Assembly: GCF_014202505.1 (NCBI RefSeq)
Contig: NZ_JACHGW010000002.1
Location: 806,001 to 870,000 of the forward strand
Direction: 5' to 3'
Source: Armatimonas rosea
GTDB lineage: Bacteria > Armatimonadota > Armatimonadia > Armatimonadales > Armatimonadaceae
DNA length: 64,000 bases
The notes below the pieces were generated by a model that was not told the origin of the DNA, did no database searches, and saw nothing but the letters and a program-made list of their open reading frames with translations. Both the position numbers and the translations under genes were made by a program. This document shows positions 1 through 64,000 of the stretch, piece after piece. Numbering within the stretch: the stretch's first letter is position 1; each line of letters starts with the position of its first letter.

Positions 1-1572
1 GCCACGGACGTGCATGTGCGGCGAGTAGGAGTAGACAGTCGCGTTGATCGGCACGGTAAAGGTCCGCTCGACCCGGTGGCTCTCGACGCCGGGGGGAATC
101 CGCAGGTTCAGCGCCAGGATCCCGACATTGTCTGCCACTTCTTTGGGCGGCTCCTTGGCAAAGATAAACCCAAGCTCGCTCTGGTCGTCTTGTTCGACTC
201 CAGTAGGGGTGTAGTGGACCTGAAACATCAGGTCGGCTCCCTTGGGGACGCGCTTGGCAACTCCGGCCGGGAAGACCATCGGGCTCTCGCCAGGGACATA
301 CTCCGCCACGAAGCCGTCTAGTCCGTTGCCCGGCCCGCGCCGGCCCGTCTTATCGTCGATAAAGACCAGCACATGGTGGACCGCCTTGCGTGCGCCGGGC
401 TTGACCTCGGCGGCCTGAATCCACTTGTCCTCGGTGAAGTTGGTGGGGACCCGGAACCACTGGTAGGCCACGACCCCGGTTGCCTGGATCTTGTAGGGCT
501 TCTCCATCTTCAGCACCACATCGGGCTTGCCGATATTCCAGCCCTCCACAAAGGTCTTGGGCGCGGGGAGCTTCTTGGGATCGCCCTCGGGCGTCCCCTG
601 CTTCACCCAGGCGAGCACCGTGGCTTTCTCTTTGGCGGTGAGGCTGCGGTCGTTGGCAAAGTCGCCGTGGCGCGGGTCGGCGTGCCAGGGGGGCATGCGG
701 TTGGTGGTGACCGTCTCCGAGATCATCGCGCTCCAGCGCTTGGCGTGGGCGTAGGTCTGGAGCGGGAAGGGCCCGACTTGTCCGGGGCGGTGGCAGCTCT
801 CGCACTTCTCCTGCAGGATCGGCGCGACATGCTGGCTGTAGTTCACCTTCCCCACCGCAGGGAGAGTCATGGCCGGGATCGGCTCGGGCTCCGCATCGCG
901 GCTCTTGGCCGTGGCCGGGGTTTCGTCGTCGAGACGGGGCCCGCCCTTCACGACCTTTCGCTCCAGCTCGGGCTTGTTGCGGTCCAGCAGGCAGCCGGGG
1001 ACCGAGCTACTGGCGGTCGCGACCGGCTTGCTAGCCAGGATCGCATCGAGGGCATCGGTCAGGTAGTGCTTGCTCGCGGCGGGCTTGCGGCTTCCGAGGC
1101 CATACTGGTCATCGACACTGCCCCGGTAGCGCAGGGTCGCCTTGCCATCGACCACGAGCGCCTCACAGGTCCGGGTGACCTTTGCGGCATCGGCGAGCTT
1201 CTGCTGGCGGTCGGTGAGGATGGGAAAACGGACTCCCGCCGCCTTTGCCGCCGCGAGGGTCTGGGAGTCGGTCTCGCTGCCGTTGGAGTTGATCCCCACA
1301 AACGCGACTCCCTTTGCCTCGTATTTTTTCGCGAGCGCGGCTAGCTTGGGCAGCGAGAGCTTGGCGATGGGGCAGTCCGCGCCCAGAAAGTAGAAGACCA
1401 CGGCCTTCTTCCCGGCGAGGCCGTAGAAATGAAACTCCTTGCCCTCGACAGTTGCGGCGCGGAAGTCGGGGAGGCGCGTGCCGACCAGCGGTGCATCGGC
1501 CTTGTGGGGCAGGGCAATCGCGGCGGCAACGAGGGCCGCAGGGACAGTGAGGGCAAGGGCAAGCGTTTTCAT
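1..1572 (-). CDS. Redoxin / cytochrome c / copper-monooxygenase-like fusion, C-terminus cut by window edge
   Basis: Partial: 524 residues are visible and the frame is still open at base 1. After a signal peptide (MKTLALALTVPAALVAAAIA), residues about 30-185 form an AhpC/TSA-type thioredoxin fold with the peroxide-reactive-looking motif ADCPIAKL near Cys67. A single c-type heme motif, CESCH, lies at residues 257-261. The remainder carries HHVLVF near residue 398 and SPHMHVRG near 517, which resemble the copper-ligand His motifs of type II ascorbate-dependent monooxygenases. This order (redoxin, heme, Cu2-monooxygenase-like) is known from planctomycete-type exported proteins; substrate unknown. 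ATG at 1572 is preceded by AAGGA and, further up, by a TATAAA box that overlaps the stop codon of the upstream OsmC gene (same strand, 53-bp gap). Likely periplasmic redox enzyme; the exact reaction cannot be read from sequence. Confidence 0.85.
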   Translation of the reverse strand, partial: MKTLALALTVPAALVAAAIALPHKADAPLVGTRLPDFRAATVEGKEFHFYGLAGKKAVVFYFLGADCPIAKLSLPKLAALAKKYEAKGVAFVGINSNGSETDSQTLAAAKAAGVRFPILTDRQQKLADAAKVTRTCEALVVDGKATLRYRGSVDDQYGLGSRKPAASKHYLTDALDAILASKPVATASSSVPGCLLDRNKPELERKVVKGGPRLDDETPATAKSRDAEPEPIPAMTLPAVGKVNYSQHVAPILQEKCESCHRPGQVGPFPLQTYAHAKRWSAMISETVTTNRMPPWHADPRHGDFANDRSLTAKEKATVLAWVKQGTPEGDPKKLPAPKTFVEGWNIGKPDVVLKMEKPYKIQATGVVAYQWFRVPTNFTEDKWIQAAEVKPGARKAVHHVLVFIDDKTGRRGPGNGLDGFVAEYVPGESPMVFPAGVAKRVPKGADLMFQVHYTPTGVEQDDQSELGFIFAKEPPKEVADNVGILALNLRIPPGVESHRVERTFTVPINATVYSYSPHMHVRG

Positions 1573-1625
1573 GGCATCCTTAAAGACAACGGAAAGTCCG
1601 ATTCGGTTCACACGTAGAGAGGATT

Positions 1626-2030
1626 TTATACGTATTGATAGATTATGGGCGCTTCTATTTCTGGGTGTAGGCTCGCATGCACCGGGCAGCGGTGGCCGAT
1701 TGCCTCCAGTCGTGGACGAAGCCCCTCTGGCACAAGCGCGGCAGGCACAGTGACTGTCACGGCGAGACGACCAATACGGTTTGCTGTCGTGCTCATCTCT
1801 TTCACCACCGTAGCGCTCATCCCGACCAAGTCTAGCTGGCGACGCTCCCCCCAGAGCGCTATCGTCGTGAGAATACAGGTGACGAGCCCCGATGCCACCA
1901 GGTCGGTTGGGGAGAACGCCGCGGCATCCCCGCCTAGCTCCTTGGGAGTGTCGGTTTGTAGCACCATCCCCTCGGGGTGCGTCAGCTGGCACTTGGTCTT
2001 GCCTTCGTAGCGTGCCGCAATCTCAATCAT
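1626..2030 (-). CDS. OsmC family protein
   Basis: 134 aa. OsmC/Ohr-fold proteins reduce organic peroxides or related electrophiles through two cysteines. The chain shows the family layout: GGDAAAFSPTDLVASGLVTCILTTIAL, with the first reactive Cys in the long helix, and a second Cys in RCPVHASL near the C-terminus, closer to the YhfA-type subgroup than to Ohr. I chose ATG at 2030 because translation upstream of it would run into the divergent c-di-GMP gene and shows no family similarity. TACAAC sits 6 nt before this ATG, so the mRNA may have almost no leader. The gene lies upstream of the redoxin fusion on the same strand, which fits a shared oxidative-stress role, but the downstream gene seems to have its own promoter at the OsmC stop codon. 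Confidence 0.85.
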   Translation of the reverse strand: MIEIAARYEGKTKCQLTHPEGMVLQTDTPKELGGDAAAFSPTDLVASGLVTCILTTIALWGERRQLDLVGMSATVVKEMSTTANRIGRLAVTVTVPAALVPEGLRPRLEAIGHRCPVHASLHPEIEAPIIYQYV

Positions 2031-2123
2031 GGCTTCGTTGTACCCGTAACGGCTCTTTTTTTGAGGTGAATTGTTGCCCGACCTATGGAATATATAGAAA
2101 TGGCTAAGTTGTGTGAGAGCCGC

Positions 2124-2129
2124 TATACT
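2124..2129 (+). promoter_or_regulatory. -10 box TATACT, 6 nt before the start codon
   Basis: TATACT is followed by CGGCAA and then ATG at 2136. With the usual 6-8 nt from the -10 box to the transcription start, the mRNA would begin at or beside the start codon. No Shine-Dalgarno sequence is present. Confidence 0.5.
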
Positions 2130-2135
2130 CGGCAA

Positions 2136-4826
2136 ATGGATGCACCCTACCAAGCGAGCCTAGATGCCTTGCCCACCGAGCTCTGTCTCCTAGATCGGCG
2201 CGGCGAGATTATCTTTGTCAATGCCGCTTGGCGTCGGTTCGCGATCGAGAGCGGTGCGGAGCTCACGGGGGTCTGCGAGGGCGCAAACTACCTCACGGTG
2301 TGGCGGCATGCCGGGCCAGAGCAGGCCACGTTCTTGGCGAGGCTAGAGAGCCTCTTGGCGGGAGAGGTGACGACCTTTGCCCTTGAGTATCCGTGTCACT
2401 CTCCAGACCAAGAGAAGTGGTTTCTGGCCCAGTTCACACGGCTCCCGGAGCAGGCATCGGGGGAGGTCTATATACTGGTTACCCATGAGAACATCACGGA
2501 GCTGAAACTCGCGGAGCAAAAGCGCACCACAGCGGAAGACGAGATTCGCTTCGTGGTGCATCATGCACGCTGCATGCTCTGGTCGGGGACCGTGGAGGAG
2601 CTTGGCAACGGCGAGCTCTGGTGGAAGATTCACTTTCAAGATGAGGCGGCGGCCTTGCAGTTTCTCCCGGTGGAGGTGGACCCGGAGAAGGGCTTTGTCT
2701 GGTCTCTCTACCTGGCACGTGTCGAGGAAGACCGGGCACGGTCGGATCAGTACGGGACACAGAAAGTGCGGGCGGGAGAGAGCTACTCGCAGGAGTTTCG
2801 CTGCCGATTAAAAGACGGTCGTCAGGTCTGGCTCAAAGACGATGTGATGGTGCAGGTAGTACGTGAGGGCTTCTGGAATGTCGTAGGGGTCATAACCGAT
2901 ATCTCTCCCCAGAAACAGGCCGAGAGTGACTTTGAGCAGCTCATGATGGGGGCACACTGCCTCCTCTGGCATGCCATTGTAAAAGACCTTGGCCCCGGGC
3001 TTGGCTTGGACTGGAACCTGACTGTCTCCAATGAAGCGGCCGCGATGGCATTTCTGCCGGTTGCCCAGGCGCGTGGCCAGTCCTACACCGATGCCTGGAT
3101 GGCAAGTCGGCTGGAAGAGGAGTGGGAGCCTCTGCACCGGAACGCCGCTGAGGCGATTCGTAGCGGACACGGCTATAGCCAGGAGTTTCGTTGCCGGCAG
3201 GCGGATGGGCAGCTTGTCTGGCTCAAGGAAGATGTCCAGGTCGAGCCTCTCGCCCCGGGGCACTGGCGGGTGATCGGGGTATGTACCGAGATCACGGAGC
3301 GGAAACACCAGGAGGAGGCGCTTCTGGCGGGAGAAAACTACCTGCGCCTCGCGCTTGAAGGAGGACAGCTCGGGTCCTGGCATGCCGATGTGTCCCAAGG
3401 GAGGTTCCTCAAGGTCTCAGAGTACCTAAAGAGCCTCTTTGGGGTTACAATCGACGAAGTATTCACCTGGGATTACTTCTTGTCTACGATCCTGTTGGAG
3501 GACCGGGGGCGGGTCTTTATGGCGATTACCGATGCGCTCACGAGCGGGGAGAGCCAGGGGGTGGAGTTTCGGGTGACGCTCCCCGATGGGACACAGCGCT
3601 GGCTGGCAGCCCGCGGGCAAGCGATTGCCAACTCCACCGGACAAGTGACCGAGATCATCGGAGTTACCCGAGATATCACCGAGCACAAGCGGATCGAACA
3701 GGAGCGCGCCGAGGCACTTCATGAGGCACAAGAGCGCGCAGATCGAGACCCGCTGACAGGCCTCTACAACCACCGGGCTTTTCACAAGCGCCTCGAAGAA
3801 GAGTGTGCACGGGCAAATCGCGAAGGGCATAGCGTCGCAGTGGTGATGCTGGATGTCGATAACTTCAAGTTCTTCAACGATGTCTACGGGCACACCACCG
3901 GGGACCATGTCCTCGGGCAGGTGGCAAAGCGCCTCCAGGAGTCCTGTCGGCCCTACGACACGATCTCTCGCTTCGGCGGCGATGAGTTTGCCTTGATCCT
4001 ACCCGGGTGTGAGGGCACACCCCTCCCCGAGATCGAGGCACGGCTCAAGGCGGGGCTCAAGTTTACCTTCCAGCCAGAGGGCTCACAGAGTGCCATCCCT
4101 ATCACGAGCTCCCTCGGGGCAGCGCTATACCCAAAGGGGCGAAATAGCTGGCACGAGATGGTGCACCTCGCCGATGAGCGCCTGATCCGTGCCAAGACGG
4201 GAGGCGCTTCGGAGCAGGAGGCGACCCGCACCCGTGTCCACATGAGCCAGCTGGTAGAGGGGTTCTCGATGCTAGATGCGCTGGTGACCGCGGTGGACAA
4301 CAAAGACCGCTACACCAAGCGCCACTCCGAGGACGTGATGGCCTATAGCCTCCAGATCGCCCGCGCACTGGGGGCATCCGAGGCGCTTCAGCAGACCATC
4401 GCGGCGGCGGCTCTGCTCCACGATGTGGGCAAGATCGGGGTGCCCGATGCGATCCTGCGCAAGCCCGGCAAGCTCACCGAGGAAGAGTTCGACACGATCA
4501 AGCTCCACCCGACCATGGGAGCCGCGATTGTCGGTGCCGTGGTCGGGCTTGAAGACACGCTCGATGCGGTGCGCCACCACCACGAGCGCTGGGACGGTAA
4601 GGGCTACCCGCAGGGAATGCGCGAGCGAGAGACCCCCTGGATCGCGCGCCTGATGGCGGTGGCGGATGCGTACTCCGCAATGACAACCGACCGACCCTAC
4701 CGCAAGGGAATGCCACCCGAGCGTGCGCTGGCGATCTTGAGGGAGGGCGCAGGGACGCAGTGGGACCCGGAGATGGTCGAGGCGTTTCTGAGTGGCCAGC
4801 GGGCCTCGAATCCGCCGAAGGGCTGA
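2136..4826 (+). CDS. PAS-repeat GGDEF and HD-GYP c-di-GMP signalling protein
   Basis: 896 aa with no signal peptide or membrane segment, so probably cytoplasmic. Four PAS-like sensor segments come first. Two of them (opening with HHARCMLW and GAHCLLW) are copies of one variant that ends in a PAC-like WxVVGVxTDIS/WRVIGVCTEIT stretch. A GGDEF domain follows (FGGDEFALILPGC intact, so probably an active cyclase), then an HD-GYP phosphodiesterase domain with HDVGKIG and HHHERWDGKGYP. It could therefore both make and break c-di-GMP. An upstream in-frame ATG at 2085 exists, but I prefer 2136: TATACT ends 6 nt before it and the PAS homology starts right after. It is transcribed divergently from osmC. 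The same PAS variant recurs in the GGDEF-EAL protein at 54640-57261. Confidence 0.92.
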   Translation: MDAPYQASLDALPTELCLLDRRGEIIFVNAAWRRFAIESGAELTGVCEGANYLTVWRHAGPEQATFLARLESLLAGEVTTFALEYPCHSPDQEKWFLAQFTRLPEQASGEVYILVTHENITELKLAEQKRTTAEDEIRFVVHHARCMLWSGTVEELGNGELWWKIHFQDEAAALQFLPVEVDPEKGFVWSLYLARVEEDRARSDQYGTQKVRAGESYSQEFRCRLKDGRQVWLKDDVMVQVVREGFWNVVGVITDISPQKQAESDFEQLMMGAHCLLWHAIVKDLGPGLGLDWNLTVSNEAAAMAFLPVAQARGQSYTDAWMASRLEEEWEPLHRNAAEAIRSGHGYSQEFRCRQADGQLVWLKEDVQVEPLAPGHWRVIGVCTEITERKHQEEALLAGENYLRLALEGGQLGSWHADVSQGRFLKVSEYLKSLFGVTIDEVFTWDYFLSTILLEDRGRVFMAITDALTSGESQGVEFRVTLPDGTQRWLAARGQAIANSTGQVTEIIGVTRDITEHKRIEQERAEALHEAQERADRDPLTGLYNHRAFHKRLEEECARANREGHSVAVVMLDVDNFKFFNDVYGHTTGDHVLGQVAKRLQESCRPYDTISRFGGDEFALILPGCEGTPLPEIEARLKAGLKFTFQPEGSQSAIPITSSLGAALYPKGRNSWHEMVHLADERLIRAKTGGASEQEATRTRVHMSQLVEGFSMLDALVTAVDNKDRYTKRHSEDVMAYSLQIARALGASEALQQTIAAAALLHDVGKIGVPDAILRKPGKLTEEEFDTIKLHPTMGAAIVGAVVGLEDTLDAVRHHHERWDGKGYPQGMRERETPWIARLMAVADAYSAMTTDRPYRKGMPPERALAILREGAGTQWDPEMVEAFLSGQRASNPPKG

Positions 4827-4848
4827 GCCAGGGCCACGCAATCCCGCC

Positions 4849-4854
4849 TACACT
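4849..4854 (+). promoter_or_regulatory. -10 box TACACT, 6 nt before the usp start codon
   Basis: TACACT, then AGCGGC, then ATG at 4861, with no ribosome binding site. Same arrangement as at 2124 and several other genes in the window. Confidence 0.45.
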
Positions 4855-4860
4855 AGCGGC

Positions 4861-5775
4861 ATGAAGATCGTTCTGGGTGTGGATAGTCGGACACCGGAGG
4901 CCAATGCCCCGGTGGTCTCGCTCCTGAAGCGGCTGGCCTTTGCTGACAGCGAGGTAGAGGTGGTGCACGTGGTCGCGCCGCCGGTCTTTCCCGGCGGGGA
5001 GCTGCTCCCCGTGCTCTCGGGGCTGATCGCGTCGCAGTATGAGAACACCGAGTGGCCCGATGCCAGCGCGGCGACCGCCCATGTCGCGGAGACCCTGGGG
5101 AGCCTCTATCCGGTCACCGAGACCGTGGTGACCGGCAATCCTGCCGAGACACTCTTGCGTACGGCGGAGCGTGCGGGGGCGCGGCTCCTTGCTCTCAATG
5201 CCTCGCACGACCCGGCCTGGAAAACCGTCTTTATCGGCAGTGTGGCCCGCGCCGCGGCTCTGGGAGCACAAGAGAGTGTCCTGCTCGCCCGCCCCGATGC
5301 CCTGGAGAACCGGCCTCTTCACGCGGTCTTTGCCACGGATCACTCGCCCTACGCCGACCAGTGTGCGACGCTTCTCGGGGAGCTCCTGCCCCAGGGGATC
5401 GCGGAGCTCACCGTGCTGACCGCCTTCCCCATCGCCACCCTGCGTGAGCAGCTTACCCACCGGGGCGAGGCGGGGATCGCCGAGGGAGCCCAGCTCGAGC
5501 ACACGCTCCGCACCCGCAACGCCGACACGATCGCCCGCTTGGACGCCGCCTTCGGGGACGCCGCTCCGGTGATGCAGTCTCGTGTGGTGGACAAACCCAT
5601 CTCCGAAGCCATCGCGGAGGCCATGGCAGAGACCAACGCGGACCTGCTGATCCTGGGAGCCCATGGCCATAGTGTCGTCGAGCGCCTGGTCGCCGGCAGT
5701 GTCTCCTTGCACCACGCGCTTAGCTCGCCCTACTCCGTGCTCCTCCTGCGCCCGGCGGGCTCTGCCGGGGCCTGA
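4861..5775 (+). CDS. Universal stress protein, two tandem UspA domains
   Basis: 304 aa, about twice the length of single-domain UspA. Domain 1 (residues 1-140) begins MKIVLGVDSR and ends with FIGSVARAAALGAQESVLLARP. Domain 2 (about 145-304) ends with GAHGHSVVERLVAGSVS, which fits the ATP-binding signature G-2X-G-9X-G(S/T). Domain 1 lacks the full GxxG part, so it may have lost nucleotide binding. Proteins of this type bind ATP and act in stress resistance by poorly known means. Start 4861 rather than the in-frame ATG at 4792, because the Usp fold begins at MKIVLGVD and TACACT lies 6 nt before it. The TGA stop lies inside the left arm of a 16-bp inverted repeat. Confidence 0.9.
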   Translation: MKIVLGVDSRTPEANAPVVSLLKRLAFADSEVEVVHVVAPPVFPGGELLPVLSGLIASQYENTEWPDASAATAHVAETLGSLYPVTETVVTGNPAETLLRTAERAGARLLALNASHDPAWKTVFIGSVARAAALGAQESVLLARPDALENRPLHAVFATDHSPYADQCATLLGELLPQGIAELTVLTAFPIATLREQLTHRGEAGIAEGAQLEHTLRTRNADTIARLDAAFGDAAPVMQSRVVDKPISEAIAEAMAETNADLLILGAHGHSVVERLVAGSVSLHHALSSPYSVLLLRPAGSAGA

Positions 5776-5888
5776 AAGTCCCCGCCTGGGCGACGCTTCG
5801 CGTCAAGCGGGCCGGGCCCGCAGGAAAGCGAAATACTCTGTGCGCCCTCGGGGCGCTGCGCCGTAGGCGGGGACTTTCAGCCCCCGCC
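5772..5888. repeat. REP/BIME-like intergenic hairpin element (A)
   Basis: A perfect 16-bp inverted repeat (CTGAAAGTCCCCGCCT at 5772-5787, AGGCGGGGACTTTCAG at 5865-5880) encloses about 77 bp of GC-rich sequence. The right end reads GTAG (5863-5866) directly at the foot of a hairpin with stem GGCGGGG/CCCCGCC (5866-5888). GTAG at the foot of the stem is the hallmark of REP sequences handled by RAYT transposases. The left arm contains the TGA stop codon of the usp gene. There is no T-run, so this is not a plain intrinsic terminator. Confidence 0.65.
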
Positions 5889-5986
5889 TAATTTTTTAAA
5901 GGATCTTTTCCAAATATCAGGATATAGTTTGACTGTCGGCTAGCCGGCAAATCCCAAAAAACAGAACAAGAGGAGCTACTTTTTAA

Positions 5987-6385
5987 GTGCGACCACGACA
6001 ATTACTCTCGTGGCTGCCACTCACAATGTTGTTGGTGTTTGCAATTGCCAGCAGAACGATCTGCACCCCTATGGCGTCCGTGAAAGCGGATGCGTCCCCG
6101 GCGGAGCTACGCGCTCTCGCCCAGGGCCTGTACCAGCGACCTCTCGCCGAGGTCGAGCAAGAGCTGGGCGCGCCCTACGATGGCATGGGCCTCAAGAGAC
6201 AGAACTGGCGCTGCTACGTCAGAGACTCCCTTGACTACCATGTCCTCTACGACTCCTCCGGGAAGTCTGTCTCCGTGCTGGTCTGCCAGCTAAAACCGGA
6301 GAAGACCCTGATTCTCTCCTGGCCAACCCTCGACACCAAGCTCCACACACGCAGGCTCCGGCACGCCCAGCTCGCCCGGCGCTGA
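5987..6385 (+). CDS. Small exported protein of unknown function
   Basis: 132 aa starting with GTG. AGGAG about 11 nt upstream supports this start. Residues about 5-25 (LLSWLPLTMLLVFAIASRTIC) look like a signal peptide or single anchor. The rest is soluble and has an SmpA/BamE-like flavour: a helix with LYQRPLAEVEQELGAPYDG, then strands WRCYVRDSLDYHVLYDSSGKSVSVLVC, a pattern typical of small beta-lactamase-inhibitor-like lipoprotein folds. That resemblance is weak, so I leave the function open. The protein ends in an Arg-rich tail. It sits alone between the usp repeat element and a broken serine hydrolase copy. Confidence 0.6.
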   Translation: MRPRQLLSWLPLTMLLVFAIASRTICTPMASVKADASPAELRALAQGLYQRPLAEVEQELGAPYDGMGLKRQNWRCYVRDSLDYHVLYDSSGKSVSVLVCQLKPEKTLILSWPTLDTKLHTRRLRHAQLARR

Positions 6386-6637
6386 GTGTAACCAAACCAA
6401 GCACAGCGCGATCTTAAAGGCGATGAAGAACGCTTTTTTTGTGGCTGCGCTTGCGCTCACCCTCCCCGCGCTTGCCTCCGCCTAGACCCCTTCCGAGTTT
6501 GCCGCTCTGGAGAAACAAGTGGAGGCAGCGCGGGTGAAGTATAAGATTCCAGGGCTCTCGCTGGGGGGCTTAAAGACGGCAAGCTAGTCTACACCCACGG
6601 CTTTGGCCTGCGCGATGTCGCGAAAAAACTCCCTGCT
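6386..6637 (+). pseudogene. Truncated, broken duplicate of the serine hydrolase gene
   Basis: This stretch matches the first about 250 bp of the intact gene near 8509-8760, including the upstream GATCTTAAAGGCGATGAA. The copy keeps the signal peptide region but has a TAG stop (6483-6485) where the intact gene has CAG, and it loses one base in the GGGGG tract near 6575, which shifts the frame. Homology ends at CTCCCTGCT near 6637 and the sequence becomes AT-rich. It is a 5' gene remnant that can yield at most a 20-residue signal peptide. Confidence 0.9.
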
Positions 6638-7177
6638 CTAACACAAAATCCAAATACAGAGGAGCTTTTTCACGAATCCCCGCCGATTAAAATCTGCGTT
6701 CCGCCCTCTTCAGCGGAATACGATTCATGAAAAAAAGGTTCCTGAGAGTTGCAAATTCTTCTTCTATCAGGCTGATAAGACTTAGTAGTTTTAATTTTGT
6801 CTTTATGAATATTTCATAAGTCAAAATTATTATGCCCGCGAAATCTATATTCGGAAATTTTATATTATTTTTGTATATTAATGTAAAAAAATTGGTATGG
6901 AGTCTAATGAACTGCGGTGGGGAGGGGGACTTTGCAAAGGTATCGTTAGTCTCAGTGGTGTCGCTGGGTTCGATAAATTTCAACTAATATATTCAAGTTA
7001 GGAGGGAAATGTCCGTGAAATCCTTTATAGCTTTCTGAATTATTTGGCCTAACCAGTATCGGATTTTTGGACCAACCTACTCAGATCGTTGCAGAAGTTG
7101 CTAGGAGCGGCCTAAAAAATTTGGAACAAAATTGCCTGCCGAATTAGTCGTTAGACAAAAGGAAAACAGTAGAAATC
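6638..7177. other. AT-rich island without a convincing gene
   Basis: About 540 bp that are clearly AT-rich compared with the surrounding 65% GC sequence, with runs such as ATTTTATATTATTTTTG. One open frame exists on the minus strand (6687-6983, 98 codons, rich in Ile, Phe and Lys), but it has no recognisable family, no good ribosome binding site and foreign composition, so I do not call it a gene. A small hairpin (TTCCGC/GCGGAA) lies near 6700-6720. The island begins exactly where the duplicated serine hydrolase fragment breaks off, which suggests an insertion or rearrangement scar. Confidence 0.6.
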
Positions 7178-8440
7178 ATGATGACGTCAACCTTTACCCG
7201 CCGCAAGATCTCGGTTCAAGCAGCCCTTCTTCTGCTCTGCGGGGCAACTTTGACACTGGATGGTTGCGGCGGCGGCAGGTCGTCTAGTCCGACACCGTCG
7301 CCTAGCCCCACTGCTTCTCCCTCGCCCAGTGCAACGCCCTCACCCAGCCCCAATGCTTCTCCGACTCCCTCACCCGGCGCAACGCCCTCACCCAGCCCCA
7401 CTCCTACTCCGACCCCAACCCCTACTCCTACCCCAACACCCGCTCCTACCCCAACCCCGACCCCGACACCAACCCCTACTCCAACCCCTACTCCCAGCCG
7501 GGTCACCATTGATTTTGTCAATGTCGGCGACGCTGGCAACGCGGCCGACCCGAACGCCTTTGGCAAGGGCGCGGTCGCGTACGAGTACCGCGTCGGCAAG
7601 TTTGAGGTCACCAACGCGCAGTACGTCATATTCCTCAACAATGTCGCTGCGAGCGACCCCAACGGCCTCTTCAACACCAGCATGGGCACCGACCCTCGCG
7701 GCGGCATCACCCGCACGGGCACCGACCCTCGCGGCGGCATCACCCGCACGGGCACCGCAGGCTCGTTCACGTACTCGGTGAGGCAGAACATGGGCGACAA
7801 GCCCGTGAACTTCGTGAGCTTCTTCGATGCAGCCCGAATGAGCAACTGGCTGACCAATGGGCAGGGCTCTGGCAGCACGGAGAGCGGCGTGTACACCTTG
7901 AGCGGAAACACCCTCACCGCAATCACACGCGACCCTGCGAATCCCAATCAGGTCTTCCTTCTCACGTATGACGAGTTTAACAAGGCCGCCTTCCACCAAC
8001 CCGCCAGTCAGGGTGGCGACTCCGACAACTTCTGGAAGTATGCAACGCGGAGCAACAGCGCACCGACGGTTGCGGCAGCAACCGCGACGGGCGGCGTCGC
8101 CAACCCGAGTGCAACGACCGTCAACTATAGTCAGGGTGCCGACTGGAACGGGCAGAACGGCAATCTAACGAGCGTCGGTGCATGTCAGAGCACCAGCTTC
8201 TACGGTGCATTCGACATGAACGGCAACGTGCGTGAGTGGCTCCAGGAAACACCCGCGTTCGGTCAGGGTTTTAAGGGCACGATGGGCGGCGAGTTCGCTT
8301 CGATCACGAGCCCGGGAAGAGGAATGGAACCCGATTTCATCGTTTACCAAGTGCCCACGAGCGAGTCTGACGATCTAGGGTTTCGTTTCGCGAGCTTCAG
8401 TCCTTCAACTCGAAATGTGCGCGGAAGCCGCAGGCTTTAG
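7178..8440 (+). CDS. Exported SUMF1/FGE-type domain protein with Thr-Pro-rich linker
   Basis: 420 aa. The start is one of two adjacent ATGs; AAGGAAAAC lies upstream. An N-terminal signal segment ends LDGCGGG, a plausible but non-ideal lipobox. Residues about 40-105 are an almost pure Ser/Thr-Pro repeat, likely a cell-wall or surface spacer. Residues about 110-410 form an FGE-sulfatase (SUMF1/PvdO/EgtB fold) domain: [46 protein letters not shown] and a closing LGFRFAS. Most such proteins are not true formylglycine generators; the copper-binding cysteines of FGE are not evident here. An internal 33-bp tandem duplication at 7684-7749 repeats [11 protein letters not shown]. It lies between the broken and intact serine hydrolase copies. 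Confidence 0.85.
7285..7500 (+). repeat. Low-complexity (Ser/Thr-Pro)n coding repeat
   Basis: Irregular 6-bp and 12-bp repeats of the type CCNACN encode SPTPSPTP and then TPTPTPTP runs inside the FGE-domain lipoprotein. Such repeats change length easily by slippage. Confidence 0.85.
7684..7749 (+). repeat. 33-bp perfect tandem duplication in the FGE-domain gene
   Basis: Two identical 33-bp units, in frame (11 codons, [11 protein letters not shown]), followed by the first 8 bases of a third. No base differs between the units, so the duplication is probably recent. It lies in a loop before the FGE core motif KPVNFVSF. Confidence 0.9.
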
Positions 8441-8447
8441 CCTTGTG

Positions 8448-8478
8448 GCGATCCCGGCGCTCAACACGCCGGGATCGC
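8448..8478 (+). terminator. Strong hairpin downstream of the FGE-domain gene
   Basis: Perfect 12-bp stem GCGATCCCGGCG/CGCCGGGATCGC with a 7-nt loop, starting 8 bp after the stop codon. It lacks a T-run, so it may stop RNA polymerase only weakly or mainly protect the mRNA 3' end. Confidence 0.55.
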
Positions 8479-8544
8479 TAAGGACAGACGATGCACTAGG
8501 GGCTACTGTGTAACCAATCGTCTCTGAGCGCGATCTTAAAGGCG

Positions 8545-10575
8545 ATGAAACGCTACTTTCTTGCCTCGCTGTTTGCGCTCACGCTCCCCGCGCTTGCCTC
8601 CGCCCAGACCCCCTCCGAGTTTGCCGCTCTGGAGAAACAGGTGGAGGCAGCGCGGGTGAAGTATAAGATTCCCGGGCTCTCGCTGGGGGTGCTGAGGGAC
8701 GGCAAGCTGGTCTACACACACGGCTTTGGGCTGCGCGATGTGGCCAAAAAGCTCCCCGCCACCCCCGAGACCCTCTACTGTATCGGCTCGTCCACCAAGG
8801 CATTTACCGCCACCGCGGTGCTCATGGCCGTGGATGCGGGCAAGGTCAAGCTCAGCGAGCGCCCCGTGACCTACCTGCCCTACTTCAAGCTCCGCGACCC
8901 CGAGACCAACGCCAAGCTCACGGTCTCCGACCTGCTCTGCCACAGCTCGGGCCTGCCGCGCACCGACTTTTTGATGCTGGCGGGCGAGGGAACCCTCAGC
9001 CGCAAAGAGCTCATCCAGGCGGTGGGAGCCGCCAAGCCCACGGCGAAGCTGGGGGAGAAGTTCCAGTACCAGAACCTCATGTTCGCCGCCGCCGGTGAGG
9101 TCGCGGCCACGGCGTTTGGGATGCCCTACGAGAAAGTGATCGAGCAGAAGATCTTCGCGCCGCTCGGGATGACCCGAAGCACGCTCTCGGTCGCCAAGGC
9201 CCTCGCCGATAAGGACCACGCCACGGGCTACGACCCCGCCTCGCAGAAGCCACTCCCCTGGCGCGATATCACCGCCACCGCTCCCGCCGGCGCGATCAAC
9301 TCGTCGGTGGTGGACATGGCCAAGTGGGTAGAGGCGCTCCTAAGCGAGGCCAAGCCGCTCCTGAGCCCGGAGAGCTACGCAGCCATGACCCAGAAGCATA
9401 TCTCCATGAGCCCGACGGTGGACTACGGCTACGGCTGGTTCCTGGACAAGTGGAAGGGGGCGTCTGTGGTTGAGCACGGTGGCAATATCGATGGTTTCAA
9501 CGCCGAGGTCGCCTTTGTCCCCGAGAAAAAATGGGGCTTGGTGATGCTCAGCAATGTCAGCCAGAGCCCCATGGCACGCGAGATCCAAGAGCTGGTCTGG
9601 CGGAGCTTGAGTGGGGAGAAGCCTCAGGAGGAGAAGCCCGCAGCCGAGCCCAGCAAGCCCGCGACCCCGCCCACCGTGCCCAGCAAGGACGAAGCCGGGA
9701 GCTACACGAGCACGACTCCCTCTGTTACCTTCAAGGTTGGCTTTGAGAAAGACCACCTGGTGCTCACGGTGCCCGGTCAGCCGCCCTACGCCATGCAACA
9801 CGTGACGGGCCGTGTCTACCGCCTCACGCCGCCGCTGCCCGAGACATTCAAGGCGACGTTCGATGAGAAGGGACTGACCTGGGAGCAGCCCGGGGTGAAG
9901 CTGGTGCTGGCACGGGTGAAAGAGAACACCTATGTCGCGCCACTCACGGTAGATGCTCTGCTGGAGAAGATGCTCACGGCGGCGGGCGGACGAGCGGCGT
10001 GGAGCAAGCACAAGAGCCGTGTGGACACGGTGGCCGTGGACTTTGAGAACCAGGGGATGCAGGCGGCCGGCGAGGCCTACGCCGCTCAGGGGCGCCAGGC
10101 GCAGCGGCTTAGTATTCTGGCGGTGGGCAAGAAGATTGGGACCTTGTCCGCAGGCTACGATGGCAAGGGCCCGTGGATCAGTGCGAGCTTTCTTCCGCCG
10201 CAGGAGATTCCGCCCAGTGAGCGCGCCCGCGCCGAGGCCGATCTCTCGCTTGGGCTACTGGAGCCGCGCAAGCTCTTTGCGACAATCGAGCTTACCGGCA
10301 CCGAGAAGGTGGGCGGTGAGGAGTGCTATGTTCTCCTAAAGACCACCAAGTCTGGCGAGCGCCTGACCGAGTATGTCTCCACCAAGAGCTTCCTCATCCT
10401 ACGCCGCGACACCGAAGGCCCCGAGCTCTACTCGGACTTTCGGCCCAGTGGTGGGGTGATCGTCCCCCACAAGACCGTTCAGAAGAACCCCTCCATGGGC
10501 GATATCGCCATCACCATAAAGAGCACCCGCTGGGATGTCCCTATCGACCCGAAGGTCTTCAACAAGCCCAAGTAG
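8545..10575 (+). CDS. Exported serine hydrolase, beta-lactamase/DD-peptidase fold
   Basis: 676 aa, with signal peptide MKRYFLASLFALTLPALASAQ. Residues about 25-355 form a class C beta-lactamase-related (PF00144) domain with all three active-site motifs: SSTK (SxxK), YQN (YxN) and HGG. A Pro-rich linker (about 360-385) leads to a DUF3471-like small domain. The last about 200 residues look like a beta-rich domain (TLSAGYDGKGPWISASFLPPQEIPP ... SFLILRRDTEG) reminiscent of lipoprotein-sorting LolA-like folds. Family members cleave peptides, esters or D-amino acid amides; the substrate is not predictable. A decayed copy of its 5' end lies 2.1 kb upstream. The TAG stop is part of a GTAG that opens a REP-like element. 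Confidence 0.9.
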   Translation: MKRYFLASLFALTLPALASAQTPSEFAALEKQVEAARVKYKIPGLSLGVLRDGKLVYTHGFGLRDVAKKLPATPETLYCIGSSTKAFTATAVLMAVDAGKVKLSERPVTYLPYFKLRDPETNAKLTVSDLLCHSSGLPRTDFLMLAGEGTLSRKELIQAVGAAKPTAKLGEKFQYQNLMFAAAGEVAATAFGMPYEKVIEQKIFAPLGMTRSTLSVAKALADKDHATGYDPASQKPLPWRDITATAPAGAINSSVVDMAKWVEALLSEAKPLLSPESYAAMTQKHISMSPTVDYGYGWFLDKWKGASVVEHGGNIDGFNAEVAFVPEKKWGLVMLSNVSQSPMAREIQELVWRSLSGEKPQEEKPAAEPSKPATPPTVPSKDEAGSYTSTTPSVTFKVGFEKDHLVLTVPGQPPYAMQHVTGRVYRLTPPLPETFKATFDEKGLTWEQPGVKLVLARVKENTYVAPLTVDALLEKMLTAAGGRAAWSKHKSRVDTVAVDFENQGMQAAGEAYAAQGRQAQRLSILAVGKKIGTLSAGYDGKGPWISASFLPPQEIPPSERARAEADLSLGLLEPRKLFATIELTGTEKVGGEECYVLLKTTKSGERLTEYVSTKSFLILRRDTEGPELYSDFRPSGGVIVPHKTVQKNPSMGDIAITIKSTRWDVPIDPKVFNKPK

Positions 10576-10724
10576 CCGCCGCTTGAAACCGGCGTCTGCA
10601 ATGGCGTCGTTCCTCCGCCGCAAAGCCCGGGTACCCTCCGGGTGCGGGCTACCCAATTCCTCAGCCCGGCACGGGCTTCGTGGCCGCAGGCCATTGCTGA
10701 CGCCCAATTCGATTGGGCGGCTAC
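10572..10724. repeat. REP/BIME-like element (B) between convergent genes
   Basis: Two inverted units face each other. The left one starts GTAGCCGCC (10572) and continues to GGCGTCTGCAATGG. The right one, on the minus strand from 10724, starts GTAGCCGCCC and continues to GGGCGTCAGCAATGG. A further GTAG plus hairpin (GTAGCCCGCACCCGGAGG on the minus strand) lies between them near 10610-10650. The left GTAG contains the TAG stop of the serine hydrolase and the right one the TAG stop of the nuclease. Confidence 0.7.
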
Positions 10725-11638
10725 TTCACGTTGGCGCGGAGCCAGTCGGCCATGCGGTAGCCGGCGAGGGTTCCGCGCTGCTTGCCCACCCGGCCACGCT
10801 CCTGGGAGTAGCCGGCCGGGAGGACGATACCGTTGTTTTTATTGGGTCCGCTCTGGAGCGCGCCATTGAGATAGACCACGCTCTTGGCGAGCGTGGCGCT
10901 CTCGGCGATCCAGGTCTCGGGCTTTTGCTCACGCAGGGTGGAGAAGCTGGCGCGCGGGTTGTCGGCGCGGAGTGTCAGGGCGAGGTTGTTGAGCTGGCGC
11001 AGGTTGTAGCTGGTGGTGATGGCCTCGTCCCAGATAAAGTGGAGCTTCTGGGTCGCGCCGCCCTCGGAGAAGCGGACATAGAAGATATTGCCGCCCAGGT
11101 CGCCGGCGTTGCCCTGGAAGCGCTGGCTAAAGAGGGAGACCGCGTGCAGGGGCTGATGCGAGTCGCCGATCTGGTGGAGAATCCAGCACAGCGCGATTGC
11201 CCGCTGAACCTTACCCTCTGCGCTCTCCGGGGCGGTCCTGAGCTCCTGCACCCGCTCGGCGAACGAGGTCACCAGGTTGTTGGGCTTGGCCGGCTTGGTG
11301 GGGCTGCCATCGAAGACCAGCGGCGTGTTGATGTAGTGCCACTCGCCCTTCTGCCCGGAATGGCCATCGTCGGAGTCGTCGGGCCAGCGCGCCGCCAGCA
11401 TCAGGAGCACCTCCGCCTCGGGGACCCCCGCCGCCGCGCCTTCGTCTACTTGCGGCTTCCACTGGGTGGCGTAGTCCGGGTGCTCGCGCAGGATCGCCAC
11501 GAGCTTGCCGATCAGCGCCGTGTCGGACTTGAGATCGTGGTAGGCGACCGCGGCCGTGGTCATGTGACCGGGCTTGTTCCAGGCGGCGGCGGGGAGGGTA
11601 AGAGCAGCCAGGCAGAGCAGGCTAAGAGAGAGCTTCAT
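10721..11638 (-). CDS. S1/P1-type zinc nuclease, exported
   Basis: 305 aa. S1/P1 nucleases cleave single-stranded DNA and RNA and remove 3' phosphates, using three zinc ions. After the signal peptide (MKLSLSLLCLAALTLPAAA) the mature chain would begin WNKPGH, as in the family, where the N-terminal Trp and a nearby His bind zinc. Further ligand motifs are visible: HYINTP, LHQIGDSHQPLHA, GGN and LHFIWDE. Probably a secreted or periplasmic scavenging nuclease that supplies nucleotides and phosphate. It ends inside repeat element B and converges with the serine hydrolase; upstream it is divergent from the macro-SIR2 gene with 39 bp between them. Confidence 0.92.
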   Translation of the reverse strand: MKLSLSLLCLAALTLPAAAWNKPGHMTTAAVAYHDLKSDTALIGKLVAILREHPDYATQWKPQVDEGAAAGVPEAEVLLMLAARWPDDSDDGHSGQKGEWHYINTPLVFDGSPTKPAKPNNLVTSFAERVQELRTAPESAEGKVQRAIALCWILHQIGDSHQPLHAVSLFSQRFQGNAGDLGGNIFYVRFSEGGATQKLHFIWDEAITTSYNLRQLNNLALTLRADNPRASFSTLREQKPETWIAESATLAKSVVYLNGALQSGPNKNNGIVLPAGYSQERGRVGKQRGTLAGYRMADWLRANVK

Positions 11639-11665
11639 ACAGCGTTTGTATCGCAGTCAGCGCGG

Positions 11666-11671
11666 TATAAC
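11666..11671 (+). promoter_or_regulatory. -10 box TATAAC, 6 nt before a GTG start
   Basis: TATAAC, AACAGA, then GTG at 11678. No Shine-Dalgarno sequence. The spacing implies a leaderless mRNA for the macro-SIR2 gene and helps fix its start. Confidence 0.5.
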
Positions 11672-11677
11672 AACAGA

Positions 11678-13426
11678 GTGACGGACAACGCGATCTTACT
11701 CACCCAGGGCGACCTCACCCAGCTGGGCTGCGAGGCGCTGGTGCTTCCGATGGACCGCCAGGGGCTAGAGAGCCGGTTTCGCGGGCGCCTCCACCGGGCC
11801 GTGACCGAGATTCCGGGATTTCGCGACGACTACCGCCATGCCTACCAGGCGTTTCTAGCCCATAAAAACCAAGAGTGGCTCGAGATTGGTGACACCTTCT
11901 GGGTGCCACTGCGCCGCACCGAGCCACCCTATGGAATTGTCTGTGTGGCCGCGGCGGGCGGGCACTCCCACGCACAGCACGCCGCCCTCGCGGCGGCGGC
12001 GGCGATCCGCTGCGCTGCGCCCAAGCTCGAGTCGCGCCGCACGGCCAAGAAGCCGACCCTGACTATCGCGCTCCCTGCGCTCTTGCTAGGCGGTGGGGGA
12101 GGGCGCTGGGACGAGCACAAGGTCGCGGAGGCGCAGCTGGAGGCGGCGCGGAGTGCCCTGCAGGACTTCCCCGGAGTCGATGCCGTCTTCGTGCTCTACA
12201 CCCCCAACGACTACCGGCTCTTTAGCGATGCCCGCCAGCGTATCGGGGCAGCTCCCACGCTGCCGGACACGCTCACCGCCGCCATCCCCGAGCTCGCCAC
12301 AGCGATCACCGCCGATGAGAGCGCGCTCTTTGTGGGAGCGGGAGTCTCTGAGGGCGCGGGGCTCCCGGGCTACAAGGCGGTTATCGCCGCGATGGCAAGA
12401 GAGCTGGGGATCACCGCGGTGGGCGACGATCAAGAGAGTGCCTTGGAGATCGCGCAGTGGTACCGGAACCACCACGGCGTGGCGCACTCCGCGCGGGTTC
12501 AGCAGCTCCTCCTGCGCCTGCTGGACCGCCCCGAGCTTCTGCCGTCGCTGAGCCACTACCTCCTGCTGGGCCTGCCGATTCGCCATATTCTCACCACAAA
12601 CTACGACGACCTCTTGGAGCGCACCCTGACCCACCTGCGCCGCTTTCCGGTCACCGTGGCCCAGGCACGCGATATCCCGCAGACCGGGGGGCGGGGGGTC
12701 TACACGGTCAAGCTCCACGGCGACCTGGCCCACGGCGACTGGAGCGGGGACTACGACGATGTGGTGCTCAGCCGGGACGACTACGACGATTTCTTCGACC
12801 GGCGTCCGCTCATGGCCTCGCTCCTGGAGGGGCTCTTGCTCAACCGGACCTTTCTGTTTGTGGGCTACAGCCTGCGCGATCCTAACTTCCGCCTGATCTT
12901 CAACAAGCTCGACCGCCAGCTCCGCGAGGCGCGCCGCCCCGCCTATGTCCTGACCTTTGACGAGCCCAGTGAGCACCAGCGCACCTACTGGGAGCGCAAG
13001 AATGTCCGCCTGCTCTCGGTGGCTTCGGGCACACCGGAGCGGACACTCTGGCTCTTTCTAGACCAGCTGGCGGCGCAGGTGCAGGGGACCCAGCGCCTGA
13101 CGCTGAGCCCGGATAGGGCCGAGCCGACACGCGCGGCGCAGCCCTTGCTCCAGGCTCTCCTGCAGGTGGGCGAGCAGCTTCGGAACCTGGATATCGAGTC
13201 GCTCACCCCCGACGAAGCCCGGGTGGCGGCGGCGGCACTCGCCACGCTCGCGGAGGAAGGCTGGCGCTCCCCGACCTACCTACCCTTGCCCAAGCTCTGG
13301 CAGCGCCTCGCGGCCCGTGCGACTCCCGCGGATCGTCCCCGCCTGCTCCAGCAAGCCCTGCGCTACACCGAGAGCAAGGAGCTGGCCGAAGTAATCCTCA
13401 CCGAGCTCAAAGAAAGCCCCTCCTAA
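11678..13426 (+). CDS. Macro domain-SIR2 fusion, candidate NAD-acting defence effector
   Basis: 582 aa from GTG 11678. The frame stays open far upstream, but that part overlaps the nuclease gene antisense and has no family. Residues 1-190 resemble a macro domain, an ADP-ribose binder or hydrolase (NAILLTQGDLTQLGCEALVLP; later LTIALPALLLGGGGGRW), although the usual NAAN loop is replaced. Residues 213-460 form a SIR2 NAD-binding domain: ALFVGAGVSEGAGLP, LTTNYDDLLE with Asn308, VKLHGDL with His347, and FVGYSLRDPNF. Asn and His are the pair needed for NAD hydrolysis in defence SIR2 proteins such as ThsA. The C-terminal 120 residues are helical. No signal peptide, so cytoplasmic. A MazG-like gene follows after 10 bp. 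Function in phage defence is inferred from family and context. Confidence 0.85.
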   Translation: MTDNAILLTQGDLTQLGCEALVLPMDRQGLESRFRGRLHRAVTEIPGFRDDYRHAYQAFLAHKNQEWLEIGDTFWVPLRRTEPPYGIVCVAAAGGHSHAQHAALAAAAAIRCAAPKLESRRTAKKPTLTIALPALLLGGGGGRWDEHKVAEAQLEAARSALQDFPGVDAVFVLYTPNDYRLFSDARQRIGAAPTLPDTLTAAIPELATAITADESALFVGAGVSEGAGLPGYKAVIAAMARELGITAVGDDQESALEIAQWYRNHHGVAHSARVQQLLLRLLDRPELLPSLSHYLLLGLPIRHILTTNYDDLLERTLTHLRRFPVTVAQARDIPQTGGRGVYTVKLHGDLAHGDWSGDYDDVVLSRDDYDDFFDRRPLMASLLEGLLLNRTFLFVGYSLRDPNFRLIFNKLDRQLREARRPAYVLTFDEPSEHQRTYWERKNVRLLSVASGTPERTLWLFLDQLAAQVQGTQRLTLSPDRAEPTRAAQPLLQALLQVGEQLRNLDIESLTPDEARVAAAALATLAEEGWRSPTYLPLPKLWQRLAARATPADRPRLLQQALRYTESKELAEVILTELKESPS

Positions 13427-13436
13427 CGGAAACCCC

Positions 13437-13790
13437 ATGACCAAGCCCGACCTCACCGACCTGACGGCACAGATTGTCGCCTTCCGCGATGCCCGCGACT
13501 GGGCGCAGTTCCACAACCCCAAGGACCTGGCGCTCTCCCTCTCGCTGGAGGTGGGAGAGGTCCTAGAGCACATGCAGTGGACCAACGGTGATGCCCTCAC
13601 CACCCGTCTCACCGAGCGCCGGGAGGCCGTCGGCGAGGAGCTCGCCGATGTACTCTACTACACGCTCCTGCTGGCCCACGACCTCGGAGTTGATTTGGAG
13701 ACCGCATTTGCCGCGAAGATGGCACGCAATGCGGAGAAGTATCCGGTGGAGAAAGCGCGCGGGAGCTCGAAGAAGTACACGGAGCTGTGA
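13437..13790 (+). CDS. MazG-like nucleotide pyrophosphohydrolase
   Basis: 117 aa, a full-length single-domain member of the MazG/RS21-C6 superfamily, which cuts (d)NTPs to (d)NMP and pyrophosphate using Mg ions. The acidic metal-binding motifs are present: LSLEVGEVLEHMQW and EELADVLYYTLLL. The family hallmark VAFRDARDWAQFHNPKDLALSLSLE is also clear near the N-terminus. It starts 10 bp after the macro-SIR2 gene with no promoter between them, so the two are very likely co-transcribed. On its own this would be a housekeeping enzyme that cleans modified dCTP-like nucleotides. In this pairing it could act on nucleotides made or released in a defence response. The stop TGA is the first three bases of the left end of the IS200-like element. 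Confidence 0.92.
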   Translation: MTKPDLTDLTAQIVAFRDARDWAQFHNPKDLALSLSLEVGEVLEHMQWTNGDALTTRLTERREAVGEELADVLYYTLLLAHDLGVDLETAFAAKMARNAEKYPVEKARGSSKKYTEL

Positions 13791-14482
13791 TCGCCCCTCG
13801 TTTGGATCGCCCCCGTTGGAGGGGGGCGTCTTGCTGTCCTCGTGCCTCGGACACGAAGGCCTTCGGCCATGGGAAGTTTATGGGGCTGAAAATATTTTTC
13901 GTGATTTTTGTCAGATTTGGCGGTGCTCACCCGTTATAGGGGCGTGAAAGAAGACTCTCGGTCCCAGCGCCGTAATATGCTGGTTCTCGCTCTCCATCTC
14001 GTCTGGGCCACGCATGAGCGTCGCCCTCTGATCACCGACGATATCGAGCGTGTGGTCTACCATGCGATCTCTGCCGAAGCGACTCAGCTCGGCTGTGAAG
14101 TTCTCGCCATCGGTGGGATTGCAGACCATGTGCACCTCGTCGTGACAATCCCCAGCACGCTAAGCATTGCCAAGCTCATGAACCAGATCAAGGGGAGCTC
14201 CTCCTCGACCATCCGCAACCACGTTGGCCCTGGTCGGTTCTTCGCATGGGAGCCGGGCTATGCCGCGTTCTCCCTAAGCCCAGAGCATGTCTGTGCGGCA
14301 AAGGCCTATGTTCTCAAACAGAAAGAACACCACGCCAACCACACCACGTTCGACGACGAAGAAATCTAACCCCCTACACACTCCCTATAATTCTGTATGG
14401 GCGGAGCCCTTCGTGTCGGAGCCTGCGACGACAGCAAGACGCCCCCGTTCATGGGGGCGATAAACGATGGGGGCGATCTAAA
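13788..14482 (+). mobile_element. IS200-like / REP-associated transposon with inverted-repeat ends
   Basis: One HUH transposase gene is bounded by imperfect inverted ends of about 70 bp. The left end (13788-13870) holds two tandem GATCGCCCC motifs, a hairpin CGCCCCCGTTGGAGGGGGGCG and then TCTTGCTGTCCTCGTGCC...GGACACGAAGG. The right end (14397-14482), read on the minus strand, has the same order: GATCGCCCCC, TATCGCCCCC, hairpin loop ATGAAC, TCTTGCTGTCGTCGCAGG...CGACACGAAGG. Foot-of-hairpin tetranucleotides and structured ends are expected for Y1 HUH elements, which move as single strands. A solitary element with a related end lies at 53112-53248. Confidence 0.75.
13944..14369 (+). CDS. IS200/RAYT-type Y1 HUH transposase
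   Basis: 141 aa from GTG 13944. Other possible starts are TTG 13908, GTG 13923 and ATG 13977; none has a clear ribosome binding site. PF01797 Y1 transposase: HUH motif DHVHLVV at residues 61-67 and catalytic Tyr122 in AKAYVLKQKEHH, the family's Y-x3-Q-x2-HH pattern. LALHLVWATHERRPLI near the N-terminus is typical of the group, as is FFAWEPGYAAFSLS before the Tyr helix. The enzyme cuts single-stranded hairpin ends, forming a phosphotyrosine link. It is complete and the ends are present, so the element may be active or may have been domesticated like a RAYT that spreads REP sequences. Confidence 0.93.
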   Translation: MKEDSRSQRRNMLVLALHLVWATHERRPLITDDIERVVYHAISAEATQLGCEVLAIGGIADHVHLVVTIPSTLSIAKLMNQIKGSSSSTIRNHVGPGRFFAWEPGYAAFSLSPEHVCAAKAYVLKQKEHHANHTTFDDEEI

Positions 14483-14493
14483 TGACGGGAACT

Positions 14494-14937
14494 CTACGGC
14501 TTCTCCGTGCACTGGGGCGCGGCGCCCTCGGGGAGGGCGGGGACATCGATCCCGGCGCGGGGGAGGGTGCCTTCGAGCTCCTGCTTCCAGTGGGCCACAT
14601 CGCCGGCGGGGCCGTAGGCGTAGATCATGACCATCGGCGTGGAGCCGGTGTTGGTGAGCTGGTGGAAGACGGTCGGGGGGATGTAGACACACTGCCCACC
14701 CTTGACCGCCTGGCGCTCGTCGCCCAGGCACATCTCGCCCTCGCCCTCGACAATGAAGTACACTTCCTCTTGCTCCTGGTTGTGCCAGGGCACCTGGCCG
14801 CCGTTTGGCTCCAGCACCACGTAGCCAAGGGCAAAGTTCTCACACTGAACCGGGGATGCCCCTCCCACCAGGTTTCGTGTCCAGCGCCGGGCGGGGTAGC
14901 GTCGCCCGGCGATTTCGTTTAAGTCTGCGATATTCAT
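14494..14937 (-). CDS. Cupin-fold protein
   Basis: 147 aa, single cupin_2 barrel. Metal-site motif 1 is visible as PWHNQEQEEVYFIVEGEGE and motif 2 as PTVFHQLTN; together they give the His/Glu/His ligands of small metal cupins. Such proteins bind sugars or small acids, or act as isomerases or dioxygenases; the substrate here is unknown. Thr-Pro-Met-Val-Met-Ile-Tyr-Ala forms the closing strand. The start ATG 14937 has TATCCT ending 7 nt before it (14945-14950 on the minus strand), another apparently leaderless start. It converges on the IS200-like element and is divergent from the heptaheme cytochrome. Confidence 0.88.
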   Translation of the reverse strand: MNIADLNEIAGRRYPARRWTRNLVGGASPVQCENFALGYVVLEPNGGQVPWHNQEQEEVYFIVEGEGEMCLGDERQAVKGGQCVYIPPTVFHQLTNTGSTPMVMIYAYGPAGDVAHWKQELEGTLPRAGIDVPALPEGAAPQCTEKP

Positions 14938-14944
14938 GGCAAAT

Positions 14945-14950
14945 AGGATA
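14945..14950 (-). promoter_or_regulatory. -10 box TATCCT, 7 nt before the cupin start codon
   Basis: On the minus strand: TATCCT, ATTTGCC, ATG at 14937. No ribosome binding site, so a leaderless mRNA is likely. Confidence 0.5.
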
Positions 14951-14979
14951 CCGCATGAGCTACACTCAGGGCACTTGCC

Positions 14980-16032
14980 ATGAGAAACGCGCTCCGTGGG
15001 CTCTGCTGCCTTCTTTTCCCGCTTGTGCTACTCGCGATGGTGGCGTGCGCGCCGGAGAAAAAGCCCCCTGTGGCGCTCCCCCCGGAGGCGAACTTCTCCG
15101 TCTATGTCGGCAACGCCGCCTGCCAGCCCTGCCACGCCGCGGAGTTTGAGAGCCACCAGAAGACCCGGCACATGAGCACGCTCCACGATGCGACTCTCGC
15201 CGCGCTGGGGCCGCTCGCCCCCGCACTTGGGGCGATTCCGGGAGGGCTGACTCTGGTGCAAGAGGGCGAGAAGCTGGCGGTGGCGCTGGCGATCACCAAA
15301 AAGACCATCCCCCTGGAGCTGGTGCTGGGCTCGGGGAAGACCGGGATGACCTTCCTCGCGCTCTTTGAGGCGGGGAGTGCGGAGAGCTACCAGAGCTACT
15401 TCCCGATCCAGAAGACCTGGCACACGACACCGGGGCAGCAGGGGCTCGCGCCGGGTGGCCTGGGGCGCCCCTACGACGAGTCCACGACCCGACACTGCTT
15501 GGGTTGCCACACGGCAACGCTGCCGACAAACTCTCTCAAGCCGGAACCGAAGTTCTATGGGGTCGGCTGCGAGTCCTGCCACGGGCCGGGGAGCCGCCAT
15601 GTCGCCGCCAAGCAGCAGGGGCGTGTCACCGACGACTCCCGGCTACGGCAGTTCGATGCCAAGAGTGGCGCGGCGGTCAATGAGCTCTGTGGGCGCTGTC
15701 ACCGCACCGCGGCCGAGCTGGCGACCATGGACCCCCGTGAGCGCGACAGCACCCAGCGCTTCCAGCCCTTTGGCCTCTCGCTGAGCAAGTGCTTTACAGA
15801 GAGCAAGGACAAGCTCACCTGCCTGACCTGCCACAACCCGCACGAAGATGCGTCCACGGACACCAAGCACTACGAGGCGGTCTGTCTCTCGTGCCACGCT
15901 GCGCCGAAAAAAGAGTGCCCGGTGAACCCGAAAGAGAAGTGTGTCTCCTGCCACATGCCGACGCGGCCGATCTTTCCGGGGAGCCCGCTGCCCAATGCGA
16001 TGGCGGATCACTTTATTAAAATCCGGCGCTAG
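14980..16032 (+). CDS. Exported heptaheme cytochrome c lipoprotein
   Basis: 350 aa. The signal peptide ends LAMVAC, a good lipobox, so the protein is likely anchored on the outer face of a membrane. Seven CxxCH heme-binding motifs are present: CQPCH, CLGCH, CESCH, CGRCH, CLTCH, CLSCH and CVSCH. Distal His residues (e.g. SHQKTRHM) match the cytochrome c554/NapC-related multiheme fold. Such proteins carry electrons to or from extracytoplasmic reductases. No reductase gene is adjacent, so the partner is unknown. TACACT lies about 14 nt upstream of the ATG. Transcribed divergently from the cupin gene. Confidence 0.92.
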   Translation: MRNALRGLCCLLFPLVLLAMVACAPEKKPPVALPPEANFSVYVGNAACQPCHAAEFESHQKTRHMSTLHDATLAALGPLAPALGAIPGGLTLVQEGEKLAVALAITKKTIPLELVLGSGKTGMTFLALFEAGSAESYQSYFPIQKTWHTTPGQQGLAPGGLGRPYDESTTRHCLGCHTATLPTNSLKPEPKFYGVGCESCHGPGSRHVAAKQQGRVTDDSRLRQFDAKSGAAVNELCGRCHRTAAELATMDPRERDSTQRFQPFGLSLSKCFTESKDKLTCLTCHNPHEDASTDTKHYEAVCLSCHAAPKKECPVNPKEKCVSCHMPTRPIFPGSPLPNAMADHFIKIRR

Positions 16033-16051
16033 CGGCGACGTGGTATACTCT

Positions 16052-16117
16052 CTCGTTGGGGGAGCGTTCGCCCATGGGCCGCGCTCCCTAAAATTTTGAC
16101 TAAACGGAATGTAAATT
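16052..16117 (+). promoter_or_regulatory. Promoter and structured leader of the DUF255 gene
   Basis: TATACT at 16052-16057 is followed by a hairpin-forming stretch GGGAGCG...CGCTCCC whose loop contains the palindrome GCCCATGGGC, then an A-rich segment before ATG 16118. The leader is about 50 nt, unusually long for this window, so it could regulate translation. No known riboswitch class recognised. Confidence 0.4.
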
Positions 16118-17959
16118 ATGAGTCAAGTGGAGTGGCGCACCTGGGGTGAAGAGGCATTTGCCGAGGCCCGTGCGCAGGATAAGCCCGTTCTGCTCTCGAT
16201 CACCGCAACCTGGTGCCAGTACTGCGCCGCGATGGACGAGAACACCTATGGCAACGAAGCCCTCGCCCAGTACATCAACGACAATGTCATCCCCGTTCGC
16301 GTGGACTCCGACAAGCGTCCTGATGTCAACGCCCGCTACACGCAGGGTGGCTGGCCGACCACCTGTGTCCTAACCGGAGAGGGAGATATCCTCTGGGGCG
16401 GCACGAGTGTCCCGCCCGATGGCATGGCCCAGCTCCTGCCGCAGGTGCTCAACTCCTACCGCCACGAGAAGGCCGGGATCGCCCAGCATGTCGCCGGGCA
16501 GCGCGAGCAGATCCGCCAGCAGCACGCCGCCCCGCCGTTCGATCCCAACCTGCCTGTCGATCCCAATATCCCCTTTGGCGTGCTCTTGGGCGCAAAGTTT
16601 GAGTTCGACTTCGCCTTTGGTGGCTTCGGGCACAACGGCCAGAAGTTCCCCCAGAACGAGGTCACCGAGCTGGTGATGGAGCAGTACTCCCGTACCCTCC
16701 GCGCCGGGACCCCCGATGCCGACCTCAAGCTGATCTTGGAGCGTACCTTCAAGGGAATCGCCGAGGGCGGGCTGGTCGATGAGGGCACGGGCGGGTTCTT
16801 CCGCTACGCCCAGACACCCGACTGGCGCAACCCCCAGGTCGAGAAGCTGCTCGAGGACAACGCCGCGCTCGTGCGCCTCTTCTGCCGCGGCTACAACCTG
16901 CTGGGCGAGGAGTCCCTCAAGGCCGCGGCCAAGAAGGGCCTCGACTACCTGCGCACCCAGCTCTGGTTCGAGGACCTTGGCGTCTTTGGTGGCTCGCAGT
17001 TTGCCGATGGGGAGTACTACGCCCAGCCGCTGGAAGAGCGCGCCGAGTGGAACCCGCCTGCGGTCGATGAGACTATCCTGACAGGGGCCAATGCCGTTGC
17101 GGTCCGTGCGCTTGTGGCGTGGTGGCAGGCGACCGGCGAGACCGAGGCGCTGGCCCAGGCCTGCCGCGTGATGGACTACCTACTGGCCAACCTGGTCGAT
17201 GAGAGCGGCTGCCCGACCCACTTCCAAGCCGCCGAGGGCGAAGATGTCGGGGAGATCCCGACCGGGATGCTCTCGGATGCGGCCGATCTGGTGGCGGCAG
17301 GGCTAGACCTCTACGAAGCCGGGCAGGGCGTGAAGTACCTGGACCGCGCCGAAGAGATCGCCAACTGGAGCCGGGCCAACCTGGAGTCGGCGGAGTCCGG
17401 TGGGCTCTACGATGCCCCGGTGCGCCCCAATGCTCTAGGGAACCTCAAGGTCGGGACCCGTGATGTCGCCGACAACATGCTCCTAGCCGACTCGCTCCTG
17501 CGCCTCTTCTTGGCCACCGGCGAGACCGAGCACGCCCAGCTCGCCCAGCGCATCCTCCAGTCCTTCCAGCCCGCGGCCCCGAACATGGGCTTCTTTGGAG
17601 CCAGTATGGCCCTCGCGATCGAGCGTGCGGTCCTGCCGCCGGTCCTGGTGCATGTCCTTGGGGGCGCGAGCGATCCGCGGACCCAGGCGCTCCTGCTGGC
17701 CGCCCACAAGCCCTACCGCCACGAGAAGTTTGTCCAGCCGCTCGACCCGGCCAACGAGGACGACGCGGCGCATATCGAGAACCTGGGCTACCCGGTTCCC
17801 GAGCAGCCGACCGCGCATATCATGGTCGCCACCGAGGCCCTCGCGCCCACCGTGGACCCCGAGGTGCTGATCGAGACGATCCAGAACGCGGCTGCCTCGC
17901 TCGTGGGGATGCCCGATCTGAGTGCTCTGGTCGGGGGAGATGAGACCCCCGAGGCCTAG
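16118..17959 (+). CDS. Thioredoxin-fold DUF255 / YyaL-type protein
   Basis: 613 aa. Residues about 1-110 are a DUF255 (SSP411/YyaL) thioredoxin-like domain with CxxC at Cys33-Cys36 in TWCQYCAAMDENTY, and GGWPTTCVLT, the cis-Pro region. Residues about 200-600 form the (alpha/alpha) barrel found in the same proteins, similar to N-acylglucosamine 2-epimerase (e.g. GLVDEGTGGFFRYAQTPDW, AVAVRALVAWW, NLESAESGGLYDAPV). No signal peptide, so cytoplasmic. Family function is not established; a redox role linked to carbohydrate handling is often assumed. Single gene with its own promoter and a terminator, converging with the AAA-WD40 gene. Confidence 0.92.
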   Translation: MSQVEWRTWGEEAFAEARAQDKPVLLSITATWCQYCAAMDENTYGNEALAQYINDNVIPVRVDSDKRPDVNARYTQGGWPTTCVLTGEGDILWGGTSVPPDGMAQLLPQVLNSYRHEKAGIAQHVAGQREQIRQQHAAPPFDPNLPVDPNIPFGVLLGAKFEFDFAFGGFGHNGQKFPQNEVTELVMEQYSRTLRAGTPDADLKLILERTFKGIAEGGLVDEGTGGFFRYAQTPDWRNPQVEKLLEDNAALVRLFCRGYNLLGEESLKAAAKKGLDYLRTQLWFEDLGVFGGSQFADGEYYAQPLEERAEWNPPAVDETILTGANAVAVRALVAWWQATGETEALAQACRVMDYLLANLVDESGCPTHFQAAEGEDVGEIPTGMLSDAADLVAAGLDLYEAGQGVKYLDRAEEIANWSRANLESAESGGLYDAPVRPNALGNLKVGTRDVADNMLLADSLLRLFLATGETEHAQLAQRILQSFQPAAPNMGFFGASMALAIERAVLPPVLVHVLGGASDPRTQALLLAAHKPYRHEKFVQPLDPANEDDAAHIENLGYPVPEQPTAHIMVATEALAPTVDPEVLIETIQNAAASLVGMPDLSALVGGDETPEA

Positions 17960-17976
17960 GCCCACTCTCGCCCGGA

Positions 17977-18010
17977 AAGGCCCCGCACGGCAGCGCTGTG
18001 TGGGGCTTTT
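17977..18010 (+). terminator. Intrinsic terminator between convergent genes
   Basis: Stem GCCCCGCAC/GTGTGGGGC (one G-U-type mismatch) followed by TTTTCTATTTT. It ends exactly at the stop codon of the opposing AAA-WD40 gene. On the minus strand the same stem is followed by CCTTTCC, so it may act weakly in both directions. Confidence 0.8.
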
Positions 18011-21000
18011 CTATTTTGGGGGCTGCGTGAGGGGAATCTTCTCGGTGAGGCCGTTTTCACGGATAAAGCTGGCCTGGTCTTTTTCCCAGCGCACACGGGC
18101 GCTGGGGCTTGCCTGGACAATGGTACGCCACACACGCGTCTGCAGTTTCGTATCCCAGACCTCCGCGCAGCTAGTATCGTGGATCGCGACATAGCGGCCC
18201 TCTGGGCTCCAGCTGAGAGAGAGGCGCGAGCTCTGGAGGACACGCCGCGTCTCCAAATCGAGCACCACGCTGCTTTCCAGAGGACTGTCGAGCCAACCTA
18301 GCCAGGTGTAGCTGTCCTTGGCCACCTGCTCATCCCGTAGGCCATTGTTTGTCGAGTGAACCCGTAGCACGGGGGAGGGGTTTCTGGGCGGGATGCTCCA
18401 GAGGGAGAGCGTGCTGCTTGTCCCGAGGATCGCGACCTGGGGCTGTGTGGGGGAGAGGGTAAAGCTACGGCTATTGCGAAAGCGGGCCGTGACGATGCGC
18501 CTCTCCGTCTTGCTCCAGAGAACCACGGGATCGCCGAGAGTCTGTGCTAGGACGCGGTCGCTATCGGGGAGCCAGGCGACTTGCTGAACGAAGTGCTGTG
18601 GAGGAAAGAGGCTGTAGGGGCCGTCGGCGGGACGACCACTGCGGGGCTCCCAGAGCAAGAGGCTGCCTGCCTCGTCCCCCACGGCCAGGGTCTTGCCATC
18701 GGGGCTGAAGCTCCCACAGCGGGTGATGGGATTGGTCGTGACCATGAGGGGAGAGACCGCCCGCCCCGTCTCCAGGTTGTAGAGGCAGGCATTGCCCGTT
18801 CCATCCGTGTAGTGCCCGATCACTGCGATCACGCCGGGGGTTGGGGTGGGGACAAACTGGTAGGCCCAGTCGGGGCCGGCGGCCTTGTTCTGCGCGGTGG
18901 AGAAGGCGCGGGTCATCTGCCCTGTGGCGACACGGGCGATATTGCAGACATAGCCATAGGCCCCAAAGGCGAGCTCGGTCTCTTGGGGGTTGCTAAAGCG
19001 TGCCACATGAGCGTAGGGAATCTTGGTACTCTTCTCCGCCGTCCAGCGTCCCCCCATGTCATCGTCCCAGACACGGCTGATCTCGTTTCCGGTACGCGTG
19101 TCCCAGACCACGCACCCACCCTGACCACTGGAGATCAGCTTCGTGCCCTCACGGCTGGGGGCAAGGTCCAGGATCGGGGCGTGCTGCACCGTGTGGACCA
19201 GGGCTCTGGTGGGCGCTCCCTTTCCCCAGAGGTGAATGCGACTATCGTTCCCCCCCGATGCCAGCCGGTTCCCCGAGAGAAACGCGAGCGCCGTGACTCC
19301 CGCTCCGTGGAAGTAGGCGGGGCTAAGGGGCTTGCCTGTGACGCTCTCAAATACCTGGACCCAGCCATTCTCGGTTCCCACCGCAAGCTTGCTCCCATCC
19401 GACGAGTAGAGCGCTGTGGAGGGAGTTCCACGACAGACAATCTTGCGTCGCAGACGAGGCGCACAGGCGGTGATCGTCTGCTGGCAGAACTGCGCGAGCT
19501 GTGCCTGCTCGGGGGAGAGCCTACCCTGCTGCAGGGCTGCTGTGAGATGCTCCGCCGCCGCCTCGGTCTCGGCGTTGCCGAGCGCCCGCAGTGCCAGCGC
19601 CAGCTCGACGCGGCCGAGGTTGGTCTGTGCCGCGACCGTGGCACGATCTGCCCGGCCCCGTGCGGTCTTCTCCGCGACGAGAGCTGCCTCACGGTCCTTG
19701 AGAGCGCTCTCTTTTGCCTGAAGGGCGGCCTCTTTCTCGCGCAGCGCCTGCTCCTTCTCGGCGAGGGCACGGGCGCGCTCTTGGGCGAGCCGCTCCGCAC
19801 GGGCCTGATTTTTCTGGGCGAGCGTGCGGTTCTGCTCGGAGGTTTTCTGGGCACGCAGGGCGCTCCCAGCCTCACGGTCGGCCCGCTGTGCGGCTTCGTC
19901 GGCGCGGCGGGCACTGAGCAGCGCCCAGGCGGTGAGCCCACCCATGGCGGCCAGAACCCCGCCCGCCAGGGCTCCCGTCCGTAGGGCACCGCGCCGGAAC
20001 GCGGCACGCTGGCGGCGCAGCTCTCCGTCGGGGAGGTTCTCCCGCACCCAGACAAGGTCAAAGACATGGGCGTAGATCCGGTTGCGAACCGCCAGGGTGC
20101 CCTCGGGCTGGGAGCGGACAATCCCCGCGAGGTGGAGCGTGTCGCACAAGGGCGATGTGGGATCGTCGGCGACCCGCTGCCCGCCCCGCACCTTGCCATA
20201 GAGCTCCAGCAGGGCCGCACGGTCGTCCTCCCCCCGGAGCAGGCGCGTGGCCACAAAGGCCAGGTTGTCGTCGCTCTCCCGGGCCGCGTGGGTAAAAAAG
20301 AGGCTCGTCACTGCCTCGTCCACGCTCCCGCCCGTCTCCAAAAGCCGCGCACAGAGCCGCTGGGTGAGGTAGGGGTGCCCGCCGGTCCAGTGGAGGACAC
20401 GCGCCAGAGCTGTACTCCCACCGGGAAGGCTGGCCGCCAGCGGGGCCGCATCGGTGAGGGTGAAGTCCGTGAGGGTGATCTTCTTGCCGATATTGAACGG
20501 CGACACCAAGGGGTTTGCGATGAGCTGGTTGGGAGTCGCCACTCCTACCAAACAAAACGTCAGCCGCGCCAGCTCTGCCCGCTCGGCACGGCGGTTGTAG
20601 AGCGCACGGATTCCCACAAAGAACTCGTCCACCGAGAAGGGCAGTAGCCGCACCGCGTCGATCTCGTCCACAAACACCGTCAGCCCCCGCTCGCCTGCTG
20701 CGGGGAGCGCGACCTGCTCCAGCACATGGAAGAAGCGCTGCGCCGCCCCAAGCTGGCTCCGTGCGGCAAACGCCGTCTCCAGAGTCTCCTCCAGCTCGGG
20801 GCGCTTCAAAAAACGGGCAAGCTGCTCGGCGAGCTGCAGGAGCAGGCCATCGTACCAGGCGTCGGGCGTGAGGTTAAAGCCGCCCGCCGTGATGTCTAAG
20901 ACCACGCTCGTGACGCCGCGCTCCCGCAGGGCATGGGCCGTGCGGATCATCAGGCTCGACTTGCCGACCTGGCGCGTGTTGAGGACGTAGCAAAACGCCC

Positions 21001-21100
21001 CGCCTTGCAGTGCCTCCAGAAGCTCACTATCCGCGCTTCGTGCGATATAGCTCCGCGCATCGGCAGAGAGTGTCCCCCCCGTCACAAAGAACGGTGCCAA
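18011..21100 (-). CDS. AAA-like (PF14516-type) ATPase with membrane segment, coiled coil and WD40 repeats
   Basis: 1029 aa. Residues 1-260 are an AAA-like STAND-related NTPase: P-loop NTRQVGKSSL (40-50, first Gly replaced by Asn, as usual in this family), Walker B LTVFVDEIDAV (140-150), SPFNIGKKITLTDFTL (200-215) and GGHPYLTQRLC. Residues about 375-397 (TGALAGGVLAAMGGLTAWALLSA) form one membrane span, followed by a charged coiled coil (about 400-500) and at least seven WD40-type repeats (about 570-1020; e.g. LASGGNDSRIHLWG). Family knowledge: STAND/WD40 proteins sense a ligand with the propeller and signal through the NTPase. Start is TTG 21100; TATAAT lies at 21128-21133 and no in-frame ATG/GTG is nearer. 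A sister ATPase lies at 21619-23067. Confidence 0.88.
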   Translation of the reverse strand: MAPFFVTGGTLSADARSYIARSADSELLEALQGGAFCYVLNTRQVGKSSLMIRTAHALRERGVTSVVLDITAGGFNLTPDAWYDGLLLQLAEQLARFLKRPELEETLETAFAARSQLGAAQRFFHVLEQVALPAAGERGLTVFVDEIDAVRLLPFSVDEFFVGIRALYNRRAERAELARLTFCLVGVATPNQLIANPLVSPFNIGKKITLTDFTLTDAAPLAASLPGGSTALARVLHWTGGHPYLTQRLCARLLETGGSVDEAVTSLFFTHAARESDDNLAFVATRLLRGEDDRAALLELYGKVRGGQRVADDPTSPLCDTLHLAGIVRSQPEGTLAVRNRIYAHVFDLVWVRENLPDGELRRQRAAFRRGALRTGALAGGVLAAMGGLTAWALLSARRADEAAQRADREAGSALRAQKTSEQNRTLAQKNQARAERLAQERARALAEKEQALREKEAALQAKESALKDREAALVAEKTARGRADRATVAAQTNLGRVELALALRALGNAETEAAAEHLTAALQQGRLSPEQAQLAQFCQQTITACAPRLRRKIVCRGTPSTALYSSDGSKLAVGTENGWVQVFESVTGKPLSPAYFHGAGVTALAFLSGNRLASGGNDSRIHLWGKGAPTRALVHTVQHAPILDLAPSREGTKLISSGQGGCVVWDTRTGNEISRVWDDDMGGRWTAEKSTKIPYAHVARFSNPQETELAFGAYGYVCNIARVATGQMTRAFSTAQNKAAGPDWAYQFVPTPTPGVIAVIGHYTDGTGNACLYNLETGRAVSPLMVTTNPITRCGSFSPDGKTLAVGDEAGSLLLWEPRSGRPADGPYSLFPPQHFVQQVAWLPDSDRVLAQTLGDPVVLWSKTERRIVTARFRNSRSFTLSPTQPQVAILGTSSTLSLWSIPPRNPSPVLRVHSTNNGLRDEQVAKDSYTWLGWLDSPLESSVVLDLETRRVLQSSRLSLSWSPEGRYVAIHDTSCAEVWDTKLQTRVWRTIVQASPSARVRWEKDQASFIRENGLTEKIPLTQPPK

Positions 21101-21127
21101 GTTGTCTCGTGCGTCGTTGATAAGGCG

Positions 21128-21133
21128 ATTATA
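21128..21133 (-). promoter_or_regulatory. -10 box TATAAT upstream of the AAA-WD40 gene
   Basis: A perfect consensus -10 box on the minus strand, giving a predicted leader of about 20 nt before the TTG start. A plus-strand TATAGT (21176-21181) serves the divergent zinc-ribbon gene, so two promoters lie back to back. Confidence 0.6.
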
Positions 21134-21195
21134 CCGACTCTCTACAAGAGCGCTCTTATCTGAAAAACGCTGTGGTATAGTTTCCCAAAATCCTT

Positions 21196-21597
21196 ATGGC
21201 AAATATACTTATGACACTCGCACTCCCGATAACTTGCCCCCTGTGTGGAATGCAACTCGCGATGAATCCGAAGGCTATTGGCATGGGAGCAGGATCATGG
21301 GAGGTTCAGTGTACAGAATGTTGGCAAGCCTGTGAAGGCGTGAGTGGTTATGATTCTCGTACTGCGTTAGCCTACAAGCAGCTCTCAGAGCTTCGGGAGC
21401 AATTCGTTAACACAGGAGATATCACATTGGTTGAAGACGATATTCTTAAACTCGCCCATGATTATGATGTGACATTTCAAGACCGCCATTGCGATTGTGG
21501 GGCACCATTCTCCATCGCCGCTAAGCCTCGCTGTCCTGTTTGTAGTGCCATTGTCTTCAATAGCTATTTTCACTACGTATTTACACCAGATGTGTGA
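21196..21597 (+). CDS. Small double zinc-ribbon protein, unknown function
   Basis: 133 aa. Two Cys-rich knuckle pairs at each end: CPLCG and CTECWQAC near the N-terminus, HCDCG and CPVCS near the C-terminus, spaced for one or two zinc ribbons. The middle is helical (LAYKQLSELREQFVNTGDITLVEDDILKLAHDYDVTF). The gene is clearly less GC-rich than its neighbours and uses many A/T-ending codons, a sign of transfer. TATAGT 14 nt upstream gives a short leader. It lies between two genes for related AAA-like ATPases on the opposite strand, so it may act with them; no recognised family. Confidence 0.75.
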   Translation: MANILMTLALPITCPLCGMQLAMNPKAIGMGAGSWEVQCTECWQACEGVSGYDSRTALAYKQLSELREQFVNTGDITLVEDDILKLAHDYDVTFQDRHCDCGAPFSIAAKPRCPVCSAIVFNSYFHYVFTPDV

Positions 21598-21618
21598 TGT
21601 GATGCCTCAGGGGGGCAC

Positions 21619-23067
21619 TTATGGCTCTGCGTTCCTGAGGAGCCAGTCGCGGTAGAGGCGGCAGCGGAAGCGGGCCTCGCTTGACGAGTCTCCGGCGAGG
21701 AGGCCGGCGGCGCGGAGGCGGTAGAAGGGCTCTTGGCTGAGGGTTTGCTTGCCCTCTAGCAGGCTCTGGATCGCGGCGCTCTGGCCGGGGCTGCGCTGCA
21801 AAGACGCACTCAGGCGGCGCAGGTGGCCGCCAAAGAGCCCCTCGGGGTTGAGCGCTTGGGCAAGCAGCTCGGCCAGCGGGAGGCCGTCGGAGAGGGCGTG
21901 GAAGGCGAGGTGGTTTAAGTAGGGTTGCCCCCCAATCCACTCGCGTAGCGCCAGGAGCTGGTCGGAGCTAACCAAGGGAGAGCCAAAGCGCCGGTTGAGC
22001 TCGGCGGTGTCCTCCAGCGTGAAGTCCGAGAGAGTCAGCCGCGTTCCCACGTTGAAGGGCGACTGGTGCAGGTCGGTGAGGAAGAGCTGCGCCTCGGTGG
22101 CGTAGGCGATCACGAGGGTCAGCCCGCTCCAGGGGCCATCGGGCTCCAGCGAGCGGCGGTTATGCCAGGAGCGGAAGAGCCGGAAGAGATCAGGGCCAAA
22201 GGGGAGCTCAAAGAGCCGGTCTACCTCGTCGAGTGCCCAGACAACCGAGGTCCCACGCGGCTCCAGCACCGCGCGACGGACAAAGCGCTCTAGGTTCATC
22301 GCGGGGCTGCGCGCCTCGCTCCAGAGCGCCTCAGGGGACTCGTCTACGCCCAGCTCATCGGCGAGCGAGGTGGCCAGCGCCCGGAAAAAGGCCGTGGCAT
22401 CGGTCTCGGGGAGGGTGGCCAGATCGGTGAGCGCGACCCGTGCGCGGCTCTGGCGGGCGGCCTGAGCCCCCCGCGCCAGCAGGCTGGTCTTGCCCACCTC
22501 ATGCGCCCCCTTGAGCAAGATAATGGAGTCGGTGCGGCGCAGCGCATCCCGCAGAGCACCGTCGGTCGCCCGCTCGATATAGTAGCTCGCCTCCAAGGGA
22601 ACCGCGCCCCCAGGGACGATCCGGCGGGTCTCTGTAAGGGTGGGAGCGCTCTTGGCCGAGCCCAGCCCCAGCGCCTTGAGCCGCTCGCGCTCGGCAATCA
22701 CAAAGTCGTCGTAGAAGCCCGCTAGGAGCTGGTCGGGGTCGAAGCTACGGCCCGTCTCCAGGGCAAGCGCGAGGTCGGTGGTGACGTGCTCCGGGAGGAG
22801 CTGGACATAGGTGCGGTCGGTGGTCAGCGCCTCACCCAGGCTGGTGCGCAGGGCATTGAGCGCGACATTGAGGCTATTGCGTCCACTGACCGGCTCGACC
22901 TCGGGCCAGAAGAGCTCGGCCAGAACCTCACGGGGCTGGGGGACGCCCGGGCAGAGCGCCAGATAGCCCAGGAGGGCCGCCGCCTTACGGGTGGGGAAGT
23001 GCTCGACACGGCTACCGTCGCGAAAGACAATAGCCGGGCGACCGAGAAGCTCGATATGAACCGACAT
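21619..23067 (-). CDS. SARP/BTAD-type winged-helix head fused to AAA-like ATPase
   Basis: 482 aa. Residues 1-95 look like the OmpR/SARP-type DNA-binding and BTAD start seen in large ATP-dependent regulators: MSVHIELLGRPAIVF, FPTRKAAALLGYLAL, LFWPEVEP and NSLNVALNALRTSLG. Residues about 155-440 are the same PF14516-like ATPase as in the AAA-WD40 protein: GAHEVGKTSLL P-loop at 187-197, VVWALDEVDRLFELPF Walker B, SPFNVGTRLTLSDFTLEDT and GGQPYLNHLAFHAL. The shared SPFN(I/V)G and GG(H/Q)PYL motifs show that the two ATPases are paralogous. It probably binds DNA and regulates this cluster. Repeated TTGCCTTAA sites lie directly upstream. It converges with the zinc-ribbon gene (21-bp gap). Confidence 0.85.
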   Translation of the reverse strand: MSVHIELLGRPAIVFRDGSRVEHFPTRKAAALLGYLALCPGVPQPREVLAELFWPEVEPVSGRNSLNVALNALRTSLGEALTTDRTYVQLLPEHVTTDLALALETGRSFDPDQLLAGFYDDFVIAERERLKALGLGSAKSAPTLTETRRIVPGGAVPLEASYYIERATDGALRDALRRTDSIILLKGAHEVGKTSLLARGAQAARQSRARVALTDLATLPETDATAFFRALATSLADELGVDESPEALWSEARSPAMNLERFVRRAVLEPRGTSVVWALDEVDRLFELPFGPDLFRLFRSWHNRRSLEPDGPWSGLTLVIAYATEAQLFLTDLHQSPFNVGTRLTLSDFTLEDTAELNRRFGSPLVSSDQLLALREWIGGQPYLNHLAFHALSDGLPLAELLAQALNPEGLFGGHLRRLSASLQRSPGQSAAIQSLLEGKQTLSQEPFYRLRAAGLLAGDSSSEARFRCRLYRDWLLRNAEP

Positions 23068-23069
23068 GG

Positions 23070-23121
23070 TTGCCTTAAATTTTAACTCTTGCCTTAATTA
23101 TTCCTTCTTGAAATTTAAGCC
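23070..23121 (-). promoter_or_regulatory. Direct and inverted repeats upstream of the SARP-ATPase gene
   Basis: TTGCCTTAA occurs at 23070-23078 and again at 23089-23097 (19-bp period). An inverted copy AAATTTAAGCC lies at 23111-23121, matching GCCTTAAATTT (23072-23082) at 10 of 11 positions. SARP-type regulators bind direct repeats about two helical turns apart, so this may be an autoregulatory site. Confidence 0.4.
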
Positions 23122-23191
23122 TGACCCCGCTTGCGATTTATGTTGTTTTTAAGAGCCAGGGTCTATCTTGCTTGTTCAGGAGGATACTTCC

Positions 23192-24061
23192 ATGATAACT
23201 CGTCTCGCACTACGCTCTACACTCGCTACCCTCGTGGCACTCAGCGCCACCCTTGCACAGGCACAGACCATTTTTTCTACGGGCTTTGAAGCCCCCGGCT
23301 ATAGCGCCACCGCGACCTCGACGGTCTTTAACCCCTACACGGGAGGGACGTTTACCACAAGCCCGGGGGCGATCCACAACGCGGGCTGGGAGACGCTCTT
23401 CACCCCAGGGACGAACGCCCAGCAGGCGGTCAACTACCCCAATGCCCTCAATGCCAGTCAGATACAGACAGCGACTGTGCGCACCGGGAGCCAGGCGCTC
23501 CGGAGCGATGGTGCCGTCGCGCAGCAGACGATCTTTGGTACCGCGACCGGTATCGGCGTGAGTACCAGCACGGGAATCCTCGACCTGAGCTTCGACATGC
23601 TGGTGACAGCCCCGAGCGCCCAGACCGGCCAGTGGGGCCTCAGTGTCTTCGATCAGGGGTTGCGTGAAATTGCGAGCCTGGGCTTCTATGGAGGGTTCCT
23701 GGTTGGGGGAAGCGGCGCCACTACCTATGGACTCGCCTCGCCAACAGCGGTGGGCTACAACAACTGGGCAAACTATGGCCTACGGGTAAACTTCTCCGCC
23801 AAGACCATGAGTATCTTGCTCAATGGAACTCCCATAAGTACTCTCCAAAACCTCCCGCTTCGCAACGATATCAACTTTACGGCACGAACGGGATACCTTG
23901 GGCTTGGAGGACAGGCTCCGCTGGGAGCTGCCTATACCACAACCCCCGAGCGCGCCTTCTTCGACAATGTCACCGCGAGCACCGCACCCGAGCCGGGGAC
24001 ACTCGCCTTGCTCAGCCTCGGGGGAACCCTGGTGGTTTTACGCCGTCGGCGCACTCGCTAA
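23192..24061 (+). CDS. PEP-CTERM exported protein
   Basis: 289 aa. CAGGAGGA before ATG 23192 is a strong ribosome binding site and rules out the earlier in-frame start at 23168. Signal peptide MITRLALRSTLATLVALSATLAQAQ, then a beta-rich domain (STGFEAPGYSAT ... NVTASTA) similar to lectin/LamG-like surface proteins. The C-terminus PEPGTLALLSLGGTLVVLRRRRTR is a classic PEP-CTERM sorting tail: PEP, a membrane span, a basic end. Such proteins are cut by exosortase and go to the surface or the extracellular matrix. Followed by a strong terminator. Confidence 0.9.
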   Translation: MITRLALRSTLATLVALSATLAQAQTIFSTGFEAPGYSATATSTVFNPYTGGTFTTSPGAIHNAGWETLFTPGTNAQQAVNYPNALNASQIQTATVRTGSQALRSDGAVAQQTIFGTATGIGVSTSTGILDLSFDMLVTAPSAQTGQWGLSVFDQGLREIASLGFYGGFLVGGSGATTYGLASPTAVGYNNWANYGLRVNFSAKTMSILLNGTPISTLQNLPLRNDINFTARTGYLGLGGQAPLGAAYTTTPERAFFDNVTASTAPEPGTLALLSLGGTLVVLRRRRTR

Positions 24062-24073
24062 GTGTGCCCCGAA

Positions 24074-24107
24074 GAGCCCCGTGCGGACCCGCGCGGGGCT
24101 TTTTCTT
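24074..24107 (+). terminator. Intrinsic terminator after the PEP-CTERM gene
   Basis: Stem AGCCCCGTGCG/CGCGCGGGGCT (near-perfect) followed by TTTTTCTTTT, 12 bp after the stop codon. Confidence 0.9.
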
Positions 24108-24154
24108 TTCCACAGGAGGAATGCCGCGCTCCCTGTCGAACCCCTACTCTTAAG

Positions 24155-27100
24155 ATGAAACGAGAGCTAGCGGGATTGCTCGCCTTGACAGGGCTTGTCA
24201 CAGCGGCGGCACTGGCGCAGTCCAAACCCAAGAGCGCGGCACCGGACTTCAACCGCGAGGTGCGGCCCATCCTTGCCAACTACTGCCTGAAGTGCCACGG
24301 CCCCGACGACAAGCACCGTGAGGCGGGGCTACGGCTGGATCAGTCACCGGGAGCGGCGAAGCTCAAAGAGGTGCTGGCGCGCATCAGCAAGCCCGCGGGC
24401 GATGCGCTCCAGATGCCGCCTTCCCACACCAACAAGCCGCTCTCCGCCGCGCAAAAGAGCATCCTCCAGCGCTGGGTGGCCAGCGGTGCCAAGTACGAGA
24501 AGCACTGGGCGTTTGTTTCCCCCCTCACCCCCGCCCGGCGGGGGGACACGATCGATTCGCTGGTCTCGGCGCGCCTCAAGCCGCGGGGGCTGGCGCTCCA
24601 GCCGGAGGCCGACCGCTACACGCTGATCCGGCGCGTGAGCCTGGACTTGACCGGTCTGCCACCGACCCTCGACGAGACCGAGGCCTTTGTTAAAGACACG
24701 CGCCCCGATGCCTATGAAAAACTCGTGGACCGGCTGCTGGCAAGCCCGCACTACGGGGAGCGCTGGGCGCGCAAGTGGCTCGATCTGGCACGCTACGCCG
24801 ACACCAATGGCTACGAAAAAGACAAGCCGCGGACAATCTGGCCGTGGCGGGACTGGGTGATCAAGGCCCTCAACAACGATATGCCCTTCGATCAGTTCAC
24901 GATCAAGCAGCTCGCGGGGGATTTATTGCCCGGTGCGACCCTCGATGACAAGATCGCCACAGGGTTCCACCGCAACACGATGCTCAACGAAGAGGGGGGG
25001 ATCGACCCGCTGGAGTTTCGCTACTACGCCATGGTGGACCGCATGGCCACGACCGGGGCGACCTGGCTGGGGCTGACGATCCAGTGCGCGCAGTGCCACA
25101 CCCACAAGTACGACCCGATCACCCACAAAGAGTACTACCAGCTCATGGCGTTCTTAGACAACACCGAGGAGCCCGAGCTGGATGTGGTGACACCCGAGCT
25201 GGCCAAGAAGCGCACCGAGGTCGAGAAGACGATCGCGGAGCGGGAGGCGACCCTGGCGGAGAGCTGGCCGCTGGCGCTGCCCCTGCGCTGGAGCACGCCG
25301 GCTGTTGGCGAGGTCAAGGTGGCATCGGGGGCCAAGCCCGAGGTGCGCCCCGATGGCGCGGTCTTTGTCTCGGGGACGAACCCCGACAAAGACACCTACA
25401 CGCTGACTCTCGCCGGTGGTGCCGAGCCCGTCTCGGCGCTTCGCCTGGAGGCCCTCACCGACCCGGCGCTGGGGGGGATGGGGCCGGGACGCACGGCGCA
25501 CGGGAACTTTGTGCTCACCGAGCTCGAGGTCAAGGCCGACGGCAAGCCGGTGAAGCTCGTACGCGGCGAGCACGACTTCGCACAAGACGGCTTCTCGGCG
25601 CAGGCGGCGCTCGATGGCAAGCCCAACACGGGCTGGGCGATTGCGGGCACGGGCAACTGGAACGTGAACCGCACGGCGACCTTCTCTCTCGCCAAGCCGA
25701 CTGCGGCGAAGACATGGACCGTCACCCTGCGGCAAGACTACGGCGGTCAGCACACCCTAGGGAAGTTCCGCCTGAGCCTTGCTACCCCCCAGCCCGACTC
25801 CGACCCACGCCCCGTGGAGACGCGCCGTAAAGAGGCCTTTGAGCGCGCCTTTGCCACCTGGAAAGCCACCCAGCAGGCCGGCGCGGTGCGCTGGGAGGTG
25901 GTCAAGCCGGTCAAGGCGAGCTCCAACCTGCCTCTGCTCACCATTCAGCCCGATGGCATTGTCTACGTGAGCGGCGATGGCACCAAGCGCGATGTCTACG
26001 ACATCCAGCTGGCCAGCCTGCCCAAGGGAGTTACGGGGGTGCGCCTCGAAGCCCTCCCCGATGACCGCCTACCCAGCCACGGCCCCGGGCGGGTCGCCTA
26101 CGAAGGGCCGCACGGCGATTTTCACCTGAGCACTCTTACTCCGAGCGCGGGGAAGCTGGTCAAGGGAGTCTCCAATGTCGGCAATGCGCAGAACGCACTC
26201 GACACCAACCCCCAGACCGGCTGGAATATCAACGGCTCCCAAGGTAAGCCTAGTGTCGCGGTCTTTAGCTTTGAGAAGCCGCTGGAGACCGACACGCTCG
26301 CGCTGACGATGGTCTTTGAGCAGTACTACGCTGCCGGCCTGGGCAAGTTCCGCCTCTCGGTGACAACGGACAGCCCCCCTGCCCCAAAAAATGGCGGAGG
26401 CGGCGGATTTCTCGCGCTCCTGCCCGCACTGGAAGACGCGCTGGCACGCAACGACGATGCGGCGCTCCGCACGCAGTTTGTCCGTGTCGCTCCCGAGCTT
26501 GCCAGCGCCCGCACGGAGCTGGAGAGCCTGCGCCGCTCGCTGCCGCAGCCCCCGACCACGCTTGTCTTTATCGAGCGCCCGAAAGAGAACCCCCGCGCGA
26601 CGTTTATCCACAATCGCGGTGAGTTCCTCCAGCCCACCGAGAAGGTAAGCGCCGCAGTCCCCGCCCTCTTTAGCCCCTTGCCTTTAGGTGAGGGGTTGGG
26701 GAGAGGTGGTCGCCTGGCCTTTGCCCGCTGGCTGGTCTCACCGGAGAACCCGCTGACCGCGCGGGTGATTGTCAACCGGGCGTGGGCGGCCTTCTTTGGC
26801 AAGGGGATCGTCAAGACCACCGAGGACTTTGGCTACCAGGGGACACCACCCACCCACCCCGAGCTGCTGGACAACCTCGCGGTGGAGTTTATGCGCAGTG
26901 GCTGGAGCCAGAAGACACTCCACAAGCGCATCGTGATGAGCCAGACCTATCGGCAGTCGTCGAAGGTGACACCCCAGTCCCTGGCAAAGGACCCGGAGAA
27001 CCTCTGGCTCTCGCGCGGGCCACGGGTGCGCCTGGACGCGGAGCTCGTGCGCGACTCCGCGCTCACCGCCTGCGGCCTGCTCTCGCCCAAGCTCGGGGGG

Positions 27101-27625
27101 GCCAGTGTCTTCCCGCCCCAGCCGCCCAGTGTCACCACCGAGGGAGCCTACGGCGCGCTCGCCTGGAATGTCAGCACGGGGGAGGACCGCTACCGGCGGG
27201 GGCTCTACACCTTCGCCAAGCGCACCGCGCCCTATGCGATGTTCCAGACCTTCGATGGCCCCAGCGGCGAGGCCTGTGTCGCCCGCCGCGACATCAGCAA
27301 CACACCGCTCCAGGCCCTCACCCTCCTCAACGACACGGTCTTTATGGAGGCCGCACAGGCACTGGGCAAGCACATGGCAAGCGAGCCCGGCCTGCTCGAA
27401 ACCCGTGTCGCCCGGCTGTTTCGCCGCGTCGTCACCCGCCCGCCCAGCTGGGACGAGCTCACGGCCCTGACGGCGTTTTATGAGAAGCAAGAGAGGCGCT
27501 TTGCCAGTGGCGAGCTCAGCGCCAAGGCGCTCTGTGGCACCGACACAGCAACGCCCGAGCAGGCCGCGTGGACGGCGCTGGCTCGGGCGGTACTGAACCT
27601 CGATGAGGCGATTGTCAAGCGCTAG
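24155..27625 (+). CDS. PSD1-type cytochrome / DUF1549-DUF1553 protein
   Basis: 1156 aa. Signal peptide, then a planctomycete-type cytochrome c domain (PSCyt1) with NYCLKCHGPDDKHREAGLRLD near residue 50. DUF1549 follows (YTLIRRVSLDLTGLPPTLDE ... ARYADTNGYEKDKPRTIWPWRDWV; CAQCHTHKYDPI holds a second CxxCH). Two discoidin-like inserts (KANTGWAI and NPQTGWNI regions) occupy about residues 400-770, and the C-terminus is DUF1553 (NRAWAAFFGKGIVKTTEDFG, SRGPRVRLDAELVRDSAL, NTPLQALTLLND). The family is tied to polysaccharide use in planctomycetes and relatives, normally paired with a DUF1501 protein, which is found at 28452. The start fits the signal peptide. The stop overlaps the next gene's stop by 4 bp (CTAG). 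Confidence 0.93.
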   Translation: MKRELAGLLALTGLVTAAALAQSKPKSAAPDFNREVRPILANYCLKCHGPDDKHREAGLRLDQSPGAAKLKEVLARISKPAGDALQMPPSHTNKPLSAAQKSILQRWVASGAKYEKHWAFVSPLTPARRGDTIDSLVSARLKPRGLALQPEADRYTLIRRVSLDLTGLPPTLDETEAFVKDTRPDAYEKLVDRLLASPHYGERWARKWLDLARYADTNGYEKDKPRTIWPWRDWVIKALNNDMPFDQFTIKQLAGDLLPGATLDDKIATGFHRNTMLNEEGGIDPLEFRYYAMVDRMATTGATWLGLTIQCAQCHTHKYDPITHKEYYQLMAFLDNTEEPELDVVTPELAKKRTEVEKTIAEREATLAESWPLALPLRWSTPAVGEVKVASGAKPEVRPDGAVFVSGTNPDKDTYTLTLAGGAEPVSALRLEALTDPALGGMGPGRTAHGNFVLTELEVKADGKPVKLVRGEHDFAQDGFSAQAALDGKPNTGWAIAGTGNWNVNRTATFSLAKPTAAKTWTVTLRQDYGGQHTLGKFRLSLATPQPDSDPRPVETRRKEAFERAFATWKATQQAGAVRWEVVKPVKASSNLPLLTIQPDGIVYVSGDGTKRDVYDIQLASLPKGVTGVRLEALPDDRLPSHGPGRVAYEGPHGDFHLSTLTPSAGKLVKGVSNVGNAQNALDTNPQTGWNINGSQGKPSVAVFSFEKPLETDTLALTMVFEQYYAAGLGKFRLSVTTDSPPAPKNGGGGGFLALLPALEDALARNDDAALRTQFVRVAPELASARTELESLRRSLPQPPTTLVFIERPKENPRATFIHNRGEFLQPTEKVSAAVPALFSPLPLGEGLGRGGRLAFARWLVSPENPLTARVIVNRAWAAFFGKGIVKTTEDFGYQGTPPTHPELLDNLAVEFMRSGWSQKTLHKRIVMSQTYRQSSKVTPQSLAKDPENLWLSRGPRVRLDAELVRDSALTACGLLSPKLGGASVFPPQPPSVTTEGAYGALAWNVSTGEDRYRRGLYTFAKRTAPYAMFQTFDGPSGEACVARRDISNTPLQALTLLNDTVFMEAAQALGKHMASEPGLLETRVARLFRRVVTRPPSWDELTALTAFYEKQERRFASGELSAKALCGTDTATPEQAAWTALARAVLNLDEAIVKR

Positions 27626-28296
27626 CTGGCACGGCGGCGGCGGGCGATAAGCACGCCCGGCATAATGCCCAGACCCAGGAGCGCAAGCGTCCCCGGCTCG
27701 GGAGCGGAGCTCCCCGCGGCAAGCGTAAACGTTATATCGTCCACGCCCACCCAGTCGTTGAAGTCGCCGGGGGTGATGATCACCTTGGTCGCGTTCGTCA
27801 GGCCCGCGAGGCTGAGGCGCTGGGTACCGGTTAAGGAGGCCGCGATCAAGCCAATCTGGGTATTGCTGGCATTGTAGGCGAAGATACGGGTGGATGCGGG
27901 TGTGGAGATACCCGTAAACGTCGCGCTAAACGACGTGATCGGGGTCGCAAAGCTGATCGTGAAGACCGGATCACCATTCTCACCTAACCAGCCGTTGAAG
28001 CTACGCAGGAGGTTGCCAGAGGGGGGAGTAAAGCCGTTGGCGGCACCAAATCCCCCAATATCTGTTCCTGTGGCGGAGACTGCGGTCAGGTCGGTGTTGG
28101 TTGCCCAGGCACCGTTCGGCCCAAGTGCGGTGGGGAGCCCGCCTGCGCTAAAAGTCGCACCCGTGGTAGCGGTGAACTGGTTGCTTACGATTGTTCCGAT
28201 CGCGAGGGAATCGAAGTTGATGGTGTGAGTCTGAGCAAGGGCGGCACCCGAGAGGGTGAGGGAGAGAGCGAGAGTGCTAACAAGACGAGAGCGCAT
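27622..28296 (-). CDS. PEP-CTERM exported protein
   Basis: 224 aa. Signal peptide MRSRLVSTLALSLTLSGAALA, a beta-sandwich core (INFDSLAIGTIVSNQF ... VGVDDITFTLA) of the kind found in many secreted PEP-CTERM proteins, and the tail PEPGTLALLGLGIMPGVLIARRRRAS. Likely processed by an exosortase not encoded here. It lies on the opposite strand between the PSD1 and DUF1501 genes, which normally sit side by side; its stop codon shares CTAG with the PSD1 gene. Confidence 0.88.
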   Translation of the reverse strand: MRSRLVSTLALSLTLSGAALAQTHTINFDSLAIGTIVSNQFTATTGATFSAGGLPTALGPNGAWATNTDLTAVSATGTDIGGFGAANGFTPPSGNLLRSFNGWLGENGDPVFTISFATPITSFSATFTGISTPASTRIFAYNASNTQIGLIAASLTGTQRLSLAGLTNATKVIITPGDFNDWVGVDDITFTLAAGSSAPEPGTLALLGLGIMPGVLIARRRRAS

Positions 28297-28451
28297 GGTT
28301 CAGATTCCTATCCTAAGTTTGCCTGTGTAGAGGTACGGATGCAGACAAGATGGATCATCATACCCAGTAAATATAATGTGTATGGACTATAGCAGAAAAT
28401 ATATTTTTTTGGGGTAGGCATGGTGTTATCATAGTGCTAGGATTTTAAACG
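28297..28451. promoter_or_regulatory. AT-rich divergent promoter region
   Basis: 155 bp between the second PEP-CTERM gene and the DUF1501 gene. The plus-strand side carries TAGGAT at 28438-28443, 8 nt before ATG 28452, so the DUF1501 mRNA would have almost no leader. The rest (e.g. AAATATATTTTTTTG) is AT-rich and probably holds the opposing promoter. Confidence 0.45.
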
Positions 28452-29840
28452 ATGAACGAACGGAATCTACGTATCACGCGGCGGCACTTCTTCGAGGAGT
28501 GCGGGGTGGGGGTGGGCAAGCTCGCGCTGGCGGGGCTGCTGACGAGCGAGTTACCCCGCTCGGCGGGGGCTAGGGAGCTGGCTCGCCCAAAGGCTAAGCA
28601 CGTCATTCACTTGTTCATGGCGGGCGCTCCCTCACAGCTCGATCTTTTTGACTACAAGCCCGCGCTCGTCAAGCTGGAAGGCCAGCCCCTGCCACCGTCG
28701 GTGTACAAAGACCAGCGCTATGCCTTTATCCGCGCCGATGCCGCCGTGCTGGGGCCGCGCTTTAAGTTTGAGAAACACGGGCAGTGTGGCATGGAGCTCT
28801 CGGAGCTACTGCCGCACCTGGGGAGTGTTGCCGATGATATTTGTCTGGTAAAGAGTGTCAGCACCGATCAGTTCAACCACGCCCCTGCGCAGATCTTCTG
28901 GAACACTGGAAACGGCCAGCCGGGGCGACCGGCGATGGGCTCGTGGGTGGTCTATGGCCTGGGGGCGGGGGCGAAGAACCTCCCGGACTTTGTGGTGATG
29001 AGCACGGGAGCGGGTATCTCCGGCGGGGCAGCCAACTGGTCGAGCGGGTTCCTGCCGACCAAGTACGCGGGGGTGCGCCTGCGCAACTCGGGCGATCCTA
29101 TTCTCGATGTGAGCAGCCCGGCGGGCGTGGATGCACGGCTCCAGCGCGAGACCCTGGACCTTCTGGGGAATCTGAACCGCCGCGACTCCGACCCCGAGAT
29201 CGCATCGCGGATCGCCAGCTACGAGCTTGCCTTTCAGCTACAGACCTCCGCGCCCGACCTGATGGACCTGAAATCCGAGAGCAAGGAGACCCTGGCGCTG
29301 TACGGCTGCGACCCGGACAAGCCCAGCTTTGCACGCTCCTGCCTGCTGGCACGGCGCATGATCGAGCGGGGCGTGCGCTTTGTCAATATCTACCACGAGG
29401 GCTGGGACGCCCACTCCGATGTGGCAGGGACGAGCCGCAATAAGTGCCGCGAGACCGACCAGGCATCGGCGGCGCTGGTCAAAGACCTCAAGCAGCGCGG
29501 CCTGCTCGACGAGACCCTGGTAGTCTGGGGTGGGGAGTTTGGGCGGACGCCCATGGTGGAGAACAACCCCGCACTGGGCCGCTCCCTGGGCCGCGACCAC
29601 CACCCACAAGCCTACACCATGTGGCTCGCAGGCGGCGGAATCAAGGGCGGGTTAACCCATGGCGCAACCGATGAGCTCGGCTTCCATGTGGCCCAGAACA
29701 AGGTCCATGTCCATGACCTCCAGGCCACGATCTTACACTGCCTGGGCCTCGATCACGAGAAGCTCACCTACCGCTACGCCGGCCGGGACTTCCGCCTCAC
29801 GGATGTCCACGGCCAGGTAGTTAAGGAGATTCTGAGCTAG
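28452..29840 (+). CDS. DUF1501 sulfatase-fold protein, twin-arginine-type export
   Basis: 462 aa. N-terminus ITRRHFFEECGVGVGKLALAGLL looks like a Tat signal with the twin Arg. DUF1501 core motifs: KHVIHLFMAGAPSQLDLFDYKP, KFEKHGQCGMELSELLPHLG, SVSTDQFNHAPAQIFWNTG, VVWGGEFGRTPMVENN and GRDHHPQAYTMWLAGGGIKGG, all typical of the alkaline-phosphatase/sulfatase-like fold. In planctomycetes and relatives these proteins pair with PSD1 proteins and are thought to act in extracellular polymer breakdown; the activity is not proven. Here the PSD1 gene is just upstream but separated by a PEP-CTERM gene on the other strand. Its stop overlaps the convergent NTF2-like gene by CTAG. Confidence 0.93.
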   Translation: MNERNLRITRRHFFEECGVGVGKLALAGLLTSELPRSAGARELARPKAKHVIHLFMAGAPSQLDLFDYKPALVKLEGQPLPPSVYKDQRYAFIRADAAVLGPRFKFEKHGQCGMELSELLPHLGSVADDICLVKSVSTDQFNHAPAQIFWNTGNGQPGRPAMGSWVVYGLGAGAKNLPDFVVMSTGAGISGGAANWSSGFLPTKYAGVRLRNSGDPILDVSSPAGVDARLQRETLDLLGNLNRRDSDPEIASRIASYELAFQLQTSAPDLMDLKSESKETLALYGCDPDKPSFARSCLLARRMIERGVRFVNIYHEGWDAHSDVAGTSRNKCRETDQASAALVKDLKQRGLLDETLVVWGGEFGRTPMVENNPALGRSLGRDHHPQAYTMWLAGGGIKGGLTHGATDELGFHVAQNKVHVHDLQATILHCLGLDHEKLTYRYAGRDFRLTDVHGQVVKEILS

Positions 29841-30298
29841 TTACCCGGCTTGTTGCTCTTGATCTTGCTGGTCAGGAGCTTGTTCTGGGTGCGGAGCCAC
29901 TGGCCGCCTTTCTTAATCCAGGTGTCCTCACTGGTCGCCTCGGACTCCTGGGTGCCCTTGCCCACGACAACAACCGCATCTTGGGTGGTGACGGTCGCGC
30001 TATCGCCCTTGACCACGCACTTGGTGATCTTGGTGGTGATGGTGTAGGACTTGATACTGGCAAAGACCTGGGTGAGCTGCGGCTTGATCTGCGCGGTCGT
30101 GCGCTTGTCTCCCTTGAGGCCAATGGCGACAAACTCGGGGGCATTGATCGCCACCGAGCCGTCCACATCTTTCTTGGCCGCGGCGGCAGAGCGCTTATCG
30201 TACTGGGCCTGGATCGCCTTCTGGGCATCGTCGGCGCGTGCGGAAGGGACGAGAGCCGCGAGGGCGGCAAGGACGAGAATTCCGTTTTTCATACTCAT
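29837..30298 (-). CDS. Exported NTF2-like protein
   Basis: 153 aa. Starts MSMKNG; either ATG is possible, the first lying directly after the upstream stop (TAAATG). Signal peptide to SARA. The rest fits a SnoaL/DUF4440 NTF2-like fold: one helix pair, then a curved sheet (FVAIGLKGDKRTTAQIK, YTITTKITKCVVKGDSATVTTQDAVVVVG, DTWIKKGGQWLRTQNKLL). These small cone-shaped proteins bind or isomerise small ligands, or have no catalytic role. It is the second gene of a pair with another exported NTF2-like protein. Confidence 0.82.
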   Translation of the reverse strand: MSMKNGILVLAALAALVPSARADDAQKAIQAQYDKRSAAAAKKDVDGSVAINAPEFVAIGLKGDKRTTAQIKPQLTQVFASIKSYTITTKITKCVVKGDSATVTTQDAVVVVGKGTQESEATSEDTWIKKGGQWLRTQNKLLTSKIKSNKPGN

Positions 30299-31321
30299 TT
30301 ATTGGTTTCCTGAGATCTTTTTTGCACTTTTGGGAGTTTTTTCTTTCTGGACATAGTCGACGCGCTCGCCATTCTCAAAGCCCTCGACCGTGAAGCTCTC
30401 CCAGCGGCGTAGGCACCACAGGCCCGGTGCCTTGGTCCAGGTGAGCACCAGGCTCGCGATTGTCAGGTGGTCCTCCGCGGGCTCGTCGGGGAGTTTGAGG
30501 GTGAAGCGCAGGGACTGCTCCACCTCCAGGACCAGCTCACCGCTCTCCTGAAGCTCCGCGCCGGTGAGGTAGTAGCGTACCTGCTCATTGGAGACATACT
30601 CGTGCCCCTGGCTCATCTTCTCCAGATAGGTCTGGCGCGACTCCGGGTCTTTTCCCAGGCGAATAAAGGCAAACTCGGGCGCGAGGTGGTCCTGAAAGAG
30701 GCGGAAGTCCTTGCGCTCCTCGGCGGCGGCGAGCTCCTCCAGAGTCGGGAAGAGCCGCTTAACAATTTCCTGCGCAGCGGGAGCCTTGACACGCCTCTCC
30801 AGCTCACTCAGGCCGGGAGGGGCCAGGAGGCGCGGCTTCTCGGTGAGGCTCTCCTCGATCACCCGCGCTCGGGCGAGACGCCAGCCCTTGCTGTCTTGCA
30901 CAAAGCGGTAGCGGCAGCGGCGGTAGCCCACCCCCGTGATCTCTAGCCACTCATGCGCGATCGTGACGAGCCGGAGGGTCTCGTAGGTCTCGACCAGCGC
31001 GGCACCGCTCTCGAGCTTGAGACTATCGAGCTGGGTCTTCTGCTCCGCGGTCTTGGCCGCGCTTAATTGCTTCTGGAGCGCGGCCTTGAGGGTCTCGGTG
31101 GGGACGACATCCTGAAGCGTGTCGGTGTGGACATAGTCAGGCGTGCAGACCGCCAGGTAGGCTGTGGTATCGCGCGCGCCAAACGCCCGGTCCCGCTCGG
31201 CGAGCACGGCCAGGATCGCGGTGCGCGCCGCCGTACTCGCGGACGAGGGCGGCGGCGCGGGCTTTTTCTGTGCCCAGGCACTGCTACTGAGAAACAACAA
31301 GAGAATCGCAAGACGCCACAT
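30299..31321 (-). CDS. Exported protein with two NTF2-like domains
   Basis: 340 aa from ATG 31321, with a signal peptide ending SSSAWAQ. The frame remains open upstream inside the xylulokinase gene, but that is a shadow frame. Domain 1 (about 30-170) shows AILAVLAERDRAFGARDTTAYLAVCTPDYVHTD and WRLARARVIEES. Domain 2 (about 190-325) shows LEELAAAEERKDFRLFQDHLAPEFAFI and CLRRWESFTVEGFENGERV. Both fit the SnoaL/DUF4440 pattern. It is followed directly by the single-domain protein and probably arose by duplication within the pair. Role unknown. Confidence 0.78.
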   Translation of the reverse strand: MWRLAILLLFLSSSAWAQKKPAPPPSSASTAARTAILAVLAERDRAFGARDTTAYLAVCTPDYVHTDTLQDVVPTETLKAALQKQLSAAKTAEQKTQLDSLKLESGAALVETYETLRLVTIAHEWLEITGVGYRRCRYRFVQDSKGWRLARARVIEESLTEKPRLLAPPGLSELERRVKAPAAQEIVKRLFPTLEELAAAEERKDFRLFQDHLAPEFAFIRLGKDPESRQTYLEKMSQGHEYVSNEQVRYYLTGAELQESGELVLEVEQSLRFTLKLPDEPAEDHLTIASLVLTWTKAPGLWCLRRWESFTVEGFENGERVDYVQKEKTPKSAKKISGNQ

Positions 31322-31344
31322 GGGCAAGGCTCCTACAGAGAGAG

Positions 31345-32838
31345 TTAGAGAGGCAGGCGAGCGACCTGCGCAAACGATTCCTGCAGCGCCGGGTAGAGGG
31401 CGCGGTAGGTGGGATAGTAGCGGTTGTAGACCGCCGACTGGGTGGCATCGGGCTCGGCGCCGGGGCGCGTGGAGACAGTCGCGGCGCAGGCCTCGGGGAC
31501 ACTGGCGTAGGCACCGGTTCCCACCGCCGCCAGGAGCGCCGCCCCAAGGGCCGGGCCTTCGTCGATGGTGAGCAGCACGTGCTTCTTCTCGATCACATCG
31601 GCCATGAGCTGGAGCCAGAACGGGGATTTGGCCCCCCCGCCCGATGCCCGAATCTCGCTGACGGGGACTCCCATCTCGGCAAAGAGGGTGAAGAGGTCCT
31701 TGAAGGCATAGCTCACCCCTTCGAGCACCGCGCCCTTGGTCGAGCGCAGGGTTGCGCCAAAGAAGACCCCACGGGCATCGGGGTCGAAGTAGGGGTTGCG
31801 CTCGCCCGCGAGGTAGGGAAGGTAGAGCAGGCCCTCGCAGCCCGCCGGGGCGGTCGCCGCGCCTGCGGTGATGTCGTTGTAGCTCGTGCCGGCGGCAAAC
31901 GTATCGCGGTACCAGCGGAGCGAGCCGCCCGCCGAGATCACGCAGCCCATCTGCCCCCAGGTGCCCGGAACGGCGTGGCAGAAGGTCTGGACTCGCATCT
32001 GTGGGTCGATTGCGGCGGTATCGGAGTGGGCAAAGACCACACCACTGGTGCCTAGCGACGAGACCACTTGCCCGGTGCTGACCACGCCGCAGCCCACTGC
32101 GCCCGCTGCCTGATCGCCGCCGCCCCCGACCACGGGCGTACCTGCCTTGAGACCGGTCAGTGCCGCTGCCTCCGCCGAGATCACCCCGGTCTGCTCCGGC
32201 GACTCGACCACGCGGGGAAGCCACTCACTGGGAATCCCGAGCTTTGCCAGTGCCTCTTTCGACCAGGTGCGCTTTCGGACATCAAAAAGCGAGGTCCCCG
32301 ATGCATCACTGACCTCGGCAGCGAGCTCGCCCGTGAGCTTGAAGCGGATGTAGTCCTTGGGCAGGAGCACTTGGGCCACTTTCTCGTAGACCGCGGGCTC
32401 GTTCTTGCGCAGCCAGACAATCTTGGGCGCGGTGAAGCTGGTAAAGACCGGCTGGCCCAGGATCTCAAAGCAGCCTTCTGCGCCGCCCAGTGCCTCGGTG
32501 ATCTCGGCACACTCCGCGCCGGTGCGGGAGTCGCACCAGAGCAGGGCGGGCCGCAGGACCTTCAGGCTCTTGTCCAAGAACACCGAGCCGTGCATCTGCC
32601 CGGTCAGCCCGACCCCGGCGACCTCCGCGCCGCTCTTTCCCGCCTTGGCGAGCACGCCCTGAATGGCCTTGACCGCCGCCTCCCACCAGTCCGTGTCCGG
32701 GTGCTGCTCCGCCCACTGCGGGCGCGGGGTGGAGAGCCCGTACTCCTGCAAGTCCGAGGCGAGGAGCCTCCCGCTTTCGTCGATCAAGACGGCCTTCGTG
32801 CCGCTGGTGCCAGTGTCGAGTCCAAGATAGAGAGCCAT
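31345..32838 (-). CDS. xylB: Xylulokinase
   Basis: 497 aa, full length for XylB. FGGY carbohydrate kinase that phosphorylates D-xylulose with ATP, sending xylose into the pentose phosphate pathway. Visible: N-terminal phosphate loop LGLDTGTSGTKAVLID, the XylB-typical GLTGQMHGSVFLD, LWCDSRTGAE, LLPKDYIRFKLTGE, DASGTSLFDVRKRTW, the metal/nucleotide site GGGGDQAAGAVGCGV and ASGGGAKSPFWLQLMADV. The GQMHG sequence separates it well from glycerol kinase. It fits with the xylan cluster 5 kb downstream and is divergent from uxaA. Confidence 0.95.
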   Translation of the reverse strand: MALYLGLDTGTSGTKAVLIDESGRLLASDLQEYGLSTPRPQWAEQHPDTDWWEAAVKAIQGVLAKAGKSGAEVAGVGLTGQMHGSVFLDKSLKVLRPALLWCDSRTGAECAEITEALGGAEGCFEILGQPVFTSFTAPKIVWLRKNEPAVYEKVAQVLLPKDYIRFKLTGELAAEVSDASGTSLFDVRKRTWSKEALAKLGIPSEWLPRVVESPEQTGVISAEAAALTGLKAGTPVVGGGGDQAAGAVGCGVVSTGQVVSSLGTSGVVFAHSDTAAIDPQMRVQTFCHAVPGTWGQMGCVISAGGSLRWYRDTFAAGTSYNDITAGAATAPAGCEGLLYLPYLAGERNPYFDPDARGVFFGATLRSTKGAVLEGVSYAFKDLFTLFAEMGVPVSEIRASGGGAKSPFWLQLMADVIEKKHVLLTIDEGPALGAALLAAVGTGAYASVPEACAATVSTRPGAEPDATQSAVYNRYYPTYRALYPALQESFAQVARLPL

Positions 32839-32921
32839 AGTTGAAATTTCTTTTCTTCAGAATGTTACCAAATTCCTTCTCAGGAAGGAGCAAGCCAGGT
32901 GTCCGGCGAACCTGAGAGCCT

Positions 32922-34460
32922 ATGGAAGCCCGCGCTCTTAAGATTCACCCCGACGACGATGTCGCCGTTTTGCTCTCTCCCGCCATTGCCGCGGGCACAC
33001 GGATTCGTGTCGGAGGGGAGGACTACCTCACCGACCAGGCCATTCCCTCCGGCCACAAGATCGCGCTGCACGCTCTGGCGGCGGGGGAGGTGGTGCGCAA
33101 GTACGGCCAGCCCTTCGCCCGCACGACCGAGGCCGTGCCGGCGGGGTACTGGCTCCACACCCACAACGCCAAGACCATGCTCGGGGCCAACGAGGCCTAC
33201 ACCTACACTCCTTACACCCCCTCTCGTCCCGACGAAGGAGGAAAAGAGCGAGAGGGGGCAGGGGGAGTGCAAACCTTCAACGGCTTTCTGCGAGCCGACG
33301 GAAAAGTGGGGATTCGCAACGAGCTGTGGGTGCTCTGCACCGTGGGCTGCATCAACAAGATGGCCGAGACGGTCGCGCGAGAAGCACACGCGCGGCTCGC
33401 GGGCAAGAACGGGATCGATGGGGTCTATGCCTTCACGCACCCCTACGGCTGCGCCCAGCTCGGTGGCGACCTCCAGCAGACCCGGCGGCTGATCGCGGCG
33501 CTGGCGGCACACCCCAACTGCGCGGGCGTCTTGCTCATGGGCCTGGGTTGCGAGAACAACGCCCTCATGGACCAAGTCGCCGCGTTCCGTGTGGCCGACA
33601 TGTCCCGCGTGCGCTACTTCTCCGCCCAGGAGGTCAGCGACGAGATCGAGGAGGGCGTCCGCCTGCTCTCCGAGCTCGCTGAGCGCGCTTCTCAGGATGT
33701 CCGCACGCCCCAGCCGCTCTCCAAGCTCGTCCTTGGGATGAAGTGCGGCGGCTCCGATGGCTTCTCCGGCCTCACCGCCAACCCGCTTGTCGGGGTGCTC
33801 TCCGACCGCCTCGCCGCCGCGGGGGGCGTGAGCGTCCTGACCGAAGTCCCCGAGATGTTCGGCGCGGAGAAACTCCTCATGCAGCGCGCCGCGGATGAGC
33901 CGACCTTTCACGCTATCGAGCGCATGATCAACGACTTCAAGGACTACTTCCGCAAGTACAACGAGCCGATCTCCGAGAACCCCGCGCCGGGCAATAAAGC
34001 GGGCGGGATCACGACTCTTGAAGAGAAGTCCCTCGGCTGCATCCAGAAAGGCGGCGCGACCGCGCCCATCGCCCACGTCCTTGGCTACGGCGAGCCGCTG
34101 CCCGCCGATCCCAAGCCCGGAATCGCCCTTGCCTACGGCCCCGGCAGCGATGTGGTCTCTTGTACCACCCTCGCGGGAACGGGGGCGCAGCTCGTGCTCT
34201 TCACCACGGGCCGCGGGACACCCTTTGGCACCTGCGCCCCGACCTTTAAGATCGCTACCAACTCGGGCCTCGCCACTCGCAAGCCCGGCTGGATCGACTT
34301 CGACGCCGGCCGCTTGGTCGAGGAGGGCGTCCCCCTCGAAACCCTCGCCGATGAATTACTCGCACTCGTCGTCCAAGCCGCCTCGGGCGAGTACCAGACC
34401 AAGGCCGAGCGCAACGGCTGCCGTGAGATCGCGCTCTTCAAGGACGGCGTAATTAACTAG
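32922..34460 (+). CDS. uxaA: Altronate dehydratase
   Basis: 512 aa, normal for UxaA, with the N-terminal SAF domain (KIHPDDDVAVLLSPAIAAGTRI) and the large catalytic part: GFLRADGKVGIRNELWVLCTVGCIN, TLFTHPYGCAQLGGDLQQT-like motif (here AFTHPYGCAQLGGDL), GLGCENN, KCGGSDGFSGLTANPLVG and the closing GRGTPFGTCAPTFKIATN. It removes water from D-altronate to give 2-keto-3-deoxygluconate in galacturonate breakdown, with iron. The following gene is the matching reductase. Its stop TAG abuts the hairpin of repeat element D. ATG at 32922 lies 84 bp from xylB on the opposite strand; no clear ribosome binding site is visible at it. Confidence 0.94.
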   Translation: MEARALKIHPDDDVAVLLSPAIAAGTRIRVGGEDYLTDQAIPSGHKIALHALAAGEVVRKYGQPFARTTEAVPAGYWLHTHNAKTMLGANEAYTYTPYTPSRPDEGGKEREGAGGVQTFNGFLRADGKVGIRNELWVLCTVGCINKMAETVAREAHARLAGKNGIDGVYAFTHPYGCAQLGGDLQQTRRLIAALAAHPNCAGVLLMGLGCENNALMDQVAAFRVADMSRVRYFSAQEVSDEIEEGVRLLSELAERASQDVRTPQPLSKLVLGMKCGGSDGFSGLTANPLVGVLSDRLAAAGGVSVLTEVPEMFGAEKLLMQRAADEPTFHAIERMINDFKDYFRKYNEPISENPAPGNKAGGITTLEEKSLGCIQKGGATAPIAHVLGYGEPLPADPKPGIALAYGPGSDVVSCTTLAGTGAQLVLFTTGRGTPFGTCAPTFKIATNSGLATRKPGWIDFDAGRLVEEGVPLETLADELLALVVQAASGEYQTKAERNGCREIALFKDGVIN

Positions 34461-34575
34461 CCCCTCATGAACGAGGGGCGCTCGCTTCGCTGCTGGCGCA
34501 AGCGCCAAAAAGTCGCTCCGTGACATCTCGGCCGAAGGCCAGAAGCGAAGCGGAGCCGCCCTCGTTCATGAGGGC
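34458..34575. repeat. REP/BIME-like element (D) inside the uxa operon
   Basis: Left hairpin GCCCCTCATGAACGAGGGGC (34460-34479) starts at the TAG stop of uxaA. Right hairpin GCCCTCGTTCATGAGGGC (34558-34575) is its inverted partner. Both have the loop CGTTCATG / CATGAACG. Between them lie paired segments GCTCGCTTCGCT and AGCGAAGCGGAGC. This makes a 118-bp folded spacer between uxaA and uxaB. Confidence 0.7.
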
Positions 34576-34587
34576 AGGGAAATAAAG

Positions 34588-35661
34588 ATGAAGATTCTTG
34601 TATTTGGAACCGGCGTGCTGCTGCGCGGCCTGATCGCCGACTGTGCGGAAAAGGCGCAGATGCCTATCACGATGGTCAGCTCGACCCCCTCGGGCGACGA
34701 CCGTGCGCGTGCGCTCACGGCGAGCGGCGGGAAGTTCACCCTCCGTGAGCGTGGCCTCGGTAGCGATGGGAGCGTGGTGGACACGGCGCGCGAGGTCGCC
34801 ATTATCGAGCGGGCACTGACGGCCAGCGACGATACCGAGGCGGTTCTGGCGACGGCGAGCGACCCGGAGATCGGGCTGGTGATTAGCAATGTCAGCGAGT
34901 CCGGGTTTAAGATCACCGAGCCCAAGGAGTTCTCGTTTCCGGGGCGGCTGGCGGCGTGGCTGAAGGCGCGCATGGAGTCGGGTGCGCCCGGCGTGACCAT
35001 CCTACCGTCGGAGCTGATCGCGGAGAATGGGAAGAAGCTGCGTGCCATGGTCGCCGAGTGCAACCCCGACCCGGTGTTCCTGGCTTGGCTAGACAGTGCG
35101 TGTGTCTTCTGCGACACGCTGGTGGACCGCATTTGCACGCAAGATGAGAGCGATCCCCTTGCGGCGATTGTCGAGCCCTACACCTTCTGGGCGATTCAAG
35201 GTGAGCCCACGGGGGCACTGGGGGAGCTGGCCGCGGCCAATCCTGGCGGGATCATTGTCGCCGAGAGTATCGAACGCTACCAGCTGCGAAAGGTGCGGAT
35301 TCTCAACGGCCTGCACACGTCGATGGCGAGCATTGGCCCCAGCAAGTACGGGGTCGAGACCGTGCGCGAGGCGCTGGAGCACCCCGAGCTTGGCCCGTGG
35401 CTGGAGTCGCTGCTCTGGGACGAGATCGTCCCGGCGATCTGCCCGCCACTGGAGCGCACCGACGCCGACGAGTTCGCGCGGCTGACCTTGCTGCGCATGA
35501 AGAACCCGTTTCTGGTGCACAAGCTCGCCATGATCGCGGTTGGGGCCGCGGTCAAGTGGGAGGCGCGCCTGCTGCCCACCCTGGCCGCCTACGAAGCGCG
35601 CTTCGGCAAACAGCCCGAGAAGCTCACCGCCTGCCGCGAGGCGTTTCTGGCATCGGCTTAG
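34588..35661 (+). CDS. uxaB: Tagaturonate reductase-like mannitol dehydrogenase family protein
   Basis: 357 aa. An NAD-binding N-terminus (MKILVFGTGVLLRGLI) and a mannitol dehydrogenase C-terminal half (VRILNGLHTSMASIGPSKYG, LLRMKNPFLVHKLAMIAVGAAVKWEARLLP, a region with the catalytic Lys/Asn/His set). UxaB reduces tagaturonate to altronate, the step before UxaA. At 357 aa it is much shorter than the Escherichia coli enzyme (about 480), so it belongs to the compact subgroup seen in several phyla. Co-directional with uxaA, with repeat element D between them; AGGGA before ATG 34588 acts as ribosome binding site. A fructuronate or mannitol substrate cannot be excluded. Confidence 0.82.
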   Translation: MKILVFGTGVLLRGLIADCAEKAQMPITMVSSTPSGDDRARALTASGGKFTLRERGLGSDGSVVDTAREVAIIERALTASDDTEAVLATASDPEIGLVISNVSESGFKITEPKEFSFPGRLAAWLKARMESGAPGVTILPSELIAENGKKLRAMVAECNPDPVFLAWLDSACVFCDTLVDRICTQDESDPLAAIVEPYTFWAIQGEPTGALGELAAANPGGIIVAESIERYQLRKVRILNGLHTSMASIGPSKYGVETVREALEHPELGPWLESLLWDEIVPAICPPLERTDADEFARLTLLRMKNPFLVHKLAMIAVGAAVKWEARLLPTLAAYEARFGKQPEKLTACREAFLASA

Positions 35662-36560
35662 TAGCGCACGGGGGTCTTGACCCGCAGGGCGTGGGGGGTA
35701 ATCGTAAAGGTGGCGGGAGTGCAGCTGCCTAGGTCACCGTCGCGCTGGAGCTGGAGAGGCGTTTCGGCCTCCAGGGTGATGTGCTTGCCCTGGTAGATCC
35801 AGACACTATCGCTCTGTGGGTGGCGGCCCAGTGCCATGTCGGCCAGCTGGGGCAGAAACGCGGCGTTGCGCACGGGTGCTGGGAGGTTGGGGGCGGTAAA
35901 GAGGATAATATCCAGCAGACCGTCATCGAGGCTCGCATCGGGCAGGAGCTTGAGATCGCCGCCGTACAGCGATGTGTTCCCCACCGCGACCAGGAAGACA
36001 TCGGTCTCCGGGAGCGTGTTACCGTCGATCGTGACCCGGACACGGTGCGGCGTAAAGGTCGCCAGCGCTCCGACCGCCGCGAGGGCGTAGGCGGTCGCGC
36101 CCACCGCACTCTTGAGCCCCTCGTTGACCTGCCCGATAGTCGCGCTATCGACGCCCCCGGAGCACATCAGCAAAAACGACTCGCCGTTGCAGCTGCCGAT
36201 ATCGATCCAGCGCTCGGCGCTTCCCAGCCCGATATCGACCGCAAGGGCGGGGTCACTCAGGGGAATGCCCAGCTCCCGCGCCAGGACATTGACCGTCCCC
36301 GTGGGCAGGATTCCCAGCGCGACATCGGTGCCCGCAAGCGCCTGTGCCGCCGCCCGGACGGTTCCGTCGCCGCCCGCCACAAAGAGCGTGCTCACCTCGG
36401 GGAGAAGCTCCTCGACCAGCTGCGTGATGTTCTCTCCGGGACGAACCATCACCTCGGTCCAGCGCCCCTGGCGCTCCCCGAGCCGTCGGCGTGCCTGCTC
36501 TAGCAGGATATTAGTGCTGGTCCCACCTGAGGTGGGATTGGAGAGAAGAAAGATGCTCAC
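35658..36560 (-). CDS. Diacylglycerol kinase-type lipid kinase
   Basis: 300 aa, YegS/DgkB type. The catalytic DAGK domain has FLLSNPTSGG at the start, the nucleotide-binding GGDGTVRAAAQAL, and LGILPTGTVNVLARELGIP with the family's P-x-GT-x-N-x-(F/L)AR-x-L. The C-terminal beta domain has GNTSLYGGDLKLLPDASLDDGLLDI, the usual G-x-x-GGG-equivalent plus D-G-x-L-D/E. It phosphorylates diacylglycerol or another lipid alcohol with ATP at the membrane surface. Start is GTG 36560, with TACCCT 6 nt before it (leaderless). It overlaps the convergent uxaB stop by 4 bp. Confidence 0.92.
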   Translation of the reverse strand: MSIFLLSNPTSGGTSTNILLEQARRRLGERQGRWTEVMVRPGENITQLVEELLPEVSTLFVAGGDGTVRAAAQALAGTDVALGILPTGTVNVLARELGIPLSDPALAVDIGLGSAERWIDIGSCNGESFLLMCSGGVDSATIGQVNEGLKSAVGATAYALAAVGALATFTPHRVRVTIDGNTLPETDVFLVAVGNTSLYGGDLKLLPDASLDDGLLDIILFTAPNLPAPVRNAAFLPQLADMALGRHPQSDSVWIYQGKHITLEAETPLQLQRDGDLGSCTPATFTITPHALRVKTPVRY

Positions 36561-36566
36561 TGCGTT

Positions 36567-36572
36567 AGGGTA
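36567..36572 (-). promoter_or_regulatory. -10 box TACCCT, 6 nt before a GTG start
   Basis: On the minus strand: TACCCT, AACGCA, GTG at 36560. Second case in this window where a leaderless-type box stands before GTG. Confidence 0.45.
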
Positions 36573-36642
36573 CGCTGGTGAGCTGCGCTTGGTTCCGGTG
36601 AAGTTTTCGGTGTGATGTGGAATAGACCTCTAGGTCTGTCCA

Positions 36643-37623
36643 ATGTCGAAGAACCCTCCTACCCGTGCCAAGCGGCGAAAGAAAAAGCTGATTGCTCGCC
36701 TAGACCGTGTGCTACGGCTGGTGGCGGTCTTTCTCTGCGCAGCGACCTACCTGGGCTATCTGGGAATCTGGTGGTGGGTGCTGGACCTCTTCTCTCACTT
36801 TCGTCCCGTGCTGGCGCTGGTGCTCGTCCCCGCTGTGGCACTGCTTCTCTGGCGCAGACACCTTTGGCTGGGGGGAGTGGCGCTCAGTGCACTGGTCCTA
36901 AATTTTGGTGCCATCGCCCCGTATCTGATCACGGCCCCTCAGGAGAGGCCTTCGGCCAGTGCCCAGCAATTCAAGATCTTTCATGCCAATGTGCTCGCTC
37001 CCAATACCTGCTATGAAGAGCTACTGACACAGATTATCCAAGAAAATCCGGATGTGGTTACACTGACGGAGCTGACCTCTGGCTGGATGACGGGCTTGGG
37101 AGCGCTCAAGACGCAGTATCCGTACATGGTCCACAACGAGACACAGGATCGCTTCGGGCTGACGATCTGGAGTCGGTTTCCGATCGTCCGGCAGGAGCCG
37201 CAGTACCTGGGGGTACAACAGCGCTGTGCGATCTTGGCGCAGCTCCAGCTCAATAAGCGCTGTGTGAGTATTGTCGCGGCCCACCCGTGGTCTCCCCGCA
37301 ACGCCGACTGGGCCGCGAGTCGGGACCAGCAGCTAGAGCTCCTGGGCCAGCATATCGCGGCGGAGTCTGGGCCACTGGTGCTGATTGGCGATCTCAATGT
37401 GACTCCCTGGAGCCATGGGTTCCAGTACCTCCAGGCGCTCTCCTCGCTCCGCGACTCGCAGCTGGACTACGGCCTCACCCCCACCTGGCCCGCGCACTTG
37501 CCGATCCGCATCCCGATCGACCACTGCCTGGTCTCGGAGAAGGTCCATGTCCTCAGTCGGCACACCGGCGAGGACTTCGGCTCGGACCACCTTCCCCTGG
37601 TTGTCACAGTCGCGGTAGAGTAG
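36643..37623 (+). CDS. Membrane-anchored endonuclease/exonuclease/phosphatase
   Basis: 326 aa. A basic N-terminus (TRAKRRKKKLIARLDR) is followed by three membrane spans (about 25-45, 55-75, 78-98), then an EEP domain facing outward: FKIFHANVLAPN, PDVVTLTEL (catalytic Glu), IVAAHPWSPR, LVLIGDLNVTPWS (Asp/Asn pair) and the closing GSDHLPLVV with the catalytic Asp-His. This EEP layout (three spans plus domain) is common in actinobacteria and others, with unproven substrates (nucleic acids, phospholipids or inositol phosphates). Divergent from the lipid kinase (82 bp between starts), which may hint at a membrane lipid role. Confidence 0.9.
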   Translation: MSKNPPTRAKRRKKKLIARLDRVLRLVAVFLCAATYLGYLGIWWWVLDLFSHFRPVLALVLVPAVALLLWRRHLWLGGVALSALVLNFGAIAPYLITAPQERPSASAQQFKIFHANVLAPNTCYEELLTQIIQENPDVVTLTELTSGWMTGLGALKTQYPYMVHNETQDRFGLTIWSRFPIVRQEPQYLGVQQRCAILAQLQLNKRCVSIVAAHPWSPRNADWAASRDQQLELLGQHIAAESGPLVLIGDLNVTPWSHGFQYLQALSSLRDSQLDYGLTPTWPAHLPIRIPIDHCLVSEKVHVLSRHTGEDFGSDHLPLVVTVAVE

Positions 37624-37630
37624 GGGATCG

Positions 37631-39514
37631 CTAGCCCTCGCAACGGAACCGGGAGCCGTCGGGGCGGCTCCGGTTGCCTCCCGTGCCGTCGGCCAGGGGC
37701 TTTCCGCTCTCGGGGGCGAGCCGGAGGTAGCGCTGGGTGCTGAGGGAGAGCAGGGTAAGCTCGCCTTGAGGCGTCTCGATCCACTGAAAGGTCTCGGGCT
37801 CCCCCGGCTTCTCCCGCATCAAGACAACCGACTCACCGCTGGCGACCGAGACAAACCCTAGGGCAGACTCCAGCGCGACACGGCCTTGACCACGGTCAAG
37901 GACCTTGAACTGTGTCGCTGTGTCCAGGGTCAGGGCCCGCTGGCTTCCCACTTCTCGGAGCGTGATGCGTTTTCCGTAGGGGATGGGCTTGGTCAGCCCA
38001 TGGCAGAGCGGCTCGTCTACCGTGAAGCGCGTAAAGTCGGCGTGGCCCCCCGCGGCTCCCGATGTGCTGTAGTGGAAGAGGGAGTAGCGGATGCCCTGGA
38101 AGGTCTTGAGCTGGAAGACCATCTTGAAGCTCTCGCCCAGGGGCTGGAAGCTCTTGCCGTTGGTGCTGAAGCTAAATCTTGCCTTCTCCGTGAAGAAGTC
38201 ACACTCCGCCCGTAGCCAGACACGCGTCCCGCGGAGCGGCGCTTGGGTGGTCTTGTTGGTGGTTTTATCAAACTGCTCCAGCGTAAAGCCACTCCCCTCG
38301 CAGCGCACCCCGATCCAGGCATAGGGCGAGTTGAGCAGGCCCAGCCCGGCGAGGTCGCCCGGCTTCATGCCCGCCAGTTCTAACTCCACGGTGGGGATGG
38401 AGACCGGGCCGACCGCGCGCTGAGTGAGGGTGTTGCGCGCCTGCCAAAAATCGGGGGCGGGGAGGGCGTGCAGGCGCAGGAAGCCCGGGCGCTCGGTGAG
38501 GGACCATGTTGTGTTGTCCGGCGCGTGGTTCCACTGCCAGATCGGCTTGAGGGTCTTGCCCGAGAAGTCATCGCTACGCTCATAGGGAGCCGACAGCTTG
38601 GAGCTTGCCCCGGTCTTGGGCTTGACCCAGGTGCGCGGCGAGCGCCCGAGGTTGCCTGGGAGCCCAAAGTAGGGCCAGCCGTCCTTCCAGGTCACCGGCG
38701 AGAGCCCCGTCAGGCGCCCCAGCGAGTTGAAGTCCATCATCGAGAAGCCCCACCACTCGCCCGCGGGGGTCTCGACAATCCCGCCCTGGTGCATCGCGCC
38801 TTTTGCGATTCCGAAGTCCTCGCCCTCAGAAATGACCTTGACTTCGTAGGGCCCCTCGGGACGGTCCGCGCGGGCGCAGGGCATCTTCATCGTCCCCAGG
38901 TACCAGGCGCTGGTGATGACGTACTTGCCGTTGATCTTGTAGAAATGCGCCCCCTCGCCCATGCCATCGCTCTGTTTGAAGAGAGTGCGCTCCGTGCCGG
39001 GAATGGCATCGGTGAGCTCGCTATTGAGCTGGACCAGGCGCAGGTCCCGGTAGCCGTAGACCACATAGATCTTGCCGTCGTCGTCGAAGAGCACCGACGG
39101 GTCATGAAAGCCGGTCTTCATCGCCCAGTGCTTCCAGGGACCGGCGGGGTTGGTGGCGGCATAGACCTGCATCGGCTGGCCCCGGACATTGGTGAAGATA
39201 TAGAAGGTTCCCTTGTGCCAGCGGAAGCTTGGGGCCCAGATTCCCTGGCCATAGATCGCCTTGCCGTCTTCGAGCCGGTACTCCGGGCCGAAGTCCAGAC
39301 GCTCGCAGGCGTAGCTCAGAAAGCGCCAGTTCACGAGGTCTTTGGAGTGGAGCACGGGCAGGCCGGGCATCGTGTGCATGGTCGTGCCGGTGAGATAGAA
39401 ATCGCTGCCCACCCGGATCAGATCGGGGTCGGAGAACTCTTCGTAGAACAGGGGATTGGAGAACGTGCCGTTGCCGTTATCGGCGTGCCAAGTTTGGGTC
39501 GGTGGTGTCTTCAT
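37631..39514 (-). CDS. GH43 family beta-xylosidase/arabinofuranosidase
   Basis: 627 aa from ATG 39514. An N-terminal five-bladed GH43 propeller holds the three catalytic acids: FSDPDLIRVG (general base), HDPSVLFDDDG (pKa modulator) and GMGEGAHFYK (acid). A beta-sandwich (DUF1349/GH43-C2-like, about 330-500) and a C-terminal trefoil-like part follow. No signal peptide, so it may act on oligosaccharides inside the cell. The frame stays open upstream through a promoter block that reads MVYSSYDEIA; I reject this extension because the same DNA is conserved as a promoter at 48.47 kb. The gene is divergent from an esterase gene (39625). Confidence 0.92.
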   Translation of the reverse strand: MKTPPTQTWHADNGNGTFSNPLFYEEFSDPDLIRVGSDFYLTGTTMHTMPGLPVLHSKDLVNWRFLSYACERLDFGPEYRLEDGKAIYGQGIWAPSFRWHKGTFYIFTNVRGQPMQVYAATNPAGPWKHWAMKTGFHDPSVLFDDDGKIYVVYGYRDLRLVQLNSELTDAIPGTERTLFKQSDGMGEGAHFYKINGKYVITSAWYLGTMKMPCARADRPEGPYEVKVISEGEDFGIAKGAMHQGGIVETPAGEWWGFSMMDFNSLGRLTGLSPVTWKDGWPYFGLPGNLGRSPRTWVKPKTGASSKLSAPYERSDDFSGKTLKPIWQWNHAPDNTTWSLTERPGFLRLHALPAPDFWQARNTLTQRAVGPVSIPTVELELAGMKPGDLAGLGLLNSPYAWIGVRCEGSGFTLEQFDKTTNKTTQAPLRGTRVWLRAECDFFTEKARFSFSTNGKSFQPLGESFKMVFQLKTFQGIRYSLFHYSTSGAAGGHADFTRFTVDEPLCHGLTKPIPYGKRITLREVGSQRALTLDTATQFKVLDRGQGRVALESALGFVSVASGESVVLMREKPGEPETFQWIETPQGELTLLSLSTQRYLRLAPESGKPLADGTGGNRSRPDGSRFRCEG

Positions 39515-39537
39515 GACTTTTTCGGAGAAAAACGCCC

Positions 39538-40464
<927 letters not shown>

Positions 40465-40505
40465 TCTTACGTTTCCCAACTAACACCTATGAAGGAGTTT
40501 TCGAA

Positions 40506-41429
40506 ATGACACTAAAAGCACTAGGACTATTTGCAGCTCTCTTGCTGATTCAACCCGCTATGGCACAGAACGACAAAATGATCGCGATTCCCATCCCGGA
40601 GCAGCCGGATGCCATCACACTCAGCACGGGGCCGCTTCCCAACGCGCCCACGCCCGAGTCTTGGCACCAGCAGTACGGCAGCATGTTCGCCCGCAATGTC
40701 ACGGTTGCCACCCTGCGTCCCTTCCTCCCCGCCCCGGGGAAGGCGACGGGCGCTGCGGTGATTGTCGCGCCCGGTGGTGGCTTCCGCACGCTGTCGATGG
40801 AGAACGAGGGCTGGCAGGTCGCCCGTGCGCTTGCGGCCCAAGGGGTGGCGGCGTTCGTGCTGAAGTACCGCCTCAACCAAACCCCCGCCGACCTTGAGGA
40901 GTTCGCGCGTCCGCCCGCCCCGCGCCCTGGCGGTGCGCCTCCTGCGGGCGCTCCGCCGCCTCGGACGGTCGGTGGCGACATGGCCGCCCGAATCGCGCCC
41001 ATGCTCGCCGATGCCAACGCGGCCTTTGCGCTGGTGCGTGCCAACGCGGCCAAGTGGCATGTCGATCCCGATCGTATCGGGATGATCGGCTTCTCGGCGG
41101 GCGCGGCGCTGACCATGACCACGGGGCTGAATAGCAAGGAGGCCAAGCCGGCGTTTCTGGGCAATATCTACGGTCCCCTCGGAGCTGTAGAAGTCCCTGC
41201 CGATGCGCCGCCGCTCTTTGCCGCAATCGCCGCCGATGATCCGCTTTTTGGCTTCAATGTGGGCCTGATCGAGAACTGGCGCAAGGCCAAGCGCCCGGTC
41301 GAGTTTCACTACTACGAGCAGGGCGGGCATGGCTTTGGGATGTACCCCAAGGAGACCACGAGCACCGGCTGGTTCGACGCCTTCTCTAGCTGGCTGAAGA
41401 TGCACGGCTACATGAAGCCTAAACCCTAA
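40506..41429 (+). CDS. Exported alpha/beta hydrolase, carbohydrate esterase type
   Basis: 307 aa. AAGGAG before ATG 40506 and a signal peptide MTLKALGLFAALLLIQPAMA place it outside the cytoplasm. BD-FAE/acetyl-esterase-like alpha/beta hydrolase: oxyanion stretch APGGGFRTLSMENEG, nucleophile GFSAGAALTM (Ser), acid AADDPLF and His in QGGHGFGMY. A Pro/Gly-rich insert (APRPGGAPPAGAPPPRT) replaces a loop. Such enzymes deacetylate xylan or act as xylan-linked esterases. Probably co-transcribed with the preceding esterase; it ends before repeat element E. Confidence 0.88.
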   Translation: MTLKALGLFAALLLIQPAMAQNDKMIAIPIPEQPDAITLSTGPLPNAPTPESWHQQYGSMFARNVTVATLRPFLPAPGKATGAAVIVAPGGGFRTLSMENEGWQVARALAAQGVAAFVLKYRLNQTPADLEEFARPPAPRPGGAPPAGAPPPRTVGGDMAARIAPMLADANAAFALVRANAAKWHVDPDRIGMIGFSAGAALTMTTGLNSKEAKPAFLGNIYGPLGAVEVPADAPPLFAAIAADDPLFGFNVGLIENWRKAKRPVEFHYYEQGGHGFGMYPKETTSTGWFDAFSSWLKMHGYMKPKP

Positions 41430-41439
41430 CCGTCGGACC

Positions 41440-41581
41440 CGTGAGCCCGAGGAACGAGTCCTCGGGCTTAAGAGGGCTACGGGCACCTTCGTGCCCACTG
41501 GATTCGGTTGGCTGCGTTTCGTATTTGTTGGCTGCGAAGGCAGCCGTAGCCCTTTCAAGCCCGGACACTCGTTGTCCGGGC
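41440..41581. repeat. REP/BIME-like element (E)
   Basis: Two near-identical REP units in inverted orientation. Left, on the minus strand: GTAG at 41480-41477, then CCCTCTTAAGCCCGAGGAC and loop to the hairpin partner. Right, on the plus strand: GTAG at 41546-41549, then CCCTTTCAAGC and the hairpin GCCCGGAC/GTCCGGGC (41559-41581) with CGTT in the loop. The GTAG tetranucleotide and a shared 8-bp linker define the unit well. It lies between convergent esterase genes; another hairpin GGGCACC...GGTGCCC lies within. Confidence 0.75.
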
Positions 41582-41599
41582 ATGTTTACCGTGAGGGCA

Positions 41600-42376
41600 T
41601 TAGCCCCCCAGTAGCGAGAGCATTTTTTGCGCGTAGCGCTTGCCAAGCTCGCGGTAGCCTGTGGGCGTGAAGTGCAGGTGGTCCGGGCGGGAGGGGCAGC
41701 CCGCCGACGAGATCACATGGGCGGTGGGAATGAGCTTGGGAAGCTCGCCGATAATCGGGTTCATGCTGGCGCAGGCACCGCCCTGGTCTTTGTGGACCAG
41801 CTCTCCGGCCAGGAGCGGAACGTCCTCGGGCTTGAGGCTGAGGTCTTTGAGCAGGCTCTCGTAGAGGGCCTTGACATTTTTGGGCCAGTCTTTGTCGCCA
41901 GTGTTGGACTCGCCCTGGTGGAGCAGAATGCCCTTGATCACACCGTCTTTTTGGGCCAGCTTTCCCAGCTCGACTAGCCGGAGGTACGGGTTGCCGCCGT
42001 AGGCCGCGATAATGCCCTTCATCCAGCCTGGCGCGGTCGTGGCGTACTCGGCGGCGTGGTCTTTGTCGAAGAGCTCCAGCTTGCAGCCCGCCACCGAGAC
42101 ATTGACGATCCCGACCTTGATCTGTGCGGGGAGCTTCTCGACCAGGGTTCGCCCAAAGTAGTCCGACGGCCCAATGCCGGCGTTGGGACGGCAGAGTGGT
42201 GGTGTGGCTGTGTACCAGCGACCTTTCTCGCGCTTTTGGCTCGGGAAGTCCACAGCGGCGAGCACCTGGAAGCGCTCGCTGACGGGGCCTTTGTCTTGCT
42301 CCTCGATCCCGGGGAAGCCCTCCATGTTGGACTGCCCGAGGGAGAGGAAAACATAGAAGTTCTTGTCTTGTCGCAT
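41600..42376 (-). CDS. SGNH-type acetyl(xylan) esterase
   Basis: 258 aa, PF03629 (sialate O-acetylesterase/CE6) family. Block I is FLSLGQSNMEGF with the catalytic Ser, then LLHQGESNTGD, and the Asp-His pair is DHLHFTPTGY. CE6 enzymes remove acetyl groups from xylan. No signal peptide is visible, so it may act on imported oligosaccharides. Last gene of the minus-strand operon GH10, double esterase, LacI, GH51, this esterase; 4 bp after the GH51 stop codon. Confidence 0.88.
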   Translation of the reverse strand: MRQDKNFYVFLSLGQSNMEGFPGIEEQDKGPVSERFQVLAAVDFPSQKREKGRWYTATPPLCRPNAGIGPSDYFGRTLVEKLPAQIKVGIVNVSVAGCKLELFDKDHAAEYATTAPGWMKGIIAAYGGNPYLRLVELGKLAQKDGVIKGILLHQGESNTGDKDWPKNVKALYESLLKDLSLKPEDVPLLAGELVHKDQGGACASMNPIIGELPKLIPTAHVISSAGCPSRPDHLHFTPTGYRELGKRYAQKMLSLLGG

Positions 42377-42380
42377 GGGG

Positions 42381-44243
42381 TTAGCGTGCCTCCAGGGTCA
42401 GCAGGGTGATGGAAAAGGGCGGGAAGGTGTAGGCGAACTCGGGCTTCACGCCGCTGAGTTTTGTGGTCTTCGGGGCCACATGGGTCGGTTTTTCCATGGA
42501 GTTGGTCTCGTCGGGCGGGGCGGCGAGGGTGATGACGGTCGCATCGGGCTTGATGGAGCGCACTCCCGGGAGCTGGATCGTGACTGCTTGGGGGGTGTCG
42601 CCGGGGTTGACGTACTTAACAAGTATCTTGCCCGTCTTGCTCTGGCGCGTCACCGACGCCAGGAGCGGTGCACCGGCGAGGCTGACCTTGAGGAGCTCGT
42701 CGCCGACACTCGTGCTAAAGAGCTTGAGGGCGTAGTAGCTAGGTGCCCCGTAAGCTTTGAGCGCGTCGTAGCCGATCAGGTCAGGGCGCCACTGCCGCCC
42801 ACCGGGGTTGATATTGACAAAGAGCGGCGCGTAGCACTGCATCGTCACGAAGTCCGCGTGGCGCTCCATCGCGGTCATGAACGCCGCATCGCCGAGGGCT
42901 GCCTTCATGCTCGGGGTGGCGGGGAGGTTGCGCGACGGTGGGAGCCACGGGGCGACCTCCTCGTGTGCGGCCCACTCGCCCACAAAGATCTCGGGGCCAG
43001 TTCTATCGTAGCGGTCGAAGTGGGTGGGGGAGTCGCGGATAAAGTCGGCGGCCTTGCGGTAGTAGTGCTCATCCAGGGCATCGGGCTTGCGGCTCTTGAC
43101 CCGCTTGCTGGCAGGCTGCTCATTGCCGACCGTCGAGACCACCTTCAGGTGCGGGTACTTGGCCTTGATGGCATCGTAGAACTGCGCAAAGCGGCCGTCG
43201 TAGCTGCCCGAGCGGTCGAAGAAGTCCTCGTTGCCGACCTCGACATACTGTAGCTTGAAGGGCTTCGGGTGGCCGTCTTTGGCGCGCTGCGCCCCCCACT
43301 TTGTCGAGACAGAGCCCGTGACATACTCAATCTCATCGAGCGCGTCTTGGATGTAGGGCTCCAGCTCGGGGCCGGGCTTGATAAACTCGCCTCGCAGGGA
43401 GTAGCCCGCGTAGACCCCCAGCACCGGCTCGGCACCCATGTCCTCGCACCAGAGCAGGAACTCCAAGAGCCCCATGCCGTCGGTGGAGCGGTAGCCCCAG
43501 GGACACGGGTGGCCGGGGCGCGTCTCGATTGGCCCGATCGTCTTCTTCCAGTCGAAGCGCTCCGCGATCGTGTTTCCCTCCAGGTAGTTGCCCCCAGGGA
43601 AGCGCAAAAACGCGGGCTTGAGGTCCACGAGGAGCTGCATCAGGTCCTTACGGAAGCCATTGGGGCGGTTGTTCCAGGTGGGAGGAAAGAGCGAGACCAG
43701 GCTCAGCCAGAGCGTGCCGGGTTTCTCCGCCGTGATCGCAAAGACCGCATCGGTGGTAGGCGTGGCCTTTCCCGTCTTGAGAGTCGCCGTGCGCTTCGTC
43801 CAGCCCTCCCCCACGGCGGGGAGCCGGGTCTGGGCATAGACCGTCTTGCCATCGCGGCTCTGGAGCGTGAGGGTGAGCCCTCCGACATCGCCGCGGGCGA
43901 AGAGCGTGGCTGTGTAGGTAGTGTTCGGGGTGATCGGGAAGCCCCAGTAGCCGTCGTTGGCCGCTCCCGCACCGGGCGTGGCGCACTCGATCTTCAGCGA
44001 CTTGGGTAGGGCATCGTTGACCGGCCTCTCGGTTGCAAGTGTCAGATTCGCGCCTCCGACAGCGGTCCAGTGCGCGGGCTTCTGCGGGTCATTGAGGAAG
44101 GCACGGTTGCGGACCAGCTCGGCGTAGAGACCACCGTCGTAGCTGTAGTTGATCTCCTCGGTCATCAGGCCGTAGTGGAGGGGGCTGACCTTGCCGGTCG
44201 CCTTGGTCGCGTCTATTGTGAGTGTCAGGTTTTGTTTTTTCAT
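42381..44243 (-). CDS. GH51 alpha-L-arabinofuranosidase
   Basis: 620 aa. GH51 enzymes remove arabinofuranosyl side chains from arabinoxylan and arabinan. The N-terminal part has the family opening KVSPLHYGLMTEEINYSYDGGLYAELVRNRAF; a CBM4/9-like sandwich (about 60-180) follows; the (beta/alpha)8 barrel carries FLRFPGGNYLEG, the acid/base Glu in YVEVGNEDFF and the nucleophile Glu in FVGEWAAHE. The C-terminal beta domain ends FPPFSITLLTLEA. No signal peptide: it starts MKKQNLTLTID. It is 6 bp downstream of the lacI-like gene on the same strand and thus clearly in the xylan operon. Confidence 0.94.
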   Translation of the reverse strand: MKKQNLTLTIDATKATGKVSPLHYGLMTEEINYSYDGGLYAELVRNRAFLNDPQKPAHWTAVGGANLTLATERPVNDALPKSLKIECATPGAGAANDGYWGFPITPNTTYTATLFARGDVGGLTLTLQSRDGKTVYAQTRLPAVGEGWTKRTATLKTGKATPTTDAVFAITAEKPGTLWLSLVSLFPPTWNNRPNGFRKDLMQLLVDLKPAFLRFPGGNYLEGNTIAERFDWKKTIGPIETRPGHPCPWGYRSTDGMGLLEFLLWCEDMGAEPVLGVYAGYSLRGEFIKPGPELEPYIQDALDEIEYVTGSVSTKWGAQRAKDGHPKPFKLQYVEVGNEDFFDRSGSYDGRFAQFYDAIKAKYPHLKVVSTVGNEQPASKRVKSRKPDALDEHYYRKAADFIRDSPTHFDRYDRTGPEIFVGEWAAHEEVAPWLPPSRNLPATPSMKAALGDAAFMTAMERHADFVTMQCYAPLFVNINPGGRQWRPDLIGYDALKAYGAPSYYALKLFSTSVGDELLKVSLAGAPLLASVTRQSKTGKILVKYVNPGDTPQAVTIQLPGVRSIKPDATVITLAAPPDETNSMEKPTHVAPKTTKLSGVKPEFAYTFPPFSITLLTLEAR

Positions 44244-44249
44244 AGCGTT

Positions 44250-45278
44250 TTAGGGGGTTTTTCTCTGGCAGGTCATTCCCTCTCGTAGTCGCATGGTGAT
44301 GGCGCGGGTGGGCAGGGGAGCCTGTGGGGCTTTGATCTTCTCCAGCAGGAGCTCGACCGCTCCGCGCCCGACCTGCTCCATCTCGTTGCTAATCGTGTGG
44401 AACGGTAAAAAGTAGCGGTCATCGTTGCGGGAGTGGAAGAGCAGGATCGAGAGCTCGCCGGGGATGCTCAGCCCGAGCTGGTGGGCCGCGTGAACGACCG
44501 CCATCGCCTCGGCCAGCTCATAGGCGACGATGGCGCTGGGGCGCTCGGGGCTCTGGAGCAGGGCTTTCGCCGCTGCGATACGCTCGTCGCCGGGCTCGTG
44601 GTGCCAGAGCTTGGGCAGCAGGTGGGTATGGGGCACCCGTCCGGCCTCGGCCATCGTCTGCTCGTAGCCCCGCCTACGGTCGTACTTGCTGTAGTGGGTG
44701 TTGAGGGGCTCGTCTGAGTCGACATAGCCGATTCTCTCGTGCCCCAGCGTCAGCAAGAACTCCGTGGCGAGCCGCCCTCCTTGGGAGTCATCGGGGTGGA
44801 TCGCATCGAACTCCTGCTTGACATTGAGCCAGATCGCCGGGATGCGGAGCCGCAGGATCGTCTCCAGATAGCCCGGCGACGAGGCCACATGGCGGTTGAG
44901 CAGCACTCCGTCCACGGAGAGATCATGGAGGGTGTGGGGCAGGTAGGTCTCGTCCTCGATCACCGGGTCCGGTACCTGCGAGAGCACGAGGTGCAGGTCC
45001 TGGTCGGCCACGGCGCGGGTGAGCCCAAAGAGAAGCTCCGGGGGAAGGTACTGCCCCCAGAGCGACTGGATCAGAGCGATACTGCCAAAGCGCCCCGCCC
45101 GAATGGCCCGCGCCGACGCATTGGCCCGGTAGCCAAGCGCTTGCGCCGCCTCGCGCACCCGCTGCTGGGTCTTGGGGCTGATGCGCTGCGTATCGCCGCG
45201 CCCATTGAGCACATGGGTCACGGTTGCCCGTGAGAGTCCCAAGTGCTCAGCCAGAGTCGCGATGGTCGGGTGGGCCAT
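44250..45278 (-). CDS. LacI-family transcriptional regulator
   Basis: 342 aa. N-terminal helix-turn-helix TIATLAEHLGLSRATVTHVLNGRGDTQRISPKTQQRVREAAQALGYRANASARAIRAG includes the hinge helix. A periplasmic-binding-protein-like sensor domain follows (GSIALIQSLWGQYLPPELLFGL, IGYVDSDEP, PSAIVAYELAEAMAVVHAAHQLG). It would release DNA on binding a xylan-derived sugar. Encoded inside the operon it most likely controls, 10 bp after the double esterase and 6 bp before GH51. The palindromic block GCTAnnnCGnnnTAGC in front of the GH10 and GH43 genes is a good candidate operator. The recognition helix (RATVTHVLN) differs from the common SxxTVSRVLN, so the operator may be unusual. Confidence 0.93.
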   Translation of the reverse strand: MAHPTIATLAEHLGLSRATVTHVLNGRGDTQRISPKTQQRVREAAQALGYRANASARAIRAGRFGSIALIQSLWGQYLPPELLFGLTRAVADQDLHLVLSQVPDPVIEDETYLPHTLHDLSVDGVLLNRHVASSPGYLETILRLRIPAIWLNVKQEFDAIHPDDSQGGRLATEFLLTLGHERIGYVDSDEPLNTHYSKYDRRRGYEQTMAEAGRVPHTHLLPKLWHHEPGDERIAAAKALLQSPERPSAIVAYELAEAMAVVHAAHQLGLSIPGELSILLFHSRNDDRYFLPFHTISNEMEQVGRGAVELLLEKIKAPQAPLPTRAITMRLREGMTCQRKTP

Positions 45279-45288
45279 AACCTAAAGT

Positions 45289-48436
<3,148 letters not shown>

Positions 48437-48450
48437 CCTTCGAAACCCCT

Positions 48451-48500
48451 TTGCTATTTCGTCGTAGCGCGAGTATACCATAGGGTCTTTAAAAAAGAAC
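48451..48500 (-). promoter_or_regulatory. Conserved promoter-operator block of the GH10 xylan operon
   Basis: 47 of 50 positions match 39538-39587. Minus-strand -10 box TATACT at 48472-48477 and palindrome GCTATTTCGTCGTAGC at 48453-48468. Differences from the GH43 copy fall in the spacer between the box and the palindrome and in one base further upstream; the palindrome itself is unchanged. Confidence 0.7.
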
Positions 48501-48547
48501 AACACTGAGAGAAAACCCAGGGCTATGAGACGGTGAGTCCGCTAGGG

Positions 48548-48553
48548 TAAGAT
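48548..48553 (+). promoter_or_regulatory. -10 box TAAGAT, 7 nt before the HtrA start codon
   Basis: TAAGAT, AGAGTGC, ATG at 48561; no ribosome binding site. Leaderless pattern as at 2124, 4849, 11666, 14945 and 36567. Confidence 0.45.
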
Positions 48554-48560
48554 AGAGTGC

Positions 48561-50588
48561 ATGGCACTTCCTGTACTCTTTTTCGCCCCTGCCCTGCCTG
48601 CGCTTGTCGCGGCTCCCGCCCGTGTCGAGGATACCAATGCTGTTTTGATCCGACAGGTTGCGGAGCGAGTGCGCCCGGCAATTGTCCGTATCCACGTGGT
48701 CGCGGTGGAGGTCGACGAAGGCAAAGAGGTCAAGCAGGAGTCGTTTGGCTCGGGAGCGATCCTCACGGCCGACGGCTATGTCGTGACAAACCACCATGTG
48801 GCGGCGCGCGCCAAGTGGCTGACCGTCACCCTGGCCGATAAAGAGGAAGTGGACGCCACCCTTGTCGGCACCGATCCCCTCGCCGATATCGCCGTGATCA
48901 AGCTCGCGCCCCGGACGACGCCCTACCCCACTCTCCGCTGGGGGGACTCGTCGAAGCTGCGGGTCGGGGACCCCGTGCTGGCCGTGGGGAGCCCGCTGGC
49001 CTTCTCCCAGTCGTTTACGTCGGGGATCGTCAGCAACACCGAGCTCATCCTCTCCGAGGCGAGCACGGGGGGCGGGCGGATGGCGCTCGACGGTGAAGAT
49101 GTTGGCTCCTTTGTGCGCTGGATCGCCCACGATGCCCGGATTCTGCACGGCAACTCCGGCGGCCCGTTGGTCAACCTCGCGGGGGAGATCATCGGGGTCA
49201 ATGAGATCGAGGTCGGGCTCTCCGGGGCGATCCCGAGCCTGGTTGCCCAGAGCGTGGTGGAGCAGCTCATCAAGACTGGGCAGGTCACCCGCGCCAGTAT
49301 CGGGGCCGCGCTCCAGCCGCGCCTCAAGAGCAGCAATGCCACCACGGGCGCGCTGGTCGGGAGCCTCCACCCGGGGAGCCCTGCGGCCAAGGCGGGCCTC
49401 AAGCCGGGGGATCTCTTGCTCAAGATCGGGGAGACCGCACTGGATATCAAGGTGCCTGAGGATGTCCCGCTCACCAACCAGCTGATCGCAGCGCTGCCTC
49501 TGGGCGCGCCCTTGCCCGTGACCTTCCTGCGCGATGGCCAGGAGCAGAAAGCCCAGCTCACCCCGACCGTTCGCCAGCCCGCGACAGCGGAGTCTGTGGT
49601 GATTCGGGACTGGGGGCTGACCGCGGTTCCGATCCTGCCCGATGACCTCCCGAACCTCCAGCTTACCAGCACGGAAGGGGTCTATATCGAGGATGTCCAG
49701 GCGGGGAGCGCCGCCGCCGAGGCCAAGCCGCCGCTCGCGGCGGGCGATGTGATTCTCTCCGTGGCGGGCAAGCCGGTCAAGAGCCTCACAGAGCTCCAGC
49801 GCCTGACCGAGGCGCTTCCCAAGAGCGCTTCTGGAACTCCCTTGCTGGTTCAGGTGCGACGTGAGGGGGCGCAGGTGCTCTCGCTGGTCACGGTGGGGCG
49901 GGCGACCGAGGAAGATACGAGCGCGGCGGTGCCCCGCTCCTGGCTCCCGGTCGGGCTCCAGCCGCTTCCGCGGGCGCTGGCCGAGGCGCTCAAGCTCCCT
50001 GCGGGGACCAAGGGCGTGCGGATCACGCAGCTCTACCCCGGCAATGCGGAGGTCGCCCAGAAGCTAAAAGTGGGGGATATCGTCACCAAGATCGACGGCC
50101 TCCCCACCGAGGCGGAGGAGCCGGAGGGGATGGACCAGGTGCAGTCGCTGATCCGCCAGTACAAGGTGGGGACACTCGCCAAGCTGAGCGTGCTGCGGGA
50201 CGGCAAGCCGCTGAGTGTGAGCGTGACCATGACCCGTGCGCCGCGCCAGGAGCGGGAGGAGGCACGCCACGCCGACCCGCGCTTCGGGGTGAGCCTGCGC
50301 TCCGTGACCTTCCAGGATAGGCTACGTCAGCCGGGGATCGCCGAGGGCGCGGTCGTGCTCGAAGTCACTCCGGGAAGCTGGGCCGCCCTCGCCCGCCTGC
50401 GCCAGGGGGATGTGATCTTAAGAGTGGCGGGCGCTCCGGTGAAGGACCTCGCCACCGCCCGCGCCGCCTTCGATACCGCCGCCGCGGCCAAGGCGCGCTT
50501 CCTCCCGCTCTTTGTCCAGCGAGGGGCGGATACCGTGTTTGTGGAAGTTCAGACCGACTGGTCGCTGCCAGCGGGTCGTAAGGAGTAG
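48561..50588 (+). CDS. HtrA/DegP-type serine protease with several PDZ domains
   Basis: 675 aa. Signal peptide or anchor ALPVLFFAPALPALVAA, then a trypsin-like domain (about 30-230) with the full triad: His in VVTNHHVAA, Asp in PLADIAVIKL and Ser in LHGNSGGPLVN. Four PDZ-like domains follow (about 240-325, 345-440, 450-555, 570-665), each with a carboxylate-binding or GDV/GDI-type loop (KPGDLLLKIG, AAGDVILSVAG, KVGDIVTKIDG, RQGDVILRVAG). This is more PDZ domains than DegP (two). It cleaves or chaperones misfolded exported proteins. The next gene, 4 bp on, encodes a degenerate relative. Confidence 0.92.
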   Translation: MALPVLFFAPALPALVAAPARVEDTNAVLIRQVAERVRPAIVRIHVVAVEVDEGKEVKQESFGSGAILTADGYVVTNHHVAARAKWLTVTLADKEEVDATLVGTDPLADIAVIKLAPRTTPYPTLRWGDSSKLRVGDPVLAVGSPLAFSQSFTSGIVSNTELILSEASTGGGRMALDGEDVGSFVRWIAHDARILHGNSGGPLVNLAGEIIGVNEIEVGLSGAIPSLVAQSVVEQLIKTGQVTRASIGAALQPRLKSSNATTGALVGSLHPGSPAAKAGLKPGDLLLKIGETALDIKVPEDVPLTNQLIAALPLGAPLPVTFLRDGQEQKAQLTPTVRQPATAESVVIRDWGLTAVPILPDDLPNLQLTSTEGVYIEDVQAGSAAAEAKPPLAAGDVILSVAGKPVKSLTELQRLTEALPKSASGTPLLVQVRREGAQVLSLVTVGRATEEDTSAAVPRSWLPVGLQPLPRALAEALKLPAGTKGVRITQLYPGNAEVAQKLKVGDIVTKIDGLPTEAEEPEGMDQVQSLIRQYKVGTLAKLSVLRDGKPLSVSVTMTRAPRQEREEARHADPRFGVSLRSVTFQDRLRQPGIAEGAVVLEVTPGSWAALARLRQGDVILRVAGAPVKDLATARAAFDTAAAAKARFLPLFVQRGADTVFVEVQTDWSLPAGRKE

Positions 50589-50592
50589 TTCT

Positions 50593-51444
50593 ATGCCGAT
50601 TCTTTTTCCTCTTGCTACTGCGGTTCCTCCCGCACTGGTCTGTCCTGCCGTGGATACACTCGGGGAGGCGATCCGGGGGGTGGTGCAGAAAAACCGGGCG
50701 AGCATGGTGACCGTCAGCCTGGTGCTGAAGTACAACATGGGCGGCCAGAGCCAGGACAGTGAGCTGGAGACCGAGGGCGTTGTCCTCACCAGCGAGGGCC
50801 TGGTGGCGGTTATCAACGCCGCGATCGATCCCGCCGCCATGATGGGGGGAGACACCGATAGCGCTAAGTTCTCGGTGAAGGTGGTGAGTGCCCGCCTTCT
50901 GCTGGAAGACGGCCAGGAGATTCCCGCTAAAGTGGTGCTCCGCGACCCCGATAAGGGAATCGCCTTCCTGCGCCCCATCGCTCCCGTGGGCAAGCCGCTG
51001 GCCTTTGTGGACCTGAAAAAGCCCCCGGTGGCTCAGATCGGGGACTCGCTTTTGGTGCTGGGACGCCTGGGAAAAGGGGCCAACCGCGCTCCTCGTGTGG
51101 TCACCCCGCGCATTATCGGCGTGATTGAGAAGCCCCGGACGCTCTATGTGGCAGAGACCTTCAATGGCCTCCTAGCCCTGGGCGATGTGGTCTTTAACGA
51201 GAAGGGCGAGGCCCTGGGAATTGTCACGCTACGCGGCAAGATGGAGACCACGACCCGCACGACCATGGACATGTCTCGGGGGATGATGCCGGTCGTGGTT
51301 CCCGGCGACGACATCTGGGAAGCCGCGTCGCAGGCACCGTCGGTGAAGGACGCCAAGGACGATACCCCGGTAGGGAAGACACCCGCCAAGCCAACCACAC
51401 CACCCAAGAAGCCCACGACACCACCCAAGAAATCCGGAAAGTAA
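50593..51444 (+). CDS. Degenerate trypsin-like (pseudo)protease
   Basis: 283 aa, starting 4 bp after the HtrA stop; AAGGAG overlaps the stop codon and serves as ribosome binding site, so the two are coupled. The fold tracks HtrA: VVQKNRASMVTVSLVLKYN, TEGVVLTSEGLVAVINAAID (no catalytic His), VLRDPDKGIAFLRPI (Asp region), QIGDSLLVLGRLGKG and NGLLALGDVVFNEKGEALGIVT (no GNSGG). The triad His and Ser are both missing, so it is probably not a protease but a binding or regulatory partner of HtrA. N-terminal segment is hydrophobic (LFPLATAVPPALV). Lys/Pro-rich C-terminal tail TTPPKKPTTPPKKSGK. Confidence 0.75.
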   Translation: MPILFPLATAVPPALVCPAVDTLGEAIRGVVQKNRASMVTVSLVLKYNMGGQSQDSELETEGVVLTSEGLVAVINAAIDPAAMMGGDTDSAKFSVKVVSARLLLEDGQEIPAKVVLRDPDKGIAFLRPIAPVGKPLAFVDLKKPPVAQIGDSLLVLGRLGKGANRAPRVVTPRIIGVIEKPRTLYVAETFNGLLALGDVVFNEKGEALGIVTLRGKMETTTRTTMDMSRGMMPVVVPGDDIWEAASQAPSVKDAKDDTPVGKTPAKPTTPPKKPTTPPKKSGK

Positions 51445-51462
51445 GCCGGGGGGGCTGGGGGA

Positions 51463-52185
51463 ATGCAGCAGCAGAAGACAAAGCACCTCCCACAGATGCT
51501 ACAAGGCCCGGAGCAGGTGCTGGCTGACCTCTCCGTGGTGGCGAGCCGGGAGGCGCGATTGCTGCGCTTCCTGCGTCCGGTTGCAAGGGTGTTGCTCCTT
51601 GGCCTGGTTGCTTTTATCCATCTAGGGAGCATCGGGAGCGACTACCAGAACCACGGCTGGCCCATCGTGGCGCTGAAGCTCTTTGTCATGCTCGTCCAGA
51701 TGTTCATCCTCCCGCACTTGATGGGGCCGTTCACTACCGGGCGGCTCCAGTGGTGCCTACGGGACGCCATGCCGTATGTACGCAAGGCGGGGCGAGAGAG
51801 CTTGGAGCCGATCTTGCTCTTGATGGCGGCGTGTGTCGATCCCGCCGAGAGGTTTGCACACCGTAGCCATAAGCAGCGCTGGCAGCTGGAGCGCGAGTTT
51901 GGGACGCTGGCACGCGAGCACGTGACCCAGTGGCTCGCGCGGATGCCGGTGGGGGAGGTGGAGCACCTGAGCCCGGAGGCGCAAAAGGCACTCGTGGCGC
52001 TCACCGAGCGGGCCCTCCGTGCCTCACGGCGCCCCCAGCAAAAAGACCCGACCCATGCCCGTTTTGCCACCGCCGCGCTCCTGACCCTGGCGACTCTACG
52101 CCAAGGGCGATTTTCCGCCTATACCACCCACCCCGATCCACAAGTGGCGGCGGCGGTCCAGGAGCACTCCAGCGCGCTGCTATAG
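51463..52185 (+). CDS. Membrane protein of unknown function
   Basis: 240 aa. Two membrane spans (about 43-60 LLLGLVAFIHLGSIGS and 70-90 VALKLFVMLVQMFILPHLMG), then a helical cytoplasmic part with short repeated helix pairs (ALVALTERALRASRRPQ, ARFATAALLTLATLRQG), which could be HEAT-like. No family recognised. It starts 18 bp after the pseudoprotease and is probably the third gene of that operon, so it may anchor or regulate HtrA. The last six bases (CTATAG) overlap the stop of the convergent isomerase-like gene. Confidence 0.75.
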   Translation: MQQQKTKHLPQMLQGPEQVLADLSVVASREARLLRFLRPVARVLLLGLVAFIHLGSIGSDYQNHGWPIVALKLFVMLVQMFILPHLMGPFTTGRLQWCLRDAMPYVRKAGRESLEPILLLMAACVDPAERFAHRSHKQRWQLEREFGTLAREHVTQWLARMPVGEVEHLSPEAQKALVALTERALRASRRPQQKDPTHARFATAALLTLATLRQGRFSAYTTHPDPQVAAAVQEHSSALL

Positions 52186-53097
52186 CGCGTCTGCGACTAC
52201 CCGCTTGAGCTTCTCCAGGCCGGTCTTCGCCACGGAGAGCGGGTCTTCTCGGTAGTAGGCCTCGTTGAAGAGCTCCAGGGAGAGGTAGCCGCGGAAGCCC
52301 GCGAAGTCTAGGTTGCGTAGGATGCGACGTAGCGGCGCGACCCCATCGCCGGGGTAGACACGGTCGGCATCGGTGATCTGGGCAGGGGCGATATCCGGGT
52401 AGTCGTTGACATGGAAGACTGGCAGGCGGTTGCCCGAGAGCAGGGTCAGGCCATCGACCGGCGAGCCGCCTTTGTAGAGATGGTAGACATCGCTGAGGAT
52501 ACAGGCCTGAGGGTGCCCGGACTCCAGCGCGATCAGGGCCGCCTCCCCGAGCCGGTTGAGGTTGGCGGAGAACCCCCAGACCTCGACCATCGGCACGACT
52601 CCGGTCTTCTCTCCCAGCTCGCAGAGCACCCGGTAGCGCTCGGCGGCGGCGAGCAGGTCGATCTTGGGGCTCCCGGCGGTGTGCACCCCAAACGGCGGTG
52701 CCGCCACGCGCCGCCCCCCGAGGCGTGCCAGGAGCTCCATGTCGTGGCGCGCTTGGGCCAGCCCCGCCTCGCGCGCCGTGTTGTCGTCGTTGATCCAGTC
52801 GAAGAACCCGATTGCGGACTCAACTGTCAGGCCGATATCCAGCAGCTCGCTCCGTAGCTCGGCGAGGTTGCCTCCCTCCTCCACAAAGCGCTCCAGCTCG
52901 TCCATCCAGGGCTCGATCGCATCGTAGCCCGCGGCGGCGGCGAGGCGACAGAGCTCAGGCAGGGGGAGCTTGTGCTTGCGGACCGTGCTGGTGTTGAAGC
53001 AGAAGCGAAACGGGTACGAGGGCGACTCCAGCAGCTCCGGGAAAGGAGCGAGCGCGCCCTCGGTGAGCGTGGGTTTGTCTTCGAGTAGGGTGGGCAT
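52180..53097 (-). CDS. Sugar phosphate isomerase/epimerase-like TIM barrel protein
   Basis: 305 aa, xylose isomerase-like TIM barrel (AP_endonuc_2 family). FRFCFNTSTVRKHKLPLPELCRLAAAAGYDAIEPWMDEL gives the barrel start and a Glu metal ligand. VPMVEVWGFSANLNR, ILSDVYHLYKGG, VFHVNDYPD and GYLSLELFNEAYY give Glu, Asp/His, His and Glu ligands for a divalent metal. Such proteins isomerise or epimerise sugars and inositols, or act on hydroxypyruvate. ATG 53097 is chosen; another in-frame ATG at 53115 is possible. The Gfo/Idh/MocA gene 150 bp upstream on the same strand often pairs with this family. Repeat element F lies between them. Confidence 0.88.
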   Translation of the reverse strand: MPTLLEDKPTLTEGALAPFPELLESPSYPFRFCFNTSTVRKHKLPLPELCRLAAAAGYDAIEPWMDELERFVEEGGNLAELRSELLDIGLTVESAIGFFDWINDDNTAREAGLAQARHDMELLARLGGRRVAAPPFGVHTAGSPKIDLLAAAERYRVLCELGEKTGVVPMVEVWGFSANLNRLGEAALIALESGHPQACILSDVYHLYKGGSPVDGLTLLSGNRLPVFHVNDYPDIAPAQITDADRVYPGDGVAPLRRILRNLDFAGFRGYLSLELFNEAYYREDPLSVAKTGLEKLKRVVADAL

Positions 53098-53111
53098 GAT
53101 TTTAATACTTC

Positions 53112-53248
53112 GCATTGCCCCCCCGATCAGAACGGGGGGGCTGGAGAGCCTTCGGCTGGAAAGGCCGTGCCGGCCATGGGCGCGAAGCGCCCTTTGTGTC
53201 CGAGGCACGAGGACAGCAAGACGCTCCCGTTCATGGGAGCGAGACTAG
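53112..53248. repeat. REP/MITE-like element (F), chimeric ends
   Basis: The left end has hairpin CCCCCCGATCAGAACGGGGGG and then CTGGAGAGCC, as in element G. The right end, on the minus strand, has hairpin CGCTCCCATGAACGGGAGCG and then TCTTGCTGTCCTCGTGCC..GGACACAAAGGG, as in the ends of the IS200-like element. Shared core AAAGGCCGTGCCGGCCATGG. The stop TAG of the oxidoreductase gene (53245-53247) forms the foot of the right hairpin. Confidence 0.7.
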
Positions 53249-54585
53249 AGAGTCCAGCCGCCGCGGTAGCGGTAGGAGCGCAGGGCGTTGGCCTCTTTCA
53301 TCTTCTCGCCGCCGACAAACTCCTCTTTCTTGGGGTTCCAGAGCAGCTCGCCGCCGCCGAGGCGGATACAGATATTCCCAAGGTGGCAGACACTCACGCT
53401 GCGGTGGCCAATCTCCACATCGCAGATCGGGCGCTGGCGGCTGCGGATACAGTCGACAAAGTTCTGGTGGTGGTTGTTGGAGACATAGAGCCGCTTGGCG
53501 TTGGCGGGCAGGGGCTCGGTGATGAGCTTCTCGTCGCTGGCCCCGATCCGGCCCCGGCTGACAAAGATCCAGCTCCCGTTCTCGCCGTAGAAGTGCACCC
53601 CGTTCTCGCCCTGGCTGCTCGCGATCAGCTCCACGCCATCGGCGTAGGTATAGGTTACCTCGAAGTTCACCGCGGTAGTGTAGGAGCAGAGGGTCGGGTC
53701 CTCTTTCGGAACCGTGGCCTTGGCGCTGACCTTCACCGGCCCATCGCCGTCGCGGCCGAGGCCCCACTGGGAGATATCCAGGTGGTGGGCACCCCAGTCG
53801 GTCATCATGCCGCCGCTGTACTCAAACCAGTAGCGGAAGTTGCCGTGCACGCGGTCCTTGACATAGGGGCGCTCCGGGGCGGGGCCTTGCCACATGTCGT
53901 AGAGCAGGTCCTCGGGGACGGGCTGTACCTCGAAGGGGCCTTGCTCGCGGCCACCGGGCAGGTGCGCGACCACTTTCTTGAGCTTGCCTAGGCGCCCGTT
54001 GCGGACCAGCTCACAGGCGAGGCGGAAGCGGGCATCGGAGCGCTGCTGGCTTCCCGTCTGGAACACCGTGTTCTGCTTGCGGGCGATCTTGACCAGCTCC
54101 TTGCCCTCGGCCAGCTTCAGGGTCATCGGCTTCTCGCAGTAGACATCCTTGCCCGCCTTCATGGCCATGCTGGCGACAATTGCGTGCCAGTGATCCGGGG
54201 TGCCAATGACGACCGCATCAATGTCTTGGCGGTCCAGCAGGTAGCGGAAATCGACATACTTGGCGATCCCCTTGGCAGCGCCGCCGAAGACATTGGCCGC
54301 TTCCTCCAGGTGGGTCAGGTCCACGTCGCAGACCGCCACAACCTCCACCCCGGCCTTGCTGCCGATCCCGCGCATATCGCCTAGGCCCTGGCGGAAGCCA
54401 CCCTTGCTACCGCCCGCCCCGATCAGGCCCATGCGAATCTTATCGTTGGGACCGATGGTCCGGCGGGGAGTGGGGATGGTCTGCTCTTGAAACTCGGCGC
54501 TCTCGGCCCAGGCAGGCAGTCCCGTCATAAAAAATCCCGTGGTTGCTCCAGCAAGCAGCCCACGTCGCGTCATTGATTGGCTCAC
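53245..54585 (-). CDS. Gfo/Idh/MocA family oxidoreductase with Tat signal
   Basis: 446 aa from GTG 54585 (GGAGGA 10 nt before it). N-terminus MTRRGLLAGATTGFFMTGLPAWA looks like a Tat signal, so the folded enzyme with its cofactor would be exported. Rossmann fold: IRMGLIGAGGSKGG (NAD(P) binding), VVAVCDVD, IDAVVIGTPDHWHAIVASMAMKAGKDVYCEKPMT with the catalytic Lys-Pro. C-terminal domain: GGMMTDWGAHHLDISQWGLG with the catalytic His region. These exported members oxidise or reorganise sugars and cyclitols, often alongside sugar isomerase-like proteins such as the next gene. Ends at repeat element F. Confidence 0.92.
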   Translation of the reverse strand: MSQSMTRRGLLAGATTGFFMTGLPAWAESAEFQEQTIPTPRRTIGPNDKIRMGLIGAGGSKGGFRQGLGDMRGIGSKAGVEVVAVCDVDLTHLEEAANVFGGAAKGIAKYVDFRYLLDRQDIDAVVIGTPDHWHAIVASMAMKAGKDVYCEKPMTLKLAEGKELVKIARKQNTVFQTGSQQRSDARFRLACELVRNGRLGKLKKVVAHLPGGREQGPFEVQPVPEDLLYDMWQGPAPERPYVKDRVHGNFRYWFEYSGGMMTDWGAHHLDISQWGLGRDGDGPVKVSAKATVPKEDPTLCSYTTAVNFEVTYTYADGVELIASSQGENGVHFYGENGSWIFVSRGRIGASDEKLITEPLPANAKRLYVSNNHHQNFVDCIRSRQRPICDVEIGHRSVSVCHLGNICIRLGGGELLWNPKKEEFVGGEKMKEANALRSYRYRGGWTL

Positions 54586-54639
54586 GTCTGAGAATCCTCC
54601 GTCCCAAGGTTCGGCGCGGAGGGAGGCCATTCCTTCCCG

Positions 54640-57261
54640 CTAGGCGGCGCGTGCGAGGACGGGGGGCGAGGTGCGGAGAAAGCGTGCCTCGATCTCCTGA
54701 GCGGGGCAGGGCCGTGCGAAGAGGTAGCCTTGGCCAATCTGGACACCCAGAGCATGGACAATTCTTTGCTGTGCCTCGGTCTCGATTCCCTCGGCGATTA
54801 CCTCCAGCTGGAGTGCGCGTGCCAGTCCGACAACCGCCCGGATGATCTCCTGGTTGTCGTGGGCGAGCCTATCCAGGTGCCGGACAAACGAGCGGTCGAC
54901 CTTGAGCTCTTGGACCGGGAGCTGGGTCAGGTAGGCCATCGACGAGTACCCGGTGCCGAAGTCATCGATTGCGAGCCGGAACCCCTGTGTGCTGAGGCGA
55001 TCCAGGAGCGGGAGCTGGCCCCCCGAGCTGGTCATCGTCACGCTCTCGGTGATCTCGAGGGTGATGTCCTCGGCGGCGATCCCAAAGCGCTTGAGAGTCG
55101 CGGCCAAGTCCTCCGTCAGGCTCTGGCTCTTGAGCTCCACGCCGGAGAGGTTGACAGACAGGCGCAGTCCTGGGAGGGTTCGCTGCCAGCGTGCCAGCTG
55201 GGCACAGGCCACCGTGAAGAGCTTGCGCCCCAGCGGCGCGATCAGGCCGGACTGCTCCGCGATGGGGATAAAGCGTGTGGGGGAGATCGAGCCCAGGGTC
55301 GGGTGGGTCCAGCGTGCGAGCCCTTCGAGGCTCAGGAGCGTGCCTGTTTCGAGATCAATGAGAGGCTGGTACCAGAGGGTGAGCTGGTCCGTCTCCAGGG
55401 CGAGCCGCAGTGCGCTCTCGAGCTCAAAGCGCTCGTGCGCACTCTGCTGGAGAGTCTGGGTGTAGAACGCACTGCGGGCACGTCCTTGCTCTTTCGCCTC
55501 GTAGAGCGCCAGGTCCGCGTTGCGTAGGTACTCCGTGTGGGTGAGGCCGCTCCCCCGGACGATCCCTATACTGGCGGTGATTGCAAAGGTGTTCTGCCCG
55601 ACCGCGAGGGGGGCTGCCAGTGCCTCGGCGATCTGGTCCGCCTGCGCCTGGAGTGCCTCGAAGGGGGGCATCCCGGGGAGGACAATCGTAAACTCATCGC
55701 CGCCCAGCCGAGCCACGAGACCGTCGTGGACACAGCGCTCCAGTCGGCGTGCCACCTCGATCAGTACCGCGTCCCCCACCGGATGCCCGACATTGTCGTT
55801 GATGTGCTTGAAGTTGTCCAGGTCCAGGATCATCAGGCTCGCCCCCTGCTCCGACTGCCGCCACTGCTCCAGTGTCTCTTGGAAGGCAAGGCGATTGGGA
55901 AGCCCGGTGAGCATGTCGTGGTGGGCTTGGTAGTGCAGGCGCTCCTGGTCTTGCTTCTCCTGGGTGATGTCGATGGTAAAGCCGCTCATCCGCCAGCGGT
56001 TGGCGCTCTCCACCGTGAGCTCCATCTGGTCGCGCATCCAGCGGAGCTCGCCGCTGGCGAGGCGGATACGGTACTCCGAGAGGCAGCGCTTCTCGCCATT
56101 TTGGATCGTGCGCACCATGTCGTTGATTGTCCGCATCTGATCCTCGGGGAGCCGGGCGAGAAAGAGCTGGCGTCCGGTGAGGCTAGGGCTAGCCCAGGCA
56201 ATGGGAATCCAGCGGCGCACCGCCTCTTCTTCCAGGACGGTGTAGTTGATAAACTCGTAGAACTCTCCCGTCTCGGTCATCCCCTGGTACGCGGCGAGCT
56301 TCTGCTGGAAGGGATCGTCGTGGGGGATCGGCTTGCGCTCGATAATCACCGAGCCCAGCAGGCACCGGATGCTCCCGACGAGCTGGCGGATATTGGCCTC
56401 GTAGCTCTTGAGGGCCGTGATCTCGTGGCAGACCCCGCTCAGCTGCCAGACACCGTCGCGCTGGGGCTCGATATGGACATTCTCCGTGAACCAGCTCACC
56501 GTGCCATCGCGGAGGGTGACCTGAAACTGCTGGGAGAAGTGCTTCAGGCCCTGCTCCAGTGCGGCCTGCATATTAGCGGTGCAGCGCTGCTGGTCGTCTT
56601 CGGAGCGGGCGAGAAAGAAGTCCCGGGCGTAGGTCGTGGGCTCGCCGGGGAGGGGGAACTGCTGGCGGCTGACGGTCTCTTCCTGGAACGCCTTATGCCA
56701 GACAAGGCTACTGTCGGGCTGGCGATAGGCATGTCCCTCCCAGAGCAAGACCCCGCCTTCCTGGATAAGACGGACAAGCTGCGTGGAGGTGCTCCGTAGC
56801 GAGGTGATATCCGTGCAGATTCCTGTGAGGCGCCAGTGACCGGCGGCGAGGGGCTGGATATGGACCTCCTCATGGAGCCAGCGGAGCTCCCCTGTCGCTA
56901 GCCGGACACGGAACTCCGTATCGTAGTGGGACTGCTGGGCGTGCAGGGCCTGGTGCGCGGTGGCGTCCCGCCTCTGGCTGTCCTCACGGAGGAGGGCACG
57001 CTGGAAGGCATTGGCGAGGGTCTCGCTGTCGTTGCGGGCAAGAGGGAGCCAGCTTGGGAGCCCCTCGGCATTCAGAAAATCCCCCCGCCAGTGGAGCCCG
57101 GTTCCGCGCTCCGGGTGAAAGACGCGGGCATCGGGATAGAGCTGCTCTAGGGGGCACTCGACAACGAGTGACTGCCAAAAGAGGCAACGTGCGCGCTCCA
57201 GCAGGTCCTGTAGGGGAGCATCCTGCGTGAGGGGGACAGTAGGTGACGACAAAAGAGCCAT
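54640..57261 (-). CDS. PAS-repeat GGDEF-EAL c-di-GMP protein
   Basis: 873 aa, no membrane span. Three PAS-like segments (about 10-135, 140-265, 275-425; openings ERARCLFW, IQEGGVLLW and VGSIRCLLG, ends RLTGICTDIT, QLSGVCHEIT and RMSGFTIDIT) are variants of those in the GGDEF/HD-GYP protein at 2136-4826. The GGDEF domain has ARLGGDEFTIVLPG, so it may be an active cyclase. The EAL domain has LEGLARWTHP, VNLSGVELKSQ, DFGTGYSSMAYL and KVDRSFV, mostly intact. Transcribed alone from a promoter overlapped by a perfect 9-6-9 palindrome (57269-57292). Confidence 0.93.
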   Translation of the reverse strand: MALLSSPTVPLTQDAPLQDLLERARCLFWQSLVVECPLEQLYPDARVFHPERGTGLHWRGDFLNAEGLPSWLPLARNDSETLANAFQRALLREDSQRRDATAHQALHAQQSHYDTEFRVRLATGELRWLHEEVHIQPLAAGHWRLTGICTDITSLRSTSTQLVRLIQEGGVLLWEGHAYRQPDSSLVWHKAFQEETVSRQQFPLPGEPTTYARDFFLARSEDDQQRCTANMQAALEQGLKHFSQQFQVTLRDGTVSWFTENVHIEPQRDGVWQLSGVCHEITALKSYEANIRQLVGSIRCLLGSVIIERKPIPHDDPFQQKLAAYQGMTETGEFYEFINYTVLEEEAVRRWIPIAWASPSLTGRQLFLARLPEDQMRTINDMVRTIQNGEKRCLSEYRIRLASGELRWMRDQMELTVESANRWRMSGFTIDITQEKQDQERLHYQAHHDMLTGLPNRLAFQETLEQWRQSEQGASLMILDLDNFKHINDNVGHPVGDAVLIEVARRLERCVHDGLVARLGGDEFTIVLPGMPPFEALQAQADQIAEALAAPLAVGQNTFAITASIGIVRGSGLTHTEYLRNADLALYEAKEQGRARSAFYTQTLQQSAHERFELESALRLALETDQLTLWYQPLIDLETGTLLSLEGLARWTHPTLGSISPTRFIPIAEQSGLIAPLGRKLFTVACAQLARWQRTLPGLRLSVNLSGVELKSQSLTEDLAATLKRFGIAAEDITLEITESVTMTSSGGQLPLLDRLSTQGFRLAIDDFGTGYSSMAYLTQLPVQELKVDRSFVRHLDRLAHDNQEIIRAVVGLARALQLEVIAEGIETEAQQRIVHALGVQIGQGYLFARPCPAQEIEARFLRTSPPVLARAA

Positions 57262-57268
57262 AGAATCT

Positions 57269-57292
57269 CTGTCAATATAGGGTTATTGACAG
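57269..57292 (-). promoter_or_regulatory. Perfect palindromic operator over the GGDEF-EAL promoter
   Basis: CTGTCAATA, 6-nt spacer, TATTGACAG: a perfect 9-bp inverted repeat. On the minus strand the -10 box TATATT (57274-57279) overlaps one arm, and the start codon lies 7 bp beyond. A dimeric repressor bound here would shut off the c-di-GMP gene. Confidence 0.65.
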
Positions 57293-57320
57293 GTTTTTAT
57301 TATTGGCACGCGCTTTGTTT

Positions 57321-58247
57321 TTATGAACGGTTCTTTTCGTAGGTGCTCTTGTGCTGGATTCCCGTGGTAGCGCCTAGTGCCTGGACACACGCCGCTCCGA
57401 CGCGATTGGCGAGTGTTGCTGCTACAAGCGGCGTGTCTCCCTGCGCAAGCCCGACCAGAAAGCCGCCGCACCAGGCATCGCCGGCACCGAGGGTATCGAC
57501 AACCGTGGTATCGGGCTCGGCGGGAACAAGAATGGGGGCTTTTCCTGACTCGGCCACCCAGCAGCCCTCGCCGCCGACCTTGACCACGAGGTTCAGCCGG
57601 GGATTGACCGCGCGGCAGGCTGCGAGCTGCGCCTCCAGGGAGCGCTCGCCACAGAGCTGCGTGAGCTCGTCCACCGACGGCACAAACCAGTCTAGGTGGG
57701 GGAGGGCGGGGGCGAGCCCGGCCCAGCCGGCGGAGCGTGGGTTCATGACTGTGTCGAGTGTCGTGGTGACGCCGCGCCGCTGCGCCTCGGCGAGGAGCCT
57801 GCCGACAGGCGCGCCTTCCAGGGCCGTCATGAGCTGGAGCCCGGCGACATGGAGAAACCGCGTGCCCTCTAGCGCGTCCCAGCTCATGTCTCTCTCTGTA
57901 AAGGTCGCATTGGCCCCGGCGGCGTGGAGAAACGAGCGCTCCGCATCGGAGTGGACCGTCACGAGCGAGGTCGAGGTCGGGGCATGGGGATCGCGTGCGA
58001 CCGCGCGGGTACCGACTCCCAGCCGCTCCAGCGCCCCCGTCAGAAACGCCCCGAAGTTATCATCGCCCACCTTGCCCACGAGCTGAACTGGGAGCCCGAG
58101 CTTGGCGATCACCGCGGCGGAGTTAGCGGCATTGCCTCCGATATGCAGCTCGACCCGCTCGATCAGCTCCAGGGTGCCCCGCTCCGGGAGCGCATCCACC
58201 GGCTTGGCAACCACATCCGCGACTATTACCCCAAGACACGCGATCAT
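57321..58247 (-). CDS. PfkB-family carbohydrate kinase
   Basis: 308 aa, ribokinase fold. HIGGNAANSAAVIAKLGLPVQLVGKVGDDNFG is PfkB signature 1, and DTLGAGDAWCGGFLVGLA is signature 2 with the catalytic Asp in GAGD. It phosphorylates a sugar or nucleoside with ATP; candidates here include 2-keto-3-deoxygluconate (linking UxaA to glycolysis), ribose or fructose. The sequence does not decide. AAAGGA 6-8 nt before ATG 58247 supports this start over a longer in-frame one. It lies directly after repeat element G. Confidence 0.88.
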   Translation of the reverse strand: MIACLGVIVADVVAKPVDALPERGTLELIERVELHIGGNAANSAAVIAKLGLPVQLVGKVGDDNFGAFLTGALERLGVGTRAVARDPHAPTSTSLVTVHSDAERSFLHAAGANATFTERDMSWDALEGTRFLHVAGLQLMTALEGAPVGRLLAEAQRRGVTTTLDTVMNPRSAGWAGLAPALPHLDWFVPSVDELTQLCGERSLEAQLAACRAVNPRLNLVVKVGGEGCWVAESGKAPILVPAEPDTTVVDTLGAGDAWCGGFLVGLAQGDTPLVAATLANRVGAACVQALGATTGIQHKSTYEKNRS

Positions 58248-58257
58248 TTTCTTTTCC

Positions 58258-58406
58258 TTTGGATCCCCCCGGTTGGAGCGGGGGGACTGGAGAGCGTCGC
58301 AGGCTCCGCTGCAAAGGCCGTTCCGGCCATACAAATTCCCATGGGCGGCACGCCCTTCGCCGCGCGAAGCGCTCTCCAGTCCCGCCCCTCCAACGGGCGG
58401 GACTAC
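58258..58406. repeat. REP/MITE-like element (G)
   Basis: Terminal inverted repeats: left GGATCCCCCCGGTTGGAGCG followed by GGGGGACTGGAGAGCG; right, on the minus strand, GTAGTCCCGCCCGTTGGAGG followed by GGCGGGACTGGAGAGCG. Both hairpins share the loop GTTGGA. The core has AAAGGCCGTTCCGGCCAT, shared with elements F and C. The GTAG at the right foot (58406-58403) contains the TAG stop of the GH127 gene. Confidence 0.75.
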
Positions 58407-60496
58407 CCGATACTCAGCTCGCCGCAGGAGCTAAAGGCTTGGTCGGGGTTGTCGCCGCACGCGGGCTTGCCGACAACGCGGACGCCCACAAAGGTCGTGG
58501 GAGCCGGGAGGGTGAGCGTGAAGGGCTGGCCCTCGCGCAGGCCTTGGGAGTTGGTGGCGGTGGTCGCCGGGTAGCCTGCCAGCTCCCCGAGTCTTTCCCA
58601 GGGGCCGTCTTTGCTACGCTGGACCTCGATCCAGGGCTTCCTCTCCGATGCATCAAACCAGCCGCCGTCGTGGTAGCTACGCCCGTGGCAGTAGGTGAGC
58701 TTGGTGGCGGTCTGTGGCTTGGGATAGCTCAGACTAAACCAGTCCAAGGGCTGCTTGGAGCCATCGAAGGTCACCACAATGCTCTTGGGGTCGCCGTCGC
58801 AGATCGAGCCATCGGCGTTGCCTAGGCGGCTCCGGTCTTCCTCGGGCCCCCCGGCTCCCACAGGCAGGGGAGACCAGATCTGGTACTTCTCGCCCTTGGC
58901 TCCCGCCTCGGCGAAGAGAAGCTCCTTGCCGTTCTGGGTGGCGAGTACAAAGGGCCCTAGAGTCTTGGCCTTGCGGCCTGTGTTGGTGAAGCTGCCTTCG
59001 ATGGTCTTGGTTGAGAACGTGAGGGGCAGGGTCCAGTCAAGGCTACCCCGGAAGCGGTTTGGATCGGGCTTCTTGGGCGAGGCAGTGAGCTCCATCCAGT
59101 CGCCGTGGACTTGAAAGACCCCATCGTTCGTGCGACTTTTCGGAGCCTTGCGTAGCTCGCTGAGCTTGTCGTTCCAGGGGGCGAGGCGCTGGCGGATGTT
59201 GAAGCGGACAGGGCGCTCTGACGCGTACTGCGTGGTGAGCTTGCCGGAGCTGGGCAGGGAGCTTTTCTGGGTTACTTTAACCTTCACGCCCTCGATGGTG
59301 ACGGTCGCCTCGAAGCTGTCTTGCGACGTGACCACGATGGTCTTGCCATTATCGGCGAGGAAGCAGACACTCTGGGGGGCGAGGGCCATGCCGCGCGGCC
59401 CGGAGCTAACACAGCAGTTGATGCCGGGGCCGTAGGGCTTGGTGCCTTCCAGGGCGGTGTAGTAGCACCACTGTGCGCCATCGGGGCGCTGGGCGGCGGC
59501 GAGGTGGTTGTACTGCGAGCGCTCGATCTGGTCGGCGTACTTGCCATCCCCGGTGAGCCGCAGGAGCTGCCAGTTGAGCTGGAGCCAGGTCACGGTGACG
59601 CAGGTCTCCCCGATACTGCTCCTCGGTGTGTTGGGCAGCGCGTGGTCGTCGTGGAAGTGCTCGCCGTAGCTCATTGTCCCGGTGAGATAGAGCTGGTTGG
59701 CGACTATATCGTCCCAGGCGCGCAGGGCCGGGACCAAATAGCGCTTCTCGCCCGTCTCCCGGTAGAGCTCGCACAGCCCGACCAGGTTGGAGAGCATCTC
59801 GTAGGCCTTGCCGTTGGCGGTTTTATTGACCTTGCCGGTTGCGGTGAGGGTCGAGAGAATCTTAGGGCCGCGTGGCTCCTCCCAGGCCACATCGACCATG
59901 TAGCGGCAGAACTCCAGGTACTTCTTCTTCTTGCTAGCGCGGGCGAGCAGCACCATTGGCTCTAGGATACTCGTGGCGGCCATGCCCATGTGGGTTCCGG
60001 CGCTGATAATACTCTTCTGCCCTGGCCCTGTGCCAAAGGTCGCGCAGAGCAGGTCGCCCATGCGCTCGCAGCAGGCCAGCGCGGCGGCGTCCTTGGTGTA
60101 GTGCCACCACGTCAGCAGGCCCAGCAGGCAGTACTTATGGCTCCAGACATCCCAGTCTGCGCCGGGGAAGAGCCCGAAGCGCTTCTCCTTGACATAGGTT
60201 CCCAGGTAGCCGTCGGGCTCCTGGCAGGCGATCAGCTCCGCCACGGCTCCCGCCAGCTTTGCCTTGAGCGCACTGTCGCCGGTGTTTTGCCAGGCGAGCG
60301 TGGAGGCGTGCAGCCACTTGCCGATATGCTCCCCGATCCAGGGGTGGCTACCGGGGCGCTGCTTGTAGCCCGCCAGGAGGGGAGTGAGGTCCACATTGCG
60401 AAGCCGTGTTGCTTCATTGACCGCGACGCGCTTACCGAGCCAGCCTGTGAGCTTCACCTGCGACGGCTCCAGGGGGACAAAAATGTCTTGAATCAT
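58403..60496 (-). CDS. GH127 (DUF1680) beta-L-arabinofuranosidase-type enzyme
   Basis: 697 aa. GH127 enzymes release L-arabinofuranose using a zinc-held cysteine nucleophile. The known Glu-Cys-Cys-Cys set is visible as Glu297-x-Cys299 (IGETCVTVTWLQLNW) and Cys361-Cys362 (GINCCVSSGPRGM). The (alpha/alpha)6 barrel is preceded by a short N-terminal part (VPLEPSQVKLTGWLG) and followed by beta domains. The C-terminal 130 residues look like a discoidin-type sugar-binding domain (SYHDGGWFDASERKPWIEVQRSKDGPWERLGEL), an addition to the usual GH127 core. No signal peptide. TAAAAT 9 nt upstream of ATG 60496 suggests a very short leader. Its stop codon lies in the GTAG of repeat element G. Confidence 0.92.
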   Translation of the reverse strand: MIQDIFVPLEPSQVKLTGWLGKRVAVNEATRLRNVDLTPLLAGYKQRPGSHPWIGEHIGKWLHASTLAWQNTGDSALKAKLAGAVAELIACQEPDGYLGTYVKEKRFGLFPGADWDVWSHKYCLLGLLTWWHYTKDAAALACCERMGDLLCATFGTGPGQKSIISAGTHMGMAATSILEPMVLLARASKKKKYLEFCRYMVDVAWEEPRGPKILSTLTATGKVNKTANGKAYEMLSNLVGLCELYRETGEKRYLVPALRAWDDIVANQLYLTGTMSYGEHFHDDHALPNTPRSSIGETCVTVTWLQLNWQLLRLTGDGKYADQIERSQYNHLAAAQRPDGAQWCYYTALEGTKPYGPGINCCVSSGPRGMALAPQSVCFLADNGKTIVVTSQDSFEATVTIEGVKVKVTQKSSLPSSGKLTTQYASERPVRFNIRQRLAPWNDKLSELRKAPKSRTNDGVFQVHGDWMELTASPKKPDPNRFRGSLDWTLPLTFSTKTIEGSFTNTGRKAKTLGPFVLATQNGKELLFAEAGAKGEKYQIWSPLPVGAGGPEEDRSRLGNADGSICDGDPKSIVVTFDGSKQPLDWFSLSYPKPQTATKLTYCHGRSYHDGGWFDASERKPWIEVQRSKDGPWERLGELAGYPATTATNSQGLREGQPFTLTLPAPTTFVGVRVVGKPACGDNPDQAFSSCGELSIG

Positions 60497-60545
60497 CTCG
60501 CTGTTATTTTAACGTAACCTTGCTGGCGAAACCTGCGTTCCTTGA

Positions 60546-60572
60546 TATAATTCTCACACTTAGGAGGCCCTA
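60546..60572 (+). promoter_or_regulatory. Promoter and ribosome binding site of the tandem FGE genes
   Basis: TATAAT (60546-60551) is followed by AGGAGG (60562-60567) at a good distance from ATG 60576. This gene therefore uses a classical leader, unlike the leaderless ones. Confidence 0.7.
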
Positions 60573-60575
60573 GCA

Positions 60576-62588
60576 ATGAGGCGTTTACTGTGGTGGACAT
60601 TGTTACTCTCTCTGGTGGCAGCGATCTTGCCGTCTGCAAAGGTGCAGGCTCAGGCAGGAGGGCTCCAAAACTTTAACAACCCCTACCTGCTCAATAGTGC
60701 GCAGCGCCGGGCACTACCCAACCGGCAGCCGGGAAAGCAGCCGGGCAGTGGGACCAAGGCGGTCCTCAATGGGGTGGCGAAGAACTACCGTAAAGAGGAG
60801 TCTACAGACCTGACTCCGGCGCCGCAGCGGGAGCGAACGACCCTCTCGGACTGGGAGCTGGTGCAGCTGTGGATGCAAGACGATGCCCCGTTCCCGGACC
60901 ACTGGAAGACCCACCGAGGGACCGCCGCGGAGTCGCTGGTGCTGGTGGAGGTGCAGGGCGAGGGAGGGAGCCGGACACGGTACTCGGGGCTGGTGGTGCG
61001 CTGCGATGGCTTCCTGATGGTTCCCCAGCCGGTCTGGGATGCGGTCAGAGAGAAGCGGCCGGTGCAGGTGCTGGTCACCCAGGCCGAGGGCGAGGACGAG
61101 ACCGGGCCCTTTCTCGTGCGCCATCGCAACCCGCACAAGTCCCGCCAGAAAGACTTTCACTTTGTGAAGCTCAACGACCACCACCTGCGCTGCCTGCCCG
61201 TGCTGGCATCGTGGAACCTAGCTAAGGGAACCGCGCTCCAGGTGGTCTGGGGCGTGCTGGGAGCGGGGGGGAAGCTGGAGGCGAGGAGTGTCCCGGCGGT
61301 CTGTAGCAGTGTGCCCACGGAGGTCCGCGGAACCCTGGGGACTCTCACCTACGAAGGGGGCGCGCCACCCACCGATATTCCCAGTGGCGCAGTGGTGGTG
61401 GACCGAGAGTCCGGGGCGGCCCTGGGGATGATCACCGAGGGGCGGCGGCCCACGGAGTTCTCAACCACGCGGCTCTTTGGCGATCTCTGCGCCGAGGTCG
61501 CGCTGGCCCCGGATCGGGACGCCGCACAGGGGAAAGACCCGCAAGACGCCGGGATGGTGAAGGTGCCCGGTGGTCCCGTGGTCTATGATGCCAAGGACTT
61601 TGTCAATACCTACCAGACCGCAATCGCCTGCACCCCGGATTTCTACTGCGATAAGTACCTCGTGACTATCGGGGAGTGGCAGGAGTTTCTCTCGGTGCGC
61701 AAGGACCGGCCGCTGCCGGAGGGCTGGGATGCGCGCAACCGGCGCTTTCCTCCCACCCTCTATCCCAAGCTCCCGGTGACCGGCCCTACCGCCGGCGAGA
61801 TGAAGGACTACGCCGCCCTCCACCACAAGCGCCTCATCACGACAGTCGAGTGGATGCTTGCGGCCAAGACCACTAGCCTGGACTGGCTGGAGCGTCTTGA
61901 GGCCGAGGCCGAGGGGATACGAGCCGCGATCCTCACGGCACAAGGGCAGCTACAGAGCTCCGCGATGCTACGTGTCCAGCGCGATCTGGCAAAACGGGAG
62001 CAGACCGCCGCCTCTCCGGGTGTGGCGGGACAGGCACTGCGCAACGGGGCCGACTTCCAGGGCTCGATCCTCGACCTGACCCAGGCCTTCGCCAAGACCC
62101 TGGAGCGGATTCGGCAGACCAACCAGAAGTTTATCGCGCGCCTCCCCGGCCAGCCCCACGAGCCGGGCTCGATCGGGGAGGATAAGAGCGACCTGGGGAT
62201 CTTTGACATGACCATGAATGTCCCGGAGGCCTGCCTGGGCTGGGCGAACAACTACGCGATCGCGCCCAAGCTCCTTCCTGCGGGCCAAGACCCCTTCACA
62301 AGTGAGGTCTACTTCGCGGGAAACCTGCTCACCGACACGGGCTCCGCGATCGGAGGGGTCTGGGGGACGGTCGCGGGGGCGGGCCTGGACAACCCGATTA
62401 TCTGGGCAGCGGTCTGGAAGACCCAGTTTGGGGGGAAAGACCACGACCAACCGACCAAGCCGGGGGCACCGGATTTTGAGCTCGCAAGCCTGGGGCCACG
62501 GTTCGACGCTCAAAAGAATAAAGCCATCGGCGACTATGTTTTAGATATTGCCTCAAAGTGTAACCTTGGGTTCCGCTGCGCCCGCTAG
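60576..62588 (+). CDS. Exported protease-like / SUMF1-FGE fusion, copy 1
   Basis: 670 aa. Signal peptide MRRLLWWTLLLSLVAAILPSAKVQA. Residues about 105-310 follow a trypsin-like pattern with altered catalytic sites: YSGLVVRCDGFLMVPQPVWDAV stands where the catalytic His would be, and PSGAVVVDRESGAALGMITEG where GNSGGP would be (Ser kept, His lost). Residues about 325-670 form an FGE (SUMF1/PvdO) domain: MVKVPGGPVVYDAKDF, FYCDKYLVTIGEWQEFL, HHKRLITTVEWMLAA, FDMTMNVPEACLGW and the closing NLGFRCAR. A helical insert occupies about 430-525. A close paralogue follows 40 bp downstream. Function unknown. Confidence 0.85.
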   Translation: MRRLLWWTLLLSLVAAILPSAKVQAQAGGLQNFNNPYLLNSAQRRALPNRQPGKQPGSGTKAVLNGVAKNYRKEESTDLTPAPQRERTTLSDWELVQLWMQDDAPFPDHWKTHRGTAAESLVLVEVQGEGGSRTRYSGLVVRCDGFLMVPQPVWDAVREKRPVQVLVTQAEGEDETGPFLVRHRNPHKSRQKDFHFVKLNDHHLRCLPVLASWNLAKGTALQVVWGVLGAGGKLEARSVPAVCSSVPTEVRGTLGTLTYEGGAPPTDIPSGAVVVDRESGAALGMITEGRRPTEFSTTRLFGDLCAEVALAPDRDAAQGKDPQDAGMVKVPGGPVVYDAKDFVNTYQTAIACTPDFYCDKYLVTIGEWQEFLSVRKDRPLPEGWDARNRRFPPTLYPKLPVTGPTAGEMKDYAALHHKRLITTVEWMLAAKTTSLDWLERLEAEAEGIRAAILTAQGQLQSSAMLRVQRDLAKREQTAASPGVAGQALRNGADFQGSILDLTQAFAKTLERIRQTNQKFIARLPGQPHEPGSIGEDKSDLGIFDMTMNVPEACLGWANNYAIAPKLLPAGQDPFTSEVYFAGNLLTDTGSAIGGVWGTVAGAGLDNPIIWAAVWKTQFGGKDHDQPTKPGAPDFELASLGPRFDAQKNKAIGDYVLDIASKCNLGFRCAR

Positions 62589-62628
62589 CGCAGCACTGAC
62601 TTCGGTTTTCGATCTTGGGAGGGGTGCG

Positions 62629-64000
62629 ATGACACGTTTCAGGGCTTTGCTTGGGGGATTAATCGCTCTCTGGGGGAGCTGTCTGCCTACTGGGGCACAG
62701 GTGTATAACGCTGGAGCTAAACCGGTAAAAGGGAGCACGTACCTTGAGAGAAGACCAGTAGAGCCTGATATCGAGACGATCGCGCCCTACAGTGGCTGGA
62801 AGAAACACCGGGGGACGCCCGAGGAGTGCCTCGCGGTGGTGCAGCTGGAGGAGGGGGGAGCCTACAGCGCGTTTGTGGTGCGCTGTGACGGGTTCTTAGT
62901 TGTCCCCGAGGCCGCGTGGCAGGCCTTTATGGACAAGAAGAAGGGGGATACTCTGGTGACACAGGCCGAGGGGGAGACCAGCACGGGGCCCTTTGCGATC
63001 TCTGCGGCACTACGACGCAAGAGCTCGCGCTGTAGCTACCGGCTCCTCAAGGTCAACGACCACCACCTACGGAGCCTGCCGGTCCTCGCCCCCGAGGCTC
63101 TCCAGACCGGAGCGCCGCTACGGGTTCTCTGGGCAACTCCGGCTCCTAACGGAAGAGGACTACAGGTGGAGCAGTGTACGGCCCGCTACGGAGAGCTGGT
63201 GGATCCGCGCCGCGGCGAGCTGGCGACTCTCATCTACGAGGGGGGCGTGCCGCAGCGCATCCCCAGTGGGGCCGTGGTGATCGATGCGGTATCGCAGGCG
63301 GCGGTGGGAATGATCACAGAGGGCACTCAGCCCACTCGGTTTGCGACCTGGCGCTACTGGGGAGACATGATAAACCAGGTCGGGCTGGCACCGGATCGCG
63401 AGGCGGCGCTCAATAAAGTCCCCACGCAAGACTCCCGGATGGTGAAGGTCACTGGTGGTCCCGTGCGTCTAAAGGAGCAGCAGTGCGAGGACTTTATCAA
63501 GAGCTTTGGCACGGACGTAGCCTGCACGGCTGATTTTTACTGTGATATCAACCCCGTGACGAACTTGGAGTGGTTTGGTTGGAGCAAGACCCGCTCCACC
63601 CCGACCGAGCCGCTCGCAACCGAGGCAAACCTTACCCATAAACCTATTGACCACCCCCAGTTTCCCGTTGGAGGAGCTAGCCTGGTAGATATGATGGACT
63701 ACTTGTCCGATCATAGTAAACGTTTCCTGACAGAAGTTGAATTTATGCGAGCTTCACGGACAAAGGAAATGAAATGGTTGATTGATATGGATTATGAAAT
63801 AATTGATGCTTACGACTCATTATTGGAATTTGAAGATCAGTATATAAGTCTTAAAAATGATAATTTTCGTGAAGAGAATTTTATCCCTGATATACTAAGG
63901 GCTGTACTGGCACATGTCGAAACTAAGTGGAGCCAGGGTCGAAGCACGGCTGCATTTAAACAAGTACCTGTTCCAGATAGTACTCATCCTGTGAATCTTT
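62629..64000 (+). CDS. Exported protease-like / SUMF1-FGE fusion, copy 2, C-terminus cut by window edge
   Basis: Partial: 457 codons, open at the right edge. GGAGGGG before ATG 62629. The order matches copy 1: signal peptide; HRGTPEECLAVVQLEEGGAYSAFVVRCDGFLVVPEAAWQAF; NDHHLRSLPVLAPEAL; IPSGAVVIDAVSQAAVGMITEG; MVKVTGGPVRLKEQQCEDFI; FYCDINPVTNLEWFGW; HSKRFLTEVEFMRAS. Both lost the catalytic His but kept the Ser. From about 63,690 on codon use changes sharply from G/C-ending to A/T-ending codons (e.g. GAT ATG GAT TAT GAA ATA), while the reading frame and FGE homology continue. It is a tandem duplicate with a tail of different origin or history. Confidence 0.82.
   Translation, partial: MTRFRALLGGLIALWGSCLPTGAQVYNAGAKPVKGSTYLERRPVEPDIETIAPYSGWKKHRGTPEECLAVVQLEEGGAYSAFVVRCDGFLVVPEAAWQAFMDKKKGDTLVTQAEGETSTGPFAISAALRRKSSRCSYRLLKVNDHHLRSLPVLAPEALQTGAPLRVLWATPAPNGRGLQVEQCTARYGELVDPRRGELATLIYEGGVPQRIPSGAVVIDAVSQAAVGMITEGTQPTRFATWRYWGDMINQVGLAPDREAALNKVPTQDSRMVKVTGGPVRLKEQQCEDFIKSFGTDVACTADFYCDINPVTNLEWFGWSKTRSTPTEPLATEANLTHKPIDHPQFPVGGASLVDMMDYLSDHSKRFLTEVEFMRASRTKEMKWLIDMDYEIIDAYDSLLEFEDQYISLKNDNFREENFIPDILRAVLAHVETKWSQGRSTAAFKQVPVPDSTHPVNL

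Follow-up and report, generated by a model that had tools for sequence, protein, structure and literature searches.

A Y1 transposase gene of subclass 1.2 type between inverted three-hairpin ends in Armatimonas rosea, and the gene-less repeats that probably derive from it

The locus raises the question of whether a Y1 transposase gene enclosed by hairpins is an insertion sequence of a familiar kind or the driver of a population of gene-less repeats. The window analysed here, a 64-kb stretch of DNA at C2:806001-870000 in a 6.33-Mb genome of 19 contigs, holds at 13789-14482 a unit of about 690 bp that comprises a left end, a Y1 (HUH/Tyr) gene and a right end. The left end begins at 13789, overlapping the TGA of a MazG-like gene (stop codon 13788-13790), and the right end reaches about 14478-14482, with a convergent cupin gene (stop 14494) on that side. 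An earlier note had described the gene as enclosed by imperfect inverted ends of about 70 bp with hairpins and a shared motif. Its coordinates hold to within a few bases and the ends are indeed inverted, although each is about 83 bp long. When one is inverted, the two share 81% identity over 85 aligned columns (E = 5e-14), and TCTTGCTGTC is present in both. The inverted-end score of the gene is 40, against a 99th percentile of 13.5 for random windows of the same genome.

The ends, which define a family that we call A, have a regular anatomy. The left end (13789-13872, plus strand, type a) carries the outer motif GATCGCCCCTCGTTTG at 13789-13804, followed by three hairpins at 13808-13828 (H1), 13835-13853 (H2) and 13858-13868 (H3). 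The right end (14397-14482, minus strand, type b) carries H3 at 14399-14409, H2 at 14414-14433, H1 at 14440-14459 and the outer motif at 14460-14482. Every A half thus runs, from the outside inward, from an outer GATCGCCCC(C)GTTT motif through H1, H2 and H3, with H1 bordered by GA(T/C)C and GTC; a GTAG foot was looked for at the A hairpins and not found. Across 89 distinct A halves the stems covary: pairs in H1 alternate between C-G and T-A (68/18) and between C-G and G-C (71/17), pairs in H2 between C-G and G-C (47/42), and at least 98% of the cells with double-sided stem changes are paired. H3, which RNAalifold failed to place on the MAFFT alignment and which was read by pattern instead, shows a swap of the same kind (GCC...GGC for GGC...GCC) in similar numbers. 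An apparent mirror-image relationship between the outer linkers of one element was dropped after a permutation test (5.38 versus 5.11 ± 0.24). Some A ends depart from the standard form: in four of them (L018, L090, L091, L099) CACCCAGAGGGTACCCGGTCTTACTGTCC or a close form replaces part of the terminal hairpin. In some elements (L009, L011, L015, L021) another complete hairpin, short-tailed, lies outside the terminal one and looks like what is left of an earlier element that encloses a more recent one.

The gene itself occupies 13944-14369 on the plus strand and encodes 141 amino acids from a GTG start, with the motifs DHVH and YVLKQKEHH. Directly before the start codon, at 13904-13943 (plus strand), lies a conserved leader, TTTTTGTCAGATTTGG...CCCGTTATAGGGGC. 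A near-identical leader, TTTTRTCAGATTTGG...CTCACCCGTTATAGGGGC, also ending in CCCGTTATAGGGGC, abuts the ATG or GTG of six of the seven Y1 genes in the genome (the window gene and L002-L006), although their proteins are only 44-54% identical to that of the window. The leader of a sister-species relative contains an in-frame TAG, which indicates that this stretch is non-coding and is the reason that the start was taken as the GTG at 13944. The leader is perhaps a shared promoter, a translational control element or a binding site for the enzyme.

Copies of the A ends were counted in the whole genome by pattern searches. The 17-nt end motif GCGTCTTGCTGTCSTCG gave 136 matches with up to two mismatches (one for the reversed pattern) and 96 with up to one mismatch (none for the reversed control), and so is not confined to the two places in the window where it had first been noticed. 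Nor is it common elsewhere: each of 60 related genomes holds between zero and two matches, about the control level. The copies are bipartite, with two inverted halves around a short core, and measure about 160 bp. In each of the 32 complete A/A copies, one half is of type a (TGTCC...GGACA) and the other of type b (TGTCG...CGACA) or its short variant; a/a and b/b pairs were not seen. Eight of the 89 halves are without a recognisable partner. Fifteen A halves are joined to halves of a second family, B (a sixteenth such call was discounted as a false match inside the element that holds the gene); for four, the partner is of a third type, A'. The gene-bearing element has the same arrangement as the miniature copies, type a upstream and type b downstream. 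The simplest reading of this strict pairing is that the whole a/b pair spreads as a unit and descends from one ancestral element of this kind. It is quite likely that 13789-14482 is a self-contained mobile unit, with a Y1 gene of subclass 1.2 type between inverted three-hairpin ends, and that the hundred or so half-ends in the genome are its gene-less derivatives, spread in trans; the eight halves without a partner count against this.

The class of the enzyme bears directly on this reading. The protein matches the Pfam Y1_Tnp model with 82 bits (cut-off 23) and passes the NCBIfam IS200 family model (73.8 bits, cut-off 55). The family profile matches solved IS200-type transposases, IS608 included, at about 1e-17 to 1e-19, and H74 and H76 (the HUH motif), Y134 and Q138 are invariant across 22 related sequences; counted from the GTG at 13944, the tyrosine is residue 122. 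The earlier note had placed the gene in the RAYT group, a label that has to be withdrawn: the protein scores 28.9 bits with the NCBIfam RAYT (REP-associated) model, far under the cut-off of 80, it has YVLKQKEHH in place of Y...NP, and its hairpins are not associated with a GTAG foot. Judged by the described motifs (DHVH, YVLKQKEHH and the invariant Gln) and by a tree, it instead fits subclass 1.2 of TnpA-Y1. In that tree, where the comparison was with ten IS200/IS605 controls, these fall on one side of a branch with SH-aLRT support of 99, and the window protein lies outside their clade.

The passed IS200 model and the nearest solved structures, which are IS200/IS605 transposases, would also suit an ordinary insertion sequence of that group, with subterminal hairpins on one strand, that moves whole and leaves miniature copies as deletion relics. 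This is unlikely, however, as the ends here are long inverted repeats, which were seen at none of ten testable IS200/IS605 control genes on plasmids (scores of 14 or less). Moreover, the seven Y1 genes of the genome are single and divergent rather than near-identical copies, the protein with its QKEHH motif lies outside the control clade, the miniature pairs far outnumber the gene copies, and the element contains no tnpB.

The other Y1 genes of the genome support the reading of a transposase gene matched to its own repeats. A Pfam search of the genome returned no eighth; each of the seven has inverted ends and a motif of the QKEHH/QKQHH type. Their ends fall into six families, each with gene-less relatives; in an 864-kb sample these gave 16 (A), 31 (B), 5 (C), 2 (D), 18 (E) and 14 (F) matches, counts that include the gene-bearing A and B elements and, since the E ends are self-similar, some E places on both strands. 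The window gene alone is flanked on its two sides by A ends. The F-family gene (L007:1465-1821) is missing the middle of the protein, which separates the HUH motif from the GY...F region, and is probably inactive; F-type ends nevertheless have the 14 matches given above.

Gene-less elements of several families occur within the window. That at 53117-53243 (no strand assigned), called element F in the earlier note and taken there for a chimera of two subfamilies, does consist of a B half (53119-53177, plus strand) and an A half (53191-53242, minus strand). With 15 A/B chimeras in the genome, it is one among many rather than a peculiarity. Its A half matches both ends of the gene-bearing element (87% and 85%). 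The hairpin, called the same in the earlier note, is of the same type but not identical, and element F reads GGACACAAAGG where the gene-bearing element reads GGACACGAAGG. The proposed match of its other part to the element near 58 kb also stands (76% between 53119-53177 and 58263-58334). The latter (58263-58402) is a gene-less B/B element and belongs to the same family as the Y1 genes L002 and L003. A C-family element without a gene lies at 34462-34574, 84% and 86% identical to the right end of the Y1 gene L004, and a probable E-family element at 5766-5887 has inverted arms that are 95% identical, one half being 79% identical to the right end of L006 (all three without assigned strand). A further bipartite hairpin element at 41445-41581, with inverted arms of 77% identity, matches none of the end families of the seven Y1 genes and is possibly an orphan family.

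Comparison with a sister species (G001) of the same genus, whose genes are about 85% identical, gives a view of the recent history of family A. The sister genome contains no A motif, and its best homologue of the window protein, at 51% identity, is not a close one. For ten A elements, the two flanks were fused in silico and used as a query against the sister genome; six gave usable pairs, all of them between genes. Four of the six sites are empty in the sister species. At one (L029) the flanks are contiguous, with about 158-160 bp absent and a junction, TTTTA/CCGCTATAAT, that is clean to the nucleotide; at three (L036, L049, L021) there is intergenic space with no element. The other two hold B-family DNA, a B-family element at the same place for L015 and a decayed B remnant for L028 (sister loci L268 and L265). 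At these two intergenic sites, A here and B in the sister look as if one family had replaced the other in place, or as if both shared favoured spots. The sister genome also carries B/B and A'-like/B elements, which, together with the missing A motif, indicates that B is common to both species and A local to one. From these sequences we infer that the A sites empty in the sister were gained here, a direction that rests on the species-specificity of A in a comparison of two species without an outgroup, in which loss in the sister is possible in principle. No clean comparison could be made for the gene-bearing element itself: the sister cupin gene (85% identical) lacks the element, but its neighbourhood is rearranged.

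These sites also bear on two accounts that do without mobilisation by this enzyme. Hairpins that lie between genes and whose stems covary could be immobile now, kept as RNA or DNA structures such as terminators, mRNA stabilisers or supercoil sites, with the transposase a passenger or a domesticated housekeeping nuclease; such roles have been proposed for REPs (PMC3733652). We regard this as very unlikely, given that family A occurs in one species and is missing at the orthologous sites of the other, that every Y1 gene is matched by a repeat family of its own, and that an Rfam search of the window returned no match. Alternatively, recombination or template switching between palindromes, or another transposase, might have spread the A copies without this enzyme, and both the frequent A/B chimeras and the two orthologous sites with B in the sister and A here are what in-place exchange would give. 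Clean empty sites such as L029, however, need insertion rather than exchange, the strict a/b pairing shared with the gene's element points to copying of the whole unit, and A ends enclose no Y1 gene but this one, which together make such a history very unlikely.

The earlier note had made the window gene the source that moves the hairpin elements of at least one subfamily. On sequence grounds it is the best candidate for the driver of subfamily A, as the only Y1 gene with A ends on both sides and one for which the sister species, with its A sites empty or otherwise occupied, has neither a close homologue nor the A motif. That the enzyme itself mobilises the copies we infer by analogy with IS608, ISDra2 and E. 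coli TnpA-REP. As in these systems, it would act as a dimer on single-stranded (lagging-strand) DNA, recognise the hairpins and cut with its tyrosine near the outer motif, and the whole two-ended unit would move, in trans for the gene-less copies. Given the anatomy and inner sequence that A and B ends have in common, ends of different families could be joined; chimeras might then arise by recombination in the shared inner AAGGCC/GGCCAT part or by mixed synapsis. A chimera that has one B end might be mobilised by a different Y1 enzyme.

Subclass 1.2 was described in 2018, mostly from Cyanobacteria and Bacteroidetes, as having neither REP repeats nor IS200 ends (Quentin et al. 2018, PMC6006769). 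Inverted hairpin ends are nevertheless found at all seven Y1 genes of this genome, at 23 of 26 Armatimonadota genes and at 38 of 78 other testable relatives from the genome collection (scores of at least 18 in both sets); they correct that description and leave the sequence-based membership as it is. The positive relatives span about nine phyla, in a tally to which two untestable loci contribute as positives: Bacteroidota, Planctomycetota, Ignavibacteriota, Verrucomicrobiota, Myxococcota, Calditrichota, Thermodesulfobacteriota, Acidobacteriota and Armatimonadota. No inverted ends are seen at about half of these 78, mostly of Flavobacterium type, which counts against the main reading. Random windows score positive in 0.1% of cases in this genome and 0.7% in the relatives' loci. 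As the hairpins are palindromic and 35 of the 78 relatives are also positive in direct orientation, what the test establishes for the relatives is that the two sides of the gene have hairpin repeats in common, rather than strict inversion. The ends of three further genes recur, with 64 copies in a 7.6-Mb genome from the same order, assembled as a single contig, 28 in a Deltaproteobacteria MAG and 12 in a Phycisphaeraceae MAG.

Among known systems the closest parallel is REPIN/RAYT (PMC3116915, PMC2817692), where a single-copy Y1 gene is likewise flanked by inverted hairpin repeats, gene-less inverted pairs are many, each gene has its own repeat family and the pair is the spreading unit. Here, however, the protein is not of RAYT class, with QKEHH for NP and no GTAG foot, and the halves are about 80 bp with three hairpins, where a REPIN half is one short REP. 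Subclass 1.2 as described (PMC6006769) agrees in its DHVH, W and Y...QKEHH motifs, its length of about 140-150 amino acids, its few and mutually divergent copies within a genome, and its position close to yet apart from IS200 proteins; the inverted hairpin ends and repeat families in about nine phyla are the difference. TIRtrons with their TIRYT genes (Di Nocera et al. 2013, PMC3733652) also hold a Y1 gene inside long, possibly self-complementary terminal inverted repeats, some of which form repeat families, but TIRYTs are mostly of subclass 2.1 (Y...NP and an extra C-terminal domain; PMC6006769), unlike the window protein. IS200/IS605 elements (IS608, ISDra2) share the HUH/Tyr core and the sequence match to their solved structures, whereas their ends have no long inverted repeats and they are near-identical multicopy ISs, often with tnpB. 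Membership of the CGTC-tagged REPs (PMC3733652) was considered because ...CGTC follows the A hairpin, and was rejected on loop and stem features: the first C and G of the tag are paired in the H1 stem (the tag is unpaired in CGTC-REPs), the loops have 6-7 nt rather than 4-5, there are no A-T pairs at the stem start, and other families of the genome are without CGTC. The arrangement is REPIN/RAYT-like and ordinary in principle; what is new is its probable driver, from a Y1 subclass described as repeat-free. Searches of the open-access literature, a scope without subscription papers and preprints, for palindromic repeats in Armatimonadota and for RAYT/REPIN since 2022 found nothing relevant.

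We tentatively propose, at somewhat less than even likelihood, that subclass 1.2 proteins form a second phylum-spanning RAYT-like lineage with inverted-hairpin repeat populations of their own, and that the ends of different families are interchangeable enough to overwrite one another or recombine in place. Left in 2018 without repeats or IS features, and thus without a role, the subclass would gain a testable job from cognate repeats that include a species-specific family and empty sites. Many hairpin repeats that are so far unassigned, in phyla such as Armatimonadota, Bacteroidota and Planctomycetota, would gain a candidate driver. Its six end families, its chimeric halves and the sequenced sister make this genome a natural experiment on the spread, competition and recombination of repeats. 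Repeats such as TAGCCCCGGGTTTCAACCCGGGG and AGTCCCGTAGGGACGACATATTTGTAG were also seen flanking subclass 1.2 genes in Bacteroidota, Ignavibacteria and a Desulfonema genome (L131, L132, L146, L168, L189).

Follow-up and report, generated by a model that had tools for sequence, protein, structure and literature searches.

A recurrent pair of AAA_35 ATPases in several bacterial phyla, a possible and apparently undescribed switch for signalling or defence

Immune receptors of animals, plants and bacteria are built around STAND ATPases, usually with sensor, switch and effector carried on one chain. In the window, the 64,000-nucleotide stretch of Armatimonas rosea DNA analysed here, two genes for related ATPases lie on one strand with a small gene of different composition on the other strand between them, raising the question of which of these genes belong together and how the work of sensing and response might be divided among their products. 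The three open reading frames are present where the first-pass annotation had placed them, and the locus is laid out as follows.

17926-24133, no strand: block missing from the same-genus genome G001, holding the class-2, zinc-ribbon and class-1 genes and a PEP-CTERM gene (23168-24061)
18011-21100, minus strand: class-2 AAA_35 ATPase gene (1029 aa, TTG start), putative sensor subunit, from AAA_35 and WD40 scores
18071-19450, minus strand: WD40 or beta-propeller region of the class-2 protein (roughly aa 551-1010, weak towards the end), from Pfam propeller models
19916-19972, minus strand: predicted transmembrane segment of the class-2 protein (aa 377-395), hydropathy 1.72, with K/R counts of 6 on the N side and 4 on the C side
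20333-21076, minus strand: AAA_35 domain of the class-2 protein (aa 9-256), from Pfam
21196-21597, plus strand: orphan double zinc-ribbon gene of low GC (133 aa), from CPLC/CTEC and CDC/CPVC motifs and composition
21619-23067, minus strand: class-1 AAA_35 ATPase gene (482 aa, soluble), proposed output subunit, from AAA_35 score and class assignment
21640-22614, minus strand: AAA_35 domain of the class-1 protein (aa 152-476), from Pfam, with Walker A GKTS, Walker B DE, SPFNVG and GGQPYL
22783-23034, minus strand: SARP-type winged-helix head (class-1 aa 12-95), from a model built without this protein
23070-23119, no strand: AT-rich repeats, candidate operator, just 5' of the class-1 start, comprising a 19-nt direct repeat in two copies and an inverted repeat of 12 nt

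Both ATPases belong to the AAA_35 family (Pfam PF14516, 'AAA-like domain'), for which membership was taken as a whole-protein score above the curated cut-off of 27 bits, the class-1 protein scoring 202 bits (E 1.4e-59) and the class-2 protein 76.9 bits (E 1.7e-21). Nine AAA_35 matches are found in the same genome, five of class 1, with a strong AAA_35 domain and an output head in front of it, and four of class 2, with a weaker AAA_35 domain followed by a membrane segment and repeats; classes were assigned by similarity to the two proteins of the window and separate cleanly by score and architecture. Among this genome and 60 relatives AAA_35 occurs in 11 of 61, and all 11 hold both classes, counting G029 and G008 in which one class is represented by a fragment or a gene cut by the contig end. 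Across the phylum AAA_35 is present in at least 57 of 291 genomes, in a scan scoring no more than 7 candidates per genome. When counts are confined to genes that lie 1.5 kb or more from both ends of their stretch, leaving out 7 fragments and 12 near-end genes, a class-2 gene lies within 600 nt of 14 of 17 class-1 genes and a class-1 gene within 600 nt of 12 of 17 class-2 genes, the remaining three and five being unpaired despite room. One of the five unpaired class-2 genes sits in an array of two class-2 genes and one class-1 gene, in that order, and for one of the three unpaired class-1 genes the remains of a broken class-2 gene lie at a distance of 3.4 kb. The order within pairs varies, with class 1 or class 2 leading, convergent arrangements and one divergent case. 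Of 72,556 plasmids searched by tblastn, 43 gave class-1 and 41 gave class-2 matches, mostly cyanobacterial, with an adjacent pair in 9 of 13 fetched plasmid regions (Cyanobacteriota, Chloroflexota, Abditibacteriota); the survey covers whole genomes of this phylum together with plasmid and viral sets. The expectation that the two ATPases belong together was well founded, given that the classes co-occur in every AAA_35-positive genome of the close set, are mostly adjacent and co-vary (see below), and the recurrent pair, found in several bacterial phyla, has the look of a switch for signalling or defence that is so far undescribed.

The STAND class is defined by Walker A and Walker B motifs with a GxP motif in the helical or winged-helix part, and in biochemical terms by oligomerisation and nucleotide exchange that depend on a signal. 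Among the proteins compared the Walker A GK is invariant (40/40 class 1, 35/35 class 2), the Walker B aspartate is present in 40/40 and 33/35 and followed by glutamate in 32/40 and 35/35, while in the GGxP motif the glycine is found in 40/40 and the proline in 38/40 class-1 proteins and both in 35/35 class-2 proteins. On our reading this GGxP would be equivalent to the STAND GxP.

The head of the class-1 protein matches Trans_reg_C at E 2.9e-4, below the Pfam cut-off, and residues 14-93 score 65.8 bits against a winged-helix model rebuilt without this protein, an earlier model having included it and so being circular for it. A class-1 profile compared with solved structures recovered AfsR (E 2.5e-15) and EmbR (E 2.1e-12). 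Of the two features that make a SARP, an N-terminal winged helix of the OmpR type is present and the BTAD domain behind it is not, since no Pfam match to BTAD was found in this protein at E <= 1 and the only remnant is an 8.1-bit fragment at aa 113-132. The DNA-binding head proposed for this ATPase is therefore upheld as SARP-like, lacking most of BTAD, and is not a full SARP. Ahead of the P-loop the protein has H and E at positions where R is found in 38/40 and Q in 37/40 class-1 proteins, and because most of BTAD is missing and this near-invariant Arg-Gln is altered, the window's copy may be degenerate.

Other class-1 proteins carry other heads. A scan of 40 class-1 proteins matched TIR_2 18 times, BTAD 17 times, Guanylate_cyc 9 times, and Pkinase and Trypsin_2 once each, with the categories overlapping as several proteins have two; these and the class-2 counts come from 40 of 43 class-1 and 35 of 47 class-2 reading frames after setting aside contig-edge and fragment frames. 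SARP and TIR are combined on one protein at L126 and L129, while at L119 a kinase head is followed by TIR. On plasmids the class-1 heads are TIR, CHAT, CHAT plus TIR, or HTH, with the CHAT and HTH forms on cyanobacterial plasmids. At L125 the class-1 gene, whose product has a head of the cyclase-like kind, lies beside a gene for a cNMP-binding protein; such a gene was considered as a standing partner and rejected, adjoining this one pair only.

The class-2 protein has GKSS, SPFNIG and GGHPYL motifs and a Walker B DE, with WD40 repeats at 48 bits against a Pfam cut-off of 27; propeller models fall on residues 551-682 and 750-872 and weakly on 960-1010. The membrane span and WD40 propeller described for the first ATPase, and the SPFN(I/V)G and GG(H/Q)PYL motifs common to both proteins, are thus all present. 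WD40 was found in 30 of 35 class-2 proteins and TPR in some others, and 20 of 23 have a hydrophobic segment, like that at residues 377-395, above the threshold set for hydropathy. Lysine and arginine are richer on the N side of the segment in 30 of 39 class-2 proteins, in an analysis that always reports a best segment so that 39 is not a detection rate, and the frequency of cysteine beyond the segment is half that of the AAA part. The charge and cysteine patterns may point to an exported sensor, although low cysteine may be normal for propellers.

The AAA-domain distance matrices of 28 adjacent pairs correlate (r 0.695), a value reached in 0 of 5000 free permutations. Because species kinship could produce such a correlation, partner swaps were restricted to within genomes, and the true pairing ranked 1 of 96 reassignments (mean r 0.364) in a test of 11 pairs from 5 genomes using raw identity distances. 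A 26-pair version gave r 0.639, with the same nearest neighbour in only 10 of 26. This co-variation argues for a direct partnership, short of proof of contact.

We hold with moderate confidence that the pair is a membrane-anchored relay of the STAND type in which class 2 senses and class 1 delivers, with the zinc-ribbon gene a later insertion into the operon. The class-2 protein would keep its ATPase domain in the cytoplasm and cross the membrane once, placing the WD40 propeller on the far side as a sensor, a topology predicted from hydropathy and charge alone. Upon sensing, it would change or assemble with its cognate class-1 partner through the homologous AAA_35 domains, as the co-variation suggests, and the class-1 protein would then apply its own output head. 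This division of sensor and output fits because swappable heads are found on one partner and a propeller or TPR with a membrane segment on the other. For the copy in the window, the SARP-type DNA-binding head makes a transcriptional output likely, and its shortened winged helix would lead to changed transcription. The original proposal that the membrane ATPase senses and the SARP ATPase switches transcription is thus well founded as to the pair and plausible in its mechanism, which is read from architecture. That the module represents an undescribed and widespread two-subunit, membrane-anchored STAND family, with one homologous ATPase sensing across the membrane and its partner bearing an exchangeable output, giving either a death response (TIR, CHAT, trypsin) or a gene-expression response (SARP, HTH), is put forward more tentatively.

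The repeats at 23070-23119 had been taken as the sites of such a transcriptional switch and were to be sought at other promoters. They are present but ordinary for the window, in which 51 close pairs of 9-mers are comparable, 3 being AT-rich, and 22 overlapping inverted repeats are about as good. A search of the genome for the repeated pair with up to 3 mismatches returned the window copy only, so a role as regulatory sites is unsupported. The repeats overlap the stretch in which a ribosome-binding site is expected, and could be a candidate operator shared with the divergent PEP-CTERM gene. Scanning for promoters yielded 3 sites where 0.7 were expected, and no terminator was seen; no weight was placed on this result.

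A more specific reading, which we regard as unlikely, is that the window's pair is itself an anti-phage defence system in which the propeller senses an invader and the SARP head induces genes for defence or death. In its favour the module also occurs with TIR, CHAT or trypsin heads, described in the accessible text of two studies as recurrent effectors of conflict systems (PMC7159879; PMC8195603), and a plasmid of Nostoc HK-01 has a restriction enzyme gene between two pairs. A TIR-headed pair is also found on a contig of a viral collection (IMGVR_UViG_3300031236_000894, L136), in which the class-1 gene overlaps that for a TPR-bearing class-2 protein on one strand with opposite-strand frames on both sides; one flanking frame weakly resembles DUF2460 (22.6 bits against a cut-off of 30.4), none of the 5 frames matched PHROGs at E 0.001, and the contig is taken as phage chiefly because the collection labels it so. 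The patchy distribution of the module and the empty site of a sister genome are likewise consistent with defence. The alignment to contig C143 of G001 breaks off at window position 17925 and picks up at 24134, and the flanking genes, whose proteins are 91% and 86% identical, are about 66 nt apart in G001; both ATPases, the zinc-ribbon gene and the PEP-CTERM gene are present here and none is in G001, a difference between these two genomes that may reflect either gain or loss. A second difference from G001 lies close by at 14938-16040. Against a defence role for the window's pair, PADLOC 2.0.0 assigned no convincing family, its only match being PDC-S01 to a portion of the class-1 ATPase at 17.8 bits (E 2.7e-4), the examined neighbours of the pair include no defence genes, and a SARP head does not by itself kill.

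It is improbable that the pair is instead a decaying remnant, its operon split by the inserted gene and its output head stripped of BTAD. The missing BTAD, the unusual residues before the class-1 P-loop and the interrupted spacing of 518 nt between the ATPase genes would agree with decay, but both frames are long and open with Walker A and B, SPFNxG and GGxPYL intact.

The relay reading treats the zinc-ribbon gene as a newcomer. Its GC of 0.473 and GC3 of 0.425 compare with 0.66-0.68 and 0.79-0.84 in its two neighbours, and only 1.1% of 402-nt segments have GC as low, in agreement with the first impression of a compositionally foreign gene on the plus strand between two minus-strand genes. The protein scores 16.6 bits against Zn_ribbon_4, below the Pfam cut-off of 30.3, no solved structural relative was found, and a single-sequence AlphaFold model had a mean pLDDT of 46, from which no structural inference was drawn. 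Relatives at E <= 0.001 among the 291 phylum genomes are confined to its own genome (1/291), no similar frame was found near the other pairs examined, and viral contigs, plasmids and phages gave no matches. Weak matches in 5 other genomes (E 0.005-0.01 over 40-59 residues, mostly within much longer frames) were set aside as chance, as was a 26-residue match on the genome contigs (L052), whose frame is otherwise unlike the query; the genome-contig scan requires exact 8-residue stretches, so that distant relatives could escape it. The gene is separated from the class-2 gene by 95 nt, in head-to-head orientation, and from the class-1 gene by 21 nt, tail-to-tail, and in 23 of 24 other same-strand adjacent pairs the ATPase genes are separated by 173 nt or less. 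The exception is L125, where a 520-nt gap also holds an opposite-strand gene, that for the cNMP-binding protein, and that this slot is filled by unrelated genes at the two loci may be coincidental, or the site may be one where accessory genes are tolerated. A three-part system in which the zinc-ribbon protein is a cargo, adaptor or effector controlled by the pair is very improbable, for although the tight setting of its gene and the occupied slot at L125 would suit it, its confinement to one genome, the short gaps of the other pairs and a composition unlike either neighbour all speak against it. The zinc-ribbon gene is probably a local insertion and no standing part of the module. The suggestion that it encodes a third component or cargo is accordingly unsupported, and of the forecast that the three genes stay together elsewhere only the part concerning the ATPases held. 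The outcome named in advance as refuting the proposal was not observed, for the ATPases do not as a rule occur independently and related genomes do not have the zinc-ribbon gene as part of their core.

If the relay reading is correct, the pair would offer a simple system for how immune receptors hand a signal on, with sensing and output split over homologous ATPases, cognate partners kept together and outputs swapped between killing and transcription. It would also suggest a function for AAA_35, a domain often present in this phylum and on the plasmids of cyanobacteria that is unnamed in the PADLOC catalogue. No description of a two-protein AAA_35 division was found in the full-text literature searched, a body that leaves most subscription papers outside its scope. 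One study mentions AAA_35 among accessory domains carried by sigma factors of cyanobacteria (PMC11119718). The AfsR-type large SARP regulators, which combine SARP, NOD and TPR according to the part of the source available, likewise join a SARP head to a nucleotide-binding switch domain (PMC10936776), but the present protein belongs to another ATPase family, has no TPR repeats on its own chain and retains little of BTAD, with the sensor apparently a separate membrane protein. STAND and ternary conflict systems, as far as the available portions describe them, resemble the pair in their NTPase core, in exchangeable effectors (TIR, trypsin-like, cyclase), in propeller or TPR repeats and in cognate partners with congruent trees (PMC7159879; PMC8195603); the name AAA_35 is absent from the main texts of both papers. 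Unlike the VMAP and MoxR-vWA ternary systems, the locus has two homologous AAA_35 subunits, and the Pfam matches of the three genes include no MoxR or vWA domain. The DGR-diversified STAND antigen-sensor systems are alike in a STAND ATPase transducer, variable sensors and TIR or CHAT effectors, and on the evidence of the accessible text they differ in placing C-type-lectin sensors on NACHT or nSTAND1 cores (PMC10907252) where the pair described here places WD40 on AAA_35.

The Walker B glutamate was kept in all 35 aligned class-2 proteins (AAA_35 ATPases with a predicted transmembrane segment and a WD40 or TPR region), whereas it was missing from 8 of the 40 aligned class-1 proteins, the soluble AAA_35 ATPases with an N-terminal output head. 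This difference in sequence suggests that ATP hydrolysis may take place mainly in the membrane partner (class 2).

At other loci with adjoining class-1 and class-2 genes (pairs), these features were seen:

L125, 4053-4541, strand opposite to the flanking pair: cNMP-binding protein gene
L126, 746-3007: class-1 gene, SARP head and TIR domain on a single chain
L129, 1755-4082: class-1 gene, SARP head and TIR domain on a single chain
L136 (contig from a viral collection), 5473-9053: TIR-headed AAA_35 pair
L135 (Nostoc sp. HK-01 plasmid), 11350-24990: CHAT-headed pair and TIR-headed pair

The cNMP-binding gene is flanked by a cyclase-TIR class-1 gene and the class-2 partner of that gene, the slot between class 1 and class 2 that the zinc-ribbon gene takes in the window. 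Each SARP-TIR gene is adjoined by a convergent class-2 gene, and opposite-strand ORFs lie on either side of the L136 pair.

Elsewhere in the window, the following features were recorded:

6687-6983, minus strand: 98-aa ORF
6792: AT-rich inverted repeat
13908-14369: IS200-like (Y1) transposase family gene (Pfam Y1_Tnp, 82 bits)
14980-16032: gene with several CxxCH motifs

The first two lie inside the lowest-GC stretch (6401-6983), where GC reaches the window minimum of 0.36, and the transposase family gene is also lower in GC than its surroundings. In the comparison with one same-genus genome (G001), 14938-16040, including the CxxCH gene, was missing between the same neighbours. It is another block that is present in the window and absent from G001, and it lies 2 kb away from the earlier one (17926-24133).

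On the Nostoc plasmid, a type II restriction enzyme gene, annotated as an NspV homologue, lies between the CHAT-headed and TIR-headed pairs.
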